From: Sphingomonas aurea
GTDB taxonomy: Bacteria > Pseudomonadota > Alphaproteobacteria > Sphingomonadales > Sphingomonadaceae
Length of the DNA: 64,000 bases
Assembly: GCF_030678875.1 (NCBI RefSeq)
Contig: NZ_JAUUDS010000009.1
Span: forward strand, 62,001-126,000
Direction of reading: 5' to 3'
Positions 1-64,000 of this stretch are shown here, one piece after another; position 1 is the first letter of the stretch; each line of letters begins with the position of its first letter. The notes under the pieces are model-generated. The model was not told the origin of the DNA and searched no databases. It saw nothing but the letters and a program-made list of their open reading frames with translations. The position numbers and the translations under genes were made by a program.

Positions 1-431
1 TCCCAGATCATCGCGTAGACGTCGCCGCCGATGCCGCTGCTCGTCGGCTCCAGCAGGCCGAGGCACGCGTTGATCGCGATCGCCGCATCGACCGCGGAGC
101 CGCCGCGGCGGAGGATGTCGATGCCCGCCTGCGTCGCCAGCGGGTGCGCGGTGCCGGCGGCGCCGTTCAGGCCGTAGACCGCGGTGCGCGAGGCGAAGCT
201 GGCGCCGACCGGGCGGTCGCCGGCATGGACGTCGGGACGGATGAAGCGGTCGGCGCCGGGTGCCCAGCGGCCGGGCAGCGGGGCCTCCGTCGCGGTGGCG
301 GGCTGCGGCGCGCCGCCCTGGCCGGGGCCGGCGGTGCCGCGCTCGGGTGCCGTCGTGCCCTGCTGCGCGGCGGCGAGCGAGGGTGCGAGGGCGGCGGCGG
401 GCAGGCTGGCGAGGAAGGTGCGGCGGCGCAT
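1..431 (-). CDS. ggt: Gamma-glutamyltransferase, N-terminal part (cut by window edge)
   Basis: The first 143 codons of a periplasmic gamma-glutamyltransferase, an Ntn hydrolase that removes the gamma-glutamyl group of glutathione and related peptides. The protein opens with MRRRTFLASLPAAALAPSLA, a twin-arginine-like signal ending near AAAQ. A Pro/Gly/Ala-rich linker follows. From about residue 90 comes the family core: AHPLATQAGIDILRRGG, then AVDAAIAINACLG, then EPTSSGIGGD. The catalytic Thr region lies outside the window. The gene is divergent from the amidohydrolase at 617, with 185 bases between them that hold no other gene. The family call is firm. Whether the protein is a true transferase or only a glutathione hydrolase cannot be told from this part. 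Confidence 0.9.
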   Translation of the reverse strand, partial: MRRRTFLASLPAAALAPSLAAAQQGTTAPERGTAGPGQGGAPQPATATEAPLPGRWAPGADRFIRPDVHAGDRPVGASFASRTAVYGLNGAAGTAHPLATQAGIDILRRGGSAVDAAIAINACLGLLEPTSSGIGGDVYAMIW

Positions 432-616
432 GGGCTTGGTTCTCCGGAGATGCGCCATAGTCGCGGCAAAGCGGGCGGGCGGCAAGCGTCTGGCGGGGAG
501 CGGTTTTTGCGAGGCGCCTGTACCCCGGCGAAGGCCGGCTCCGTTTTCACGCCGCGCTTTTCCCGTGCGTCCCCCGTTGCTTCGGCTACAGTCCGCGCCA
601 GACCAAGGGGATATTC

Positions 617-4057
<3,441 letters not shown>

Positions 4058-4130
4058 GCCAGCCCCGAGCCGGCGGACATTGCCCGCGCCTGTTCGTCGC
4101 CCTAGTCTCTTCCGATCAGGAGAGAATAGC

Positions 4131-4889
4131 ATGACGACGGCCAAGCGCGGGCAGCCCGCGCATGTCGCGCTGGCGGAGCAGTTGGGCGTGGCGATCGTCA
4201 CCGGGCAGCGGGCACCCGGATCCACCCTGCCCGGCGAGATCGAACTGGCAGAGACGTTCGGCGTGTCGCGCAGCGTGATCCGGGAATCGTTGCGCATGCT
4301 GTCCGCCAAGGGGCTGGTCGAGAGCCGACCCAAGGCGGGCACGAAGATCCGCGACCGGCAGGCGTGGAACATGCTCGATCCGCAGCTGCTGAAATGGATG
4401 TTCGAGGGCGCACCGCCGCTCGACTTCGTCCACAGCCTGTTCCAGTTGCGTCTGATCGTCGAGCCGGCCGCCGCCGAACTCGCCGCCGCCGGCCGCACCG
4501 CGCGGCAATTGTCGCGCATGGGCCACGCGCTGGAGGAGATGGGCAAGCACGGCCTGACCAGCGAACTGGGCCGCGCCGCCGACCAGCGTTTCCACGCGCT
4601 GATCCTGGAGGCGACGGGCAACGAGCTGCTCGTCAGCCTGTCGGCGAGCATCTCGGCGGCGGTACGCTGGACCACCTTCTTCAAGTATCGCAGCACCCGC
4701 AAGCCGCGCGACCCGATGCCACAACATCAGGCGCTGTTCGAGGCGATCGCCAACAGCAACGCGAACGCCGCCCGCGACGCCACCGCCGCGCTGGTCCGCC
4801 AGGCGCAGATCGATACAGAGGCAGTGCTGGCGGCCGAGGCGCATCGTGCCGGCGCACGCCCGGTCGAGGACGCGGCGGCCACAAGATAA
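4131..4889 (+). CDS. FadR-subfamily GntR transcriptional regulator (FCD domain)
   Basis: A 252-residue regulator. An N-terminal winged helix (about residues 10-75; GEIELAETFGVSRSVIRESL is the recognition region) is followed by an all-helical FCD ligand domain (about 95-235, with ELGRAADQRFHALILEATGN). FCD regulators usually bind small organic acids or sugar acids. The start at ATG 4131 follows CAGGAGAGAATAGC, a good ribosome site; an in-frame upstream start at 4035 would run back into the preceding gene and has none. The gene lies just before a three-gene glycan operon, and palindromes of the right type fill the gap between them, so it probably represses that operon and responds to a breakdown product. 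The ligand is not known. Confidence 0.88.
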   Translation: MTTAKRGQPAHVALAEQLGVAIVTGQRAPGSTLPGEIELAETFGVSRSVIRESLRMLSAKGLVESRPKAGTKIRDRQAWNMLDPQLLKWMFEGAPPLDFVHSLFQLRLIVEPAAAELAAAGRTARQLSRMGHALEEMGKHGLTSELGRAADQRFHALILEATGNELLVSLSASISAAVRWTTFFKYRSTRKPRDPMPQHQALFEAIANSNANAARDATAALVRQAQIDTEAVLAAEAHRAGARPVEDAAATR

Positions 4890-4914
4890 TCCTAAATCCA
4901 ACGCGCGTTGACCA

Positions 4915-4943
4915 CCGATTAATCGGCATATAAGTCAGACTTA
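4915..4943. promoter_or_regulatory. Two palindromes, probable GntR operator region
   Basis: CCGATTAATCGG (4915-4926) is a perfect 12-base palindrome. TAAGTCAGACTTA (4931-4943) is a perfect odd palindrome that contains GT-CAG-AC, matching the GTnnnAC core known for FadR-type GntR operators. Both lie in the AT-rich stretch between the regulator (ends 4889) and the glycan operon (starts 4988), where a promoter is expected. That the neighbouring regulator binds here is inference. Confidence 0.55.
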
Positions 4944-4987
4944 ATAATCGGCCGGATCGATCGGCCGAGCGCGTCTGGAGAGTGTGG

Positions 4988-6574
4988 ATGGACCGTCGTC
5001 GTGCCCGTTGCATGATGTTCGCGCTGTTGCTGGGCGCGGCGGCATCGCCACTCGCCGCGCAGGACAGCCGCTTCGTGCCGACGCCCGCGGGCAAGCCTGC
5101 GCTGCAGGTCGACGGCAAACCGTTCCTGGTGCTCGGCATTCAGCTGAACAACTCCAGCGGCTTTCCCACCGAATTACGCCGCCTGGCCCCCGCAATCGCG
5201 CGCAGCCACGCCAATGTCGTGATGGCGCCGATCGGTTGGGAGACGATCGAACCCGAGGAGGGGCGGTTCGACTGGGCGGTGGTCGATGGGCTGATCGCGG
5301 AGGCGCGCGCGCAGAAGGTGCGGCTGGCGCTGCTGTGGTTCGGCACCTGGAAGAACGCGAACATGAGCTACACCCCCGCCTGGGTGAAGCGCGACACCGC
5401 GCGCTTCCCACGGGTGATGACGGCCGAGGGCAAGCCGATCGAGGTGCTGAGCCCGATCGCAGCCGCCAGCCGCGATGCCGACGCCCGCGCCTTCGCCGCG
5501 CTGATGGCGCACCTGAAGGCGATTGACGGGCGCCAGCGCACGGTGGTGATGGTGCAGGTGCAGAATGAGGCGGGCACGCTGGGTGCCGACCGCGATCATT
5601 CTCCCGCCGCGGAGGCGCTGTTCCGGGCGGCGGTGCCGGCCGACATGCCGGGTGCGAAGCCGGGCAGCTGGACCGCCAGTTATGGCGCCGACGCCCCCGA
5701 GGCGTTCATGGCGTACCACACCGCACGCTATATCGGTGCGGTCGCGGCGGCGGGGAAGCGGGCATACGACCTGCCGCTCTACGCCAATGTCTGGCCGCGC
5801 GAGCAGCCGGGGCTGCTGCGCCCCGGCGACAGCTCGCCCTCGGGCGGGGCGGTGTCGTGGCTGTTGCCGCAGTGGCGGGCGCTGGCGCCGGCGATCGACG
5901 TGATCGGGGTCGACAATTACGATACCAACGTCGCGCCCTATACCGCGATCGCCGAGGCGTATGACGTGCCCGGCAACCCGCTGTTCGTGCCGGAAACCGG
6001 GGGCAGCATGGCGCATGCCCGCCACGCGTTCTGGACGATCGCCCGCCCGCACGCGCTGGGCATCGCCAAGTTCGGGATCGGCGAGGATTTCGGAATGCGC
6101 GACGGGAAGGAGGCCGAGGAGCCGATTGCGCTCGATTACCGCCTGCTGGCCGGTGCCGCACCCGTCCTGATCCCCCTGCGCGACGCCGGCAAGGTGCGTG
6201 CGGCGGTGGAGGAGGACGGCATGGCGAACGTGCCGATGGCGTTCGACGGCGTCGATCTGGTCGCCCGCTTCGGCGACGTGCGCGACGGCTATGGCGGCCC
6301 GCGCGGCCAAGGCAATCGCGACCTGTCGGGGCGGGTGATCGTGGCGCAGGCGGCGCCGGACCGGTTCCTGCTGACCGGCGCATCGGCCAATCTGAAGTTC
6401 GCGACCAAGCTGGGCCAGCCCGGATCGGTGCAGCTGGTCACGGTCGAGCAGGGCCATTTCGAGGACGGGCGCTGGGTGCGCGAGCGGCTGCTGAACGGGG
6501 ACGAGACCGCGTTCGGGCTGATCCTGCCGGGCGAGGGCCGCTCGCTGATGGTGACTGTGCAGGTGAACAAGTGA
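4988..6574 (+). CDS. Exported GH35-like glycoside hydrolase (DUF5597 type)
   Basis: A 528-residue periplasmic or secreted protein with signal peptide (MMFALLLGAAASPLAAQ). The (beta/alpha)8 barrel resembles GH35 beta-galactosidases: GWETIEPEEGRFDW is the early barrel motif, VQNEAG supplies the likely acid/base Glu at about 194, and FVPETGG the likely nucleophile Glu at about 336. The C-terminal part fits the DUF5597 beta domain. The ATG at 4988 is preferred over an in-frame GTG six bases upstream because CTGGAG lies 7 bases before it. It is the first gene of an operon whose next start overlaps this stop (GTGA at 6571-6574). The substrate is probably a beta-galactoside of plant or algal origin; this is inference from its neighbours. 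Confidence 0.85.
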   Translation: MDRRRARCMMFALLLGAAASPLAAQDSRFVPTPAGKPALQVDGKPFLVLGIQLNNSSGFPTELRRLAPAIARSHANVVMAPIGWETIEPEEGRFDWAVVDGLIAEARAQKVRLALLWFGTWKNANMSYTPAWVKRDTARFPRVMTAEGKPIEVLSPIAAASRDADARAFAALMAHLKAIDGRQRTVVMVQVQNEAGTLGADRDHSPAAEALFRAAVPADMPGAKPGSWTASYGADAPEAFMAYHTARYIGAVAAAGKRAYDLPLYANVWPREQPGLLRPGDSSPSGGAVSWLLPQWRALAPAIDVIGVDNYDTNVAPYTAIAEAYDVPGNPLFVPETGGSMAHARHAFWTIARPHALGIAKFGIGEDFGMRDGKEAEEPIALDYRLLAGAAPVLIPLRDAGKVRAAVEEDGMANVPMAFDGVDLVARFGDVRDGYGGPRGQGNRDLSGRVIVAQAAPDRFLLTGASANLKFATKLGQPGSVQLVTVEQGHFEDGRWVRERLLNGDETAFGLILPGEGRSLMVTVQVNK

Positions 6575-8034
6575 AGGCGCTGCTCACCCTGGCCCTCGCC
6601 GCCTCCCCGGTCGCAGCGCAGGAACCTGCGGTCGAGGTGACGCTGCGTCCCGCGATCGACCGCCCCTCGACGGCGTTCGAGGGCTGGGGCACCGCGCTCG
6701 CCTGGTTCGCCGACGTGACCGGCGGCTGGCCGGCGGCAGAACGCGAGCGGCTGGCCGACCTGTTCTATGGCCGGCGCGGACTGGGCTGGACGATCGCACG
6801 CTACAATATCGGCGGCGGCAACGCGGCGGGCACCCCGCCCTATCTGCGGGTCGGCGGCGCGGTGCCGGGGTTCTGGCGGCAGCCGCCGGGCACCACCGGG
6901 CGCGACTGGTGGCGTGCCGACGATGCAGGCATGTGGGACTGGTCGCAGGACGCCAACCAGCGCTGGTGGCTGGATGCGGTGCGCGACCGCGTGTCGCGCC
7001 CGATCTTCGAGGCGTTCTCCAACTCGCCGCCCTGGTTCATGACCGTGTCGGGCCGGGTATCGGGCGCGGAGAAGGCGACCGACGACAACCTCCGCCCCGG
7101 CTTCGAGGCACCGTTCGCGGCCTATCTGGCGCGCAGCGTCGAGGAGTTGCAGCGGCGCCACCGCATCACCTTCCGCACCCTGTCGCCGGTGAACGAGCCG
7201 AACACCGATTACTGGTACGCTGCGAACAAGCAGGAGGGCGCGCACTGGTCGCCGGCGCGGCAGGCGGCGATGATCGACGCGACCGACGCGGCGCTGAAGG
7301 CGCGTGGGCTGAAGACGGTGATCGCGGCGCCGGATGAAACCAACTCTCAGATCTTCGCCCTCGACTGGGCCGGGTATCCGGCGGCGACACGGGCGCGGAT
7401 CGGGCAGCTGAACGTTCACAGCTACGGCACGCTGCACCAGACCGGCGTGCGCGACATCGCGCGCGCCGCGGGCATCCGGCTGTGGATGAGCGAGAACGAC
7501 ACGCCGCTCGACAAGGACCCGGAGGATTTCGCGGCCATGCCCTCCGCCCTCGCCTTTGCCGAGCATGTCGTGGCCGACCTGAAGCGGCTGGAGCCCGCCG
7601 CCTGGGTGTTCTGGCAGGCGGTCGAGGACCTGAGCGCGCGCGACGGTAGCAAGGGATCGAACTGGGGGCTGGTCAAGGCGGACCTGCGCAGCCCGGCGGC
7701 GGGGCCGCATGCGATCCACGTCACCGCCAAATACTGGGCGATGGCGCAGTTCAGCCGCTACATCCGTCCTGGTTACCGGCTGGTGCCGGTCGACGACATG
7801 GACACCGCCGGCGCGCTGTCGGCGGACGGGCGGACGCTGGCACTGGTCCATGTCAATGGCGGCATCACCCCGCGCCGGCTGGTGCTGCCGGCCGGGTGGC
7901 GCGCGCAGCTGGTGGTCACCGACGCCGCGCACCAGGCCGCCTGCGTGCCCGGCACCACCGTGCCGTCGCGATCGATCGCGACGATCGTGCTGACCCGCGG
8001 ACCTGCGAAGGAGAGCCCATGTTCCGTCGACTGA
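6571..8034 (+). CDS. GH30 endo-beta-1,6-galactanase-like glycoside hydrolase
   Basis: A 487-residue exported enzyme beginning at GTG with signal MKALLTLALAASPVAAQ. Family features: the opening AFEGWGTALAWFADVTGGW and ARYNIGGGNA, the acid/base in LSPVNEPN (Glu at about 209) and the nucleophile in WMSEND (Glu at about 308), followed by WVFWQAVEDL. This pattern fits the GH30 group that includes endo-beta-1,6-galactanases, which cut side chains of arabinogalactan. Fungal enzymes define the activity best, so the exact linkage here is inferred. The start overlaps the previous stop by four bases (GTGA), which implies translational coupling with the GH35-like gene. Confidence 0.82.
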   Translation: MKALLTLALAASPVAAQEPAVEVTLRPAIDRPSTAFEGWGTALAWFADVTGGWPAAERERLADLFYGRRGLGWTIARYNIGGGNAAGTPPYLRVGGAVPGFWRQPPGTTGRDWWRADDAGMWDWSQDANQRWWLDAVRDRVSRPIFEAFSNSPPWFMTVSGRVSGAEKATDDNLRPGFEAPFAAYLARSVEELQRRHRITFRTLSPVNEPNTDYWYAANKQEGAHWSPARQAAMIDATDAALKARGLKTVIAAPDETNSQIFALDWAGYPAATRARIGQLNVHSYGTLHQTGVRDIARAAGIRLWMSENDTPLDKDPEDFAAMPSALAFAEHVVADLKRLEPAAWVFWQAVEDLSARDGSKGSNWGLVKADLRSPAAGPHAIHVTAKYWAMAQFSRYIRPGYRLVPVDDMDTAGALSADGRTLALVHVNGGITPRRLVLPAGWRAQLVVTDAAHQAACVPGTTVPSRSIATIVLTRGPAKESPCSVD

Positions 8035-9050
8035 TCGCGCTCGCCGCAGCGCTGCTCGCGCCCGTCGCCGTCGCCGCGAAGCCGGCGCCGCCGACGCCGC
8101 CCGCGCCGCTGCTGATGCCCGACATGCCGCTCCACGATCCGTGGATCGTCACCGACCGGGCGACCGGCACTTATCACCTGTTCACCCGCAACGAGCGGGC
8201 GATGACCAAGGACGCGCGGCTGGGCATCATGGCCTATACCAGCCGCGACCTGAAGCATTGGACGCGGCCGCGCATCGTCTTCGCGCTGCCGCCGGGCACC
8301 TGGGCGAATGACGGTGCCTGGGCGCCGGAGGTGCATCGCTGGCGCGGGCGCTGGTACCTGTTCGCGACCTTCTACAACGACGCGGCGAAGCTGTCCCCGG
8401 TCAGCGGGCGGCAGGCGGTACGGCGCGGCACGATCCTGGCGGTAGCGGACACGCTGGGCGGGCCGTTCGAGGTGGTGCGAAATGCCGCGCCGGTGGTCGA
8501 TCCGGGCACGATGACGCTCGACGGGACGCTCCATGTCGATCCCGCCGGCAAGCCGTGGATGGTCTATGCGCATGAGTGGGTGCAGATCGGCGACGGCACG
8601 ATCGAGGCCGTGCCGCTGACCGATACGCTCGCCGCCGCCGGCCCGCCGCGCCTGCTGTTCAGGGCGTCCGACGCGGACTGGGCCAAGCACGAGGATCTGA
8701 CCGATCCCAAGGCGGGCAACGTCACCGACGGGCCGGAGCTGTTCCGGACCCGGACCGGTACGCTGCTGATGCTCTGGTCGAGCTATGACAAGGACGGGTA
8801 CGTCCAGGCGCAGGCGCGATCGCGGAGCGGCCGGATCGAGGGGCCGTGGGAGCAGCTGCCACCGTTGGTGCGCGCCGACAGCGGGCACGGCATGCTGTTC
8901 CGCCGGCTCGATGGCGCGCTGATGATGGTGCTGCACCGCCCGTTCAACAATGCGCGCGGCAAGCTCTATGCAATGCGCGACCTGGGCGACCGGGTCGAGG
9001 TGGTGCGCGAGGCGACCGAACTGGACGGCGAGACGCGGCCTACGCACTGA
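8019..9050 (+). CDS. GH43 family glycoside hydrolase
   Basis: A 343-residue exported five-bladed propeller enzyme. The signal peptide MFRRLIALAAALLAPVAVAA ends near residue 22. The likely catalytic base is Asp40 in LHDPWIV. GAWAPEVHRW is a conserved blade motif, and Glu240 in TDGPELF is the likely acid. The start follows GAAGGAGA and overlaps the end of the GH30 gene by 16 bases. GH43 enzymes remove arabinose, xylose or galactose. With GH30 and GH35-like partners, an arabinogalactan role (arabinofuranosidase or exo-galactanase) is the best guess. Its end overlaps the end of the convergent psd gene by 11 bases. Confidence 0.85.
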   Translation: MFRRLIALAAALLAPVAVAAKPAPPTPPAPLLMPDMPLHDPWIVTDRATGTYHLFTRNERAMTKDARLGIMAYTSRDLKHWTRPRIVFALPPGTWANDGAWAPEVHRWRGRWYLFATFYNDAAKLSPVSGRQAVRRGTILAVADTLGGPFEVVRNAAPVVDPGTMTLDGTLHVDPAGKPWMVYAHEWVQIGDGTIEAVPLTDTLAAAGPPRLLFRASDADWAKHEDLTDPKAGNVTDGPELFRTRTGTLLMLWSSYDKDGYVQAQARSRSGRIEGPWEQLPPLVRADSGHGMLFRRLDGALMMVLHRPFNNARGKLYAMRDLGDRVEVVREATELDGETRPTH

Positions 9051-9909
9051 CCGTCCGTGCTAGCGCCTGCCCCGCCCGGATCGCCTGCCCCTCGATCAGC
9101 GCCGGGTTCAGCGTCGCAGCCGGCGGCAGGAAGACGATGATCGTCGAGCCGTGCTCGAACCAGCCCATCTCGGCGCCGCGTGCCAAGGCGACGTCGCAGC
9201 GCCGCTTCGCCGGCCCCTGTTCGCGCAGCAGCGCGGGGGTATCGAGAAAGGTGAGCCGGATGCTCGCCACCAGGATCGCGGCAACCGGCACCAGCATCAG
9301 CGGGGTGCCGTCCGCCAGATGCGCGGCGATCACCGCGCGCTCGTTGCGGCAGAACAGCCGCTCGACCCGCTTCAGCGCGATCGGGTTCACGTTCCAGCAG
9401 TCGCCCGACAGATAGGTGACACTGTCGACGATCAGGTCGGCGGGCGCGTGGAAGCGGTGGTACATGCCCGCGGTCAGCCGCAGCGTGACGAACGATCCGT
9501 CGACGAAGGGCGCCGCCAGGGCCGGATCCGGGACCAGCTCGTCCAGCCGGTACGGAAACCCCTTCACCTGATAGAGCGCGCCGTCCTCCACCCGGCCATG
9601 CGCGCCGACGATCGCGTCGCACGGGGCGGCGATCACATCGGGACCGGCGGCGAAGGATCGCGCTCCGGGCACCAGCGCGCGGGTGAAGCCGTCGCGCAGG
9701 CTGCGGAACCGGGTGGTTGCCGCGTCCGACAGGTCGACGCCTGCGAAGAACCGCCACAATGCCACCGCCGGGCGCGCGACCAGCGGATGTTCGACCGCGG
9801 CGATGTGGCCGACCAGCCGCGTCGCGAAACGCCGCGGCAGGCGGTTGGTCAGGAGGAAGTTCAGGTCCTCCTGCATCAGCACGCGCATCAGTGCCTTGGC
9901 GACTGTCAT
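9040..9909 (-). CDS. psd: Phosphatidylserine decarboxylase proenzyme (E. coli type)
   Basis: A 289-residue Psd that makes phosphatidylethanolamine from phosphatidylserine at the inner membrane. It cuts itself at the GST motif to make its pyruvoyl cofactor: FEHGST, cleavage expected between Gly254 and Ser255. The other two members of the self-cleavage triad are visible as Asp98 (APCDAIV) and the His of GMYHRFH (151-154). GDCWNVNP and FCRNERAVI also match the E. coli-type long form, not the short Psd common in alphaproteobacteria. The start (ATG read back from 9909) is 32 bases from the divergent aminotransferase start. Being placed among lipid genes and away from a serine synthase gene (none is visible nearby), it may be a second, specialised Psd. 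That point is inference. Confidence 0.87.
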   Translation of the reverse strand: MTVAKALMRVLMQEDLNFLLTNRLPRRFATRLVGHIAAVEHPLVARPAVALWRFFAGVDLSDAATTRFRSLRDGFTRALVPGARSFAAGPDVIAAPCDAIVGAHGRVEDGALYQVKGFPYRLDELVPDPALAAPFVDGSFVTLRLTAGMYHRFHAPADLIVDSVTYLSGDCWNVNPIALKRVERLFCRNERAVIAAHLADGTPLMLVPVAAILVASIRLTFLDTPALLREQGPAKRRCDVALARGAEMGWFEHGSTIIVFLPPAATLNPALIEGQAIRAGQALARTVSA

Positions 9910-9941
9910 GACGGCGTCACCCGCGCGCGGTGAGAAGCGGC

Positions 9942-11594
9942 ATGAACCCGATACTGACTGGCGCGCTCGGCGCCTCTGCCGCCTTGCTGGTCGCCGCCAA
10001 AGGCCATCAGCGGCTGACCCTGTCGCGCGCCAAGCACCCGTCGCTCGGCGGGCATGTCCGCATGGCGAAACGGGTGGCGGGGCAGATCCCGGCGCTGGCG
10101 CATGCCGCGGACCGTTTCTTTCAGGTCGACGGCGCCGACGACACAGTCGCGGCGCGGCGCGCGGCGGGCTTCGCGCGGCTGGAGGCGCTGTATGCAGGGC
10201 GCTTCGCAAAGACGCTGGCGATGACGCGCGAGGCGCGCACGCTGCTGTCCGACCTGCAATTCACCGGCGCCTACCGCGTCCCCTTCCCCTTCGCAGGCCG
10301 GGTGCGGCAGACGCTGGGCACCGGGGCGTTCCTCCAGCGGTCGGAGGGGCCGGTGGTGATCGATCTCGACGGCAACCAGCTGATCGACCTGACCGGATCC
10401 TACGGCGTCAACCTGTTCGGGTACGAGGCGTACAAGGCGATGATCGCCGAGGGCGCGGCGGCGGTCGGCGAGCTGGGGCCGGTGCTGGGCAGCTATCACC
10501 CGCTCGTCCTGGGCAACGCGCGGCGGCTCTGCGCGCTGTCGGGGATGGACGAGGTCAGCTTCCACATGTCGGGCACCGAGGCGGTGATGCAGGCGGTCCG
10601 GCTGGCCCGCTATCACACGCGGCGCAAGCGGATCGTGCGTTTCGCCGGCGCGTACCACGGCTGGTGGGGCGAGGTGCAGCCCGGCATCGGCAACCCCGTG
10701 CCCGCCGACCGCACGCTGACGCTGGCCGACCAGTCGGAGCGGACGTTGAAGGTGCTGGCCAGCCGCAAGGACATCGCCTGCGTGCTGGTCAACCCGCTCC
10801 AGGCGCTGCATCCCAATGGCGGCGCGCCGTCGGACAGCCAGCTGGTCGACAGCAGCCGCCGCGCGGGTACCGACCTGGCCGCCTATCGCGACTGGCTGCA
10901 CCGGCTGGCGGATACGTGCCGCAAGGCCGGCATCGTCCTGATCATGGACGAGGTGTTCGTCGGCTTCCGCCTCGCGCCCGGCGGGGCGGCGGAGTATTTC
11001 GGGGTGCGGCCGGACCTCGTCACCTATGGGAAGACATTGGGCGGCGGGCTGCCGGTCGGGGTGCTGGCGGGACGCGCGGAGCTGATGAAGCGGTGGCGCG
11101 ACGACCGGCCGCTGGACATCTGCTTCGCGCGCGGCACCTTCAACGCGCACCCCTATGTCATGGGCGCGATGGACGCGTTCCTGCGTCGGCTGGAGACGCG
11201 AGAAACGCGCGCGCTGTACGACGGGCTCGACGCGCGCTGGGATGCACGCGCCGCGCAGTTGAACACCGCGCTGGACGCGGCTGGCGTGCCGGTTCGCGTC
11301 GCGCATCTCCAGACGATCTGGACGATCCTCTACACCCGGCCCGCGGCCTATAACTGGATGCTGCAATATTATCTCCGCGCGGAGGGGCTGGCGCTCAGCT
11401 GGGTGGGGACCGGGCGGCTGATCTTCAGTTTGGACATCGATGACATGCTGTTCGCCGAGATCGTCCGCCGCTTCGCCGCCGCAGCCAGCGCGATGAAGGC
11501 GGACGGCTGGTGGGACACGCCGGCCGGGCTGACCGACAAGGCGCTGCGCCGCGCGATGCTGCGCGGCGCGATACGGATGCGGCTGGGACGGTAA
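9942..11594 (+). CDS. Class III PLP-dependent aminotransferase with N-terminal extension
   Basis: A 550-residue fold-type I, class III enzyme (glutamate-1-semialdehyde aminomutase-like). The PLP lysine is about Lys364 in TYGKTLGGGLPVG. The cofactor Asp is in LIMDEVFVGFR (about 336), and GAYHGWWGEV is the substrate/PLP loop. About 120 residues precede the usual start of this fold, including a hydrophobic stretch (ILTGALGASAALLVAA), so membrane attachment is possible. It is too long for HemL and has no haem genes around it. Neighbours are psd, a DUF962-like protein, pmtA, plcP and agt, so its substrate may be a lipid or a lipid headgroup precursor. That is a hypothesis only. ATG 9942 is chosen over a GTG 12 bases upstream. 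Confidence 0.8.
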   Translation: MNPILTGALGASAALLVAAKGHQRLTLSRAKHPSLGGHVRMAKRVAGQIPALAHAADRFFQVDGADDTVAARRAAGFARLEALYAGRFAKTLAMTREARTLLSDLQFTGAYRVPFPFAGRVRQTLGTGAFLQRSEGPVVIDLDGNQLIDLTGSYGVNLFGYEAYKAMIAEGAAAVGELGPVLGSYHPLVLGNARRLCALSGMDEVSFHMSGTEAVMQAVRLARYHTRRKRIVRFAGAYHGWWGEVQPGIGNPVPADRTLTLADQSERTLKVLASRKDIACVLVNPLQALHPNGGAPSDSQLVDSSRRAGTDLAAYRDWLHRLADTCRKAGIVLIMDEVFVGFRLAPGGAAEYFGVRPDLVTYGKTLGGGLPVGVLAGRAELMKRWRDDRPLDICFARGTFNAHPYVMGAMDAFLRRLETRETRALYDGLDARWDARAAQLNTALDAAGVPVRVAHLQTIWTILYTRPAAYNWMLQYYLRAEGLALSWVGTGRLIFSLDIDDMLFAEIVRRFAAAASAMKADGWWDTPAGLTDKALRRAMLRGAIRMRLGR

Positions 11595-11597
11595 GCG

Positions 11598-12197
11598 TCA
11601 GGCGGTGGCGTGGTCGTCCATCCGCTCGCCCTTCAGCAACCGGCGCGGCGCGCCCTTGTAGAGGCGAAAGTCGCTGAACGGGTCGGTCATGATCTTGGTC
11701 GCCCAGACCAGCCCGGTCTCCACGTCGCGGATGAAGAACAGCTGGATCGACCGGAACGCGATCGCGCCCAGACCCAGGACCAGCCAGCCGATGCCGACAT
11801 GGCGCAGATACGCCTCCCACCCGTCCGGCCGGACCAGCGTGCCGAATAATGTCGGCTCAATCAGCAGCACGACCGGCACCGACGCCCACAGGCTCATCAG
11901 CACCCATTTGCGGAACAGGTTATAGCCGATCTTGATGTCTTCCTTGTGCGCGTGGGTCGCGTCGTTGACATGGTCGTAGCCTTTGGGCTCGAAGAAGAAA
12001 TGCCCCGCCTGCCGGCTGGTCATCGCCACGCCCCATGCCAGCAGGCTGGCGACCGCCGGGTCGATCCACACGATCAGATAGGCGGTGATGAAGGTGCAGG
12101 CGCTGACGAAGTGCAGGCTCTGGTTGACCAGGCTGTGGTGATAGAAACGGTGATCGTCCCACCGTTGTTCGGCGAGCTGGGCGCGAAAGGCGGTCAT
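11598..12197 (-). CDS. Small membrane protein, DUF962/Mpo1-like
   Basis: A 199-residue protein with about four hydrophobic segments (near residues 27-46, 48-60, 100-118 and 130-150). His-rich motifs sit at their edges: DHRFYHHSLVNQSLHF, GHFFFEPKGYDH and NDATHAHKED. The pattern Asn-x-x-x-His followed by Gly-His-x-x-Phe-Glu resembles the DUF962/YGL010w family, whose yeast member Mpo1 is an iron-dependent dioxygenase acting on 2-hydroxy fatty acids. The resemblance was judged by eye and is not certain. Its ATG overlaps the stop of the methyltransferase gene (ATGA, 12194-12197), so the two are translated together. It ends 3 bases from the convergent aminotransferase. A role in hydroxy-fatty-acid or membrane-lipid turnover is inferred. 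Confidence 0.6.
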   Translation of the reverse strand: MTAFRAQLAEQRWDDHRFYHHSLVNQSLHFVSACTFITAYLIVWIDPAVASLLAWGVAMTSRQAGHFFFEPKGYDHVNDATHAHKEDIKIGYNLFRKWVLMSLWASVPVVLLIEPTLFGTLVRPDGWEAYLRHVGIGWLVLGLGAIAFRSIQLFFIRDVETGLVWATKIMTDPFSDFRLYKGAPRRLLKGERMDDHATA

Positions 12198-12853
12198 CGG
12201 GCGGTTACCTCTGCACTGATCTTTGCATAACGGACGAGTGAGAAATGGCCGAGCGGCGGCAGCGGGCGGTGCTCGACCAGCCGCACGTCGCCGCGGGTCG
12301 CCGCCCAATCGGTGTAGCGGCTCCACGGGAATTCGACGCGGAAGCCCAGCCGGCTGGTCACCGGCATCAGCGCCCGCTCGATCGCGCCGCGCAGGCCCTG
12401 CCCCGCACCGACGCGGGTGGTGATGATGATCTCGCCGCCCGGCCGACAGACGCGGACGAACTCGTCGAGCGCCCGTTCCGGGTGCGGGCAGGCGGTGACG
12501 ACATATTGCGCGACGACCACGTCGAAACTGTCGGTGGCGAATTGCAGGTTTTCCGCGTCGCCGACCGCGATCAGCTCGACATGGTCCAGCCGCTGTTCGC
12601 GGACGCGGGCGCGCGCCTTGTCGAGCATCGCGTCGGACAGGTCGACCGCGACGATGCGGTTGCCGGGCGCATATTGGGGCAGCGAGATGCCGGTGCCGAC
12701 CCCGACCTCGATGATCCGCCCGCCGATCCGCTCCGCCGCGGTGATCGCCGCCGATCGCCCGCGTTTGAACACCGGGCCGAACACCAGGTCGTAGACCGGC
12801 GCCCATCGGTCATAGGCACGGGTCACCCCGGCCGTACTCATCTGCGTTGCCAT
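12194..12853 (-). CDS. pmtA: Phosphatidylethanolamine N-methyltransferase-like SAM enzyme
   Basis: A 219-residue class I SAM methyltransferase. It starts MATQMSTAGVTRAYDRWAPV; YDRWAPVYDLVFGPVF and GRSAAI are typical of the PmtA/UbiE-like group. Motif I is IIEVGVGTGISLP (about 47-59), motif II VAVDLSDAML, and FDVVVAQYVVTACPHPE follows. Alphaproteobacterial PmtA methylates phosphatidylethanolamine three times to give phosphatidylcholine. Similar sequences also occur in other methyltransferases, so the exact substrate is likely, not proven. The start is supported by GGAGCGGAGCGCG before the ATG. It leads a two-gene unit with the DUF962-like gene and is divergent from plcP. The shared 196-base region carries a Pho-box-like repeat. 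Confidence 0.75.
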   Translation of the reverse strand: MATQMSTAGVTRAYDRWAPVYDLVFGPVFKRGRSAAITAAERIGGRIIEVGVGTGISLPQYAPGNRIVAVDLSDAMLDKARARVREQRLDHVELIAVGDAENLQFATDSFDVVVAQYVVTACPHPERALDEFVRVCRPGGEIIITTRVGAGQGLRGAIERALMPVTSRLGFRVEFPWSRYTDWAATRGDVRLVEHRPLPPLGHFSLVRYAKISAEVTAR

Positions 12854-12933
12854 CGCGCTCCGCTCCGCCACGTTTCGGATATCGCCCGTATTCGCAGCGG
12901 CTGATTGCAGTTTCGGGTCGCCACGATGACGGG

Positions 12934-12962
12934 GTGACACACTATTGCCACCGATCCGTCAC
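12934..12962 (+). promoter_or_regulatory. Pho-box-like triple direct repeat upstream of plcP
   Basis: Three 7-base units spaced exactly 11 bases apart read GTGACAC (12934-12940), TTGCCAC (12945-12951) and CCGTCAC (12956-12962). The PhoB consensus is a direct repeat of CTGTCAT or CTGTCAC with the same 11-base period; the units match CTGTCAC at 5, 5 and 6 of 7 positions. The site ends 87 bases before the plcP start. PlcP and Agt are known PhoB targets in other alphaproteobacteria. Each unit is imperfect, so the site is a candidate. Confidence 0.5.
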
Positions 12963-13049
12963 GTACATTTTGCCGTACTGACTTGATCGTCGTTTAATGG
13001 GCACCGGCAGTCGAGGAAGCGCATCCCGCTCTGATGGGGAGAAGAGTTC

Positions 13050-13985
13050 ATGGCTTCGCTGCCGATACTGCCGACCGCGCGGCTGCGCGGGTCCGATCCG
13101 GTCCACCGTCTTGCCCGGCAGTTGCCGGCATGGCTGCAGCACGATGGCGACGACGGCACCGCACCGGTGGAGCGGACCCGTTACCGCACCATCTTCATCT
13201 CGGACTCGCACCTGGGCACGGCGGGCGCCAACGCGCAGCTGCTGCTCGATTTCCTGAAGCGGCACGAGTGCGAGACGCTGTACCTGGTCGGCGACATTGT
13301 CGACGGGTGGCAGCTGCGCAAGGGCTGGTACTGGCCGCAGGCGCACAACGATGTCGTCCGCGCCGTGCTGAAGATGGCCAAGCACGGCACCCGCGTGATC
13401 TATGTCCCCGGCAACCATGACGAGCATTTCCGGGACTATGTCGGGCTGGATTTTGGCGGGATCGAGCTGATCGACAGCGACGTCCACGTCACCGCCGACG
13501 GACGGCGGCTGCTGGTGATCCATGGCGACCAGTTCGACAATGTCGTCCTCTACCACCGCTGGCTCGCCTTTCTGGGCGATGGTGCCTACACGCTGCTGCT
13601 CAGGAGCAATCGCTGGGTGAACCGCTGCCGGCGGCTGTTCGGCCTGCCCTATTGGTCGCTCGCCGCGCACATGAAGAAGCGGGTGAAGAACGCCGTCCAG
13701 TTCATCTCGCGCTTCGAGGAGGTCGTCGCCCACGCCGCCGCCGAGCGCGGCGTCGACGGGGTCGTTTGCGGCCACATCCATTCCGCCGAGATCCGCCAGT
13801 TCGGCGACGTCACCTATTACAATGACGGCGACTGGGTGGAGAGCTGCACCGCGCTGGTCGAGGAAGCGTGCGGCGCGATGCGGATCATCGATTGGGCAGA
13901 GACGGTGCGCGCCGAACAGATGCAGGAGCGCGCCCGCCCCCGGCTGGTGGTGACAGAGCCCCTGTCGGCGAGTGAGCCGGCGTGA
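13050..13985 (+). CDS. plcP: PlcP-like metallophosphoesterase (phospholipase C for membrane remodelling)
   Basis: A 311-residue calcineurin-like phosphoesterase, easily mistaken for LpxH. All metal motifs are present: SDSHLG (Asp52, His54), GDIVDGW (Asp82), GNHDEH (Asn122, His123), IHGDQFD (His168) and GHIHS (251-254). The known PlcP of Sinorhizobium and marine bacteria cleaves phosphatidylcholine and phosphatidylethanolamine to diacylglycerol when phosphate is scarce. Two observations support PlcP over LpxH: the next gene, overlapping by four bases, encodes a GT4 enzyme of the kind that glycosylates diacylglycerol, and a Pho-box-like repeat lies upstream. GGGGAGAAGAGTTC precedes the ATG. There is no signal peptide, so it acts on the cytoplasmic leaflet. 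Confidence 0.8.
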   Translation: MASLPILPTARLRGSDPVHRLARQLPAWLQHDGDDGTAPVERTRYRTIFISDSHLGTAGANAQLLLDFLKRHECETLYLVGDIVDGWQLRKGWYWPQAHNDVVRAVLKMAKHGTRVIYVPGNHDEHFRDYVGLDFGGIELIDSDVHVTADGRRLLVIHGDQFDNVVLYHRWLAFLGDGAYTLLLRSNRWVNRCRRLFGLPYWSLAAHMKKRVKNAVQFISRFEEVVAHAAAERGVDGVVCGHIHSAEIRQFGDVTYYNDGDWVESCTALVEEACGAMRIIDWAETVRAEQMQERARPRLVVTEPLSASEPA

Positions 13986-15004
13986 GGATCGCGCTGGTCA
14001 GCGATGCGTGGAGCCCGCAGGTCAACGGCGTCGTCCGCACGCTGACCACCACCGTCGCCGAGCTGCGCCGGCAGGAGCATGCGGTCGAGACGATCACGCC
14101 CGACGGTTTCACCACCGTCCCCTGCCCCAGCTATCCCGAGATCCGGCTGGCGATCGCGGCCGGGCGCGGCGTGCGACGGCGGCTGGAGGCGTTCGCGCCC
14201 GACGCGGTGCACATCGCGACCGAGGGGCCGCTCGGCTGGGCGGCGCGGCGCTGGTGCACGGGCGCGGGTCTGCCCTTCACCACCTCGTTCCACACCCGCT
14301 TTCCTGATTACCTGGCGGTGCGAACCGGGCTGCCGGCCGACCTGTTCTGGGCGTCGCTGCGGCGGTTTCACGGGCGGGCGGCGCGGGTGTTCGTCGCGAC
14401 GCCGATGCTGGCGGCAGAGCTGCGCGCGCGCGGGTTGCCGCACACGCATCTTTGGGGTCGCGGCGTCGACCTGGCGCTGTTCCGGCCAGAGGGCGAGCGG
14501 TTGCCCGAACTGGCCGGAGTGGCGGGGCCGATCCTCCTCCATGTCGGCCGGATCGCACCGGAGAAGAATATCGAGGCGTTCCTGACCACCAACGTTTCCG
14601 GCACCAAGGTGATCGTCGGCGACGGACCCGCGCTGGCGACGCTGCGCCGGCGCTACCCCGACGCGCTGTTCCTCGGCGCGCTGCATGGTGAGCGACTGGC
14701 GGCTGCGTATCGCAGCGCGGACGCGTTCGTCTTCCCCAGCCGCACCGACACGTTCGGACTGGTGATGGCCGAGGCGATCGCCAGCGGCACGGCCGTCGCC
14801 GCCTATCCGGTGGCGGGGCCCCTCGACGTCGTGGAGGCGGACAGCGGCGTGCTGGACGCGGATCTGGCCGTGGCCATCGCGGGCGCGCTGCGGCTCGATC
14901 GCGCCAGGGTGGCGGAGGCGGGTCGGCAGTTCGACTGGGCGCGCTGCACCGGCCAGTTCCTCGACGGGCTGACGCCGTTCAGCGCACTGGCGCAGGCGGC
15001 CTGA
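13982..15004 (+). CDS. GT4 glycosyltransferase, Agt-like diacylglycerol glycosyltransferase
   Basis: A 340-residue GT-B enzyme beginning at a GTG that overlaps the plcP stop (GTGA). The N-terminal acceptor domain opens with ALVSDAWSPQVNGVVRTL, and TSFHTRFPDY follows. The C-terminal nucleotide-sugar domain has LLHVGRIAPEKNIEAF, IVGDGPALATL and FVFPSRTDTFGLVMAEAIAS, which carries the EX7E-type donor site. In other alphaproteobacteria the gene paired with plcP (agt) makes monoglucosyl- or glucuronosyl-diacylglycerol from the diacylglycerol released by PlcP. The coupling here strongly suggests the same two-step conversion. The sugar donor (UDP-glucose or UDP-glucuronate) cannot be read from the sequence. 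Related GT4 mannosyltransferases are the alternative. Confidence 0.8.
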   Translation: MRIALVSDAWSPQVNGVVRTLTTTVAELRRQEHAVETITPDGFTTVPCPSYPEIRLAIAAGRGVRRRLEAFAPDAVHIATEGPLGWAARRWCTGAGLPFTTSFHTRFPDYLAVRTGLPADLFWASLRRFHGRAARVFVATPMLAAELRARGLPHTHLWGRGVDLALFRPEGERLPELAGVAGPILLHVGRIAPEKNIEAFLTTNVSGTKVIVGDGPALATLRRRYPDALFLGALHGERLAAAYRSADAFVFPSRTDTFGLVMAEAIASGTAVAAYPVAGPLDVVEADSGVLDADLAVAIAGALRLDRARVAEAGRQFDWARCTGQFLDGLTPFSALAQAA

Positions 15005-15109
15005 GCGAAGGGTCAGAGCGGGTGGGGCACACCGAGCGTCACCCGCATGACCCTGGTCTACTTCGCTCGCTGGACGGTTGGTTGCCAGGATCCATGTCTT
15101 GCCACCTTC

Positions 15110-15203
15110 GTCATGCCGGGCTTGTCCCGGCATCCACCGTGCCGCAGGAGCATCCGATTGGGTGTTAGCGGAGCCGTGGATGCCGGGACGAGCCCGGCAT
15201 GAC
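15110..15203. repeat. Intergenic inverted repeat (REP-like, GTCATGCCGGG family)
   Basis: Two arms of about 30 bases (15110-15139 and 15174-15203) are inverted copies with a few mismatches. Each arm itself contains a small hairpin of the form GTCATGCCGGG-N5-CCCGGCAT. The same unit recurs at 39234-39260. The element lies between the convergent ends of agt and the GH43-like gene and could end transcription from both sides. Confidence 0.75.
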
Positions 15204-15211
15204 GAATCGCG

Positions 15212-16339
15212 TTATTCCTTCTGCCCGAACCATCCCTCCAGCTTCGTCGCCTCGTCCGGGGTGATCGCCATCACCGCGCCGTGCTTGGGCCGCTCGAAAT
15301 TGGTGGCCTTCATCCGCGATCCCGCCTCGTTGAAGCGGCCGATGTTGCGGAAGGTCTTGAAGTCGCTCGTCTCGGCGAAGCCCATATTGTTGGGCGTGAT
15401 CCCGAACACGTCGTACATCAGCACCCAGGTCTTCGTGCCGTGGCGGTGCCACAGGTTCGGTGCTTCGGCCGCCTTCGTTTCCGGATCGACCTTGGCCGGC
15501 TGGGGAACGTAGCCGCTCGTCAGCGTGGTCGACACGGCTTGGCGGATATTGCCCGGCTTCTCGTGCGCGACGTAGAACATGCGGTACTTGCCGCCGACGC
15601 GGGTGATGTCGGCGTCGAGTACGTTCACCTTGGGATCGGGATGATGGAGCAGCTGGCGCGGCGTCGCGGTCAGGCGGCGGAACGCCGGGTCGGCATGGGA
15701 ATAGACCATGAAGTTCGGACCCGCGCCGTGGCGGGTGGTGAAATAGACCATCGGCGCCTTCTTCGCCGCATCCCAGATCACCTCTGGCGCCCAGGCGCAG
15801 CCGGCATCGGCAAAGGCGGGGAACTCGGCCGAGATCGCGACTTTGGCATGGGTCCAGTGGACCAAGTCCCAGGACTTCATGAAGATCATGTTGCGGTTGT
15901 TGCCCCAGCTATACTGGTCGCCCGGCCGCTCCCACTCGGTGGCGCGCAGCCCCTCGCGCTGGGCGAAGATGTGGAGGTCGGTCATCGCCATGTAGAAGGC
16001 GCCGTCGGGCCCGCGCATGATGTATGGATCGCGAATGCCCTTCTGGTCGGCGAGGTCGCGGCCCAGTGCGATCGGCTGGCCACCATTCACGTCGGTGAAG
16101 CTGTACCCGTCGCGCGAGGTCGCGAAATAGAGCGAGTGGGTCTCGTCCTTGAAATAGACCAGCAGATAGGCGCTCCGCTTCGCCTCTGCCGGAACGCGCG
16201 CGTCGCGGGGGCGAACGGCGTCGGCGACGATGGCGATCCGGCGGGCGGCGGCCGGCGCCTGCACCATGTCCGCCACGGCTGGGGCGCCGCCGGCAGCCGC
16301 CAATGCCAGTAACGCCAACGCCTTGATAGCCTTCATCAT
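15212..16339 (-). CDS. Exported GH43-like glycosidase
   Basis: A 375-residue exported beta-propeller protein. The signal peptide (MMKAIKALALLALAAAGGAPAVA) ends near residue 23. Propeller motifs: SLYFATSRDGYSFTD, KGIRDPYIMRGPDG with the likely base Asp, CAWAPEVIWD, and VNVLDADITRVGGKYRMFY. This is the layout of GH43 and related five-bladed families; the assignment to a subfamily is not possible by eye. There are two adjacent start codons (16339 and 16336); both lie downstream of GGGAG, and the second has the better spacing. A perfect hairpin covers that ribosome site (see 16344-16363). The gene stands alone between agt and the phosphate transporter and runs towards agt. Confidence 0.75.
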   Translation of the reverse strand: MMKAIKALALLALAAAGGAPAVADMVQAPAAARRIAIVADAVRPRDARVPAEAKRSAYLLVYFKDETHSLYFATSRDGYSFTDVNGGQPIALGRDLADQKGIRDPYIMRGPDGAFYMAMTDLHIFAQREGLRATEWERPGDQYSWGNNRNMIFMKSWDLVHWTHAKVAISAEFPAFADAGCAWAPEVIWDAAKKAPMVYFTTRHGAGPNFMVYSHADPAFRRLTATPRQLLHHPDPKVNVLDADITRVGGKYRMFYVAHEKPGNIRQAVSTTLTSGYVPQPAKVDPETKAAEAPNLWHRHGTKTWVLMYDVFGITPNNMGFAETSDFKTFRNIGRFNEAGSRMKATNFERPKHGAVMAITPDEATKLEGWFGQKE

Positions 16340-16343
16340 TCCG

Positions 16344-16363
16344 CTCCCGATCGTTATCGGGAG
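16344..16363. promoter_or_regulatory. Perfect hairpin over the ribosome site of the GH43-like gene
   Basis: CTCCCGAT-CGTT-ATCGGGAG is a perfect 8-base stem with a 4-base loop that includes the GGGAG ribosome site of the gene starting at 16339. It could hide the site in the mRNA, or be a protein operator. Both readings are inference. Confidence 0.4.
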
Positions 16364-16389
16364 AGGGTTAGCGGCCACCGATCTATTTG

Positions 16390-18027
16390 TCAGTCAAAAC
16401 CCGCCATGCGCAGGACGGTGAGCAGCAGCAGGTACAGCCCGCCTGACAGCAGCATCGCCACCGGCAGCGTCATCACCCAGGCGAGCGCCATGTTGCGCAC
16501 CGTGCGCGCCTGCAATCCGGCGCCGTTGGCGACGGAGGCGCCGGCGACGCCCGAGGACAGGATGTGCGTGGTCGACACCGGCATGCCGAACCGCACCGCC
16601 AGCAGGATCGTGCCCGCCGCGACCAGCTCGGCCGAGGCGCCCATGCCATAGGTCAGGTGGGTCTTGCCGATCCGCTCGCCGACGGTCACGACGATGCGCC
16701 GCCAGCCGACCATGGTGCCGAGGCCGAGCGCCAGCGCGACGGTCAGCTTGACCCAGCCGGGGATATAGCGGGTGCCATCCTCCAGCCGGCCGGCATAGGC
16801 GTCGACCGCGTCGATCTCGGTCGCGGTCAGCCGCGCCCGCACCGCCTCGTCCTCCTTGGCCAGCCGGGCGGCGTCGAGCACCAGGTACATGTCGTTGCGC
16901 AGGTTCGGCGTCTCGGCGGCGGGCACCGCGCGCAGCGAACCATAATCGTCGATCCGCGCCGCGACATTGCCGGTCAGTGCCGCGAGCGCGGCGAAGTCGC
17001 GCGGCCGCTCGACCCGGCGGACGCGGATCGCGTCGGTCAGGGCGGTGCGCGCCTCCGCAGGCGTCACCCTGACCGATCCGGCCTGCCGCGCAAAGGCGCT
17101 GCCCGCCGCCTGCGCCGATGCGACGAAGGCGGGGGTCGCGGCATCGGGCACGGTGCGATTGAGCGCGTAGGCGGTGGGCGCGCAGCCGATCAGGATCAGC
17201 ATGATGAGACCCATGCCCTTCTGCCCGTCGTTGCTGCCATGCGCGAAGCTGACCGCGGTGCAGGTGAAGACCAAGAGCGCGCGGATGCCGCGCGGCGGCG
17301 GCTGGTTGCCGCGCGGCTCGCGGTAGAGCGCGGGGTCGGGGGCCAGCCGCTTCATGACGAGCAGCAGCACGAATGCGGCGGCGAAGCCGACCAGCGGGCT
17401 GAACAGCAGCGCGGCCAGCACCTTTTCCGCCTGCGTCCAGTCGACGCCGGCGGTCCCGCCGCGGCCCGACAGCAGCTGGTTGGCGACACCGACGCCTAGG
17501 ATCGATCCGATCAGCGCGTGGCTCGACGAATTGGGCAGACCGACCCACCAGGTCGCCAGATTCCACGTCACCGCCGCCAGCAACAGCGCGAAGATCATCG
17601 CATAGCCGCCGGCGCTGCCGACGTGCAGGACCAGGTCGACGGGCAGCAGCGTGACGATCGCATAGGCGACCGTCCCCGACGACAGCAGCACGCCCAGGAA
17701 GTTGAACGCCCCCGACCACACCACCGCCAGCGGCGCCGGCATCGAGTGGGTATAGATCACCGTCGCCACCGCGTTGGCGGTATCGTGGAAGCCGTTGACG
17801 AACTCGAACCCCAGCGCGATCAGCAGTGCGAGGCCCAGGAACAGGAAGACGCCGGTCGCCAGCTGCTCGCCGACCTGCGCGGTGTCGGCAACGATGCTGA
17901 TCCCGGCATAGGCGAGGCCGCCGACGATCAGCGCCGCGAACAGCCAGCGGCCGGCCGGATGCGTCGGCGCGTCGAGCGCCGGTCCTTTCGAAAGGGGTGC
18001 ATCAGCGATCACCGCGGTACTGGACAT
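16390..18027 (-). CDS. pit: PiT-family inorganic phosphate transporter
   Basis: A 545-residue integral membrane protein with the PiT signatures: GFEFVNGFHDTANAVATVIY near residue 75, PNSSSHALIGS, SFAHGSNDGQKGMG in the middle, and MPVSTTHI near the C-terminus. PiT proteins import metal-phosphate with protons at low affinity. Between the two halves lies a long soluble loop (about residues 300-420), as is usual for the E. coli-like type. The start is set by GGAGGAACG before the ATG. It lies 43 bases downstream of glpD on the same strand, so the two could be co-transcribed. With plcP-agt 2.4 kb away, phosphate handling is a theme of this region. Confidence 0.92.
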   Translation of the reverse strand: MSSTAVIADAPLSKGPALDAPTHPAGRWLFAALIVGGLAYAGISIVADTAQVGEQLATGVFLFLGLALLIALGFEFVNGFHDTANAVATVIYTHSMPAPLAVVWSGAFNFLGVLLSSGTVAYAIVTLLPVDLVLHVGSAGGYAMIFALLLAAVTWNLATWWVGLPNSSSHALIGSILGVGVANQLLSGRGGTAGVDWTQAEKVLAALLFSPLVGFAAAFVLLLVMKRLAPDPALYREPRGNQPPPRGIRALLVFTCTAVSFAHGSNDGQKGMGLIMLILIGCAPTAYALNRTVPDAATPAFVASAQAAGSAFARQAGSVRVTPAEARTALTDAIRVRRVERPRDFAALAALTGNVAARIDDYGSLRAVPAAETPNLRNDMYLVLDAARLAKEDEAVRARLTATEIDAVDAYAGRLEDGTRYIPGWVKLTVALALGLGTMVGWRRIVVTVGERIGKTHLTYGMGASAELVAAGTILLAVRFGMPVSTTHILSSGVAGASVANGAGLQARTVRNMALAWVMTLPVAMLLSGGLYLLLLTVLRMAGFD

Positions 18028-18070
18028 CGTTCCTCCGGCCCGACCCCGACCGCCATCGGTCGCAAGTCGG

Positions 18071-19570
18071 TCAGCTCGCGGATATGTCGGATTTATGATG
18101 ACTCGATGACAGTGGATAGGTGGCGAGGCAGTCGGCGAGCCGCTCGGCGGTGCCGGGCGGGACATGCAGTCCCAATTTGCTACGCCGCCACAGCACATCC
18201 TCCGCGGTCCGCGCCCACTCTTTCGCGACGAGATAGTCCAGTTCGGCGGTGTGCAGCCCGCCGCCGAGGTCCGGCCCCAGATCGCCGTCGAGGATCGCCG
18301 AAACCCGCGTGCCATAGGCGCGGCACAGGCGGCGGAGCAGCGGGCGTGGCACGTCCGGATGCTCCGCCTCCACGCCGCGCAGGAAGGCGTCGAAATCCGC
18401 CATGTCGCCGCCCGGCAGCGCCGCGCCCGCGGTCCATGCCGGCGCCATCGGCACGAGCGGCGCCAGCTCCGCCAGCGCATGTTCGGCGAGCCGGCGATAG
18501 GTGGTGATCTTGCCGCCATAGATGCTCAGCAGCGGCGCGCGGCCCACGCCGGCATCCAGGTCGAGCACATAGTCGCGCGTCACCGCCGACGCGCTCTTCG
18601 CCTTGTCGTCGTGGAGCGGGCGGATGCCGGCATAGCTCCAGACGATGTCGGCCGCGGTTAGGTCGCGGGTGAAATAGCGGGCGATGGTGGCGAGCAGATA
18701 CTCGGTCTCGCCCGCGTCGATCGCGGCCGGGCCGGGCGCGGCGGTCCAGGGCTGGTCGGTGGTGCCGACCAGCGTGAACGCGCCCTCATAGGGGATGGCG
18801 AACACGATGCGCCGGTCCGGGTTCTGGAGCATGAAGGCGTGATCGCCCGGATAGAGGCGCGGCACGACGATGTGGCTGCCCTTCACCAGCCTTATGCCAT
18901 GATCGTGCGCCGCGCCGCCGCTGCGCCCCAGCACGTCCGCGACCCAGGGGCCGGCGGCGTTGACCAGCGCGCGGGCGGCGACGGCATGGGTGCCGGCCGC
19001 ATCCTCGATCGTGACGGTCCAGCCCTCGCCTTCGCGCCGCGCGGCGATCAATCGCGTGCGGGTGCGGATCGTGGCGCCCCGCTCCGCCGCGTCGAGCGCG
19101 TTCAGCACGACGAGCCGGCTGTCCTCGACCCAGCAGTCCGAATAGACGAACGCCCTGCCCGCGCGATCCGCCAGCCCCTCGCCCAGACCGGCCGACAGCG
19201 GCACCGTCTCGGTACCCGGCAGCCGCCTGCGCCCGCCGAGATGATCGTAGAGGAACAGCCCCAGCCGCACCATCCAGGCCGGGCGCGGCGAGCGGGTCTG
19301 CGGCAGGACGAAGCGCAGCGGCCAGATGATGTGCGGTGCCATCGCCCACAGCCGCTCGCGCTCGGCCAGCGCCTCGTGGACCAGCCGGAACTCGCCATAT
19401 TCCAGATAGCGCAGCCCGCCATGGATCAGCTTGGTCGACGCCGAGGAGGTGTGGCCGGCCAGATCGTCCTGCTCGACCAGCAGCACCGACAGCCACCGCC
19501 CGGCCGCGTCGCGCGCGATCCCGGCGCCGTTGATGCCGCCGCCGACGATCAGCAGGTCGTACCGGTCCAT
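18071..19570 (-). CDS. glpD: Glycerol-3-phosphate dehydrogenase (FAD)
   Basis: A 499-residue flavoprotein oxidising glycerol-3-phosphate to dihydroxyacetone phosphate and passing electrons to quinone at the inner membrane. The FAD-binding motif is YDLLIVGGGINGAGIARDAA at the start. STKLIHGGLRYLE, AAGPWVADV, GTTDQPW and YAGIRPL are conserved family blocks, and the C-terminal domain carries EWARTAEDVLWRRSKLGLH. The start at 19570 gives the normal N-terminus, with AGGAG 12 bases upstream; a start at 19591 would add seven residues and lacks a ribosome site. It is divergent from glpK with a 75-base gap, so both are probably controlled together. Confidence 0.95.
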   Translation of the reverse strand: MDRYDLLIVGGGINGAGIARDAAGRWLSVLLVEQDDLAGHTSSASTKLIHGGLRYLEYGEFRLVHEALAERERLWAMAPHIIWPLRFVLPQTRSPRPAWMVRLGLFLYDHLGGRRRLPGTETVPLSAGLGEGLADRAGRAFVYSDCWVEDSRLVVLNALDAAERGATIRTRTRLIAARREGEGWTVTIEDAAGTHAVAARALVNAAGPWVADVLGRSGGAAHDHGIRLVKGSHIVVPRLYPGDHAFMLQNPDRRIVFAIPYEGAFTLVGTTDQPWTAAPGPAAIDAGETEYLLATIARYFTRDLTAADIVWSYAGIRPLHDDKAKSASAVTRDYVLDLDAGVGRAPLLSIYGGKITTYRRLAEHALAELAPLVPMAPAWTAGAALPGGDMADFDAFLRGVEAEHPDVPRPLLRRLCRAYGTRVSAILDGDLGPDLGGGLHTAELDYLVAKEWARTAEDVLWRRSKLGLHVPPGTAERLADCLATYPLSSSHHKSDISAS

Positions 19571-19645
19571 GCTGTGCGCTGCTCCTGTCATTGACGCCGA
19601 CGCAAAAACGCATGAGCCTCACGATCGGAACAGCGAGGGAGCGTC

Positions 19646-21145
19646 ATGGCGGCCAAGCATATCCTGGTCGTCGACCAGGGCACCACCTCGACGCGCAGCA
19701 TCGTCTTCGACGGGCACGCGCACCGCGTGGCCATGGCCCAGACCGAATTCGCCCAGCATTATCCCCGCCCCGGCTGGGTCGAGCACGACCCGGAGGATAT
19801 CTGGCGCGACACGCTGGCCACCGCGCGCGAGGCGCTGGCGAAGAGCGGCGTCGCGGCGCGCGACATCGCCGCGATCGGCATTACCAACCAGCGCGAGACG
19901 GCGGTGGTGTGGGACCGCGCCACCGGCGATCCGATCCACCGCGCGATCGTGTGGCAGGACCGGCGCGGTGCAGGGCGCTGCGCCGAACTGCGCAGCGACG
20001 GCGCGGAGGAGCTGGTGCGGGCGCGAACCGGGCTGCTCCTCGATCCCTATTTCTCCGCCACCAAGATCGCCTGGATATTGGACGAGGTCGCTGGCGCCCG
20101 CGCGCGGGCGGAGCGGGGCGAGCTGGCGTTCGGCACGATCGACAGCTTCCTGCTGTGGCGGCTGACCGGTGGCGCGGTCCACGCGACCGATGTGACCAAT
20201 GCGTCGCGTACCTTGCTCTACGACATCCACCGACAGTGCTGGGACGCGGAGCTGTGCCGGCTGCTGCGCGTGCCGATGGCGATGCTGCCACAGGTGCACG
20301 ACAATGCCCATGTCTATGGCACGACGCTGCCCGACCTGCTCGGCGCGGCGATCCCGGTGGCGGGGATCGCGGGCGACCAGCAGGCGGCGCTGTTCGGGCA
20401 GGCGTGCTTCGCGGCGGGCAGCGCGAAGTCGACCTATGGCACCGGCTGTTTCCTGCTGCTCAACACCGGCGAGACGCCGATCGCCTCGGCCAACCGGCTG
20501 CTGACCACGCCCGCCTACCGGCAGGATGGGCGGATGACCTATGCGCTGGAGGGTTCGATCTTCATCGCCGGCGCGGCGGTGAAGTGGCTGCGCGACGGCA
20601 TCGGCGTCATCACCCATGCCAGCCAGACCGACGATCTGGCGACCCGCGTGCCCGACAATCACGGCGTCTATATGGTGCCGGCGTTCGTCGGACTGGGCGC
20701 GCCGCACTGGGACGCGGAGGCGCGCGGCGCGATCTATGGCCTGACGCTGGGCGCCGGCGCCGCGCATCTGGCGCGCGCGGCGCTGGAGGCGGTGGCGTTC
20801 CAGACGATGGACCTGGCGGATGCGATGGCGGCCGATGGCGGCGGCCGGCCGGCGACCTTGCGCGTCGACGGCGGAATGGCGGCGAACGACTGGCTGTGCG
20901 GTTTCCTGGCGGACATGGTCGACACGCCTGTCGAGCGGCCGGCGGAACTGGAGACGACGGCGCGCGGCGCGGCATTCCATGCCGGGTTGGCGACGGGGGT
21001 GTGGCCCAGCCTGGACCATCTCGCCGGGCTGTGGTCGCGCGAGCGGTGCTTCGAGCCGACGATGCCGGGCGACGACCGGGCGCGGCTGGCGGAGGGATGG
21101 CACGACGCGGTGCGGCGAACGTTGAGTTCTCCGGGCGGAGGCTGA
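19646..21145 (+). CDS. glpK: Glycerol kinase
   Basis: A 499-residue FGGY-family kinase that converts glycerol to glycerol-3-phosphate with ATP in the cytoplasm. [13 protein letters not shown] is the phosphate-binding start; [14 protein letters not shown] and IVWQDRRGA follow; [10 protein letters not shown] and [12 protein letters not shown] lie at the hinge; and the C-terminal ATP site has [10 protein letters not shown]. Full length for the family. GAGGGAGCGTC precedes the ATG. It pairs with the divergent glpD to form a glycerol pathway. There is no glycerol facilitator gene next to it. The glycerol may come from lipid turnover as well as from outside. Confidence 0.96.
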
Positions 21146-21150
21146 TCGGG

Positions 21151-21280
21151 TTCGCGCTAAGGCGCTAAGGCGCGAAGATGGTGCGTCCCGCCGCGCCAGC
21201 GGCTCGCAATCTGCGATCGTGAAGGGTCAGGTGCGCTGCCGCGCACGAGACATCGTCGCGCCTTAGCGCCTTAGCGCGAA
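21151..21280. repeat. Long inverted repeat after glpK
   Basis: Arms 21151-21180 and 21251-21280 match at 29 of 30 positions in inverted orientation. Each arm contains GCGCTAAG repeated (GCGCTAAGGCGCTAAGG). The 70-base spacer holds no gene. It lies between the convergent ends of glpK and the histidine kinase gene and may act as a bidirectional terminator or be a dispersed repeat. Confidence 0.75.
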
Positions 21281-21284
21281 CAAT

Positions 21285-22412
21285 TTAAACCGGCACGGAC
21301 GGCAGCAGCAGCCGGAACATGGTCCCCGCGCCCGGCTCCAGCGTCAGCGTGCCGCCATGCGCGTGCGCGATCTGGCGCGCGAGGCTGAGGCCGACGCCGG
21401 TCCCCTCTGGCTTGGTGGTGTGGAACGGGCGAAAGATGCGCGCGGCATCGTCGGCGTCGATGCCGGCACCGTCATCGGCGACGTCGATCGCCAGCCCGCC
21501 ATCGGTCATGCGGACCGCCAGAGCAACTCGCGTCGCGCCGTCCGCCTCGGCCGCATTCTGGAGCAGCGCCCAGAGCGCCTGGGTCAACTGGTCGCGGTCG
21601 ATCGGCCAGGGCGGCACGTCCGCCACCTCGACCGCCAACGCGATATGGGGAAAACGCCCCGCGAACAGGCGGGCAAGGTCGTCGGCCAGCACGGCGACCG
21701 GCACTGGGCGAAGCGCCGGCTCTGGCAAACGAGCGAGCGCGCGATACGCCTCGGTGAAGCGCTGCAATCCCTCGGCCCGCCGGGCGAGCGTGCCGAGCAC
21801 CTCGCGCAGCAGCGCCGGGTCGGGATCGGGGCGCTCGACCGCCGCCAGCCCGCTTTCCGCCAGCGAGACGATCGGGGCGAGGCCGTTCAGCAGCTCATGG
21901 CCGAGGACGTGGATCAGCTCGGCGGTGGCGCGTGCCTCGGCGGCGCGCTCCTCGCGCGCGATGTCGATCAGCGCGACGACCATGCGCCCGGCGCCGGGCA
22001 GCATGACCCGGTCGAGCCGCCAGTTGCTGCCCTCATACGCGAAGTGGGTCGCCGCCGGATCGGCGAGCGCTGGTGGCAGCGGCAGTACGCGGTCGTCGGT
22101 GGCGAACAGCCGCCGCGCGGCGCGGTTCAGCGCGCGCGCCGCCCCGGCTTCGATCCCCAGCATCGGCGTCGGCGCGGCGTCGAGCAGCACGCGCTGCGCA
22201 GTCAGTTCCCCCGCCGCCACCGTCGCGGCGGTCATCCGGACGGGCGGCCGGGGCCAGACCGCCGCCCACCAGTTCAGCACACCCAGCCACAGGGCGACCA
22301 GCAACGCACCGGTCAGCAGCCCCCACAGTCCATAACGCCACGCCGCACCGCCGGCGAAACCGCAGGCGACCAGGCACAGGCCGACGAGGATCGAACCGCG
22401 GCTAGAGTTCAT
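21285..22412 (-). CDS. Sensor histidine kinase
   Basis: A 375-residue membrane sensor. Two hydrophobic segments (about residues 6-25 and 28-50) anchor it, followed by a PAS-like region and the dimerisation helix with phospho-His in LGHELLNGLAP. The ATPase domain shows LLQNAAEADG (N box), VADDGAGID (G1), IFRPFHTTKPEGTGVGLSL (F/G2) and HGGTLTLEPG. This resembles NtrB/NtrY-like kinases. There is almost no periplasmic domain, so the signal is probably sensed in the membrane or cytoplasm. The start overlaps the end of the response regulator gene by 11 bases, so both come from one mRNA. The pair lies beside an export operon that it likely controls. Confidence 0.88.
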   Translation of the reverse strand: MNSSRGSILVGLCLVACGFAGGAAWRYGLWGLLTGALLVALWLGVLNWWAAVWPRPPVRMTAATVAAGELTAQRVLLDAAPTPMLGIEAGAARALNRAARRLFATDDRVLPLPPALADPAATHFAYEGSNWRLDRVMLPGAGRMVVALIDIAREERAAEARATAELIHVLGHELLNGLAPIVSLAESGLAAVERPDPDPALLREVLGTLARRAEGLQRFTEAYRALARLPEPALRPVPVAVLADDLARLFAGRFPHIALAVEVADVPPWPIDRDQLTQALWALLQNAAEADGATRVALAVRMTDGGLAIDVADDGAGIDADDAARIFRPFHTTKPEGTGVGLSLARQIAHAHGGTLTLEPGAGTMFRLLLPSVPV

Positions 22413-23676
22413 AGCGCGCCATCCGTCGATAGAGCGCACCGCGACTGAGTCCCAGCGCGGCGGCGGCGTGGGTGACGTTATGGCGATGCTCGCGCAACGC
22501 GGCCTCGATCATCGTCCGCTCCGCGCCGGTCAGGTCGAAATCGATCTCCGCCGCTACGGGCAGCGGCGCGGCGACCGGCAGCGCGAGTGCGGCGGCGTCG
22601 ATCACCGCCTGGTCGGCGAGCAGCACCGCCCGCTCGATCGCCAGCGCCAGTCCGCGCACCTCGTCGGCCCAGCGCGTCGCGCGCACCGCGGCCTCGGCAG
22701 CGGGCGTCAGCCGCACCGCCGCCCGGCCGAAACGCGCCGCGGCGGTGCGGGCGAAATGGCGGGCGAGCAGCACCGCATCGTCGTCACGCGCGGCGAGCGG
22801 CGGCACCGCGACTTCGACCGTCGCCAGCCGCCGCCGCAGCGCCGGCGACAACGGCGCGCAATCGTCGGCGATGGCGATGCAGCGCAGCGCGGCCGGCAGC
22901 CGGTCGAGCAGCCGCGCCTGCGCCACCGCATCCAGCCGGTCGGGATGGCGCAGGATCGCGGTGCCGCGCGCGCCGGCCAGCGGCGCCCAGGCGGCATCGT
23001 CGCGCAGGTCGACGCGCAGCGGCGGCTCGCCGGCCCCTTGCGAGGCGGCGTGGATCGCCGACGCGGTCAGCCCCCGGCCGCTGCCGGGCGGACCGGTGAC
23101 GGTGACGCCGGCCGGGGTCGGGCCGACCCGGCGGACCAGATCGCGCAGCCGCTGCATCGCCGCGCTTTCGCCCAGCAGCCGGGCCGGCTCCTCACTCGCA
23201 TCGCCGGCCGGCGCGGCGCCGCCGCGCGCCATCGCTGCCTCGACCTTGGCGATCAGCTCGGCATTGCGCCACGGCTTCATCAGGAAATCGCGCGCGCCTG
23301 CCTGCATCGCCGCGACCGCGATGCGGATGCCGCTATGCGCGGTGATGACGACCACGCAGGCGCCAGGATCGTCGGCGACGATCCGCGCCAGGCAGGCCAG
23401 CCCCTCCTCGCCATCGGCACGCCCAGCGGTGAAGTTCATGTCGAGCAGGATCGCGTCGTAGCGGCGCGCGGCGAGGCACGAATACGCCTCCTCCGCCCCG
23501 CCCGCGGTGTCGAGCCCGTGTCCCGCCAGTCGAAAGGCGATGCCCATCGCCTGCGCCACCGCCGGATTGTCGTCCACGAGGAGGATTGACGCCGTGTTCG
23601 GCTGTCCATTCGTGGACGGTGCGTCCGGCGATGGACGGTCACCGCGTGGCGCTGTTGGCTCAAGCTGTTCAATCAT
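22402..23676 (-). CDS. NtrC-like response regulator with degenerate AAA+ domain
   Basis: A 424-residue regulator: receiver domain (about residues 28-155; ILLVDDNPA acidic patch, phospho-Asp in AILLDMNF, Lys in FLMKPW), a central AAA+-like domain, and a C-terminal Fis-type helix-turn-helix (HNVTHAAAALGLSRGALYRR). The central domain is odd. Walker A reads GPPGSGRGLT, without the invariant Lys; the Walker B region reads GTAILRHPD instead of a GTLFLDE form; and no GAFTGA sigma-54 contact loop is visible. It is therefore unlikely to open sigma-54 promoters by ATP hydrolysis and may act as a plain DNA-binding regulator. ATG 23676 gives a normal receiver start; a longer start at 23742 would overlap the divergent gene. 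Confidence 0.85.
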   Translation of the reverse strand: MIEQLEPTAPRGDRPSPDAPSTNGQPNTASILLVDDNPAVAQAMGIAFRLAGHGLDTAGGAEEAYSCLAARRYDAILLDMNFTAGRADGEEGLACLARIVADDPGACVVVITAHSGIRIAVAAMQAGARDFLMKPWRNAELIAKVEAAMARGGAAPAGDASEEPARLLGESAAMQRLRDLVRRVGPTPAGVTVTGPPGSGRGLTASAIHAASQGAGEPPLRVDLRDDAAWAPLAGARGTAILRHPDRLDAVAQARLLDRLPAALRCIAIADDCAPLSPALRRRLATVEVAVPPLAARDDDAVLLARHFARTAAARFGRAAVRLTPAAEAAVRATRWADEVRGLALAIERAVLLADQAVIDAAALALPVAAPLPVAAEIDFDLTGAERTMIEAALREHRHNVTHAAAALGLSRGALYRRMARYEL

Positions 23677-23718
23677 AACGCTTTCGTCTTTCCGGTCGGG
23701 ATCCGCGACACTGGCGCC

Positions 23719-24999
23719 ATGATGACCGAACAGCCCGAACACGCAACCGCACAGCCTGGCGCCGCGATGGACCGCCGGGTGGAGCGCCCACGCGCGCCCT
23801 GGTGGCGACGGCGCGCGACGCTCGTCGCGGTGATCCTCGCGCTCGCCGCGATACTGGTGTGGCGGATGCTCCCGGCAAGCGGATCGACCGACATCGCCGC
23901 CGCCGACATCGAGACGGGCGAGGTGACCCGTGCCCCCTTCGCCGATTACCTGCCGGTGCGTGCCACCGTCGCGCCGCGGGTGACGACGCTGGTCGGCGTG
24001 CTATCGGGCGGGCAGGTCGAGACGCTGATCGTGCAGGACGGCGCGATGGTCGCGGCGGGGCAGCCGCTGGCGACGCTCGCCAATCCGACGCTCAAGCTCG
24101 ACGTGCTGACCCGCGAGGCGCAGATCGCCAGCCAGCTGGGCAGCGTCGCGGGCGAGAATCTGGGCATCGAGCGCAACCGGCTCGATCGGGCGGCGCAGAT
24201 CGCGCAGGCCAATTACGACCTCATCAAGGCGCGCCGGGATCTCGGCATCCGCCAGCAGCTCCACGACAAGGGCTTCCTGTCGGATGCCGGGGTCAAGAGC
24301 TATGCCGAGGAGGCCGCCTATCAGGAAAAGCGCCTCGCCCAGTTGCAGACCGGCGGCGCGGCGGAGGCGCGGATCACCGCGACACAAGGGGCACGGCTGG
24401 ACGACACGCGCGGGCGGCTCGAGCGCAACCTGGCCGCGGTGCGCGCCGGGCTCGACGCGCTCACCATCCGCGCGCCGATGGCGGGGCGGCTGACCAACTT
24501 CACCATCCAGCCGGGCCAGACGCTGAAGCCCGGCGACCCCGCCGGCCAGGTTGACAGCGAAGGGTCGTGGAAGCTGACCGCCGATGTCGACGAATATTAC
24601 CTCGGCCGTGTCCGCGTCGGGCAGAAGGCGAGCGCGGACGGCGCGGTGCTGACCGTGTCCAAGGTGCTGCCGGCGGTAAAGGACGGCCGCTTTCGCGTCG
24701 AGCTGACCTTCGACGCCGCGCCAGCCGGGCTGAACCGGGGCCAGGCGCTCGACATCCGCATCACGCTCGGCAGCACCGCGCCCGCACTGGTCGCGCCGGT
24801 CGGCGGCTGGCTGGAGGCGGGCGGCGGCACATCGGCCTTCGTCCTCGACGCCGATGGCAGCCATGCCCGCCGCCGCGCGGTGAAGACCGGCCGGCGCAAT
24901 CCCGAACAGGTCGAGATCCAGTCCGGCCTGACCGCCGGCGAGCGCATCGTCACCAGCAACACCGCGTCCGTGAAGGGCGACATCCTCAACATCCGATAG
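23719..24999 (+). CDS. Periplasmic adaptor of an ABC export system (HlyD/MacA family)
   Basis: A 426-residue membrane-fusion protein. After a basic N-terminus, one membrane segment (LVAVILALAAILVWRML, about residues 35-52) is followed by a beta-barrel and lipoyl half (LSGGQVETLIVQDGAMVAAG), a long coiled-coil hairpin (about 125-245), and the second lipoyl half (IRAPMAGRLTNFTIQPGQTL). The C-terminal barrel ends NTASVKGDILNI. Such adaptors link an inner-membrane transporter to a TolC-type channel. It is the first gene of a four-gene operon (adaptor, ATPase, permease, outer-membrane factor). A start at 23722 is equally possible. The substrate is unknown; peptides, lipids or antibiotics are typical for this group. 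Confidence 0.88.
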   Translation: MMTEQPEHATAQPGAAMDRRVERPRAPWWRRRATLVAVILALAAILVWRMLPASGSTDIAAADIETGEVTRAPFADYLPVRATVAPRVTTLVGVLSGGQVETLIVQDGAMVAAGQPLATLANPTLKLDVLTREAQIASQLGSVAGENLGIERNRLDRAAQIAQANYDLIKARRDLGIRQQLHDKGFLSDAGVKSYAEEAAYQEKRLAQLQTGGAAEARITATQGARLDDTRGRLERNLAAVRAGLDALTIRAPMAGRLTNFTIQPGQTLKPGDPAGQVDSEGSWKLTADVDEYYLGRVRVGQKASADGAVLTVSKVLPAVKDGRFRVELTFDAAPAGLNRGQALDIRITLGSTAPALVAPVGGWLEAGGGTSAFVLDADGSHARRRAVKTGRRNPEQVEIQSGLTAGERIVTSNTASVKGDILNIR

Positions 25000-25008
25000 G
25001 GCCAGGCC

Positions 25009-25686
<678 letters not shown>

Positions 25687-25699
25687 AGGGACCGCACCG

Positions 25700-28108
25700 A
25701 TGAACAGCTTCGCGCTCCTGTCGCTCTACCGCTCGCTCACCCGCCACAAGCTGTATGCCGCGCTCAACATCGGCGGCCTGGCGGTGGGAATCGCGGTATT
25801 CCTGATCCTGTCGCTCTACGTCCGGTTCGAGACGAGTTTCGAGCGATGGCTGCCGGGTTATGACGGCATCTATCTGGTGCAGACCGAGAACAAGGGCATC
25901 GATAGCCCGTTCACCGGCACCTATCCCAACACGATGGGTGGCCTGCTGGAGCAGATGAAGCAGGACTTCCCCGATATCGTCGGCACGCGGTTCAACAGCG
26001 GCAGCGGCACCGTCCTTCGCGACGGCACGGCGAGGGAGGAAGACATCGCGCGCGTCGATGCCGATTTCTTCAAGGTGTTCGACCTGCCGATGGTCGTCGG
26101 CGACAAGGCATCCGCGCTTTCCGATCCGACTGCGATCATCCTGAGCCGATCGGCGGCGCGGCGCTATTTCGGCGACGTCGATCCGGTCGGGCGGACGCTG
26201 ACGCTCTCGTTCGACAAGCCCGCGACCTATCACGTCACCGGCGTGTTCGAGGATCTGCCGCGGAACTCGGATTTCAAGGTGTCGATCATCGCGCGGCAGG
26301 GCAAGGATTTCAGCTCCTGGTGGTATCACTGGGGATCGACGTCGCTCTACACCTATCTCCGCTTCGACACGCCCGCCGCAGCGCGCGCGTTCGAGCAGCG
26401 CATGCCGGCTTTCATCAAGCGGCGCGGCACCCCCGACATGGGTGACAAGGTCGTCGAGCAGATCGGCCTGCCTCTGCTGCCGCTCGCCGACGCGCATCTC
26501 CAGCCCGCGGGCAAGGCGGTTGCCGCCAAGAAGATGACGATCATCACGCTCGGCATCGTTGGCGTGCTGACGCTGCTCATCGCGGTGGTCAATTACGTCA
26601 ACCTGGCCACTGCGCGCGCCGGGCTGCGCGCGCGGGAGGTGGCGATGCGCAAGGTGCTCGGCGCCGATCACGGAATGCTGGTGCGCCAGTTCCTGGGCGA
26701 GGCGGTGATGACGGTCGCGCTGGCGGCGCTGGCGGGCCTGATCCTCGCGGAACTGGGACTGCCACTGGTCAACGCTGCGGGCGGCCTGACGCTTGGCATC
26801 CCCTACGCCGTGGTCGTGCCGGCACTCGTGATACTCGCGCTCGTCATCGGGACGCTGGCTGGCATCTATCCGGCGCTGCTCCTCGCGCGATGGCCCGCGA
26901 GCCAGGTGCTGTCGTCGGCGCGGGCGCCCGGCGGGGGGCGAGCGGGCACGCGCGTGCGGGAGGCGCTGGTGGTGTTCCAGTTCGCGCTCGCGATCACCTT
27001 CCTCGTCGGTACGACGGTGCTGGTCGCACAGACGCGCCATATCCGCAGCACCGACCTGGGCTTTCGGCGTGAGGGGTTGCTGGTCCTGCGCGGGTTGAGC
27101 GACGACAGCCTCGACAAGGGTCGGCGACTGGCGCTGGTGGCAGCGCTGCGGCGCCTGCCGGGGGTGGAGGCGGTTACGACGGCCAACAGCGCCGTCGGCA
27201 ACACCGACACCAACAATTTCGACAATCTCGACGTGCCGGGCAAACCCAAGCCCGGGCCGTCGCTTCGCGAGATCGAGGTCGGACGAAATTTCTTCGAGAC
27301 CTATGGCACGCGATTGATCGCCGGACGTGTGTTCGACGACGCGCACCCCGCCGACGATGCGGGGGCACTGGCGAAGGGAAGCACGCGCAACATCGTCATC
27401 AACCGCCTCGCCGTCGCCAAGCTCGGCTATGCCTCGCCGCAGGACGCCATCGGCAAGACGGTCGGCGGCGGTTCTCAGCGCACCATCATCGGCGTCGTCG
27501 ACCAGCTTCGCTTCTTCTCCCCGCGTCTGCCGGACGATCCCACTTACTACACCTATTACGGCGATCTCGCTCCTTATCCGATCGTCACGCTGCGCTTCAC
27601 CGGCGATCCGCGGCCGTTCAAGGCCGCCGTGCAGACACTGTGGCAGAAGATGGCGCCGCAGGTGCCGTTCATGGCCGACACCGGCAATCAGGCGCTCGCC
27701 AAATTCTACGAGGACGACGATCGCGCCACCCGGCTGTTCGGGATCGGTGCCGGCCTCGCCGTGCTGATCGGCTGCGTCGGATTATGGGGTCTCGCGTCGT
27801 TCAACACGGCGCGGCGGATCAAGGAGATCGGCATCCGCAAGACGCTGGGTGCGTCGTCGGCGGATATCGTCAGGCTGCTGGTCGGGCAGTTCCTGCGCCC
27901 GGTGCTGATCGCGAACCTGGTCGCCTGGCCGCTCGCCTTCGTCGCGATGCGGACGTGGCTGGCGGGGTTCGACGACCGGATCGCGCTGTCGCCGCTCTAT
28001 TTCGTCGGGGCCAGCCTGCTCGCCACGGCGATCGCGGTGCTGACCGTGCTCGGCCAGTCGCTCCGCGCCAGCCGTGCGGCACCAGCCTGGGCGCTGCGCC
28101 ATGAATAG
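25700..28108 (+). CDS. FtsX-like ABC permease (MacB_PCD plus two FtsX domains)
   Basis: An 802-residue inner-membrane permease. One N-terminal membrane helix (LNIGGLAVGIAVFLILSLYV) precedes a large periplasmic MacB-type core. Three helices near residues 280-415 form the first FtsX domain (AREVAMRKVLGADHGMLVRQ is its conserved start). A second periplasmic part and a second FtsX domain follow near the C-terminus (IKEIGIRKTLGASSADIVRL). This double arrangement is common in efflux loci paired with a HlyD adaptor. GAAGGGA precedes ATG 25700. The permease stop is overlapped by the next gene's start by 8 bases. Confidence 0.9.
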   Translation: MNSFALLSLYRSLTRHKLYAALNIGGLAVGIAVFLILSLYVRFETSFERWLPGYDGIYLVQTENKGIDSPFTGTYPNTMGGLLEQMKQDFPDIVGTRFNSGSGTVLRDGTAREEDIARVDADFFKVFDLPMVVGDKASALSDPTAIILSRSAARRYFGDVDPVGRTLTLSFDKPATYHVTGVFEDLPRNSDFKVSIIARQGKDFSSWWYHWGSTSLYTYLRFDTPAAARAFEQRMPAFIKRRGTPDMGDKVVEQIGLPLLPLADAHLQPAGKAVAAKKMTIITLGIVGVLTLLIAVVNYVNLATARAGLRAREVAMRKVLGADHGMLVRQFLGEAVMTVALAALAGLILAELGLPLVNAAGGLTLGIPYAVVVPALVILALVIGTLAGIYPALLLARWPASQVLSSARAPGGGRAGTRVREALVVFQFALAITFLVGTTVLVAQTRHIRSTDLGFRREGLLVLRGLSDDSLDKGRRLALVAALRRLPGVEAVTTANSAVGNTDTNNFDNLDVPGKPKPGPSLREIEVGRNFFETYGTRLIAGRVFDDAHPADDAGALAKGSTRNIVINRLAVAKLGYASPQDAIGKTVGGGSQRTIIGVVDQLRFFSPRLPDDPTYYTYYGDLAPYPIVTLRFTGDPRPFKAAVQTLWQKMAPQVPFMADTGNQALAKFYEDDDRATRLFGIGAGLAVLIGCVGLWGLASFNTARRIKEIGIRKTLGASSADIVRLLVGQFLRPVLIANLVAWPLAFVAMRTWLAGFDDRIALSPLYFVGASLLATAIAVLTVLGQSLRASRAAPAWALRHE

Positions 28109-29513
28109 GTGGCTCGCGGCGGCGGCGACGCTGCTGCTCGCCGCGCCCGCCCCGGCGGAAACGCTGGGCGAGGCGATCGCGGCGGCATACCGCACCAATC
28201 CGCAGCTCGCCGCCGCCCGCGCCCGGCAAGAGGCGCTGGCCGAGACGCCGGAACAGGCACGCGCGCTCGGCCGGCCAACCGTGTCGGCGAGCGGCGGCGC
28301 GGGCTATGACGAACTCGGCGCCGGGCGCGCCGCGTCGGCGGCAGCGACGGTCAGCCTGCCGATCTGGACAGGGGGTCGCGTCTCCTCGGCGGTGCGCGCC
28401 GCCAGCGGTGACGTGCTGGCAGGCGCGGAGGGGCTGCGCGATACCGAGGCGGCGATCCTGGAGGGCGTCGTCATCGCCTATGCCGACCTGCTCTACAACC
28501 AGCAGGCGGTCGAGGTGGCGCGGGTCGGGATCGAGCGGCTCGACCGGCAGGTGGCGGAGGCGCAGTCGCGCTTCGGACTGGGGCAGGCGACCCGCACCGA
28601 CGTCGCCCAGCTGGAGGCGCAGCGCGCCAGCGTGGTCGCCAATCTGGCCGATGCGGAGGGCGCGCTGGCGACGGCGGCCGCGGCCTATCGCGCGGCGGTG
28701 GGGCAGGATGCCGGCACGCTGTCCGCCGCCATCACGCCACCCGACACCCTGCCCGCCGACCGCGATGGCGCGCGCCGCGCGGCCGAGGCGGCAAACCCGC
28801 TCCTCCTCCAGCAGCGCCGCTTGGTGGAGGCATCGGCGGCGCGGATCGATCAGGCCCGCGCCGACCGCGCGCCCGCCATCGACTTGGCCGGCGGCTATGG
28901 GCGCGGCGGGCGCTTCGTCGATGGCGACTGGCGGGGGTTCGAGACGGCCGCGAGCGTGGGGCTGGCGCTGCGCGTGCCGCTGCTGACCGGCGGGCTGGTG
29001 CCGTCGCGCATCCGCCAGGCCGAGGCAAGCTACCGCGCCGAGCGGTTCCAGGCCGATGCCGCCGCGCGCGAGGCGGTGCGGTCCGCCGACGCCGCCTGGG
29101 CTTCGCTGGCCGCGGCGCAGGCACGCGGGCGGGCGGCGACCGAGGGGCTCGCCGCCGCCGACCTGGCGCTTCAGGGCGTGCGCGCGGAATATGGCTTCGG
29201 CCTGCGCTCGACGATCGACATCCTCGTCGCCGATCAGAGCCTGCGCGCGGCGCAGCTGGCACTGGCGGCGGCACGGTCGGACACGCTGGTCGCACAGGCG
29301 GCGCTGCTCCGCGCCACCGGGCGGCTGGACGCCGTGGCCTATGCGGTGACGCGATACGGTGCCGTGCTGCCGCGGACGATCAGTTCGTGGCGCAGCGTCA
29401 CCTGCCGCACCGGGCTCTCGACGCTGCGCAGGATATCGACGAGCAGTTCCACGGTGCGGCGGCCGATCATCGCCTTGGGCTGGGCGACGGTCGTCAATCC
29501 GGGCTGGAAATAG
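28101..29513 (+). CDS. TolC-like outer-membrane efflux protein
   Basis: A 470-residue outer-membrane factor. Signal peptide MNRWLAAAATLLLAAPAPA is followed by the two repeats of the family: TLGEAIAAAYRTNPQLAAAR, SLPIWTGG, YADLLYNQQAVEVARVG and GLGQATRTDVAQLEAQ in the first; ALRVPLLTGGLV and EYGFGLRSTIDILVADQSL in the second. It should form the trimeric exit channel for the ABC exporter encoded just upstream. The frame then runs on for about 57 residues past LLRATGRLDAVAY, of which 175 bases overlap the convergent lacI gene. This tail does not look like TolC sequence, so an ancestral stop may have been lost. The start overlaps the permease end. Confidence 0.88.
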   Translation: MNRWLAAAATLLLAAPAPAETLGEAIAAAYRTNPQLAAARARQEALAETPEQARALGRPTVSASGGAGYDELGAGRAASAAATVSLPIWTGGRVSSAVRAASGDVLAGAEGLRDTEAAILEGVVIAYADLLYNQQAVEVARVGIERLDRQVAEAQSRFGLGQATRTDVAQLEAQRASVVANLADAEGALATAAAAYRAAVGQDAGTLSAAITPPDTLPADRDGARRAAEAANPLLLQQRRLVEASAARIDQARADRAPAIDLAGGYGRGGRFVDGDWRGFETAASVGLALRVPLLTGGLVPSRIRQAEASYRAERFQADAAAREAVRSADAAWASLAAAQARGRAATEGLAAADLALQGVRAEYGFGLRSTIDILVADQSLRAAQLALAAARSDTLVAQAALLRATGRLDAVAYAVTRYGAVLPRTISSWRSVTCRTGLSTLRRISTSSSTVRRPIIALGWATVVNPGWK

Positions 29514-30346
29514 CGGGCGAAGGGCAGATCGTCGAAGCCGACCACCGACACGTCGGCGGGGCATGACAGTCCCGCCGCGCCGACTGCGCTGATCGCGCCC
29601 AGCGCCATCTCGTCGCTGAAGCAGAACAGCGCGGTCGCGCCCTCTGCGATCAGGTCGCGCGCATGGGCGAAGGCGGAGCCCGCCGAATAGTCGCCGATCC
29701 GCGTCCGCAGCCGGTCGGCAAGCCCGTGGCGCCGCGCCGCCGCCTCTGCGCCCGCCAGCCGGTCGCGGCTGATCGGGCTGATCGTCGGCCCGGTGACGAC
29801 GCCGATGTTGCGGTGGCCGAGTGCGATCAGGTGCGCGACCGCGTCGCCGCTGGCGGCGGCATTGTCGATATGGACGCTCGGCACGCCCAGCTCGGGGCTG
29901 TACTCGCAGCCGTTGACGATCGGCGCGGCCGGCCCGTGGCGGGACAGCAACGGGGACAGGCTGTCGGGCAGGCGGTGGCCAAGGAAGATCAGCCCGTCGA
30001 CCTCGCGCCGCGACAGCATCTCGGCATATTGATCCTCCACGTCCGGATCGTGGCGGGTGTCGCCGACCACCACCGCATAGCCAGCGTCGCGCGCCGCCTC
30101 CTCCGCGCCGCGGATTACGCTGGCGAAAAAGGGGTTTGAGATGTCGGGGACGGTCAGCAGGATCTTGGCCGCGCGCAGCGTGCGCAGCGTGCGCGCCGCG
30201 ACGTTGGGGCGATAGCCGAGCACGTCGACCACCTCCAGCACCCGCCGCCGGGTCTGCTCCGCGACGCGCTCGGGCCGGCTCAGCACCCGCGACACGGTCG
30301 CGGTCGATACCCCTGCCCTTGCGGCGACGTCGATGATCGTCGGCAT
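29339..30346 (-). CDS. LacI-family transcriptional regulator
   Basis: A 335-residue repressor. The helix-turn-helix and hinge are MPTIIDVAARAGVSTATVSR and LGYRPNVAARTLRT, followed by a periplasmic-binding-like sugar domain (LLTVPDISNPFFASVIRGAE, GHRNIGVVTGP, VVGFDDLPFARYFQPGLTTV). Such proteins bind sugars or sugar derivatives and leave their operator. It is divergent from the transporter/3-keto-sugar operon, with a 116-base gap that holds a clear LacI-type palindrome, so it very likely controls that operon. Its 3' end is overlapped by the TolC-like reading frame on the other strand. Confidence 0.93.
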   Translation of the reverse strand: MPTIIDVAARAGVSTATVSRVLSRPERVAEQTRRRVLEVVDVLGYRPNVAARTLRTLRAAKILLTVPDISNPFFASVIRGAEEAARDAGYAVVVGDTRHDPDVEDQYAEMLSRREVDGLIFLGHRLPDSLSPLLSRHGPAAPIVNGCEYSPELGVPSVHIDNAAASGDAVAHLIALGHRNIGVVTGPTISPISRDRLAGAEAAARRHGLADRLRTRIGDYSAGSAFAHARDLIAEGATALFCFSDEMALGAISAVGAAGLSCPADVSVVGFDDLPFARYFQPGLTTVAQPKAMIGRRTVELLVDILRSVESPVRQVTLRHELIVRGSTAPYRVTA

Positions 30347-30379
30347 CGCGGGGTCATGGATCGAAACGGCGGCGCTGTC

Positions 30380-30397
30380 GATGTAATCCTTTACATC
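30380..30397. promoter_or_regulatory. LacI-type operator palindrome
   Basis: GATGTAA-TCCT-TTACATC is a perfect inverted repeat (7-base arms, 4-base centre) between the divergent lacI and transporter genes, 34 bases from the lacI start and 65 from the MFS start. TGTAA...TTACA arms are common in LacI-family operators. It is the only such site in the gap. Confidence 0.7.
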
Positions 30398-30462
30398 ATC
30401 GACGGACCTGCCTAGCCTTTGGGGTATCAGGCAGGCAAACTGCGCGGTGAGAGGGTGGGCAA

Positions 30463-31713
30463 ATGGCCATTGCGGACAAGGCGATCGGCGCGGACCTGCG
30501 CCCGGCGGACGGTTGGCTGACCGGCCGGCTGAGCGCGCTGATGTTCATGCAGTTCTTCGTCTGGGGCGCCTGGAACGTCACGCTGGGGCTGGCGATGCAG
30601 ACGGTCGGCATCGGCGAGCTGATCGGCAACGCCTTCTCGATGGGGCCGATCGCGTCGATCGCGGGATCGTTCCTGCTCGGCATGGCGGCGGCACGCTATG
30701 TCAGCCCCAAGATGCTGATGGTGATCCTGCACCTGGTCGGTGGCGCGATCCTGTTCGTCATGCCCGGGCTGGTCACGCCGGAGAACGGCACGACCTTCGT
30801 CTGGGTGCTGCTCGGCTACATGATCCTCTACATGCCGACCGTCGGCCTGGCGAACACCATAGCGCTGAAGAGCTTCGGCGAGCGGACCGACAATTTCCCC
30901 TTCGTCCGCGCGTTCGGCACGCTCGGCTGGATCGCGGCCGGACTCATCATCGGCTGGGCCGGCCTGTCCGCCAGTCCCGAGATCTTCCGCGTCGCCGCGG
31001 TCGTCTCGGTCGCACTCGGCCTCTACAGCTTCACCCTGCCGAGCGTCGCGGCCGACGCGCCGCAGGGCGGCAGCATCGCCGCACAGGTCTTCTGCGTCGA
31101 GGCGTTCGGCCTGCTGAAGCAGCGCTCGTTCCTGATCTTCATCCTCTGCGCGACCCTGATCTCGATCCCGCTAGCGATGTATTACGCCTATGCCTCGCCC
31201 TATGTCGGCGCGGCGGGGATCGAGAATGTCGGCGGCACGCTGGCAATCGGGCAGATGTCGGAACTGGTCTTCATGTTCTCGATGCCGTGGCTCTATCGCC
31301 GCTTCGGGGTAAAGCCGCTGCTGCTGGTCGGCATGGCGGCCTGGGCGCTGCGCTATGCCCTGTTCGCGATCGGCGACGGCGGCGCGGGGCTGTGGGCGGT
31401 CTATCTGGGCGTCGCGCTGCACGGCGTCTGCTACGACTTCTTCTTCGTCGCCGGCGCGATCTACACCGGCACGATCGCGACGCCCAAGGGCGTGAACGCG
31501 CAGGCGCAGGGGATGCTGACGCTGTTCACCTATGGCGTCGGCATGCTGCTGGGCTCGCAGATCGGCGCGCTCCTCTACGCGCAGCTGCCCGCCAACCCGA
31601 GCATCGCCGACTGGCACGCGATGTGGTGGTATCCGGCGATCGCCGCCGCGGCGATCGCGCTGCTGTTCCAGCTGACCTTCCGCGACGATCGTCGCGCGGA
31701 GGTGGCGGCATGA
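30463..31713 (+). CDS. MFS transporter of the nucleoside:H+ symporter type
   Basis: A 416-residue, 12-helix major facilitator protein of the NupG-like group (LMFMQFFVWGAWNVTLGLAM, FGTLGWIAAGLIIGW and LHGVCYDFFFVAGAIYT are conserved). In Sphingomonas-like and Bacteroidetes genomes this group often sits beside sugar isomerase and dehydrogenase genes and is thought to import oxidised sugars or glycosides rather than nucleosides. GAGAGGGTGGGC precedes the ATG. It is the first gene of the operon controlled by the LacI-type palindrome. Its stop overlaps the next start (ATGA). Confidence 0.85.
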   Translation: MAIADKAIGADLRPADGWLTGRLSALMFMQFFVWGAWNVTLGLAMQTVGIGELIGNAFSMGPIASIAGSFLLGMAAARYVSPKMLMVILHLVGGAILFVMPGLVTPENGTTFVWVLLGYMILYMPTVGLANTIALKSFGERTDNFPFVRAFGTLGWIAAGLIIGWAGLSASPEIFRVAAVVSVALGLYSFTLPSVAADAPQGGSIAAQVFCVEAFGLLKQRSFLIFILCATLISIPLAMYYAYASPYVGAAGIENVGGTLAIGQMSELVFMFSMPWLYRRFGVKPLLLVGMAAWALRYALFAIGDGGAGLWAVYLGVALHGVCYDFFFVAGAIYTGTIATPKGVNAQAQGMLTLFTYGVGMLLGSQIGALLYAQLPANPSIADWHAMWWYPAIAAAAIALLFQLTFRDDRRAEVAA

Positions 31714-32777
31714 GCACCGGCATGAAGGGTCCCGGCATCTTCCTCGCCCAGTTCATGGGCGACACCGCGCCGTTCGACACGCTCGATCACATGGCCGAAT
31801 GGGCGGCAGGGCTGGGCTATGTCGGCGTCCAGATCCCCTGCAACGACCGGCTGATCGACCTGAAGCAGGCAGCGGAAAGTCGCAGCTACTGCGACGATCT
31901 GCGCGGGATGCTCGACCGGCACGGCATCCAGGTGACCGAACTCTCGACGCACCTTCAGGGACAGCTCGTCGCGGTCCACCCCGCCTATGACACGCTGTTC
32001 GACGGCTTCGCCCCGCCAGAGGTGCACGGCAGGCCCGCCGAGCGCCAAGCCTGGGCGGTCGAGCAGGTTAAGCTGGCCGCCCGCGCCAGCGCCAATCTGG
32101 GGCTGAAGGCGCATGCCACCTTCTCGGGCGCGCTCGCCTGGCCCTATGTCTATCCCTGGCCGCAGCGCCCCGCCGGGCTGGTCGAGGAGGCGTTCGCCGA
32201 ACTGGCGCGGCGCTGGCTGCCGATCCTCGACACGTTCGAGGAAGCCGGGGTCGACTGCGCGTTCGAGGTGCACCCGGGCGAGGACCTGCACGACGGCGCG
32301 ACATGGGAGCGGTTCCTGGCCGCGGTCGGCGAGCATCCCCGCGCGCGGCTGCTGTTCGATCCGTCGCATTTCGTGCTGCAACAGCTCGACTATCTCGACT
32401 TCATCGACCGCTATCACGACCGCATCTCCTGCTTCCACGTCAAGGATGCCGAGTTCAACCCGAGCGGGCGCACGGGCGTCTATGGCGGGTATGAGAATTG
32501 GGTCGACCGCGCCGGCCGGTTCCGCTCGTTGGGCGACGGACAGGTCGACTTCTCGTCGATTTTCAGCAAGATGGCCCAATATGGCTATGACGGCTGGGCG
32601 GTGCTGGAATGGGAATGCGCGCTGAAGCGGGCAGAGGACGGCGCGCGCGAGGGGGCACCCTTTATCGACGCCCATATCATCCGGGTGACCGACCACGCCT
32701 TCGACGACTTCGCCCGCAGCGGAGTCGACCAGGCAGCGATCCGCAAGCTCCTCGGCCTGTCCGATGGCGCGGCCTGA
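31710..32777 (+). CDS. Sugar phosphate isomerase/epimerase-like TIM barrel (first of three)
   Basis: A 355-residue cytoplasmic AP-endonuclease-2-type TIM barrel. Metal-ligand motifs are visible: AFEVHPGEDLHDG (Glu, His), LFDPSHFVLQQ (Asp, His), SCFHVKDAEFN (His, Asp) and VLEWECALK (Glu). The family includes isomerases, epimerases and, in 3-keto-glycoside pathways, enzymes that split or rearrange keto sugars. Linked by overlapping starts to the MFS gene before it (ATGA at 31710-31713) and to the oxidoreductase after it (14 bases). There is no signal peptide, unlike the two other members of this family in the operon. The substrate is unknown. Confidence 0.85.
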   Translation: MSTGMKGPGIFLAQFMGDTAPFDTLDHMAEWAAGLGYVGVQIPCNDRLIDLKQAAESRSYCDDLRGMLDRHGIQVTELSTHLQGQLVAVHPAYDTLFDGFAPPEVHGRPAERQAWAVEQVKLAARASANLGLKAHATFSGALAWPYVYPWPQRPAGLVEEAFAELARRWLPILDTFEEAGVDCAFEVHPGEDLHDGATWERFLAAVGEHPRARLLFDPSHFVLQQLDYLDFIDRYHDRISCFHVKDAEFNPSGRTGVYGGYENWVDRAGRFRSLGDGQVDFSSIFSKMAQYGYDGWAVLEWECALKRAEDGAREGAPFIDAHIIRVTDHAFDDFARSGVDQAAIRKLLGLSDGAA

Positions 32778-33936
32778 AGTGACGGTGCGGCAACCCCTTC
32801 AGCTCGGTATGGCCGGCGGCGGCGAGGGCGCGTTCATCGGCGCCGTCCACCGCAAGGCCGCCGCGCTCGACGGCGACTGGCGGCTGGTTGCGGGCGCGTT
32901 CAGCACCGATGCGGAGCGCAGCCGCCGCAGCGGCGCGGCGCTCGGCATCGCAGCCGACCGGTCCTATGCCGCGTTCGACGCGCTGATCGCGGGCGAGCGG
33001 GCGCTGCCGACGGGCGAGCGGATGGACGCGCTGGCGATCGTGACGCCCAACCACCTCCACGCGCCGATGGCGATCGCGGCGCTGGAGGCGGGTTTCCACG
33101 TCTTCTGCGAGAAGCCGATGGCGATGAGCGCGGCCGAGGCGCGCGCGATCGCCGCCACGGCCCGGGCGAGCGGGCGGCTGTTCGCGCTCGCCTTCACCTA
33201 TAGCGGCTATCCGCTCGTTGAGGAGGCGCGGGTCCGCGTCGCGCGCGGCGACCTGGGCACGATCCGGCTGGTGCAGGTCGAGTATCTCCAAGGCTGGCTC
33301 AGCCTGCCGATCGATACCGACGGCAACAAGCAGGCGGCGTGGCGCACCGATCCGGCGCAGGCGGGGCTCGGCGGCTGCCTGGGCGATATCGGGACCCACG
33401 CCTTCCAGCTGGCCGAGCATGTCTCGGGCCTGCGGGTCGAAGCGGTATCGGCGGACCTGACCACCCATGTCGAGGGGCGGCGACTGGATGACGACGTGTC
33501 GGCGCTGCTGCGCTTCGTCGGCGGCGCGCGCGGCACGCTGAAGGCGAGCCAGGTCGCGGCAGGCGAGGAGAACGGGCTGAGGCTGCGCGTCCATGGCAGC
33601 AGGGGCGGGCTGGAATGGTCGCAGATGGAGCCCAACACGCTGACCCTGCGCTGGCTCGACCGTCCGGCCGAGGTGGTGCGGGCGGGCGGCCCCGGCCTCG
33701 ACCCGCGTACGACGGCACTGCTCCGTACACCCGCGGGTCATCCGGAAGGGTATATCGAGGCATTTGCGAACCTTTACCGTGCCTTCGCCGCCAAAATCGA
33801 CGGTGCGGCCGATGACGGACGCTGGTTTCCGGGAGTCGCCGACGGGCTGCGCACCATGGCCTTCATCGAAGCGGTGATCGCCGACGCGCAGTCCGACCGG
33901 AAATGGACCCCGGTGGATTTGGGAGAGAGTGAATGA
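32764..33936 (+). CDS. Gfo/Idh/MocA-family oxidoreductase
   Basis: A 390-residue NAD(P)-dependent sugar dehydrogenase. The Rossmann domain starts LGMAGGGEGAFIGAVHRKAA. The family lysine is in HVFCEKPMAMS, and the active-site region reads GGCLGDIGTHAFQLAEHVSG with the catalytic Asp and His. Members oxidise or reduce sugars at C3 and related positions, and are recurrent in 3-keto-glycoside loci. No export signal, so it acts in the cytoplasm after uptake. Here it may reduce a 3-keto sugar back to the free sugar. That direction is inference. It overlaps both neighbours, the isomerase by 14 bases and the cytochrome gene by ATGA. Confidence 0.87.
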   Translation: MARPEVTVRQPLQLGMAGGGEGAFIGAVHRKAAALDGDWRLVAGAFSTDAERSRRSGAALGIAADRSYAAFDALIAGERALPTGERMDALAIVTPNHLHAPMAIAALEAGFHVFCEKPMAMSAAEARAIAATARASGRLFALAFTYSGYPLVEEARVRVARGDLGTIRLVQVEYLQGWLSLPIDTDGNKQAAWRTDPAQAGLGGCLGDIGTHAFQLAEHVSGLRVEAVSADLTTHVEGRRLDDDVSALLRFVGGARGTLKASQVAAGEENGLRLRVHGSRGGLEWSQMEPNTLTLRWLDRPAEVVRAGGPGLDPRTTALLRTPAGHPEGYIEAFANLYRAFAAKIDGAADDGRWFPGVADGLRTMAFIEAVIADAQSDRKWTPVDLGESE

Positions 33937-34319
33937 AGCTGGTCATCGGTCTGGGTGCCGCAGGTGTCGGCGCAGCGGCGCTGCTCGCGGTCGCGGTGCC
34001 CACCATCGCGCAGACCGCCCCCGCAGCTCCGGCCGCCTTCGCCGCGTGCCGTGCGTGCCACACCGTCAACCAGGGCGACCGCAACGGCATCGGTCCCAAC
34101 CTCTACGGCGTGGTCGGCCGGCCGGCGGCGTCGGTCGCAGGCTTCAACTATTCGCCCGCGCTGAAGGCGTCGAAGCTGCGCTGGGACGAGAAGACGCTCG
34201 ATGCGTATCTGGCGGCACCGTCGAAGAAGGTGCCGGGCACCCGCATGCCGATCGCCACTCCCGATCCCGCCAAGCGCGCGGCGATCATCGCCTATCTGAA
34301 GGGCGAAGGCGCAAAATGA
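33933..34319 (+). CDS. Periplasmic class I cytochrome c
   Basis: A 128-residue small cytochrome c. After a signal peptide (MKLVIGLGAAGVGAAALLAV, cleavage near residue 27) one haem motif CRACH (39-43) is followed by GIGPNLYGVVGRPA and the sixth ligand Met105 in GTRMP. It is of the mitochondrial/c2 type with the KRAAIIAYLK terminal helix. Placed among genes for a GMC oxidoreductase and its subunit 3, it probably receives electrons from sugar oxidation and carries them to the respiratory chain. ATGA overlap with the preceding gene. Confidence 0.92.
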   Translation: MKLVIGLGAAGVGAAALLAVAVPTIAQTAPAAPAAFAACRACHTVNQGDRNGIGPNLYGVVGRPAASVAGFNYSPALKASKLRWDEKTLDAYLAAPSKKVPGTRMPIATPDPAKRAAIIAYLKGEGAK

Positions 34320-34332
34320 CGGGAACGGCCCC

Positions 34333-35268
34333 ATGGCGCGCGGTCCTTTGACGATGTCGCGGCGGGCGGTCATCGCGTCGGGCGCGGCGGCGGCAACGGT
34401 CGCGTCGGGGCTGGTCGCCGCGCAGCGGCGGCGCGGGTCGAACGCGGCGCGCTTCTCGCTCGGCTTCGCCCCGCACGAGGGCAGCTTCGCCAGCCGCGGC
34501 GGACGGCTGGAGCAGATCGCCTATGCCGCCGACCAGGGTTTCACCGCCTGGGAAGATAACGAAGCCGCAGGCCGCACCGTCGCCGAGCAGGAGGCGATGG
34601 CCAGGGCGCTGCAACAGCGCGGCATGACGATGGGCGTGTTCGTCGCCAGCATGCCGAGATGGTCGCAGTCGCGCCCGATCCTCGGCGCCAACGACGATGC
34701 CGATCGGGAAGCATTCCTGGCCGATATCCGCCAGTCGATCGATGTCGCCAAGCGGCTGTCGGCGACGCGGATGACGGTGGTGACCGGATTTCTGGATGCC
34801 AAGCTGCCGCTCGACATCCAGACCGCGCGCGTCATCGACGTGATGCGTCGCGCCGCCGACATCGTCGCCGCGCATCCGGGCCTCGCGATGGTGATGGAGC
34901 CGCTGAACACCCGCACCAACCATCCCGGCGTCTATATGCAGTCGATCGCGCAGGGCTATGCCGTGGCGCGCGGGGTGAACAGCCCGGCGGTGAAGATCCT
35001 GGCCGACGTGTATCACGAGCAGATTCAGTCGGGGAACCTGATCCCGACGCTCGGCACCTGCTGGGACGAGATCGGCTATATCCAGTTCGGCGACAATCCC
35101 GGCCGCAAGGAACCGGGGACCGGCGAGATCAACTTCGCAAACGTGGTGAGATGGCTGCGCGCGAAACGCTATGCCGGGGTGATCGGCATGGAACACGGCA
35201 ATTCGGTCGACGGGCGTGCGGGCGAGGATCGCCTGATCGCCGCCTACCGCATGATCGATCAGGCATGA
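34333..35268 (+). CDS. Tat-exported sugar isomerase/epimerase-like TIM barrel (second of three)
   Basis: A 311-residue hydroxypyruvate-isomerase-like TIM barrel with an N-terminal twin-arginine signal (SRRAVIASGAAAATVASGLV). Metal ligands are likely in MVMEPLNTRTNHPG (Glu) and ILADVYHEQIQSGN (Asp, His), with a third Glu in GVIGMEHGNS. Export in folded form suggests it loads its metal in the cytoplasm and acts on a sugar in the periplasm. In a 3-keto-glycoside setting it could cleave or isomerise the keto sugar. The start could also be at 34354. It lies 13 bases after the cytochrome gene. Confidence 0.83.
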   Translation: MARGPLTMSRRAVIASGAAAATVASGLVAAQRRRGSNAARFSLGFAPHEGSFASRGGRLEQIAYAADQGFTAWEDNEAAGRTVAEQEAMARALQQRGMTMGVFVASMPRWSQSRPILGANDDADREAFLADIRQSIDVAKRLSATRMTVVTGFLDAKLPLDIQTARVIDVMRRAADIVAAHPGLAMVMEPLNTRTNHPGVYMQSIAQGYAVARGVNSPAVKILADVYHEQIQSGNLIPTLGTCWDEIGYIQFGDNPGRKEPGTGEINFANVVRWLRAKRYAGVIGMEHGNSVDGRAGEDRLIAAYRMIDQA

Positions 35269-35279
35269 GGGGAACAGGG

Positions 35280-36122
35280 ATGACGGGACGGATGATCGCC
35301 GCGCTGCTCGCGGCCACGGCACCCTTGCTGGCGGCGCCCGGGGTGGCCCAAGATAGGCCGGCGGACAAGCCGGGCTTCCGCGACACGCCGATGCTGCCCG
35401 GCGGGCAGTGGCGGGTCCACGACGCCGACCGCCCTGCCCCCAGTGTCGTCACCCCCGCCGCCGCTCCCGGCGCCGCGCCCAGCGACGCGGTAGTGCTGTT
35501 CGACGGCCGCTCGACGGACCAGTGGCAGGCGCAGCGTACACCCTGGCCGGTCAGCGGCGGCGTGATGACGGTGCCGTCGCGCGCCAGCAGCGGCGGCGAG
35601 AACGCGCTGGTGTCGAAGCGCAGCTTCGGCGACGTCCAGCTCCACCTGGAATTCCGCTCACCCAACCCGCCGACCAAGACGTCGCAGGACCGCGGCAACA
35701 GCGGCATCTGGTTCATGCAACGCTACGAGGTGCAGATCCTCGACGGCTATCAGAACCCGACCTATGCCGACGGCACGGTCGGCGCGGTCTATGGCTGGAA
35801 GCCGCCGCTGGTGAACGCCGCGCGCAAGCCCGGCGAGTGGCAGAGCTACGACATCGTGTTCGAACGACCCCGCTTCGCCGCCGACGGGTCGCTCCAGCGC
35901 CCGGCCTATGTCACCGCGTTTCTGAACGGCGTGCTCGTCCAGAACCATCAGGAGATGCTGGGCACGACGATCTGGCGCAAGGTCGCCCATTACGAAGCCC
36001 ATGCCGACGCCGCGCCGCTCCAGTTGCAGGACCATGACTCTCCGGTCAGTTTCCGCAACATCTGGGTTCGCCCGCTGACCGAGGCCGCCATCGCGCAGGA
36101 TTTGAGGAACGACGCCAAGTGA
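35280..36122 (+). CDS. DUF1080 / 3-keto-disaccharide hydrolase family protein
   Basis: A 280-residue exported protein. A signal peptide (MIAALLAATAPLLAAPGVAQ region) is followed by a linker and a concanavalin-like DUF1080 domain from about residue 73 (VVLFDGRSTDQW, then DVQLHLEFRSPN, RGNSGIWFMQRYEVQILDGY, GEWQSYDIVFERPRF, and the closing QDHDSPVSFRNIWVRPL). The Pfam name of this domain reflects its activity on 3-keto-glycosides, in which the glycosidic bond is broken by elimination/hydration. The GMC dehydrogenase downstream would supply that substrate. ATG 35280 follows AGGGGAACAGGG. The following GTG start overlaps this stop. Confidence 0.88.
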   Translation: MTGRMIAALLAATAPLLAAPGVAQDRPADKPGFRDTPMLPGGQWRVHDADRPAPSVVTPAAAPGAAPSDAVVLFDGRSTDQWQAQRTPWPVSGGVMTVPSRASSGGENALVSKRSFGDVQLHLEFRSPNPPTKTSQDRGNSGIWFMQRYEVQILDGYQNPTYADGTVGAVYGWKPPLVNAARKPGEWQSYDIVFERPRFAADGSLQRPAYVTAFLNGVLVQNHQEMLGTTIWRKVAHYEAHADAAPLQLQDHDSPVSFRNIWVRPLTEAAIAQDLRNDAK

Positions 36123-36688
36123 TTCATCGGAGAACTGCTCTGGCCGGCATCGCGGCGATGTTCGGCACCGCGCTCTACGCGCCGATCGCGCGCGCGGCAG
36201 GCATGGCGCCTGCCGGCACCATACCGACGATCAGCGAGGGACCACCCAGCACCGCCGTGTTCAGCGCGCCCCAGCGCGCGCTGATGACCGGGCTCAGCGA
36301 GCGCATCCTGCCCACCACCGACACGCCCGGCGCGATCGCGGCAGGCGTTCCGGCCTTTATCGAGAAGCTGCTCGCCGACTGGGCGCTGCCGGCCGATCGC
36401 CTGCCGATCCTGGCCGGGCTTGACGCGATCGAGGCGCGCAGCATGCAGGACTATAAGCTGTCGGCCAGCCGCGCGACGCCGGCGCAGCAGGACGCGCTGC
36501 TGACCCTGGCGATGACGAACCTGATCCCCGGCGGCGGCGATTTCTTCGAGGCGTTCCGCCAACTCGTCATCACCGGCTATTTCACGTCGGAGATCGGCGT
36601 GACGCAGGAGCGCGAATATCTGCCGGTGCCCGGCGAATATAACGGTGCCTTCCCCTATTCCCGCGTGAACAAGGTCTACAGCTCATGA
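36119..36688 (+). CDS. Gluconate 2-dehydrogenase subunit 3 family protein (GMC partner)
   Basis: A 189-residue protein starting at GTG, with twin-arginine signal (HRRTALAGIAAMFGTAL). The domain (about 50-185) shows LSERILPTTDTPGAIAAGV, FIEKLLADWA, FFEAFRQLVITGYFTSEIGV and REYLPVPGEYNG. This small subunit is needed for export and activity of GMC-type sugar dehydrogenases, which lack their own signal and are carried out with it. The GMC gene follows one gene later. The start overlaps the DUF1080 stop (GTGA) and its stop overlaps the next start (ATGA). Confidence 0.92.
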   Translation: MIHRRTALAGIAAMFGTALYAPIARAAGMAPAGTIPTISEGPPSTAVFSAPQRALMTGLSERILPTTDTPGAIAAGVPAFIEKLLADWALPADRLPILAGLDAIEARSMQDYKLSASRATPAQQDALLTLAMTNLIPGGGDFFEAFRQLVITGYFTSEIGVTQEREYLPVPGEYNGAFPYSRVNKVYSS

Positions 36689-37518
36689 TCGTCAATCGCA
36701 GGCATCTGCTAGCCGGCGCAGGCGGCGTCGCCGCGCTCGGTCTCACCGGCACCGCGTTCGCCGCGCGGCTGGGCGCGATCGGGTTGCAGCTCTACACGGT
36801 GCGCGAGACCTTCGAGAAGGATCCCGTCGCCACGCTGCAGGCGGTGGCGAAGATCGGCTATCGTGAGGTCGAGTTCGGCGGCGGCGGTTACGAGGCGATG
36901 GACCCGGCGATGCTGCGCCGGACGATGGACCGGTTCGGCCTGCGCGCGCCGTCCGTCCATATCGGCTATGACGCGCTGCTCGGCCAGTTCGACAAGTCGG
37001 TGGCGATGGCGAAGACGCTCGGCGCTGACACCGTCGTCCTGCCCTATATGACCGACGAGCATCGGACCGAGCAGGGCTGGCAGGCGGCGCTGCCCAATTT
37101 CAACCGCTTCGCCGCCGACCTGAAAAAGGCCGGGCTCGGCTTCGCCTATCACAACCACGACTTCGAGTTCACCAATCGCCCCGGCGGCGTCAGCCTGTAC
37201 GACCGGTTCCTGAAGGAAACCGACCCCGCGCTGGTGAAGGTCGAGCTGGATCTCTACTGGGTCAAGCATGCCGGGGTCGATCCGGCGGTGCTGATCGATC
37301 GACTGGGAAGCCGGCTCTACGCCTATCACGTCAAGGACACCCGCGCCGACGGCAGTATGGCCGCGGTGGGCGCCGGCCAGACCGACTTCGCCAAGCTGTT
37401 CAAGCTGAAGGCGGGGGCCGGCGTGCGCCATTTCTACGTCGAGAACGATCAGGCGCCCGCGCCCTATCTGCCCGACATCACCACCAGCTTCCGGACGCTC
37501 CGCGCGCTCCGTTTCTGA
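36685..37518 (+). CDS. Tat-exported sugar isomerase/epimerase-like TIM barrel (third of three)
   Basis: A 277-residue TIM barrel of the AP-endonuclease-2 superfamily with twin-arginine signal NRRHLLAGAGGVAALGLTG. The body opens IGLQLYTVRETFEKDPV; likely metal ligands are in FAYHNHDFEF (His, Glu), VELDLYWVKHAG (Asp, His) and YAYHVKDTR (His, Asp), with Glu in FYVENDQ. It is a different subgroup from the two other family members in the operon. Sequences of this form are found beside DUF1080 and GMC genes in many bacteria. A 3-keto-glycoside lyase or isomerase role is plausible. Confidence 0.84.
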   Translation: MIVNRRHLLAGAGGVAALGLTGTAFAARLGAIGLQLYTVRETFEKDPVATLQAVAKIGYREVEFGGGGYEAMDPAMLRRTMDRFGLRAPSVHIGYDALLGQFDKSVAMAKTLGADTVVLPYMTDEHRTEQGWQAALPNFNRFAADLKKAGLGFAYHNHDFEFTNRPGGVSLYDRFLKETDPALVKVELDLYWVKHAGVDPAVLIDRLGSRLYAYHVKDTRADGSMAAVGAGQTDFAKLFKLKAGAGVRHFYVENDQAPAPYLPDITTSFRTLRALRF

Positions 37519-37543
37519 ACTATAACGCCGGAGAGGGCGAATA

Positions 37544-39223
37544 ATGGCTGCCACCAACAGGTTCGACGCGATCGTCATCGGCTCCGGCGTCAGCGGCGGG
37601 TTCGCCGCCAAGGAACTGACCGAAAAGGGACTGCGCGTCCTGATGCTCGATCGCGGCATTATGGTCGAGCATGGCGAAGGCTATCCGTATGACGGCAAGC
37701 CCGCCTATGAGGTGCCGGCGCGCAACATCATGCCCAAGCCGCTCACCGAGAGCGATTACTTCATCGCCAAGCACGGCTATGTCGCGCCTAGCAACCGCAG
37801 CTTCTACAATGACGACCGGCTGAACCCTTATGCCTATGACGAGGGGGAGAAATTCTACTGGATCCGCCCCGCCGCGGTCGGCGGCAAGTCGCTGATCTGG
37901 GGCCGCTGGTCGTTCCGCTGGAGCCCGGACGATTTCGCCGCCAACAAGCGCGACGGCATCGATGGCGAGTGGCCGATCGGCTATGACGACGTCGCGCCCT
38001 GGTACTCCTGTGTCGAGAAATATATCGGCGTGTCGGGCTCGCGCGAGAACCTGCCCTATCTGCCCGACAGCGAGTTCCAGCCGCCGATCCCGATGAACGT
38101 CGCCGAGCAGTGGCTGAAGCCGCGGCTGGAGCAGCAGTTTCCCGGCCGCAAGCTGATCCACACCCGCCTGTCCAACATGACCGAGGACAAGCCGGACCAG
38201 AACCGCACCAAGTGCCAGTTCCGCAACCAGTGCAGCAACGGCTGCTCGTTCGGCGCCTATTTCTCGACCCAGGCGGTGACCCTGCCGGCGGCACGCGCGA
38301 CCGGGCGGCTGACGCTGCGCTCCGACGCGGTGGTCACCAACCTGACCTATGACACGCGGCGCAAGCGGGTGACGGGCGTGCGGCTGGTCGACGCGAAGAC
38401 CGGGCAGGCAGAGACGGTGGAGGCCGACCTGGTCTTCCTGTGCGCCTCGGCGATGGCGTCGACCCAGATCCTGATGAACTCGCGCGATCCGGCGACCGGG
38501 CGCAGCTACTTCGACACCAGCGGCACGCTCGGCCGCTATGTGATGGACCACATCTTCCGCGTCGGCATCCAGGGCGAGATCCCCGGGATGGAGGATCTGA
38601 TCGAATATGGCCGCCGACCGGGCGCCGTCTACATCCCCCGCTTCCGCAACATCGGCGGCGACGAGGGGGTCGGGTTCAAGCGCGGCTATGGTTATCAAGG
38701 CGGCGCCTATCGCTCACCGGCCGAGCCGGTCGGCTTCGGCGCGACGATGAAGCACGGCATGCGCCGCTATGGTCCGTGGCGGTTCAGCATGGGCGCGTTC
38801 GGCGAATGTTTGCCCTATGCCGACAACCGCGTGTCGCTTCACGCCAGCAAGGTCGACCGTTTCGGCATGCCGTTGATGCGCTTCGACGTGACCTTCCGCG
38901 ACAACGAGCTGCGGATGATGGCCGACGCGCGTCGCCAGGGCGAGGCGATGCTGAGGGCCGCGGGTCTGGCCAACGTCACCAGCAACGAGGACGAGCACGT
39001 CCCCGGCGACGCGATCCACGAGATGGGCGGCGCGCGCATGGGTCGCGACCCGCGCAAGTCCGTGCTGAACAGCTGGAGCCAGGCGCACGACGCGAGCAAC
39101 CTCTACGTTACCGACGGTGCGCAGATGGCGTCGATCTCGTGCGTGAACCCGTCGCTGACCTTCATGGCGCTGACCGCCCGTGCCGCCGACCACGCGGTCA
39201 AGGGGCTGAAGGCGGGCGCATAG
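37544..39223 (+). CDS. GMC oxidoreductase, probable glucoside 3-dehydrogenase large subunit
   Basis: A 559-residue FAD enzyme of the gluconate/glucoside dehydrogenase branch. The FAD motif is AIVIGSGVSGGFAAKELTEK; PAAVGGKSLIWGRWSFRW and CQFRNQCSNGCSFGAYFS (cysteines that may bind an Fe-S cluster) follow; the C-terminus holds HEMGGARMGRD with the likely active-site His and YVTDGAQMASISCVNPS. It has no signal peptide, consistent with piggy-back export by the Tat-signal-bearing subunit 3. With that subunit and a cytochrome it forms a three-part sugar dehydrogenase similar to the LacABC system of Caulobacter, which turns lactose into 3-ketolactose. GGAGAGGGCGAATA precedes the ATG. Last gene of the operon. 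Confidence 0.9.
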   Translation: MAATNRFDAIVIGSGVSGGFAAKELTEKGLRVLMLDRGIMVEHGEGYPYDGKPAYEVPARNIMPKPLTESDYFIAKHGYVAPSNRSFYNDDRLNPYAYDEGEKFYWIRPAAVGGKSLIWGRWSFRWSPDDFAANKRDGIDGEWPIGYDDVAPWYSCVEKYIGVSGSRENLPYLPDSEFQPPIPMNVAEQWLKPRLEQQFPGRKLIHTRLSNMTEDKPDQNRTKCQFRNQCSNGCSFGAYFSTQAVTLPAARATGRLTLRSDAVVTNLTYDTRRKRVTGVRLVDAKTGQAETVEADLVFLCASAMASTQILMNSRDPATGRSYFDTSGTLGRYVMDHIFRVGIQGEIPGMEDLIEYGRRPGAVYIPRFRNIGGDEGVGFKRGYGYQGGAYRSPAEPVGFGATMKHGMRRYGPWRFSMGAFGECLPYADNRVSLHASKVDRFGMPLMRFDVTFRDNELRMMADARRQGEAMLRAAGLANVTSNEDEHVPGDAIHEMGGARMGRDPRKSVLNSWSQAHDASNLYVTDGAQMASISCVNPSLTFMALTARAADHAVKGLKAGA

Positions 39224-39233
39224 GGAGAAGGCC

Positions 39234-39260
39234 GTCATGCCGGGCGCGTCCCGGCATGAC
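39234..39260. repeat. REP-like hairpin, possible terminator
   Basis: GTCATGCCGGG-CGCGT-CCCGGCATGAC has an 11-base perfect stem and a 5-base loop. The unit is the same as in the larger repeat at 15110-15203. It lies in the convergent gap after the GMC gene and before the cell-wall hydrolase, where it may end both transcripts. No long T-run follows on either side. Confidence 0.7.
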
Positions 39261-39278
39261 GATCGAACCGCACCCGCC

Positions 39279-39944
39279 TCAGCGTCGCTGGTAGAACAGG
39301 TGCGGCCCGACGCGGGCGACCTTGGTCAGGGTCGGCCGCCAATAGGGCACCACCCAGTCGGCGTGGTAGTGGGTGGCCCGCCCCACCGGCGCGAAGACGC
39401 GGCCTGACAGTGCGCGGTTGGCCGCACGCCGCGCCGCCGCCCAGCCGAGCCGTATCGGCCGGCGCCGCACCGAGCCGTCGCAGGTGAACGAGAACTGGCA
39501 GCCGGTCGCCCGCGCCGCACCCTGATACACCACGCCGCAGATCGTGCGGGGAAAGCCCGGTGCGCGGACGCGGTTCAGGATCACCTGCATCACCGCCCGC
39601 TGCCCGCGCGCGTCGCCGCCGATCTCATAGAGCGCGGCGGTGGCGAGGCAGTCGACCGCCTGTGCCCGCGCCGCCGGACCGCCGCGGAACCGGTAAGGTT
39701 CGGCTCGGCTGCGGCGGCGCCACTGCACGGCGACCTTCGCATTCGACGCGCGCGCCTCCGCCATCGTCATCGGCCGCGCGACGTTCGGCGGCGGTGCGGC
39801 GGCGAAGCGCCACGGGCCGAGGATGCCGACACCCGCGACGATGAAGACGGTGATGCCGAGCAGCAGCAGCCAGTATTCGGCCGCACCGGCACGCTGTCGG
39901 CGGCCGTTTCCCCCGCGCCGCCTGCCCGTCCTCCGCCTGGCCAT
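39279..39944 (-). CDS. SleB-like cell-wall hydrolase
   Basis: A 221-residue protein: a strongly basic N-terminus, one membrane segment (YWLLLLGITVFIVAGVGIL), a linker, and a SleB/Hydrolase_2 domain from about residue 90 (DCLATAALYEIGGDARGQRA, VMQVILNRVRAPGFPRTICG, GCQFSFTCDGS, THYHADWVVPYW). Family members cut peptidoglycan as lytic transglycosylases or muramidases. The catalytic Glu of many family members is replaced by a Tyr-Glu pair (LYEIGG) here. Common as a housekeeping gene in sphingomonads. It lies 22 bases downstream of the alpha/beta hydrolase gene on the same strand. Confidence 0.85.
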   Translation of the reverse strand: MARRRTGRRRGGNGRRQRAGAAEYWLLLLGITVFIVAGVGILGPWRFAAAPPPNVARPMTMAEARASNAKVAVQWRRRSRAEPYRFRGGPAARAQAVDCLATAALYEIGGDARGQRAVMQVILNRVRAPGFPRTICGVVYQGAARATGCQFSFTCDGSVRRRPIRLGWAAARRAANRALSGRVFAPVGRATHYHADWVVPYWRPTLTKVARVGPHLFYQRR

Positions 39945-39966
39945 GATGGATCGCCGACGCTGCCGC

Positions 39967-41058
39967 TCAGTCGGTCCGCCGCAGCAGCGCAGCCAGATCC
40001 TGCTTCCAGAAGCGGGCAGCGGTGTGGGTGCCGTGCCCGCGCGTGTCGTCCGTTTCCGGGATCAGGCGGAAACTGGCATCCTTCATCCGCGCGATCGCTT
40101 GGCGCGGATAGTCCAGCCCACGTGGATTGATGAAGTCGTCGGCGGAGTTGATCCAGCTGGTCGGCGCGGTGATCGCCTCCAGCCGCGGCCAGGGATCATA
40201 GGTGCGCGACGCGTCGATCTGATAGAGCAGGTCGTTGGCGTCGATCTGCGCCATCGATGCCGCCACCCGCTGGCGCGCGAACGCCGCCGCGGTCTCCCGC
40301 GTGGGATATTGCGCCTGGTAATAGAGCGGCGCGGCGCCGGCGACGAACAACAGGCTGGCGGCGGTGCGGATACCCTGCACCGGCGGCGACCGGTACTCGC
40401 CCGCCGCCCAGGCGGGATCGGCCCTGATCCCGTCGATCGCGAGCTGTCGCCACATCCGGTTCAACCCGGCGATCTCGACCGGTTCGCAGGCGAGCGGCAT
40501 CAGCGCGCGGGCGAAATCGGGATGCGTCTCGCCCCAGACGAAGCTGTGCATGCAGCCCATCGACGTGCCCATGATGAGGCGCATGCGCCGGATGCCCAGC
40601 CCGTCCTTCAGCAGCCGGTACTGCGCCTCGACCATGTCGTCATAGTCATAGGCCGGAAAGCGCATGCGCAGCCCGTCCGACGGCTTCGACGATTTCCCGT
40701 GGCCGATGCCATCGGGCAGGATGATCCAGTAGCGCGCCAGGTCGAGCGGCTGCCCCGGCCCGTACAGCTCGTCGGCGAAGGACGGCGCCAGGAACTGGCG
40801 GCCGGTGCCGCCGGTCCCGTGCAGGATCATCACCGCATTGTCGATCTCGCCGTGCGCGTCGCGATGCGGCTTGCCGAGGGTCGTGTAGTTGATCCTGAGC
40901 GCCGGCAGCGACTGGCCCGACCGGAAGCGGAAGTCGCGGATGACGAACTGCGCATCGCGCGCCGGCCACCGCGACGCGGCCGCCACGGGAGTCGTGGCGG
41001 GCGCGAGCGGCGGCACCGGGGCGGCCTGGGCGAGGAGAAGCAATAGCGTCGAGAGCAT
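39967..41058 (-). CDS. Exported alpha/beta hydrolase, homoserine acetyltransferase-like
   Basis: A 363-residue protein of the MetX-like alpha/beta hydrolase group. The short signal peptide MLSTLLLLLAQAAP is followed by FRFRSGQSLPALRINYTTLG, the oxyanion region ILHGTGGTGRQF, LPDGIGHGKSSKPSDG, and the nucleophile elbow GTSMGCMHSF (Ser). The Asp of the triad probably lies in INSADDFINP and the His in RGHGTHTAA. Despite the family resemblance, an exported form is unlikely to be the methionine-pathway enzyme; an esterase or acyltransferase acting in the periplasm is more likely. The start lies after AGGGTGGCGCC. Confidence 0.8.
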   Translation of the reverse strand: MLSTLLLLLAQAAPVPPLAPATTPVAAASRWPARDAQFVIRDFRFRSGQSLPALRINYTTLGKPHRDAHGEIDNAVMILHGTGGTGRQFLAPSFADELYGPGQPLDLARYWIILPDGIGHGKSSKPSDGLRMRFPAYDYDDMVEAQYRLLKDGLGIRRMRLIMGTSMGCMHSFVWGETHPDFARALMPLACEPVEIAGLNRMWRQLAIDGIRADPAWAAGEYRSPPVQGIRTAASLLFVAGAAPLYYQAQYPTRETAAAFARQRVAASMAQIDANDLLYQIDASRTYDPWPRLEAITAPTSWINSADDFINPRGLDYPRQAIARMKDASFRLIPETDDTRGHGTHTAARFWKQDLAALLRRTD

Positions 41059-41147
41059 GGCGCCACCCTGCGCGCGTTGTGGGCCGTCGCCAAGCCATCC
41101 GCGCAAATCCGCTGGCGCATCGGACGAAATCCGCCGATCCTGCGGCG

Positions 41148-41705
41148 ATGAAGGTCTTTCTCGATTTCGAGGCGTCGTCGCTGTCCGACCGCAGCTATCC
41201 GGTCGAGGTCGCCTGGGTGCTCGAGGATGGCGGGTCGGAAAGCCACCTGATCGCCCCCGCAACGGACTGGGACGACTGGGACCCGGTCGCCCAGTCGATC
41301 CACGGCATCGCCCGCGAGCAGCTGGTCCGCGATGGCACCCCGCACGACCGCGTCGCGCACCGGATGGTCGAGGCGCTGACCGGCCACGACCTGTTCGCCA
41401 GTGCCCCCTCGTGGGACGGCAAGTGGCTGAGCCACCTGCTCCGCACCGCCGGTCTGCCACGCCACAGCCTGAGGCTGCGCGACACCGACGAGGCGCTGCG
41501 GGACAGCTGCACCGCGATCCTGCAACCGGTCCTCGATCCCGCACGGCTGAAGATCGAGGTGCACAATATCGTCGCGCGGGCGAGCGCCGCCAAGACCGCC
41601 ACGCCCGCGCACCGCGCCCTGGCCGATGCCATGGGCGAGCATGACACCTGGCGCCGCGCGGAGCAGGCCGCGCGCGCGCTCGCCGCCCGAATGGCGGACG
41701 GTTAG
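41148..41705 (+). CDS. DnaQ-like 3'-5' exonuclease
   Basis: A 185-residue DEDDh exonuclease. MKVFLDFEASS supplies the first Asp-x-Glu, SIHGIAREQL the typical 'HGI' motif, SAPSWDGKWL the second Asp, and the last His and Asp are in PAHRALADA. Single-domain proteins of this kind act in DNA or RNA end trimming. It has the size of RNase T/epsilon-like stand-alone enzymes. No strong ribosome site precedes the ATG at 41148, but earlier residues in the frame do not fit the fold. It ends 1 base before the convergent Rap1a-like gene. Confidence 0.83.
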   Translation: MKVFLDFEASSLSDRSYPVEVAWVLEDGGSESHLIAPATDWDDWDPVAQSIHGIAREQLVRDGTPHDRVAHRMVEALTGHDLFASAPSWDGKWLSHLLRTAGLPRHSLRLRDTDEALRDSCTAILQPVLDPARLKIEVHNIVARASAAKTATPAHRALADAMGEHDTWRRAEQAARALAARMADG

Positions 41706-41706
41706 G

Positions 41707-42033
41707 CTAGCGCCGCGTCTTGCAGGGAAAGCTGGCGCGCAGCGCGTCGCGCACCACGAAGGAGGGCGCGCTGTCGGACTTCCTGCCCTTCTTGCGCAGA
41801 TACCTGCGCACGGCGGCGACCACCTCGATGTTCGAGGACCGGGTCGGCGAGGGGCAGATCTGGTGCGCCAGCGACAGGCCATCGAAGATGCCGAGGATAT
41901 AGCCGGTGCAGAAGGTCGCCGCCGGATCGGCGTCCTTGCCGCGACACTGCTGGACAAGCTGCGGCGTCTGGAGGGCGCTTACCACCACCGGCGGCTCCTT
42001 GGCCGCCAGCGCGGCGAGCAGCAGCACGAGCAT
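41707..42033 (-). CDS. Rap1a/Tai-family small exported protein
   Basis: A 108-residue protein with signal peptide MLVLLLAALAA and the Cys pattern of the Rap1a/Tai family: QLVQQCRG, AATFCTGYILGIFDGLS, HQICPSP and, at the end, ALRASFPCKTRR. Members include immunity proteins against type VI amidase effectors, but most sphingomonad copies stand alone. No effector gene is visible nearby, so the function is open. ATG 42033 is preferred over the GTG 6 bases upstream because GGAGG lies 7 bases before it. Confidence 0.75.
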   Translation of the reverse strand: MLVLLLAALAAKEPPVVVSALQTPQLVQQCRGKDADPAATFCTGYILGIFDGLSLAHQICPSPTRSSNIEVVAAVRRYLRKKGRKSDSAPSFVVRDALRASFPCKTRR

Positions 42034-42066
42034 GTTCACTCCTCCGGCTTCGGGAAACGGGTCAGG

Positions 42067-42834
42067 TCATCGCCCGGCCGACGCGGTCGTCAGATACGGC
42101 AGCAGCCGTAGCCGCGGGAACACGTCGTCGACCGGCCTGGTGTCGGGCAGGATATAGACCACGCCGCCATGCTTCTGGAACACCGGCCGCAACGTCCCGG
42201 TGTAGAAACGGGTGCCGACATTGATGCACCCGAAGGTGACGCGATTGTCGTCCGGCGTCGGCGTCAGCAGCCGTTCGACCCGGTGTTCGCTCTTGTTGGT
42301 GGTGATGACCGCGTGGAGCGCCACCGAGTTGGCATAATCCACCCAGATCACGCGCTGGTTGCCGAACGCCCGCCCGAATTTGGCGACGAAGCGTCCCGCC
42401 GGCGTCGTCCGCTCCGCCGGGCCGATATCGGACAGCTTCTTCGCGCCCACGCCCGGTGACGAGTCGTCGCCCACGCCCATGCCCAGCAGCACTGGTGTGG
42501 TGCCGAGCAGCGTGCTGTCGGCATCGAACAGGAGGAGCGAGGCGGTCTGCTTGTCGATCACGGCATAGGGCAGCTTGCCGTTGTCGCGCGCCGCCGCGAC
42601 CCAGGCGATCAGGCGGCTCGCCTCTGCCGATGGCTCTATCGCCGGCACCACCGGGGCGTCGGCCGGTTTGGCCGGCTTGACGCGGGCAGCGGTGGGCCGG
42701 GCCGCCGCCTTTGGCGGACGCGACGTCGCGCCCGCATTGGCCGCGAGCGCCGGCGCTGGTGCGACGAGCACCAGCGCCAGCGCCGCGGTCACGCAGGCGC
42801 GACGATCGAAACGGAACAGCTTTGTGGGCACCAC
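42067..42834 (-). CDS. YkuD-family L,D-transpeptidase-like protein
   Basis: A 255-residue exported protein. Signal peptide (RRACVTAALALVLVAPAPALA), a Pro/Ala/Lys-rich linker to about residue 65, then a YkuD-type domain: RTTPAGRFVAKFG, NSVALHAV (His), and the catalytic region DNRVTFGCINV with the Cys. The usual SHGC(I/V)R motif is altered to TFGCIN, so activity is likely but not certain. Such enzymes make 3-3 crosslinks in peptidoglycan or anchor lipoproteins to it. A small lipoprotein gene lies 53 bases upstream on the same strand. Confidence 0.83.
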   Translation of the reverse strand: MVPTKLFRFDRRACVTAALALVLVAPAPALAANAGATSRPPKAAARPTAARVKPAKPADAPVVPAIEPSAEASRLIAWVAAARDNGKLPYAVIDKQTASLLLFDADSTLLGTTPVLLGMGVGDDSSPGVGAKKLSDIGPAERTTPAGRFVAKFGRAFGNQRVIWVDYANSVALHAVITTNKSEHRVERLLTPTPDDNRVTFGCINVGTRFYTGTLRPVFQKHGGVVYILPDTRPVDDVFPRLRLLPYLTTASAGR

Positions 42835-42887
42835 GGCCTTTTCGACGGACCTAATCGCCGATGCAAGCCCGTTGCGCCACGCCGCGT

Positions 42888-43199
42888 TCAGCCGCGCGGG
42901 CGACGCTGGCGCTGCTGCGCCTGCTGCTGGACCCGCTGGTCGATCCCGTCGACGCGCCCGGTCAGCTGGTCAAGGCGCTGGCCATTCTGCTGCGCCTGAC
43001 CGGCGGCGGCCTGTGCCTGGCTCAGCGCCTCGCCCGACGTACCCTCGACCGTCCGCAGGCGGCCGTCCATGCCGTCGATGCGTGAGTTGACCGTCGCGAT
43101 CTGCTCGTTGACATAGCCCTTGGTAGCGCAGCCGCCGAGCATGGTCGCTCCGCCCAGGATCATCGCGGCCACGGCCGACCGGTACATATTGGACTTCAT
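42888..43199 (-). CDS. Small outer-membrane lipoprotein with coiled coil
   Basis: A 103-residue lipoprotein. The lipobox LGGC (Cys24) ends a short signal (MYRSAVAAMILGGATM). The mature part is a heptad-rich coiled coil with alternating Ala/Gln (GEALSQAQAAAGQAQQNGQR), closing with a basic tail QRQRRPRG. This resembles alanine-zipper or Lpp-like proteins that bridge the outer membrane to peptidoglycan. The L,D-transpeptidase-like gene is next downstream, which fits such a link. No close family is recognised. Confidence 0.75.
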   Translation of the reverse strand: MKSNMYRSAVAAMILGGATMLGGCATKGYVNEQIATVNSRIDGMDGRLRTVEGTSGEALSQAQAAAGQAQQNGQRLDQLTGRVDGIDQRVQQQAQQRQRRPRG

Positions 43200-43540
43200 C
43201 TACTCGCCTCTCGCGACGTTGGTAACGCATGGATGAAGCTCGGGGCCGTCAGGATTGGCAATCGTTATCGGTCGAAATGTGCCCGATTCGGGACAGGAAG
43301 GCGGGATGATTATGCGATTTTTCTCTTATCGGGCATGCGACTCGGCATCGTCATCCACGACTCGGTCCCTTCAGGGACCGCGCCGCGCCTAAACTGAGCG
43401 AATAGGGGCGCAGTCGGAAGGAAGCCATCGATCGGTCGACCGACCGTCCCACTTTTCGAGTTTATCAGGCTTTGCAACACAGTCGGCACTGTGCAGACTG
43501 CCAATGTCGGCGGGGGCCGGCGATGACTGTTCGGGGGGAC
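43200..43540. other. Intergenic region with a hairpin
   Basis: A 341-base gap between the divergent lipoprotein and M48 operon genes; no gene is visible. It contains a perfect hairpin CGGTCCC-TTCA-GGGACCG (43363-43380) and the 12-base palindrome TCGGTCGACCGA (43432-43443), either of which could be a regulatory site for the operon starting at 43541. Confidence 0.5.
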
Positions 43541-44302
43541 ATGATGTTCGGGAAGCTGACCGCTGCCGTTCTGGCAGCTGCCGTAATCGCTGTGCCTGTA
43601 GGTGCGCAGGAACGGACGGCGGTCAGGAACGGTTTCGATCCGGCCACGGCGACCGGCAAGACCATACTCGTGATGAGGCCGACGGTACGGGTCGGCGCGC
43701 AGTCGACGGGCGGCATGTTCGAGCCGAATGGCGACTGGACCGAACAGGCCCGCAAGAACATCGACGTCGCCCTGGCCAAGATCCAGGGCAAGCTGGGCAA
43801 CAAGGTGATCGCTGCGCCCGAAGCGTATGGCGATGACGCGCAGCTGTCCGAGGAATATGCCGCGCTGTTCGCCGCCGTGTCGCAATCGGCGATCACCTAT
43901 CAGTTCTTCAAGGGCAATCGTCTGCCCACCAAGAAGCGCGACAACAGGGACGACGTGTTCGACTGGTCGCTCGGCTCCGGCGTCGCTGCTCTGCCTGGCG
44001 CCAGGGACGCCGATTATGCGCTCTTCATCTACAACAAGGATGCCTACGGTTCGACCGGGCGCAAGCTGTTGCAGGTCGTGGCGCTGCTGGGGCCGGGCAT
44101 GGCGGTCAAGTCGGGAGAGCATGCCGGCTATGCGGGCCTGGTCGACCTCAGGACCGGCGACCTGCTCTGGCTGAACGCCGATGGCGCGATGGGCGGCGAC
44201 GTGCGCACGGCGGAAGGCGCCGACAAGCGGGTCGGCCAGCTGCTCGAGGCGTTTCCGGGTAGCCAGCTGGCACCGGCGCCGATCGCGGGGGTCGCACCGT
44301 GA
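43541..44302 (+). CDS. Exported protein of unknown function (M48 operon, gene 1)
   Basis: A 253-residue protein with signal peptide (MMFGKLTAAVLAAAVIAVPVGAQ). The rest is soluble alpha/beta: TILVMRPTVRVGAQSTGG near the start, a charged helix NGDWTEQARKNIDVALAKIQ, and DADYALFIYNKDAYGSTG and TGDLLWLNADGAMGGDVRT towards the end. This pattern recalls lipoprotein-like proteins that sense or measure cell-envelope components, but I do not recognise a family. GGGGGGAC precedes the first ATG. The next gene starts in its stop (GTGA), so it works with the M48 protease. Confidence 0.75.
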   Translation: MMFGKLTAAVLAAAVIAVPVGAQERTAVRNGFDPATATGKTILVMRPTVRVGAQSTGGMFEPNGDWTEQARKNIDVALAKIQGKLGNKVIAAPEAYGDDAQLSEEYAALFAAVSQSAITYQFFKGNRLPTKKRDNRDDVFDWSLGSGVAALPGARDADYALFIYNKDAYGSTGRKLLQVVALLGPGMAVKSGEHAGYAGLVDLRTGDLLWLNADGAMGGDVRTAEGADKRVGQLLEAFPGSQLAPAPIAGVAP

Positions 44303-45483
44303 AGGCTTGGTTGGCAGCGGCGATGCTGCTCCCTTCTGCGACGCCCGCAGCGACAATAAGATATGCACCGCTCCCGCCGCCTTATGAGGGTGTCTATCAG
44401 CCGCACGGTGTCGACGAGATCGGGATGTGGCGCGACGCCGACGAGGATGAGCGGCAGCTTGCCAACTCGCCGCTGGTCATCCGCGACGAGGCGCTGAACG
44501 GCTATGTGAAAGGCGTGCTCTGCGCCGCCGTCGGCGCGGACCGCTGCAAGGCGGCGCGCGTCTATATCCTGCGCACGCCGGTCTTCAACGCGACCATGAC
44601 GCCTAACGGCACGATGCGGGTCTTCACCGGGCTGCTGCTGCGGATGCGCAACGAAGCCGAACTCGCCGCCGTACTCGGCCATGAGTTCGGGCATTTCGAG
44701 AGGCGCCACGGGCTGAGCCGCTTCAAGGCGCAGCGCGGCGGCACCGATCTGCTCAGCTGGGCGACCGTGCTGACCGCGATGGCCGGCACCTATCAGGCGC
44801 AGTCGAGCCTCAGCAGCATGCGGACCTCGATCTATGGCGGGCTGTTCCACCATCAGCGTGACAGCGAGCGCGAGGCGGACCTGCTCGGGATCGGCTATCT
44901 GAACGCCAGCCGGTTGCGCCCGCAGGCAGCGGCGCAGGTATGGCAGAACGTCATGGCAGAGGCCACCGCCTCCGCGGCCGCCCGCGGTCTGCGGAAACCG
45001 CGCTTCGACGCGATCGCCTTTGCCGCCTCTCACCCGCCGGATGCGGAGCGGGCCGCCTATCTCGATGCGCTTGCCGTGCCCGACGGCGCCGCGCGCGAAG
45101 ACGGCGCCGCGCGCTATGCGCAGGCGATGGCGCCGTGGCTGCCGCTGTTCCTGGACGACCAGATCAAGCTGAACGACTTCGGCGGCAGCGAATATATCAT
45201 CACCCTGTTATCAGCCGGCGGCTGGAGCGCGCCCCTGTGGCTGGCCCGCGGCGACCTTTACCGGGTCCGCGGCAATCCGCGCGACCTGGTCGCCGCTGCC
45301 GATTTCTACGCCCATGCCGTCGCGCTCGATCCCCGGCTGGCAGAGGCACAGCGCGGGCTTGGCCTTTCGCTCCTGAAAACGGGGCATCGTGCCGAGGGGC
45401 AGGCGGCGCTCGGCCGTTATCTGGCGCTGAAGCCCGAGGCCCCCGACGCCGCGATGATCGGCATGTTGACGAAGGATTTCTGA
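44299..45483 (+). CDS. Exported M48-family metalloprotease with C-terminal TPR
   Basis: A 394-residue protein starting at GTG. A short signal (MKAWLAAAMLLPSATPAA) is followed by an M48 peptidase domain: zinc motif HEFGH at 128-132, third ligand Glu in READLLGIGY, and the long LINK-like helix region between. The last 100 residues hold tetratricopeptide repeats (DFYAHAVALDPRLAEAQRGL, GQAALGRYLALKPEAPDA). It resembles the BepA/LoiP type of periplasmic quality-control proteases. It sits in a three-gene operon with two unknown exported proteins, and both gene borders are tight. Confidence 0.87.
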   Translation: MKAWLAAAMLLPSATPAATIRYAPLPPPYEGVYQPHGVDEIGMWRDADEDERQLANSPLVIRDEALNGYVKGVLCAAVGADRCKAARVYILRTPVFNATMTPNGTMRVFTGLLLRMRNEAELAAVLGHEFGHFERRHGLSRFKAQRGGTDLLSWATVLTAMAGTYQAQSSLSSMRTSIYGGLFHHQRDSEREADLLGIGYLNASRLRPQAAAQVWQNVMAEATASAAARGLRKPRFDAIAFAASHPPDAERAAYLDALAVPDGAAREDGAARYAQAMAPWLPLFLDDQIKLNDFGGSEYIITLLSAGGWSAPLWLARGDLYRVRGNPRDLVAAADFYAHAVALDPRLAEAQRGLGLSLLKTGHRAEGQAALGRYLALKPEAPDAAMIGMLTKDF

Positions 45484-45485
45484 CG

Positions 45486-46088
45486 ATGCGTCGTACCGGA
45501 ACCACCACGCTCCTCCTGGCACTCGCCCTGTCCGCCGCGGTGACGGTGCCGGGCTTCGCGGCCAATGCCTTTCGCGAGCGGGGCAAGGCCAGCACCATCG
45601 CCGACTCGCTGTTGACGATAACGCCGACGCGCGATTGGAACCGGCTGGGCATCTCGCCGGGCAAGAAGACCGAAGTCTGGACACTCGATGGAGAGGAGCT
45701 GAACGACGTCACCTTCTTCGCCGGTATAGAGCCTGGCAAACCGTTGATCCGCGAGGTCAGCAAGAAGCGGAAGCCGCTGCCGAAATTCACCCGCGACACG
45801 CTGCTGGTCGACATTCCCGAACTGCTCGAGGGCACCTATCGCGCCAGCCGGAACATCGCGACCTTCACCGTCTCGGGCGCCAGGCCGGACCGGTTCCTCG
45901 ACCGCGACGGCATCCGCTTTACCTTCGACTATGTCGATGAGGACAATCTGCCACGCCGCGGCGAGGGGCGGGCGAGCCTGGTCGACGGCCTGCTTTACAT
46001 GGCGACGTTCAGCGCGCCCCGGCTATACTATCATGATCGCACCTTGGCCGATTTCCATGCCTTAACGGACGCTGCCAGACTTAACTGA
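45486..46088 (+). CDS. Exported protein of unknown function (M48 operon, gene 3)
   Basis: A 200-residue protein with signal peptide (TTLLLALALSAAVTVPGFA). The mature protein is mostly beta by eye: DSLLTITPTRDWNRLG, KTEVWTLDGEELNDVTFFAG, then a YRASRNIATFTVSGARPDRF segment and GLLYMATFSAPRLYYHD at the end. No family is recognised. It begins 3 bases after the M48 stop, so it belongs to the same unit, perhaps as a substrate or partner. Confidence 0.75.
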   Translation: MRRTGTTTLLLALALSAAVTVPGFAANAFRERGKASTIADSLLTITPTRDWNRLGISPGKKTEVWTLDGEELNDVTFFAGIEPGKPLIREVSKKRKPLPKFTRDTLLVDIPELLEGTYRASRNIATFTVSGARPDRFLDRDGIRFTFDYVDEDNLPRRGEGRASLVDGLLYMATFSAPRLYYHDRTLADFHALTDAARLN

Positions 46089-46171
46089 TCCGCCGGAGCG
46101 GCAAGGGACACGGCCTGATCGATGGCGATGTCGGACGAAGGCAGGACCGACGCCCCACGCCGGAGCAGCGA

Positions 46172-47857
46172 TCACGCCGTTATCCCCTGCCCCGACAGGA
46201 TCAACGCGACGCCGATCGGGTTGCGTGATGCCTCTGGCAACGTCACCTCCAGCGCCTGACCGGTCCGGCGGAACCGCAGCGGGGTCGGATCGCCCGGCAG
46301 GGTCACGCGGTGGACGTCGCCGAGCAGGGTCGGGCTGTCGCGACCGAGCAGCGTCAGGCGGGCGACATTGTCGTCCGGCCAGCCCAGCACCAGCGCGTGC
46401 AGCGCGTCTCCCCTGGTCACGTAGCGCACGTCGCGCGCGGTATAGCGCGATGTCGGGCCGCCTTCCGAGAACAGGCCCGAGCCGCCGCCGGTCGACCCCT
46501 CGCCGTACATCTTCCAGGGGCGGGTGGCGTAGATCGCCTCGCCATAGCGTTCCATCCAGCCGGCGATGTCCTCGACGATCCGCTCCGCCTTGTCGTCGAT
46601 CGTGCCGTCGCCGCGCATCGGCACGTTGACCATTAGATTGCCGTTCTTCGACACCACGTCGCACAGCGTATGCAGCACCGTGGCTGCCGACTTGTAGCCG
46701 CTGCGGGCATAGAGGTCGGCGTCATAGTGCCAGTTGCCGATGCAGGTATCGGTCTGCCACGGGAACCGCTCGATATAGCTTTTCCCGCCGCGTTCGACGT
46801 CGTCGACGATGCCGGTGCGCCGCTGCGGCGGCGTCATCTTGGCGGTGACCACCGCCTCCAGCCGGCCACCGTTCCACTGCATCGACCGGTTGTAGTACCA
46901 GGCGGTGAAATCCAGCCCATATTGTTCGAGCGGCAGGTCAAAATTGTCGAAATAGATCATGTCGGGCCGGTATTTCTCCGCCAGTTCGCGACAGCGTAGC
47001 ACCCAGGTGCGCGCGAAATCGGTGTCGGCAGGCACGCCCTCGCTCCAGAGCCGGTCGGTCGCCTCGTGCCACTGATCCGCCTGGGCGTTCGTGCGGATGC
47101 CGTCCGGCATCGGCATGAAGCGACCGGTATAGAGCTGCTGCGGATCGAGCCCCTGCCACCATTTGCCCCGCCCTTGCGCGGCGGTCAGCGTGTAGGCGTC
47201 ATAGCGCTGCCCGGCGCGCGGACCTTCGGGGTCGTAGCCATAGGCGGGCTGGTTCCAGTGCCAGGCATGCGCCGAGTGGTTCGACACCGCAAACCGCAGA
47301 CCGCGTTCGCGCGCCAGCTTGGCCCAGGTGCCGACGATATCCCTGCGCGGGCCGACCCGCATGGTGTTCCACGGATGATGGCTGGAGGCATAGGCATCAA
47401 GATTGTCGTGGTGATTGGCCAGCGCCATGAAATATCGGGCGCCCGCCCGCTTGTAGAGGTCGAGCAGCCGGACCGGGTCCCAGCGCTCCGCCTTCCACAG
47501 GTTCTGGATCTCCATGAACCCGACATCGGCGGGGTGGCCGTAATGCTTCAGATGGTGCGCATAGGCGCGCGATCCGGGCAGGTACATCTCGCGCGCGTAC
47601 CAGTCGCCCGCCTCGGGCACGCACTGGGCCGTCCAGTGCGCCCACATGCCGAACTTGGCGTCGCGGAACCAGTCCGGCACGCTATAGCCGGCGGTCAGCG
47701 AGGCCCAGTCGGGTGTGAAGCGTGCGGGCGGCGGCACCTTGACCGCGCGCCCGGCGCCAGCGGGGGTCGGCAGCGTGGTCACCGCCTTCGCCGCAGCCGG
47801 CACGACGGCGGCTGTCGCCAGGCTGCCGGCGATCATCTCGCGTCTGGTCGGCTTCAC
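46172..47857 (-). CDS. GH29 alpha-L-fucosidase, Tat-exported
   Basis: A 561-residue exported alpha-L-fucosidase. Twin-arginine signal TRREMIAGSLATAAVVPAAA. GH29 landmarks: FRDAKFGMWAHWTAQCVPE near the start, AREMYLP, YFMALANHHDNLDAY (conserved His pair), MIYFDNFDLPLEQYG with the nucleophile Asp (usually at YFDW/YFDN), and NLMVNVPMRGDGTID near the end. It releases L-fucose from glycans in the periplasm or outside. The GTG start at 47857 follows AGGGAGA at normal spacing; the in-frame ATG is eight codons later. The gene lies 26 bases after a mutarotase and the FucP-type transporter, in one operon. Confidence 0.92.
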   Translation of the reverse strand: MKPTRREMIAGSLATAAVVPAAAKAVTTLPTPAGAGRAVKVPPPARFTPDWASLTAGYSVPDWFRDAKFGMWAHWTAQCVPEAGDWYAREMYLPGSRAYAHHLKHYGHPADVGFMEIQNLWKAERWDPVRLLDLYKRAGARYFMALANHHDNLDAYASSHHPWNTMRVGPRRDIVGTWAKLARERGLRFAVSNHSAHAWHWNQPAYGYDPEGPRAGQRYDAYTLTAAQGRGKWWQGLDPQQLYTGRFMPMPDGIRTNAQADQWHEATDRLWSEGVPADTDFARTWVLRCRELAEKYRPDMIYFDNFDLPLEQYGLDFTAWYYNRSMQWNGGRLEAVVTAKMTPPQRRTGIVDDVERGGKSYIERFPWQTDTCIGNWHYDADLYARSGYKSAATVLHTLCDVVSKNGNLMVNVPMRGDGTIDDKAERIVEDIAGWMERYGEAIYATRPWKMYGEGSTGGGSGLFSEGGPTSRYTARDVRYVTRGDALHALVLGWPDDNVARLTLLGRDSPTLLGDVHRVTLPGDPTPLRFRRTGQALEVTLPEASRNPIGVALILSGQGITA

Positions 47858-47883
47858 GTCATTCTCCCTGTCTTTGCCTCGGC

Positions 47884-48249
47884 CTAGGCCCTGCCTGCGT
47901 CCGTCGGGGATATGGCGGTGGCGAGATCGAAGATCTGCGTGGCGCGCTGCCACTTCTCGCCGTTCGGGCCGGTCTGCTGGAACCGCGCCATCAGGGCCTC
48001 CCAGCGCTGCACCGCCGGATCGGCGGCATCGGCGGCGGCCTTGGCAGCGAAGTCGAACGTCTCGTCGACCCGCATCACCATCACCAGCCGGGTGCCGAGC
48101 CGATAGATGCGCATCTCCTCGATCCCGCTACGCCGGATCGATGCCGCGATCTCGGGCCGGCCGGCGCCGGGCGCGTGATACCGCTCATACGCCGCGATCA
48201 GCTCGGCATCGTCGCGCAGGTCGAGCAGCAGGACATGTTCGACGGTCAT
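47884..48249 (-). CDS. L-fucose/L-rhamnose mutarotase
   Basis: A 121-residue protein of the RhaM family (PF05336-type): VLLLDLRDDAELIAAYERYH, IRRSGIEEMRIYRLGTRLVM, and FQQTGPNGEKWQRATQIFDL. It converts alpha- and beta-sugar anomers. In this place, between FucP and fucosidase, L-fucose is the likely substrate. The start overlaps the fucP stop (ATGA, 48249 is shared). Confidence 0.88.
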   Translation of the reverse strand: MTVEHVLLLDLRDDAELIAAYERYHAPGAGRPEIAASIRRSGIEEMRIYRLGTRLVMVMRVDETFDFAAKAAADAADPAVQRWEALMARFQQTGPNGEKWQRATQIFDLATAISPTDAGRA

Positions 48250-49523
48250 CAGTGCGCCGGTGCCGCGGTGAGATCGACCGCCACCCCCGCCCGCCGCATC
48301 GACAGGGCAAAGGCCAGCACCGCGACGAACGCCGCTGCCGGCACCAGCATCGCCACGTTGATCCCCGCCCTGTCGGACACCGCACCCATCGCCGCGGTCA
48401 GCACCGCCCCGCCGATGATCGCCATCACGATCAGCGAGGCGCCGGCGCGGGCGAGCGGCCCCAGCCCGGCCATGCCGAGTGCGAAGATCGTCGGGAACTG
48501 GATCGACATGAAGAAGCTCGCCGCGGTCAGCGCGATCAGCCCGGCCTGGCCGCCCAGCATCGTCGCCGCGACCGCGAGCAGCAGGCTGATCCCGGCGAAC
48601 ACGGCCAGCAGCAGCGCCGGCGCGACCCGCCCCATCAGCCACGCACCCACGAAGCGGCCCAGCCCGAACAGCACCAGGCTGGCGAACAGCCAGTCGGCGG
48701 CGGTCCGCTCGCTCGTGCCGGGCAGGTTCGCCTGCGCGTAGCGGATGGTGTAGCTCCACAACCCGACCTGCGCGCCGACATAGAAGAATTGCGCGCCCGC
48801 CGCCTTCAGCAGGCGCGGCTGACGGAATATCGCCGAGAAGGGCACACTCTCCCGCGGTCCGTCATCCTCGACATGGCCGGGAAAGCGGATCAGCGCCGCC
48901 GCGATCGCGAAACCCAGCACGACCAGCCCGATCACCAGATAGGGCGCCTGCACCGCCACCACCTCCTGCCGCAGCAGCGCGTCGCGCGCGGCCGGCGCCA
49001 TGGCGGACAGCGCACGCTCGTCGTGCGCGATCTCGGACAGGATGAAATATTTACCGATCAGCACGCCGGTGACGGTGCCGACCGGATTGGCCGCCTGCGC
49101 CCAGTTCAGCCGCCGCGCGGCACCCGCCGGATCGCCGATCTCGGTCATCAGCGGATTGGCCGAGGTTTCGAGGAACGCCAGCCCCGCCGCGATCACGAAC
49201 AACGCGGCGAGGAAATAGCGATACTCGCCGAAATGCGCGGCCGGATAGAAGAGCAGCGCGCCGATCGCATAGAGCAGCAGCCCGGTGACGATCGCCGCCT
49301 TGTAGCCGCGCGTGCGCGTCACCATCGCCGCCGGCACCGCGAGCAGGAAATAGCCGAGATAGAAGGCCTGCTGAACGAAGCTCGTCTCGAAGTCCGACAG
49401 GACGAACGCCTTCCTGAACTGCGCGATCAGGATGTCGTTCAGGTTGTTCGCCATGCCCCATAGGAAGAACAGGCACGTCGTCAGCACGATCGCGGCCCTG
49501 AAATCCTGTTTAGCCTGTCGCAT
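48249..49523 (-). CDS. fucP: L-fucose:H+ symporter
   Basis: A 424-residue, 12-helix MFS transporter of the FHS (FucP) group. LFFLWGMANNLNDILIAQFRK holds the conserved FLWG-x-x-x-x-N-D signature with the proton-carrying Asp. NWAQAANPVGTVTG and SIQFPTIFALGMAGLG are further FucP blocks. It brings L-fucose in with a proton. GGAGGGGTCCG precedes the ATG. The transporter is followed on the same strand by the mutarotase and fucosidase genes, and is preceded by the UxaA-like gene after 55 bases. Confidence 0.9.
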   Translation of the reverse strand: MRQAKQDFRAAIVLTTCLFFLWGMANNLNDILIAQFRKAFVLSDFETSFVQQAFYLGYFLLAVPAAMVTRTRGYKAAIVTGLLLYAIGALLFYPAAHFGEYRYFLAALFVIAAGLAFLETSANPLMTEIGDPAGAARRLNWAQAANPVGTVTGVLIGKYFILSEIAHDERALSAMAPAARDALLRQEVVAVQAPYLVIGLVVLGFAIAAALIRFPGHVEDDGPRESVPFSAIFRQPRLLKAAGAQFFYVGAQVGLWSYTIRYAQANLPGTSERTAADWLFASLVLFGLGRFVGAWLMGRVAPALLLAVFAGISLLLAVAATMLGGQAGLIALTAASFFMSIQFPTIFALGMAGLGPLARAGASLIVMAIIGGAVLTAAMGAVSDRAGINVAMLVPAAAFVAVLAFALSMRRAGVAVDLTAAPAH

Positions 49524-49578
49524 CGGACCCCTCCAAACCTGCATGCCGCGCCGGTCTCTGCCGGCGTCGACCCGTCGC

Positions 49579-51072
49579 TTACATCCAGGCGCCCAGTTGC
49601 CAGGGCACGAATTCATGATCGCCGAGGCCGTGCGCCTCCGACTTGGTCGGTCGGCCGGACGCCACCGCCAGCAATGCATCGAAGATCGCCCGTCCCGCAT
49701 CTTCGAGCGGCCAGCCGTCCAGCACCGGCGAGCAGTCGATATCCATGTCGCCGCTCATCCGCCGTGCAAGCGGCGCATTGGACGCGATCTTCAGGCACGG
49801 CGTCGGCTGCGCGCCGAACACCGATCCGCGACCGGTGGTGAACGCCAGCAGGTTCGCGCCCGACGCGATCTGTCCCGTCGCCGAACAGGGATCGTAGCCG
49901 GGGGAATCCATGAAGATCAGCCCGCGCGTACCGTCGCGCTGCCCGGCATAGGCAAGGACACCGTCGAGCGGCGCGTTGCCCGCCTTGGCGACCGCGCCCA
50001 GCGACTTTTCGTAGATGGTGGTCAGCCCGCCCGCCTTGTTGCCGGGCGAGGGATTATTGTCGAGGCTGGCGTCGTGCCGTGCAGCATAGGCTTCCCACCA
50101 TGCCACCCGCTCGGCCAGGGCATCCGCCACCGCCGGGCTGGTCGCGCGGGCGTAGAGCAGATGCTCGGCGCCATAGATCTCGGGCGTCTCCGACAGATAG
50201 GCGGTGCCGCCGGCCGCGATCAGCAGGTCGCTCGCTACGCCCAGGGCAGGGTTGGCGGTGACGCCGGACCAGCCGTCGGAACCGCCGCATTGCAGCCCCA
50301 GCACCAGGTCGCTCGCCGGTCGCCGCTGACGCCGGTCGGTACGCGCGATCTCGATCAGCTCGTGGACGATGGCGGTGCCGCGCTCGATCGCCTCGGCCGT
50401 GCCGCCCGCACCCTGGATGGTCAGCGTCCGCAGCCGCTCGCCGGGCGCCAGCCCGTACCGCGCCAGCATCTCCTCGATCTGCGCGACCTCGCAGCCCAGC
50501 CCGATCATCAGCACGCCGCCGAAATTGGGATGGCGGGCATAGCCAGTCAGCGTCCGTTCCAGCGTCTCGATACCCTCGCCGGTCTTGGCCATGCCGCAAC
50601 CGCGCGAGTGGGTGAACGGCACGACCGCGTCGATCCCCGCCGGTACGGCGTCCTCGAATGTGCGGGCAATCCGGCGCACGACCGTCGCGGAGCAGTTGAC
50701 GCTGGCGATGATGCCGATCGTATTGCGCGTGCCGACGCCGCCATCGGCCCGGACATAACCGTCGAACCACGCTTCTCCGCCCCGCCGGCGGGCCACCGCT
50801 GCCGCGATATCGGGATGGGGGATGCCCTCTATCGGCAGCGCCAGATTATGGTTGTGGACATGCTCGCCCGGGCCGATTGCGCGCGTGGCCACACCGATCG
50901 GCTGGCCGTATTTGTGCACCACGGCGCCCGTCGCGATCGGCCGGAGCGCCATCTTGTGTCCGCTTGGGATCGCGTCGCGCGCGGCGACGCCCAGCACCGC
51001 GTCGCCCGGCGCGGCGGCGTCGATCAGCACTGCGACCTCGTCACGGTCGGACAGATGGAGCGCGCCGGTCAT
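49579..51072 (-). CDS. UxaA-family altronate/fuconate dehydratase
   Basis: A 497-residue full-length UxaA-type dehydratase: an N-terminal SAF domain (AARDAIPSGHKMALRPI, HVHNHNLAL) and a large C-terminal catalytic part (GYVRADGGVGTRNTIGII, FTHSRGCGMAKTGEG, LQCGGSDGWSGVTANPA, GGLTTIYEKSLGAVAKAG). The enteric enzyme turns D-altronate into 2-keto-3-deoxygluconate. In the Campylobacter fuc locus UxaA-like genes take the place of L-fuconate dehydratase, and no enolase-type fuconate dehydratase is visible here. It can therefore act on L-fuconate, on altronate, or both. Its start overlaps the stop of the UxaB-like gene (ATGA). Confidence 0.85.
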   Translation of the reverse strand: MTGALHLSDRDEVAVLIDAAAPGDAVLGVAARDAIPSGHKMALRPIATGAVVHKYGQPIGVATRAIGPGEHVHNHNLALPIEGIPHPDIAAAVARRRGGEAWFDGYVRADGGVGTRNTIGIIASVNCSATVVRRIARTFEDAVPAGIDAVVPFTHSRGCGMAKTGEGIETLERTLTGYARHPNFGGVLMIGLGCEVAQIEEMLARYGLAPGERLRTLTIQGAGGTAEAIERGTAIVHELIEIARTDRRQRRPASDLVLGLQCGGSDGWSGVTANPALGVASDLLIAAGGTAYLSETPEIYGAEHLLYARATSPAVADALAERVAWWEAYAARHDASLDNNPSPGNKAGGLTTIYEKSLGAVAKAGNAPLDGVLAYAGQRDGTRGLIFMDSPGYDPCSATGQIASGANLLAFTTGRGSVFGAQPTPCLKIASNAPLARRMSGDMDIDCSPVLDGWPLEDAGRAIFDALLAVASGRPTKSEAHGLGDHEFVPWQLGAWM

Positions 51073-52190
51073 GCCGCCGCCATCACGCGATCGGCCAACG
51101 CGCGCAGTTCGGGCATCGCCGGCGGATCGCCCGGCGCCTCGTCCACCCAGCGGACGAATCCACCGACCCGCTTGTCGACCTTCGCCGCGTGATGGACGTG
51201 GATGTCGGCGATCAGATGGTCGAGAAAGGGATTGGCGAACCGCTCGAGCGTCGTCGCCACATACGCCCCTGCCGCTGCCGCCATGCCATGCGCGGCGAAG
51301 CCCGCTACTATCTCGTCCCTCATCACTCTCTCCAACGCGCCCCGTGTCCCCGGATCGGCCAGTGCCTGTCGTACCGTTGCATCTGCCGCACCGCCGGCCT
51401 GACGCCACCGCTCCGCCAGCCAGCTGTGACCCAGGTTGAGGATATATAGTTTGAGGCGCTCGAACGGCACCAGATCGTCTGTCAGGGTGATCGCCGGATG
51501 CGCGAACGGCAGCGCCAGTCCCGGTACGCGCCGGATCGCCCACAAGGCATAGGGCTCGGCGATCGCACCGGCGGGGTCCAGCGGGCTGCTGACGATGCGA
51601 TCGACCAGCGTATCCGCCCATAGGCAGGTCTCGCCCAGCCACGCGACGAATGCGGCCTCGCGCCCCTGTGTCCGCGCCAGCCCGGTCACGACGTCGCGCA
51701 GCACCGATGCGTTACGCTGGACCAGTTCGCACGGCAGCACCGTGATCCCCGATCGTCCGGCTGCCCAGCGTGCGTGGAGCAGCGCCACCAGCATCGCGGG
51801 GAAGCTCGCCGGCGCCACGTCCGCCCTGCCCGCGATCCGGTCGGCTGCCGCGACATCATAGCCGGTGTCGCCGGTGTTTGAGACGATGTGCGTCGCCGCG
51901 TTGCGGACGATCATGGTCAGCGCGTGCCAGTCTATCGCCGCCTGCATCCCGCCCACGACGCTGCGCACCTGAACCGTCCGCTCGACCGGATGTCCTGCTT
52001 CCATCCCGCGGACGATCACGGGAAAGCCGGCGGGATCGGCGAACGCCGCGAGACGCCTGGCGCGCGCCGGGTCGCGCGTCGTCTGCACCACCACAATGCC
52101 GGGCACCGCCTGCCCGGCGTCCCGTGCCTCGGACGCGAACAGATCGACATGCGCCTGCAGGAACCGGCTGGTGCCGAATTGCACGATCAT
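51069..52190 (-). CDS. UxaB-like mannitol dehydrogenase family oxidoreductase
   Basis: A 373-residue long-chain polyol dehydrogenase. It begins MIVQFGTSRFLQAHVDLFAS, with VSNTGDTGYDV for cofactor and the catalytic Lys/Asn region in ERLKLYILNLGHSWLAE. It is shorter than typical UxaB or UxuB (about 480 residues), so it belongs to a trimmed subgroup. UxaB reduces D-tagaturonate to D-altronate; UxaA then dehydrates altronate. The coupled uxaA-like gene directly downstream keeps that order. ATG 52190 is preferred because AGGAGGG is 10 bases upstream; a longer start at 52241 has no ribosome site and would lie in the operator region. Confidence 0.8.
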   Translation of the reverse strand: MIVQFGTSRFLQAHVDLFASEARDAGQAVPGIVVVQTTRDPARARRLAAFADPAGFPVIVRGMEAGHPVERTVQVRSVVGGMQAAIDWHALTMIVRNAATHIVSNTGDTGYDVAAADRIAGRADVAPASFPAMLVALLHARWAAGRSGITVLPCELVQRNASVLRDVVTGLARTQGREAAFVAWLGETCLWADTLVDRIVSSPLDPAGAIAEPYALWAIRRVPGLALPFAHPAITLTDDLVPFERLKLYILNLGHSWLAERWRQAGGAADATVRQALADPGTRGALERVMRDEIVAGFAAHGMAAAAGAYVATTLERFANPFLDHLIADIHVHHAAKVDKRVGGFVRWVDEAPGDPPAMPELRALADRVMAAA

Positions 52191-52245
52191 GCGGGGCTGC
52201 CCTCCTGTCTCGTGCACGGTCGCCGCTGTCGGTTCATACATGCCA

Positions 52246-52283
52246 ATATCTTATATGCGCGATCATACTTGCATATAGGATAT
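52246..52283. promoter_or_regulatory. Interrupted palindrome between divergent uxaB-like and MDR genes
   Basis: ATATCTTATATGC (52246-52258) and GCATATAGGATAT (52271-52283) are inverted copies with one mismatch in 13, separated by 12 bases. AT-rich in a very GC-rich region, it lies between divergent starts at 52190 and 52341, and is a strong candidate for the binding site of the GntR regulator at 55118-55822. Confidence 0.65.
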
Positions 52284-52340
52284 CGCCTGTCTAGTTGATC
52301 CGCCCGGGGGTTTTCGCATGACCGCAGCGGGGAGGGCCGA

Positions 52341-53366
52341 GTGAAAGCCGTAATATGTCGCGAGCCGTTCGACCTCGCGCTGGTCGAACGTGAGGAGCCG
52401 CATCTGGCGCCCGGAACGGTGGTCGTGCGGATCAGGCGCGTCGGCCTGTGCGGAACGGACTATCATATCTACGAGGGGCGGCATCCGTTCCTCACCTACC
52501 CGCGCGTGATGGGACACGAGCTGGGCGGCGAGATCGAGGCATTGCCTGAAGGATCGGAGCTTGAGGGATCGGGCCTCGCCGTTGGGCAGTTCGTCGCCAT
52601 CAACCCCTATCTGGCGTGCGGCGGGTGCGTCGCGTGCCGCAAGGGCAAACCGAACGCCTGCGTCGCTATCAGCGTGCTGGGCGTCCATGCCGATGGCGGG
52701 ATGTGCGAACGTCTGGTCGTTCCTCAGTCCGCCATCGTCGATGCGACCGGCCTGTCGCTCAGCCAGGCGGCGATGGTCGAGTTTCTGGCCATCGGCGCGC
52801 ATGCCGTCGCCCGCGGCGCGCCTGTTGCGGGTGAGCGCGTGCTCGTCGTGGGCGCGGGGCCGATCGGCGTGGCGACCGCGCTGTTCGCCCGGCTGAATGG
52901 CGCCGCGGTGACGCTCGTCGACACCCGCCTGCCGCGCCTTCGTTATGCTCGCGACGCGCTCGGCATCGAGGCGATCGCGCTTGCCGACGAGCGCCTGCCC
53001 GAGACGCTCGCCGCGGCGACGTCGGGCGACATGTTCGACATCGTCTTCGACGCGACCGGCGTCCTGGCGGCGATGACCGAAAGCCTCCGCTATGTCGCGC
53101 ACGGCGGCAAGCTGGTCCTGGTCGGGGTGGCGCCCGGCGAGTTGGTGTTCCCGGATCCGGAACTGCACAAGCGCGAGGCCACGGTCATCACCAGCCGCAA
53201 CGCCCTCGCCGACGATTTCACACGCGTGATCGCCGCGATCAGAGCCGCCGACATTCCTGTCGACGCGCTCCACACCCACAGCCTCTCGGCCAACGACCTG
53301 CCGGACCGGCTACCGGCGTTGATCGAGAATGCCGATCACGTCCTGAAGGCGATCGTCAGCTTCTGA
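52341..53366 (+). CDS. Zinc-dependent alcohol dehydrogenase (L-galactonate/sugar-acid type)
   Basis: A 341-residue medium-chain dehydrogenase. The catalytic zinc ligands lie in GLCGTDYHIYEGRHP (Cys) and VMGHELGGEIEAL (His, Glu); the structural zinc site is CGGCVACRKGKPNAC; the NAD site is VLVVGAGPIGVATALFARL. It resembles enzymes such as LgoD/RspB that oxidise L-galactonate to D-tagaturonate. A GTG start follows GGGAGGGCCGA. It is divergent from the uxaB/uxaA-like pair, the next two enzymes of the L-galactonate route, which supports that role. A role on L-fuconate, the 6-deoxy form of L-galactonate, is an alternative. Confidence 0.82.
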   Translation: MKAVICREPFDLALVEREEPHLAPGTVVVRIRRVGLCGTDYHIYEGRHPFLTYPRVMGHELGGEIEALPEGSELEGSGLAVGQFVAINPYLACGGCVACRKGKPNACVAISVLGVHADGGMCERLVVPQSAIVDATGLSLSQAAMVEFLAIGAHAVARGAPVAGERVLVVGAGPIGVATALFARLNGAAVTLVDTRLPRLRYARDALGIEAIALADERLPETLAAATSGDMFDIVFDATGVLAAMTESLRYVAHGGKLVLVGVAPGELVFPDPELHKREATVITSRNALADDFTRVIAAIRAADIPVDALHTHSLSANDLPDRLPALIENADHVLKAIVSF

Positions 53367-53430
53367 CGCGTCCGCGAGGTTTGGGTTTCGCTCCCCTAGC
53401 GCGGTCTGTCATCCGCCACGACCCCGACGC

Positions 53431-54276
53431 TCAAGCGGCGGCGACGAACCGCTGGCACTGCTCACCCAGCCTGTCGATACCCAGCCGCACCGTCTGCCCG
53501 GCGCGGAGATAGACCGGCGGCCGCTGGCCCAGGCCGACGCCCTCCGGCGTCCCCGTCGAGATGATGTCGCCGGGCTCCAGCGTGCAGAACCCGCTGACAT
53601 AGGAAACCAGCTCAGCGACCGAAAAGATCATGTCGGCGGTGGTGCTGTCCTGATAGCGGTGGCCGTCGACCTCCAGCCACAATCGCAGCGCCTGCGGGTC
53701 GCCGACCTCGTCGGGGGTGACCAGCCAGGGGCCGGTCGGGCCGAACGTGTCGCAGCCCTTGCCCTTGTCCCAGGTGCCGCCGCGCTCGAGCTGGAACGCG
53801 CGCTCGGACACGTCATGGACCACGCAATAGCCTGCGACATGGGACAGCGCCTCCTCGCGCGCGACGTGGCGCGCACGGGTGCCGATGACGACGCCCAGTT
53901 CGACCTCCCAGTCGGTCTTCTCAGACCCGCGCGGGATCTCGACATCGTCGTTCGGGCCGACGGTGGCGCTCGACCATTTGCCGAACACCACCGGCTCGGC
54001 CGGGATCGGCAGGTCGCTCTCGGCGGCATGGGCGCGGTAGTTCAGGCCGATGCAGACGAACTTGCCCGGCCGCGCGATGCATGAGCCAAGACGCGGATCG
54101 CCCTCCACCACCGGCAGCGCCATGGGGTCGAGCGCGGCGATCTCGGCCAGGCCGGCCGGCGTCAGCCGGTCGCCCGCCAGGTCGCCCAGCGCGTCCGGCA
54201 GGGCGCGGATGCGGCCATTCTCGTCGAGCAGGCCGGCCCGCTCGCGGCCCGGCTCGCCATAGCGCAGCAATTTCAT
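53431..54276 (-). CDS. Fumarylacetoacetate hydrolase family, 2,4-diketo-3-deoxy-L-fuconate hydrolase-like
   Basis: A 281-residue FAH-family enzyme. The N-terminal cap (MKLLRYGEPGRERAGLLDENG) is followed by the catalytic fold: KFVCIGLNYRAHAAESDLPI, WEVELGVVIGTRARHV (metal Glu pair), GYCVVHDVSERAFQLERGG, WDKGKGCDTFGPTGPWL and GDIISTGTPEGVGLGQ. This exact subgroup is known from non-phosphorylating L-rhamnose and L-fucose pathways, where it splits a 2,4-diketo-3-deoxy acid into pyruvate and L-lactate. The SDR gene 12 bases upstream makes its substrate. Cytoplasmic. Last gene of a five-gene operon. Confidence 0.88.
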   Translation of the reverse strand: MKLLRYGEPGRERAGLLDENGRIRALPDALGDLAGDRLTPAGLAEIAALDPMALPVVEGDPRLGSCIARPGKFVCIGLNYRAHAAESDLPIPAEPVVFGKWSSATVGPNDDVEIPRGSEKTDWEVELGVVIGTRARHVAREEALSHVAGYCVVHDVSERAFQLERGGTWDKGKGCDTFGPTGPWLVTPDEVGDPQALRLWLEVDGHRYQDSTTADMIFSVAELVSYVSGFCTLEPGDIISTGTPEGVGLGQRPPVYLRAGQTVRLGIDRLGEQCQRFVAAA

Positions 54277-54288
54277 CGGTCGATCTCC

Positions 54289-55029
54289 CTAATTGATCCA
54301 GCCACCGTCGATGACGTGGACGGTGCCGGTGGTGAAGGCGGCCTCGTCGCTCGCCAGATAGAGGAACAGCGCGGCGATCTCCTCCGCGCGACCCAGGCGC
54401 CCCATCGGCTGGCGCGCGACGAAGGCGGCATAGACCTCGTCGACGCTGCTGCCCTGCGCTTCGGCCTGTGCGGCGATACGCTGGTGCAGCGACGGCGTCT
54501 CGACGGTGCCGGGGCAGACCGCGTTGCAACGGATGCCATGGCTGACGAAATCGGCCGCCACCCCCTTGGTCAACCCGATCACCGCCGCCTTGCTGGCGCC
54601 ATAGGCGAAGCGGCCGGGCACCGCCTTCAGGCTGGAGCAGATCGAACTCATGTTGATGATCGACCCGCCGCCGCGCGCCAGCATCCCCGGCAGAAAGGCA
54701 CGGATCATCCGGTAACAGGCATCGACGCTGAGGTCGAACGACAGCGCCCAGTCCGCCTCCTCGCATTCCAGGATGGTGCCGGCATGGACGAAGCCGGCGA
54801 CGTTCGCCAAGATATCGACCGCGCCGATCCGCGTCGGCAGCGCGGCAATGGCCGCCGCGTCGCGCAGGTCGATCGCGACCCGCTCCACCCCTGCCACGGC
54901 ATCCAGCGCGGCGGCATCGCGATCCAGTGCCCAGACCCGCGCGCCGGCATCGCGGAAGCGCTCGGCGGTGGCGCGGCCGATCCCCTGCGCCGCCGCGGTG
55001 ACGATCGCCGTCTTTCCCTCCAGTCTCAT
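54289..55029 (-). CDS. SDR oxidoreductase, 2-keto-3-deoxy-L-fuconate dehydrogenase-like
   Basis: A 246-residue short-chain dehydrogenase. TAAAQGIGRATAERFRDAG binds NAD; VAIDLRDAAA indicates NAD over NADP; NVAGFVHAG is the NAG-type motif; the active site has MSSICSS (Ser) and YGASKAAVIG (Tyr, Lys). GTVETPSLHQRIAAQAE is characteristic of the 2-keto-3-deoxy-L-fuconate/rhamnonate dehydrogenases, which form the 2,4-diketo acid. GGAGCCAAGAGC precedes the ATG. It lies 12 bases before the FAH-family gene and 88 bases after the GntR gene. Confidence 0.87.
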   Translation of the reverse strand: MRLEGKTAIVTAAAQGIGRATAERFRDAGARVWALDRDAAALDAVAGVERVAIDLRDAAAIAALPTRIGAVDILANVAGFVHAGTILECEEADWALSFDLSVDACYRMIRAFLPGMLARGGGSIINMSSICSSLKAVPGRFAYGASKAAVIGLTKGVAADFVSHGIRCNAVCPGTVETPSLHQRIAAQAEAQGSSVDEVYAAFVARQPMGRLGRAEEIAALFLYLASDEAAFTTGTVHVIDGGWIN

Positions 55030-55117
55030 GCTCTTGGCTCCTATCGCTGGCATGTTCGGTATCGCTGCCGGACCGGACCGGCTTTCCTTCGGTGTTCCGC
55101 AACGGGTGTCGCGGTTG

Positions 55118-55822
55118 TCAGACCATGCCCAGGATACGTTGCAGGGCCGCCTGGAAGTGAAAGGCCAGCGCCGCTTCCGCAGCCGCGGGATCGCGCGCCG
55201 CGCATGCCTCCAGCACGTCGAGATGCTCGCGCAGGGTCCGGATCACACGCGGCGCGGTAGACGTCACGTCGAGACGGATCACCGAGACATAGGTCTTCAG
55301 TCGCCGCGCCGTCGTCTCGATCATCGGATTGCGCAACGCCGTGATCATGCTGCCGTGGAAGCGCTGCTCCAAAGCCTCCATCTCGTCGCTGACCCCCCCG
55401 GTCGCACCCTCTGCCTGCACCTGCTCCAGCAGGGCGAGATGCGCGGCGATCAGGGTGGCGATCTCGGCCGAACTCGCCGTTTCCGCATAAACGCGTGCCG
55501 CCGAGCGCTCGATGATCGATCGGAACTGATAGGTGGAGCGCGCCAGCTCCAGGTCCGCCTTCAGGAATTCGATGCCCGATCGCGCGTGGATTTTCAGTAT
55601 TCCCTCAGTTTCCAGCACGCGCAACGCGTCGCGAAGGGGCTGAATCGGCAGGTCGAGCAGGTGCATCAGGTCGGACTGCGAGATGAAAGACCCGGCGGAT
55701 ATCCGACGGTCAAACAACCCCTCCAAAATCCGCCGATAGGCGAGTTCGCCGAGCCGCCGGCCACCCTCCGGGGCTGCTCCACCGGCAATGGGGGCGATGC
55801 GGGCGCGTGGTGCCTTATTCAT
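55118..55822 (-). CDS. FCD-domain GntR regulator of the fucose block
   Basis: A 234-residue regulator. The winged helix (about residues 18-85; RILEGLFDRRISAGSFISQS and LLDLPIQPLRDALRVLE) precedes an FCD ligand domain (RSIIERSAARVYAETA, EQRFHGSMITALRNPMIE). The start overlaps the lactonase stop by 8 bases, so the regulator is made together with the enzymes it probably controls (autoregulation). Likely sites are the AT-rich palindromes at 52246-52283 and 57841-57856. A sugar acid such as L-fuconate or its keto product is a likely ligand. Confidence 0.85.
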   Translation of the reverse strand: MNKAPRARIAPIAGGAAPEGGRRLGELAYRRILEGLFDRRISAGSFISQSDLMHLLDLPIQPLRDALRVLETEGILKIHARSGIEFLKADLELARSTYQFRSIIERSAARVYAETASSAEIATLIAAHLALLEQVQAEGATGGVSDEMEALEQRFHGSMITALRNPMIETTARRLKTYVSVIRLDVTSTAPRVIRTLREHLDVLEACAARDPAAAEAALAFHFQAALQRILGMV

Positions 55823-56753
55823 CACGGATGCCGACATTCCCTGCGTCGGACCATTCGACGTGCTCGCCTGCTGTTCGAGCTCCCAAATCGCAGCCATCCA
55901 GCGCGTAGAAACGCCGTGCGCAGCCGGCGAACAGTTGCTCCTGCTCGGTACCCGACAGCCCGGCCAGCCGCCGAGCATCGGCGATCCACCGAGCGTAGGT
56001 GTCACCAAACCAGGTCAGGACCGGCCAGTCGCTGCCCCACATCAGCCGCTCGCCGAACGTAGCGACCAGATGATCAACATATGGCGCCAGCTCGTCGGCG
56101 GGCTGGCCCGGCGCCTGTTCGGTGCGCAGCCCCGAGAGTTTGCAGTGGGTGCCTTGGGATGCCAGTGTTGCGATGTGGTTGCGCCACGGGTCGAGTGTGC
56201 CGACAGCCGCATGGGGTTTGGCGGCATGATCGATCACCACGGGCAGGTCGGGCCAGCGATCGACGAAGCGAACGAGCATCGGCAGGTGGCGCGGCTGCAC
56301 CAGTGCGTCCAGCCGCAGCCCATGAGCCAGCATCGCCTCCAGCGCCGGCGCCAGATCGTCGCGCAGCAGCCAGTCGGTATCGTCGATCGCCTGGAGCATC
56401 GGCCTGAGCGACCGCAGCTTCGGATCGGCGGCGAGCGCGGCGATGCGGAGCGGCGCGTCGGGCGAGGAGAGGTCGACCCAGCCGACCACGCCCGCCACCA
56501 GCGGCTCGCGCGCGGCGAGCGCCAGCATCCAGTCGGTGTCGATGTCGGTCGGCTGCGACTGGACCAGCACCGCGCCGGCCAGCGGCGTGCCGGCTGCCGC
56601 CGCGCGCAGGTCGTCCGGTCCGAAATCGCGGTGCAGCGTCGGCGTCTGGGCCGTGGGCCACTCATGCCCCGGCGTCGCCAGCGACCAGAAATGAAGGTGC
56701 GAGTCGATGATGGCTGTGGTCATCGGCTCGGGCGAGGACGCGGCACCGGTCAT
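55815..56753 (-). CDS. COG3618 amidohydrolase, probable L-fucono-1,5-lactonase
   Basis: A 312-residue TIM-barrel hydrolase of the COG3618 lactonase group. IIDSHLHFWSL opens the barrel with the metal-binding HxH; LVQSQPTDIDTDWMLALA, VVGWVDLSSPDA, VVIDHAAKPHA and LMWGSDWPVLTWFGDT follow, with the key Asp in GSDWPV. Characterised members hydrolyse L-fucono-, L-rhamnono- or galactono-lactones. It overlaps the aldo/keto reductase gene (ATGA at 56750-56753), whose product would be the lactone. A start at 56723 (MTTAII) is also possible and gives the normal length, but coupling favours 56753. Confidence 0.86.
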   Translation of the reverse strand: MTGAASSPEPMTTAIIDSHLHFWSLATPGHEWPTAQTPTLHRDFGPDDLRAAAAGTPLAGAVLVQSQPTDIDTDWMLALAAREPLVAGVVGWVDLSSPDAPLRIAALAADPKLRSLRPMLQAIDDTDWLLRDDLAPALEAMLAHGLRLDALVQPRHLPMLVRFVDRWPDLPVVIDHAAKPHAAVGTLDPWRNHIATLASQGTHCKLSGLRTEQAPGQPADELAPYVDHLVATFGERLMWGSDWPVLTWFGDTYARWIADARRLAGLSGTEQEQLFAGCARRFYALDGCDLGARTAGEHVEWSDAGNVGIRDE

Positions 56754-57772
56754 GCGGCCGGCCCGCGCGGCGTGGGGGCGTCGTCGCGCAGCAGCCCGTC
56801 CGCCCGCAACGCGTCCCAGAAGGCGGCGGGAATGGGACGATCGATCCATTCCAGCGTCCTTGCGACCTGCTCCGGATCGCGCAGCCCCGGCAGGACGCAG
56901 GCGATCGCCGGGTGTGCGAGCGGGAATTGCAGCGCGGCGGCAGCCAAGGGTACGCCGTGCGTCGTGGCGATGTGCTCCATCCGTCGCACCCGCGCGACGA
57001 TCGTGGCCGGTGCCTGGGCATAATTATAGTGACCCGCATCACGCGTGCCGGTCACCAATATGCCACTGTTGTACGGACCGCCCAGAATCACCTGCACGCC
57101 AGCGGCAAGGCAGGCGGGAAACAGCGTGTCGAGCGGCTCCTGCTCCAGCAGCGTGTAGCGTCCGGCCAGCAGGATCACATCGAGCGGGGCGGCCTGCAAC
57201 GCGTCGAGGCACACGGCGACCTCGTTGACACCGATCCCGATGCCCTGGATGACGCCCTCGTCGCGGAGCCGCTCCAGTGCGCGAAAGCCGCCGCCGTCGG
57301 TCAGCTGGCGCCAATAGTGATCGTGGCGGTCGCCATGCGTCATCCGGCCAATGTCGTGGACCAGCAACAGCCCGACGCGTGCCAGCCCCAGCCGATGCAG
57401 GCTCGCCTCGAACGAACGAAGGATGCCGTCGCCGCTATAGTCATACTGCGGGGCGAAGGGCATCGGCGACCGGAAACCGTCGCGCTCGCCGTCGTCACGG
57501 ATCGATGCGTCGGGCAGCAGCAGCCGACCGACCTTGGTGGACACCAGCAGCTGGGGATGACCGCGCAGGGCATCGCCCAGACGGCGCTCGCTCAGTCCGC
57601 GTCCGTAATGCGGTGCGGTGTCGAAATAGGTGAAGCCGCCTTCGATCGCCGCCGCGACCGCCGCGGCGGCGGTATCGGCTTCCACGCGCTGCGCCAGATT
57701 GCCGATGACCGAGCCACCGAAGCCGAGCCGGGGCAGGTGCAGCCCTGCACCCCTGCCGTGCCGATCGCCCAT
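56750..57772 (-). CDS. Aldo/keto reductase, probable L-fucose dehydrogenase
   Basis: A 340-residue AKR of the D-threo-aldose/L-fucose dehydrogenase group. LPRLGFGGSVIGNLAQ starts the barrel; FTYFDTAPHYGRGLSERRLG supplies the catalytic Asp and Tyr; VSTKVGRLLLPDAS has the Lys; VGLLLVHDIGRMTHG has the His. GPYNSGILVTG is typical of this subgroup. It oxidises L-fucose (or L-galactose, D-arabinose, which share the same stereochemistry) to the 1,5-lactone with NAD(P). GGGAGGGTGAAG precedes the ATG. First gene of the operon AKR, lactonase, GntR, SDR, FAH hydrolase. Confidence 0.86.
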   Translation of the reverse strand: MGDRHGRGAGLHLPRLGFGGSVIGNLAQRVEADTAAAAVAAAIEGGFTYFDTAPHYGRGLSERRLGDALRGHPQLLVSTKVGRLLLPDASIRDDGERDGFRSPMPFAPQYDYSGDGILRSFEASLHRLGLARVGLLLVHDIGRMTHGDRHDHYWRQLTDGGGFRALERLRDEGVIQGIGIGVNEVAVCLDALQAAPLDVILLAGRYTLLEQEPLDTLFPACLAAGVQVILGGPYNSGILVTGTRDAGHYNYAQAPATIVARVRRMEHIATTHGVPLAAAALQFPLAHPAIACVLPGLRDPEQVARTLEWIDRPIPAAFWDALRADGLLRDDAPTPRGPAA

Positions 57773-57840
57773 CTTCACCCTCCCGTTTCCTGGATCGGCT
57801 TCGGCCTGCTTGTCTTGCCGCGACCGCTCTGCGACAATCA

Positions 57841-57856
57841 ATCTGATATTTCAGAT
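57841..57856. promoter_or_regulatory. Palindrome between the divergent fucose operon and lldD-like gene
   Basis: ATCTGA-TATT-TCAGAT is a perfect 6-base inverted repeat. It is followed by GATCATATCATTGCAT (57854-57869), which resembles GATCATACTTGCAT at 52261-52274 in the other divergent promoter of this block. It is probably a regulator site controlling both sides. Confidence 0.55.
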
Positions 57857-57924
57857 CATATCATTGCATGGCTGTAATTCGGTTGTCGAGCTGCATGCGA
57901 GAGGGGGGGAGGCGGAAAGCCGGC

Positions 57925-59073
57925 ATGACGATCATCTCCTCGCCGCTGGACTATCGCAACGCCGCCAAGGCCCGGCTGCCTCGCTTTCTGTTCGACTATG
58001 CGGATGGCGGTGCGGGGTCGGAGGCGACGCTGCGCGCCAATGTCGAGGATCTCGCCCGGCTGGGACTGCGGCAACGCGTGCTGCGCGACGTGGCGGCGAT
58101 CGACCTGTCGGCCGACCTGCTGGGCGTGCGACGACCATTGCCGCTGGCACTCGGGCCGATCGGCATCGCCGGCATGTACCGGCGGCGCGGCGAGATCCAG
58201 GCAGCGCGCGCCGCGGCGGCCGCCGGCATCCCGTTCACGCTGTCGACGGTCGGGCTCTGTTCGCTGGCCGAAGTACGCGCGGCGACACCGGATGCGCTGT
58301 GGTTCCAGCTCTACGTCATCCGCGACCGCGCCTTCATGGCCGACCTGATCGCCACCGCGAAGGCGCAAGGGGCCGAAGCACTGATCTTCACCGTCGACAT
58401 GCCGGTTCCCGGCTCGCGCTATCGCGACGCGCATTCGGGCATGGCAGGGCCGCGCGCACCGCTCCGCCGCGCCGTCCAGACGCTGACCCGGCCGCGTTGG
58501 GCGTGGGACGTCGGCGTGCGAGGGCGACCGCATGCGCTCGGCAACCTGCTGCCGGTGCTGGGCGCATCGTCCGGCATGAACGATTACATGGGCTGGCTCG
58601 GCGCGAATTTCGATCCGTCGATCCGCTGGGACGATATCGGCTGGCTCCGGGCGGCATGGGACGGTCCGCTGGTCATCAAGGGTATCCTCGATCCGGACGA
58701 CGCCCGCGCCGCCGCCGATGCCGGGGCGGACGCGATCGTCGTGTCCAACCATGGCGGACGGCAGCTGGACGGTGCATCCTCTACCGCGCGCGCCCTGCCG
58801 GCGATCGCCGCGGCGGTGAAGGACCGGGTGACCATATTCGCGGACTCGGGCGTGCGGTCGGGCCTCGACGTCGTGCGGATGCTGGCGCTGGGCGCCGACG
58901 GGGTGCTGCTCGGCCGCGCCTGGCTCTATGCGCTGGCCGTAGGCGGACAGGCCGGCGTCACCCGGCTGCTGACCATGATCGAGAGCGAGATGCGCGTGGC
59001 CATGGCACTGACCGGCGTCCGCAGCATCGCGGAGATCGACGCGTCGATCCTGCTGAAGGAGCGCCAGGATTGA
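57925..59073 (+). CDS. lldD: FMN-dependent alpha-hydroxy-acid (L-lactate) dehydrogenase
   Basis: A 382-residue flavoenzyme. [16 protein letters not shown] opens the family fold; [28 protein letters not shown] and [12 protein letters not shown] hold FMN-binding residues; [11 protein letters not shown] has the Lys; and [11 protein letters not shown] places the catalytic His at about 276, with [20 protein letters not shown] for phosphate binding. It oxidises L-lactate to pyruvate. L-lactate is the second product of the FAH-family hydrolase in the divergent operon, so it fits as the last step. Start chosen at MTIISS; GGAAAG lies 6 bases upstream. A start 30 bases earlier is possible. Confidence 0.88.
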
Positions 59074-59106
59074 CGTTGTGCGGCGGAGGACAGGAGCCGC
59101 GCTCGC

Positions 59107-60345
59107 TCAACGCCGCGCGATGATGGCCGTGGCCACCAGATCATAGGTCACGTTGGCAACGGTCCTCAGCATGTCAGGGATCACGTCCACCGCGACCAGG
59201 ATCGGCAGCAGCTCGATCGGCGCGCCCAGCGCGATGATGGTCGGCGCGGTGCCCGCATAGATGCTGATCGCGCCGGGCAGGCTCAGGATCATCAGGCTAG
59301 ACAGGATCGCCAGCGGGATGGCCAGCATGATCTGTACAGGCGACACTGCGACGCCGCCCATCCACGCGACGGTCAGGGCGACCAGCAGCGTGTTGGACGG
59401 CGCGGTGATCTTGAAGACGGCGACCGCGATCGGCAGGGCGACCGATGCGTCGCGCTCGTCGATGCCCATCGCCTGTGCGCTCAGCATCATCGCGGGTAGC
59501 GTGGCGAGCGACGACTGCGTGCCCGCCGCAACGGCCTGCGCCGGACCGGCGGCGCGGGTGAACCGGCGGACCGGGATGCCGCCCGCGACACGCGCGGTCA
59601 CGTAACCGATCACGATGATGATCGCCGACAGGGCGAGCGAGGCGGCGAGATACTGGCCGAGCATCGCGACCACCGTAATTCCCGCGGTTGCACCGACGGT
59701 AAAGGCCAGCGCGCCGATGCCGATCGCGGCAATGCGCAGGACCCAGCCGACGACCACGACCATCGCGTCCGCAAGACCGTGCAGGGGCTGGAGAAGGGCC
59801 CGCGCTCGCTCGGCCTCGACGCGACCGATCGCCAGACCCAGGACCAGGGCGAACACCACCAGCGGCACGATCGCCCCCGTCGCCGCAGAGGCGACCGGGT
59901 TGGTCGGGATCAGCGCCCGCACTGCCTCTACCGTGCCTGGTACGACGGGCGGCGGTGCGGCGGGGATCGCGCTCCGCAGCGCGGCGATGCTGTCCTGCGG
60001 GATCGTGAACAGCCCGATCAGGACAGGCGACAGGAGCGCCGCGACGATCGCCGACATCGCCAGCAACGCCAGCAGCACGACGGGCAGGCGGCGGCCGAGA
60101 TGCATCGCCTCGCCCCTCGATCCCAGCCGCAGGCCGGCGACGCCCGTGACGATCAGCGCGAACACGAGCGGCACGATCGTCATCCGCAGCGCGTCGAGCC
60201 AGATGCCGCCGATCAGCTCGGCGACGATGCGGGCGGCGGGAATGGTTCCGAACGACGCGCCGGCCGCGAAGCCGGCGACCAGTGCCACCATCATCCATCC
60301 CGGCGCAGGCATCCGCCTCAGCACCGCCCGTCCGCGCTGGATCAT
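59107..60345 (-). CDS. DAACS-family dicarboxylate/amino-acid:cation symporter
   Basis: A 412-residue membrane protein with the GltP/DctA layout. LRMTIVPLVFALIVTGVAGL is the conserved TM2 region. GTQSSLATLPAMML is the serine-rich hairpin loop. VAVFKITAPSNTLLVALTVA is the NMDGT-equivalent region, altered here, and VDVIPDMLRTVANVTYDLVA matches the usual NMxRTxxNVxGD motif. The loss of the exact substrate-binding motifs suggests a non-standard acid. GGGGAGGGACTG precedes the ATG. The IclR gene is 23 bases upstream on the same strand, so it likely controls the transporter. Confidence 0.85.
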   Translation of the reverse strand: MIQRGRAVLRRMPAPGWMMVALVAGFAAGASFGTIPAARIVAELIGGIWLDALRMTIVPLVFALIVTGVAGLRLGSRGEAMHLGRRLPVVLLALLAMSAIVAALLSPVLIGLFTIPQDSIAALRSAIPAAPPPVVPGTVEAVRALIPTNPVASAATGAIVPLVVFALVLGLAIGRVEAERARALLQPLHGLADAMVVVVGWVLRIAAIGIGALAFTVGATAGITVVAMLGQYLAASLALSAIIIVIGYVTARVAGGIPVRRFTRAAGPAQAVAAGTQSSLATLPAMMLSAQAMGIDERDASVALPIAVAVFKITAPSNTLLVALTVAWMGGVAVSPVQIMLAIPLAILSSLMILSLPGAISIYAGTAPTIIALGAPIELLPILVAVDVIPDMLRTVANVTYDLVATAIIARR

Positions 60346-60368
60346 CAGTCCCTCCCCGCCTGCCGCAT

Positions 60369-61175
60369 CTATTGATCGGGCTTGTAACCCAGCTGCTCCG
60401 ATATGCGCCGTGCCGTTCCGGCCAGGATCAGGCGCGCATCCTCGATCGTCACGGACTGAGATCCGTCGATCAGTTGCAGGAACGGGATCGTCAGCGCCGC
60501 CATGCACTCTCCGCCGAAGCCGAATACGGGGTAGCTGATATCGGTGACCCCGCGCGTGATCGGGCTCTCGCGCACGTCATGGCCGTTGCTCCGGACGCAG
60601 TCGAGATCCGCCGCGATGCGCGAGCGGGCGATCGGCTGCTGCCGAGTGGCCTCGACGCGGTCCAGAACCCGTTCGACCTGCAACGGTGGCGAGAAGGCGA
60701 GCAGCACCTTGCCCGAGCAGGACCTGACGATGTCGATCGACGCGCCGACCCGCAGCGCGAAGCCGCGCGTGCCCGGATTTTCCTCGCGCGCGATGACCAG
60801 GCCGCTGCCGCCCTCGATCACGACCAGATGGCAGGACTGGCCGATCGCCAGCGCCATCGCCTCCATCTCCGGCAATGCCGCAGCGGTCAGGCGACGCGCC
60901 GGTGTCGCGCGATAGGCGATGTCCAGGAACTTGTACGTGACCCGGTATCGATCGTCGACGGGCGACTTGGTCAGATAGCCCGCCTCTTCCATCACCACCA
61001 CGATGCGGAACAGCTCGCCCAGCGAGCGGCCCAGGGCCGTCGCCATCTCGCTTGCCAGCATGCCCTGCGGCCGGCTGGCAAGCAATTCGACGATCATGAA
61101 CGCCTTGTCGAGCGCGGGTGCGGCGTAGCTGCCCTTTCGCTTACGGCTCGTGCCGTCCTTGCCTTCCGCCGCCAT
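60369..61175 (-). CDS. IclR-family transcriptional regulator
   Basis: A 268-residue regulator. The winged helix (about residues 15-80) reads LDKAFMIVELLASRPQGMLA, with the recognition helix near GRSLGELFRIVVVMEEAGYL. The effector domain follows (SCHLVVIEGGSGLVIAREEN, IVRSCSGKVLLAFSPPLQVE, DISYPVFGFGGECMAALTIP). IclR proteins commonly control aromatic or sugar-acid use. The gene lies between the GH92 gene and the transporter gene on one strand. The start at 61175 lacks a strong ribosome site. Confidence 0.85.
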   Translation of the reverse strand: MAAEGKDGTSRKRKGSYAAPALDKAFMIVELLASRPQGMLASEMATALGRSLGELFRIVVVMEEAGYLTKSPVDDRYRVTYKFLDIAYRATPARRLTAAALPEMEAMALAIGQSCHLVVIEGGSGLVIAREENPGTRGFALRVGASIDIVRSCSGKVLLAFSPPLQVERVLDRVEATRQQPIARSRIAADLDCVRSNGHDVRESPITRGVTDISYPVFGFGGECMAALTIPFLQLIDGSQSVTIEDARLILAGTARRISEQLGYKPDQ

Positions 61176-61249
61176 GTCCCGGGAACCCCGCACCACGATG
61201 CCGAACGGGTAGAAGCTCTCCCCGGCCGTTGCAACATGACCGCGCCGCC

Positions 61250-63568
61250 CTATCGCCGCGAGGTCGACATCGAGAACGGCCGCGCTGCACTGTCGGTCGC
61301 CCAGCGCGTGTTCGGCCGGGCGTCCATCGCGAACCGCAGTTCGCCGCCGGCACGCAGCTCCTCGTCGCGGATATAGCTGCGATCGATCGCCACCCCGTTC
61401 AGCGTCACGCCGCGGATATAGCGGTTGGTATCGGACAGGCCGTCGGCGATCACCGTGAAGCGTTTGCCGCCCGGCAGGTTCAGCACCGCGCGATCGACGA
61501 ACGGCCGCCCGATGACATACTGGTTCGATCCCGGCGCGACCGGATAGAAGCCGAGCGCGGTGAAGACCAGCCAGGCCGACATCTGGCCGAGATCGTCGTT
61601 GCCGGCGAGCCCGTCGGGCGTGGGCTTGTACTGCGAGGTCACGATCTGCCCGAGACGCTCCTGCGTCCGCCACGGCGCGCCGGCATAGGTGTAGAGATAG
61701 GCAACGTGGTGGCTGGGTTCGTTGCCGTGGATATACTGGCCGATCAGGCCGGCAATATCCTCCGCATGGCTGTAGTCGAGCTTCGACATGTCATAGTCGA
61801 ACATCGCGTCGAGCTTCGCGACCGCCGCCCTGTCGCCGCCGAGCAGCCGGATCAGGCCGGCCTGATCCTGCGGCACGAACCAGCTATATTGCCAGGCATT
61901 GCCCTCGGTATAGTCGGAGCCATAGTTGATCGCGGTGGGATCAAACGGCGTCCGGAACGCACCGGTCGACAGGCGCGCGCGCAGCCAGCCGGTCTTCGCG
62001 TCGAAGCTGTTGCGCCAGTTGCCGGCGCGCCGCTCAAACCGGTCGGCGATGTCCTTGCGCCCCATCGCGCGCGCCATGCGGGCGATCGTCCAGTCGTCAT
62101 AGGCATACTCGACCGTCTTCGACGCGGCCTCCGGCTCCCTGTCGATCGGCACATATCCCAGGCGCATATACTCGCCCAGCCCGCCATAGGGGGCGTAGTC
62201 GGCGCTCGCGACCATGGCCGCCAGCGCGGCATCGGCGTCGAAGCCGCGGATCCCCTTCAGATAGGCGTCGGCGATCACCGGCACGGCGTGATAGCCGATC
62301 ATCGTCCACGTCTCGCGCCCGGCGAACTGCCAGATCGGCAGGATGCCGTACGGGCTGTGCTCCCGGCTCTCGATCAGCGAGCGGACGATGTCCGCCGTCG
62401 TCTCCGCCGGCTGCACCAGCGTCAGCAGCGGATGTTCGGCGCGAAACGTATCCCAGAGCGAGAAGGTCGAGCGGAAGGTGAAGCCGTTGGCCACATGGAC
62501 CTGATCGTCCGGACCGCGATAGCGTCCGTCGGCGTCGCTCCAGACGCTCGGCGCAAGCAGGCTGTGGTAGAGCGCGGTGTAGACCGTCCGGCGCATCGGC
62601 GCCGGTGCGTCGATCTCGACCGCGCCCAGCGCCTGTGCCCACGCCGCCGCAGTACGCGCGCGGACCGCGTCGAAGCCGCCCGGCTCGGCATCGAGGTTGG
62701 CGACGGCGCCCGCTTCGTCCACCCCGGACAGCGCCACCCGCACCTCCAGCGGAGCGTCGAGCACGCCGAAGTCGAGCCGCGCCTCCAGCGCACGGCCGAG
62801 CTTCTCGGCCACCGCATCGCTGCCCCGGCCCGGGCCCTGGAACCCCTTGTACGGCACCGCTGCATCGCGATCGACGAAACCGTGTCCCTTCAGCGGACTG
62901 GAGAAGCGCATCGCGAAATACAGCTTGCGCCCCGGCGCCCAGCCGCGCGTCTCGCGAAAGCCGGTCACCGTGCCGTCGGCGCGCAGGTGCAGCCCCGACC
63001 ACAGGATCTTGCCCGGATAATCGTAGAGCGACGAGCGGAGATCGACGACCAGATGCGCCGCCTGTCCGGCGGGAAAGGTATAGCGGTGCACGCCGATGCG
63101 CGTCCCCGCCGTCAGCTCGGCCCGCACGTTCGTGTCGGCCAGCGTCACCGCGTAATAGCCGGGTCGCGCCACCTCCGACCTATGGTCGAAGCGCGAGCGG
63201 TAGCCCGAACCCGGTCGTCGCGGATCGCCGGGGTCGAGGCGCACCTCGCTCCCCGCCTGCGGCATGACCAGCACATCGCCCAGGTCGGAATGACCCGCGC
63301 CGGAGAAATGGGTGTGGCTGAACCCCTGGATCGTCGGATCTTCGTAGCGATAGCCCGCGGCATGGCCGTAACACTCGCGCAGCTGGCACCCCGTGTCGGT
63401 GTCCGGCGACAGTTGCACCATGCCGAACGGCGCGGTCGCGCCCGGAAAGACATGGCCCTCGCCGCCAGTGCCGATCATCGGATCGACGGCATCGATCGGT
63501 GCCGGAACGCCGGCCCCCGCGACCGCGGTCGCGGAAAGCATCAGAGCGAGAACGAGAATTTTACGCAT
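61250..63568 (-). CDS. GH92 alpha-mannosidase, exported
   Basis: A 772-residue exo-acting alpha-mannosidase. The signal peptide MRKILVLALMLSATAVAGAG is followed by the family opening VDPMIGTGGEGHVFPGATAP and FGMVQLSPDTDTGC. Further blocks: IQGFSHTHFSGAGHSDLGD, the catalytic half with WDTFRAEHPLLTLVQP, YTEGNAWQYSWFVPQDQAGL (acid Glu), GNDDLGQMSAWLVFTALGFY and GGKRFTVIADG. These calcium enzymes remove alpha-1,2- or alpha-1,3-mannose from N-glycans or mannans. The short tail after RFAMDARPN is not typical. Together with the GH29 fucosidase it points to use of fucosylated glycoprotein-type glycans. 74 bases separate it from iclR downstream. Confidence 0.93.
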   Translation of the reverse strand: MRKILVLALMLSATAVAGAGVPAPIDAVDPMIGTGGEGHVFPGATAPFGMVQLSPDTDTGCQLRECYGHAAGYRYEDPTIQGFSHTHFSGAGHSDLGDVLVMPQAGSEVRLDPGDPRRPGSGYRSRFDHRSEVARPGYYAVTLADTNVRAELTAGTRIGVHRYTFPAGQAAHLVVDLRSSLYDYPGKILWSGLHLRADGTVTGFRETRGWAPGRKLYFAMRFSSPLKGHGFVDRDAAVPYKGFQGPGRGSDAVAEKLGRALEARLDFGVLDAPLEVRVALSGVDEAGAVANLDAEPGGFDAVRARTAAAWAQALGAVEIDAPAPMRRTVYTALYHSLLAPSVWSDADGRYRGPDDQVHVANGFTFRSTFSLWDTFRAEHPLLTLVQPAETTADIVRSLIESREHSPYGILPIWQFAGRETWTMIGYHAVPVIADAYLKGIRGFDADAALAAMVASADYAPYGGLGEYMRLGYVPIDREPEAASKTVEYAYDDWTIARMARAMGRKDIADRFERRAGNWRNSFDAKTGWLRARLSTGAFRTPFDPTAINYGSDYTEGNAWQYSWFVPQDQAGLIRLLGGDRAAVAKLDAMFDYDMSKLDYSHAEDIAGLIGQYIHGNEPSHHVAYLYTYAGAPWRTQERLGQIVTSQYKPTPDGLAGNDDLGQMSAWLVFTALGFYPVAPGSNQYVIGRPFVDRAVLNLPGGKRFTVIADGLSDTNRYIRGVTLNGVAIDRSYIRDEELRAGGELRFAMDARPNTRWATDSAARPFSMSTSRR

Positions 63569-63921
63569 CCCGCGATCTAAGCAGGTGTAATCCGCCAGCG
63601 AAAGCCCGGCGGCACCGACGGGCGATCCGCGTCTCCGACCGGATGCTTATGGATCGGCGTTCAGCACGGCTGGTGGTCGCGAAATCATCTGGTGATCGAG
63701 AACCGCGCCGGGCGCCCATCGCTGGAGGTAAGGGTCGAGATGATCGCCACCATCGCGCCCGCCTAACCCAGCTCGCGACGCGGTTCATTCAGCCAACACC
63801 GCAGATCAGATCAGCGCGTCGATGTGAGCCACTTACGACTCAGGTCGGCCGGAAAACGCGTCGAGACCTGTCGATCGCAGATCGGAACGGCCGCGGCTCT
63901 GCCGCGGCCGTTTCCTATGCC
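63569..63921. other. Intergenic region with a possible gene remnant
   Basis: No complete gene is seen in these 353 bases between GH92 and clpB. On the + strand, a frame ending with TAA at 63764-63766 reads IGVQHGWWSRNHLVIENR and then PSLEVRVEMIATIAPA. This looks more protein-like than chance, but it has no convincing start. Confidence 0.35.
63886..63912. terminator. Strong hairpin downstream of clpB
   Basis: AACGGCCGCGGC-TCT-GCCGCGGCCGTT has a perfect 12-base stem. It lies 10 bases past the clpB stop on the - strand. There is no long T-run after the stem, so Rho-independent action is likely but not certain. Confidence 0.65.
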
Positions 63922-64000
63922 TCACCCCAGCACCAGCTGCCCCTCCCCCTCGTCCACCCGTACCGTCGTGCCGTCGCGCACGTCGCCGCGGAGGATGGCT
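63922..64000 (-). CDS. clpB: ClpB disaggregase, C-terminal end (cut by window edge)
   Basis: The last 25 codons of a reading frame: ILRGDVRDGTTVRVDEGEGQ and then LVLG before TGA. Glycine/aspartate-rich ends of this form close the C-terminal domain of alphaproteobacterial ClpB, the AAA+ disaggregase working with DnaK. The identification rests on this short end only; other Clp-like ATPases are the alternative. Confidence 0.6.
   Translation of the reverse strand, partial: AILRGDVRDGTTVRVDEGEGQLVLG

Follow-up and report, generated by a model that had tools for sequence, protein, structure and literature searches.

The stretch of DNA analysed here (the window) covers 64,000 nucleotides of Sphingomonas aurea contig NZ_JAUUDS010000009.1. 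Six genes grouped in it as a lipid island by a first-pass annotation were confirmed, all six reading frames being found at the positions given. On the minus strand is a Psd-like decarboxylase of the island type (9040..9909), the second Psd of the genome; divergent from it on the plus strand is AT, a class III aminotransferase (9930..11594, likely start ATG 9942). A Pho-box-like site (9903..9920, plus strand), agreeing with 11/14 consensus positions, occupies the promoter gap between the two and overlaps the Psd start codon. Beyond AT the minus strand carries its partner, a DUF962/Mpo1-like membrane protein (11598..12197), and MT, a PmtA-like N-methyltransferase found in alphaproteobacterial loci only (12194..12940); on the plus strand are a PlcP-like metallophosphoesterase (13050..13985) and an Agt-like GT4 glycosyltransferase (13982..15004). 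The DUF962-like gene and MT overlap by four bases, as do PlcP and Agt. Outside the six-gene span lie a gene of GH43/GH32 type, a phosphate transporter of the PHO4 family, and glpD and glpK.

Psd is divergent from and adjoins AT in 80/80 public loci, and DUF962 follows in all 75 loci without a contig cut there. Among 398 genomes examined, AT and DUF962 were found together in 24 of the 26 that had either (Fisher 3e-36), and both genomes with one gene alone were contig-cut. Six uncut loci of families f38/f40 have a same-strand operon of AT, a GT4-bearing protein, Psd and DUF962. The N-terminus of this GT4 fusion, which we take by eye to be PHP (DLHCH, TNH, HP, SDDH), gave no Pfam match in L168 or L172, and a PDB search with that of L168 returned nothing better than E = 0.29. 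Glycosyltransferase partners recur in 13/13 beta/gamma loci. The grouping is not due to chance, as loci from distant classes show the same core arrangement. The unit established by comparison is a three-gene core of Psd, AT and DUF962; MT, PlcP and the glycosyltransferase vary by lineage. MT is an alphaproteobacterial addition to the core, and some of the alphaproteobacterial loci also have PlcP/Agt or a different glycosyltransferase.

All six genes lie within the DNA examined around the locus in just 18/80 loci, in two of which (L087 and L099) PlcP and Agt are differently placed; the six genes as one fixed unit were rejected on this count, and what stands of the proposed six-gene island is the core trio. 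The possibility had also been raised that AT and DUF962 would lie apart from lipid genes in most relatives. This is not so: every uncut locus examined pairs both with Psd, and G619 has an extra DUF962 copy without Psd. This second DUF962, beside another aminotransferase (L178), was considered as support and left out because the neighbouring aminotransferase reads as acetylornithine type. Neighbour genes in relatives include OlsF, LplT, UDP-glucose dehydrogenase and a BtaA-type DUF3419.

The island Psd scores 170.9 bits against PF02666 (PS_Dcarbxylase; cut-off 22), and H151 and G254-S255-T256 are invariant across 19 alignment rows. With E. coli Psd (PDB 7cnw, 6l06; PMC7952604) it shares the family, the YHR catalytic His and the GST autocleavage site; where the E. 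coli enzyme has Tyr137, Asp142, Ser166 and, in LGST, Leu, the island Psd has Arg, Met, Asn and His. These changes are established by comparison. Arg144, Met149 and Asn173 of the window Psd (A3 numbering) occupy the positions of E. coli Tyr137, Asp142 and Ser166, the same three substitutions are present in 75/75 readable island Psd rows (of 77), and HGST replaces LGST in 75/77 rows; Tyr, Asp, Ser and LGST are kept in 6/6 non-island E. coli-type Psds. In the tree the island Psds form a separate clade, with support of 98/90. The Tyr137 and Ser166 side chains hold the substrate phosphate in the E. coli enzyme (PMC7952604, accessible part), and both side chains, like the Leu of LGST, are replaced in the island Psds. 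The same part of that source gives Arg at position 137 in 15% of Psds, and its equivalent also occurs here in one non-island Psd (L186), so that phosphate binding may persist in the island Psd; with Arg137 occurring in 15% of Psds, PS may still be its substrate. At least two Psd matches were found in 52/53 AT-positive genomes, the second copy in G391 being a 22-bit partial match only. The island Psd as sole PE enzyme was considered and rejected, as a second Psd copy lies elsewhere in the genome. A further correction to the first-pass annotation places Psd inside the core: it is an altered second copy and probably no ordinary PE gene.

Class III aminotransferases work on terminal amines. AT scores 122 bits against Aminotran_3 (PF00202; cut-off 30.5), and the PLP lysine, K368, is kept in the window copy and invariant in the alignment. 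The match is limited to residues 133-517 of 554, and the roughly 130 N-terminal residues are therefore extra; AT has a conserved LSRAKH..GH.R stretch, and its N-terminus, hydrophobic in 81/81 rows, is probably a membrane anchor. The best PDB match by sequence was 6kfm, from the AMT domain of mycosubtilin synthase (E = 7.6e-48), also the best match of the AT model (28% identity, TM 0.81 on the target), whose confidence is moderate (pLDDT 77). In NCBIfam, glutamate-1-semialdehyde aminomutase models rank first, all under cut-off; the HemL equivalog TIGR00713 gives 178 bits where 527 are needed. These best sequence and model matches, the AMT domain and class III aminotransferases of HemL type, have the PLP lysine in common with AT, which differs from them in its N-terminal extension with a hydrophobic anchor and in identity (28%). 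No phospho-lyase was among the AT matches listed.

The window DUF962-like protein matches PF06127 (Mpo1-like) at E = 0.001 and 19.6 bits, under the Pfam cut-off of 24; a match at E <= 0.1 was nevertheless found in 21/21 members of alignment A2, the window copy included (best 2.1e-5). Residues H16, H20, H29, H66 and E70 are invariant and would suit metal binding. Yeast Mpo1, a 2-hydroxy fatty acid dioxygenase of the DUF962 family, acts on 2-hydroxy fatty acids; the island proteins share the weak family match with it and differ in a conserved C-terminal half (KIxTDPFxD) that lies outside the Pfam match. A fold search with the DUF962-like protein gave no useful PDB match.

MT has the phosphatidylethanolamine N-methyltransferase 8ys9 as its best solved relative (E = 2.3e-41) and scores 120.5 bits against the PmtA equivalog NF045882, short of its cut-off of 390. 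That the name of this relative refers to PE, a phospholipid, counts against the reading preferred below. Solved relatives of PlcP are of LpxH type only (E of at least 8e-6), and Agt matches GT4; a metallophosphoesterase followed by a GT4 is, in gene order and by family match alone, the PlcP-Agt arrangement. In PlcP-Agt remodelling, Pho-box sites lie near plcP, and MGDG and GADG take the place of phospholipids under phosphate limitation (PMC4796936, PMC8528852). The window has the same tandem of PlcP and GT4; the system as described in the accessible parts of those papers is without the Psd-AT-DUF962 trio, which the window has. The words decarboxylase and aminotransferase are absent from the main text of PMC4796936, and the six plcP contexts described in the accessible part of that text leave the trio unnamed; the terms phosphatidylserine decarboxylase and aminotransferase are absent from the accessible part of PMC8528852. 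In the window's family, where the AT-positive set is 32 of 298 genomes (a 33rd match, G235, showed 29% identity in a reading frame of 2712 residues and was set aside), PlcP is present in 32/32 AT-positive and 184/266 AT-negative genomes. In at least 19/32 AT-positive genomes PlcP and AT are no more than 10 kb apart, a lower bound as the PlcP positions of G014, G079 and G103 are missing. PlcP falls in the DNA examined in only 19/60 uncut alpha loci.

Of 32 strong Pho-box-like sites, 25 fall in island promoters, which make up 1.85% of the DNA; 11 of these 25 are one sequence common to near relatives, and with distinct sequences the count is 15/22. The window's own sites reach only 11/14 and 9/14. 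The Pho consensus overlaps start codons. Comparison with random windows was confounded by these and by composition, and it was replaced by shuffles and by permuted and scrambled motifs. Shuffling, applied to the 25 of 36 selected gaps that had sufficient length, gave a mean tail value of 0.26 against 0.5 expected. Only 1/300 permuted motifs, a frame-shifted copy, equalled the real score in the 25 gaps, and 0/60 did so in 74 upstream regions. Five scrambled motifs together gave 4 sites inside and 9 outside island promoters, although one of them alone gave 3 inside and 1 outside. Upstream regions of PlcP had a mean tail value of 0.17 (21 loci). By comparison, promoter sites are shown for the group; the window's island, with its weaker site, may belong to the Pho regulon.

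The window genome has no match to BtaA (PF11899) or to the OlsB/OlsF/GlsB-type N-acyltransferases (PF13444). Across the window's family, btaA or a strong olsB-type match (PF13444 at E 1e-20 or better) is present in 1/32 AT-positive against 24/48 AT-negative genomes, the latter hand-picked for completeness from 266. Weaker matches alone occur in 5 AT-positive and 2 AT-negative genomes, and with these included the counts are 6/32 against 25/48 (p = 0.0024). This exclusion, established by comparison for one family, fails for Ols in several other groups: strong Ols matches are present in AT-positive genomes of f4 (2/2), f43/f66 (3/3) and f38/f40 (6/6), and in f38 Ols is commoner in AT-positive (5/5) than AT-negative genomes (7/16, p = 0.04). 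The AT-negative controls for these groups comprised 16 f38 genomes and a single f4 genome; f9, f43, f66 and f40 contributed none, and the fragment G422 was left out. In L102 and L106 the core has a BtaA-type gene as its neighbour. The pathways to betaine lipids (BtaA/BtaB) and to ornithine lipids (OlsB/OlsF) yield phosphorus-free amine-bearing lipids under phosphate limitation, as is proposed below for the island.

Three lines, the Pho-box-like sites, the Psd clade and residues, and the scarcity of btaA and olsB-type genes in the window's family, point to phosphate-starvation lipid remodelling. We regard it as an even call that the island is a membrane-lipid remodelling module under Pho (PhoB-type) control that leads to an undescribed, probably phosphorus-free aminolipid. 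How the core works chemically, in which order and to what product, we infer as follows. PlcP would strip phospholipids to diacylglycerol, which Agt, its known partner, would glycosylate. The core would act jointly on a membrane-held lipid to build an amine-bearing, probably phosphorus-free headgroup: the Mpo1-like protein, predicted to be a probable Fe(II) oxygenase, would prepare a carbonyl or trim a carbon, anchored AT would add or move an amino group, and the island Psd, doing without the usual phosphate contacts, would decarboxylate a headgroup of amino-acid type. The amine so formed would, in alphaproteobacteria, be methylated by the PmtA-like enzyme. More tentatively, and at somewhat less than even confidence, the membrane lipid made by the trio may represent a class of its own, phosphorus-free and ethanolamine- or amine-headed, that takes the place of PE and, where MT is present, of methylated PE. 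A Psd relative that has lost its phosphate site would build it, and many relatives of Sphingomonas would use it instead of DGTS and ornithine lipids. The first-pass annotation is supported in part: its suggestion of an undescribed lipid pathway stands, while a headgroup or hydroxylated acyl chain made or recycled by AT and DUF962 keeps its place as a hypothesis. No description of the Psd-AT-DUF962 trio was found among the open PMC papers listed, including the accessible parts of PMC10864336, PMC8528852, PMC4796936, PMC9239053 and PMC7952604.

Alternatively, the island could make extra PE through Psd and methylated PE through MT, while AT and DUF962 break down the ethanolamine headgroup, turning PE or phosphoethanolamine into an aldehyde that is then oxidised, and in this way contribute, alongside PlcP, to the recycling of diacylglycerol and phosphate. 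A PmtA-like MT, a Psd that keeps the YHR His and the autocleavage GST, PlcP in every AT-positive genome of the family and the action of class III enzymes on terminal amines all fit this route. It is nonetheless unlikely: a Pho-linked second Psd making additional phospholipid during starvation would be wasteful, the Psd phosphate contacts are changed, and the listed AT matches include no phospho-lyase. More doubtful again is a route through the acyl chain, in which AT would aminate a beta-keto acyl chain in the manner of the mycosubtilin synthase AMT domain and DUF962 would shorten or hydroxylate that chain, Psd serving the headgroup separately and the product being an amino-acyl-chain lipid. 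That 6kfm is the best AT match by both sequence and model, and that Mpo1, as the Pfam name has it, acts on 2-hydroxy fatty acids, would agree with this; but the identity to 6kfm is only 28%, the model is of moderate confidence, NCBIfam puts sub-threshold aminomutase models first, and the strict tie to the altered Psd is left unexplained. That the trio is one unit for ordinary membrane upkeep free of phosphate control, with PlcP and Agt nearby by chance or loose lipid-gene clustering, would suit the low PlcP count in alpha loci and the weak window site, but is improbable in view of the promoter-site enrichment, the association of PlcP with AT-positive genomes and the recurrent glycosyltransferase partners in beta/gamma loci.

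Phosphate-starved bacteria replace phospholipids by glycolipids, betaine lipids or ornithine-type lipids. All island genomes of the window's family have PlcP, and yet 31/32 are without BtaA and a strong OlsB-type match; the Pho-linked aminolipid module proposed here is a candidate, concrete enough to be tested, for the source of the missing amine-bearing lipid. If this is correct, a relative of phosphatidylserine decarboxylase would have been turned to another lipid, and a bacterial DUF962 protein would gain a working context.

The six genes proposed to form a lipid island do adjoin one another at 9040-15004; they encode Psd, a class III aminotransferase (AT), an Mpo1-like DUF962 protein, a PmtA-like methyltransferase (MT), PlcP and the GT4 glycosyltransferase Agt. 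The extra N-terminal part of AT described in the first-pass annotation is real, since the aminotransferase domain spans only residues 133-517 of 554; the N-terminus starts with a hydrophobic stretch in 81/81 rows, and this is followed by a conserved LSRAKH..GH.R segment. Four-base overlaps link DUF962 to MT and PlcP to Agt in the window, which suggests that translation of each pair is coupled. GH42/DUF5597, GH30 and GH43-type genes lie on both flanks (4982-9050, forward strand; 15212-16378, reverse strand), as if the island had been inserted into a polysaccharide-use region. The next genes encode a PHO4 phosphate transporter (16390-18519, reverse), GlpD (18071-19591, reverse) and GlpK (19646-21145, forward), and phosphate and glycerol-3-phosphate genes are therefore close by. 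Further along are an NtrX-like response regulator (22402-23742, reverse; best sigma-54 domain match only 57/168 positions, perhaps degenerate) with an adjoining kinase (21285-22439), and a MacA/MacB/outer-membrane efflux set (23719-29513, forward) whose adaptor and ATPase have the darobactin exporter models DarC and DarD as best NCBIfam matches, under cut-off.

Gene order was compared across 80 public-genome loci, the best 80 among 514 relatives identified, which record titles divide into 67 alphaproteobacterial and 13 beta/gamma loci. The six-gene arrangement survived this comparison in its Psd-AT-DUF962 core: the gene divergent from AT is Psd in 80/80 loci, and DUF962 follows AT convergently in all 75 whose sequence extends 1.5 kb or more beyond AT; the contigs of the remaining five end before that point. 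It did not hold for the other members, as PlcP lies within the fetched DNA of only 19 of the 60 alphaproteobacterial loci with 3 kb past AT, and MT is found in 62/67 alphaproteobacterial loci (the missing five being the contig-cut ones) but in 0/13 beta/gamma loci, all 13 of which carry a GT4 gene. The titles of L102 and L107 (MAGs titled Bordetella parapertussis) and L077 (Bacillus sp. 2B10) fit their gene content badly and may be mislabelled; the AT of genome G217 (L015) has one in-frame TGA, possibly a pseudogene or a sequencing error.

The pairing of AT with DUF962 was also seen in one sample of 398 genomes drawn from the phylum, where each occurred in 25 genomes and both in 24 (thresholds E <= 1e-60 for AT, E <= 1e-5 for DUF962). 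In the exceptions the contig stops 1.4 kb past AT (G422) or within the glycosyltransferase gene (G550). Genome G619 has a second DUF962 gene (L178, 7524-8168) without Psd, beside an aminotransferase reading like the acetylornithine type. Six loci of families f38 and f40, which lie outside the class of the window, are complete at both ends (L166-L170, L172), and each shows AT, glycosyltransferase, Psd and DUF962 in that order on one strand. The glycosyltransferase there is the C-terminus of an 893-958-residue protein in the five loci with frames listed, fused to an unannotated N-terminus (L168, 3674-6352; L172, 7611-10484). By eye that of L168 reads like a PHP phosphoesterase, a reading that no database match backed; such a fusion would parallel PlcP plus Agt, and is possibly their one-protein counterpart.

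Other neighbours in relatives include lipid and phosphate genes. The neighbour in L168 is OlsF (816 bits, cut-off 620), with a PF13444 (OlsB/OlsF-type N-acyltransferase) gene at the matching position of L169, and that in L173 is LplT (511, cut-off 297); UDP-glucose dehydrogenase adjoins in L166 and, by reading, L174. L102 and L106 have DUF3419 (BtaA-type) and methyltransferase neighbours, the former scanned in L106 and the latter in L102, and polyphosphate kinase and PhoU lie near the cores of L102 and L110, respectively. In the window's family PlcP is present in 32/32 genomes with AT and 184/266 without (Fisher 1.7e-5, a value that overstates independence because the genomes are related), and PlcP and AT are no more than 10 kb apart in at least 19 of those 32.

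The promoters suggest phosphate control. A search of 1.26 Mb from the same 80 loci (best 80 of 514) for CTGTCAT-N4-CTGTCAT, at 12/14 positions or better, gave 32 sites, 25 of them within island promoters (the gap between Psd and AT, or the 200 bases upstream of MT or DUF962), which make up 1.85% of the bases. As distinct sequences, 15/22 lie there (binomial 1.5e-21). Five scrambled motifs together gave 4 sites inside promoters and 9 outside, although one alone gave 3 inside and 1 outside. The window's own Psd/AT-gap site (9903-9920) matches 11/14 positions, below threshold, and the best in its MT/PlcP gap only 9/14. Because start codons raise the score, support is strong across the loci as a group and modest for the window itself.

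At least two Psd matches were found in 52/53 AT-containing genomes; the other Psd of the window genome reads as a short form next to a pssA-like gene. When 13 island Psds were placed in a midpoint-rooted tree with 11 others, they formed a clade with support of 98/90. In E. coli Psd, the Tyr137 and Ser166 side chains hold the substrate phosphate, Asp142 aids autocleavage and Leu252 touches an acyl chain (PMC7952604). Aligned by the YHR motif and in a separate alignment, island Psds have Arg at 137, Met at 142 and Asn at 166 in 75/75 rows, two further rows lacking the motif, and HGST replaces LGST in 75/77 (one has QGST, one no motif). Six E. coli-type non-island Psds keep Tyr, Ser, Asp and LGST (6/6); another, L186, has Arg at 137 yet keeps Asp and Ser, and four of the 11 lack the motif. 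These changes do not prove that the island Psd has lost phosphate binding, because Arg at 137 is found in 15% of Psds (PMC7952604).

In the window's family, genomes with AT rarely carry enzymes for the known phosphorus-free aminolipids. Among 80 of its genomes, BtaA (DUF3419, betaine lipids) is present in 0/32 with AT vs 13/48 without, and strong PF13444 matches (OlsB-type, ornithine lipids) in 1/32 vs 13/48; either occurs in 1/32 vs 24/48 (p = 2.9e-6), or 1/16 vs 22/44 by genus (p = 0.0015), and adding weak PF13444 matches gives 6/32 vs 25/48 (p = 0.0024). The window genome itself has AT and no BtaA; of five relatives in its genus, three have BtaA without AT and two have neither. Outside the family BtaA was found in 0/37 genomes (20 with AT, 17 without). 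Strong PF13444 matches occur in AT-containing genomes of f9 (0/9), f4 (2/2), f43/f66 (3/3) and f38/f40 (6/6), and in 7/16 f38 genomes without AT. The module therefore does not stand in for ornithine lipids in every group, because such matches are common alongside AT in f4, f43/f66 and f38/f40.

In known systems, PlcP converts phospholipid to diacylglycerol, which Agt converts to glycolipid. AT, whose nearest relatives among the matches listed are, by sequence and model, the mycosubtilin AMT domain and then HemL, keeps the PLP lysine and, because of its probable N-terminal anchor, may act on a lipid substrate; DUF962, a distant Mpo1 relative, may be an Fe(II) oxygenase. No description of the Psd-AT-DUF962 trio was found in the literature searched, where the gene combination, promoter sites and Psd signature likewise appear undescribed. 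Since the promoters look Pho-controlled and Psd is changed at its phosphate contacts, we favour a core that would make a phosphorus-free amino-acid headgroup, which would be decarboxylated by Psd and, in alphaproteobacteria, methylated by MT. The individual parts are known families, and the broader kind would be phosphate-stress lipid remodelling.
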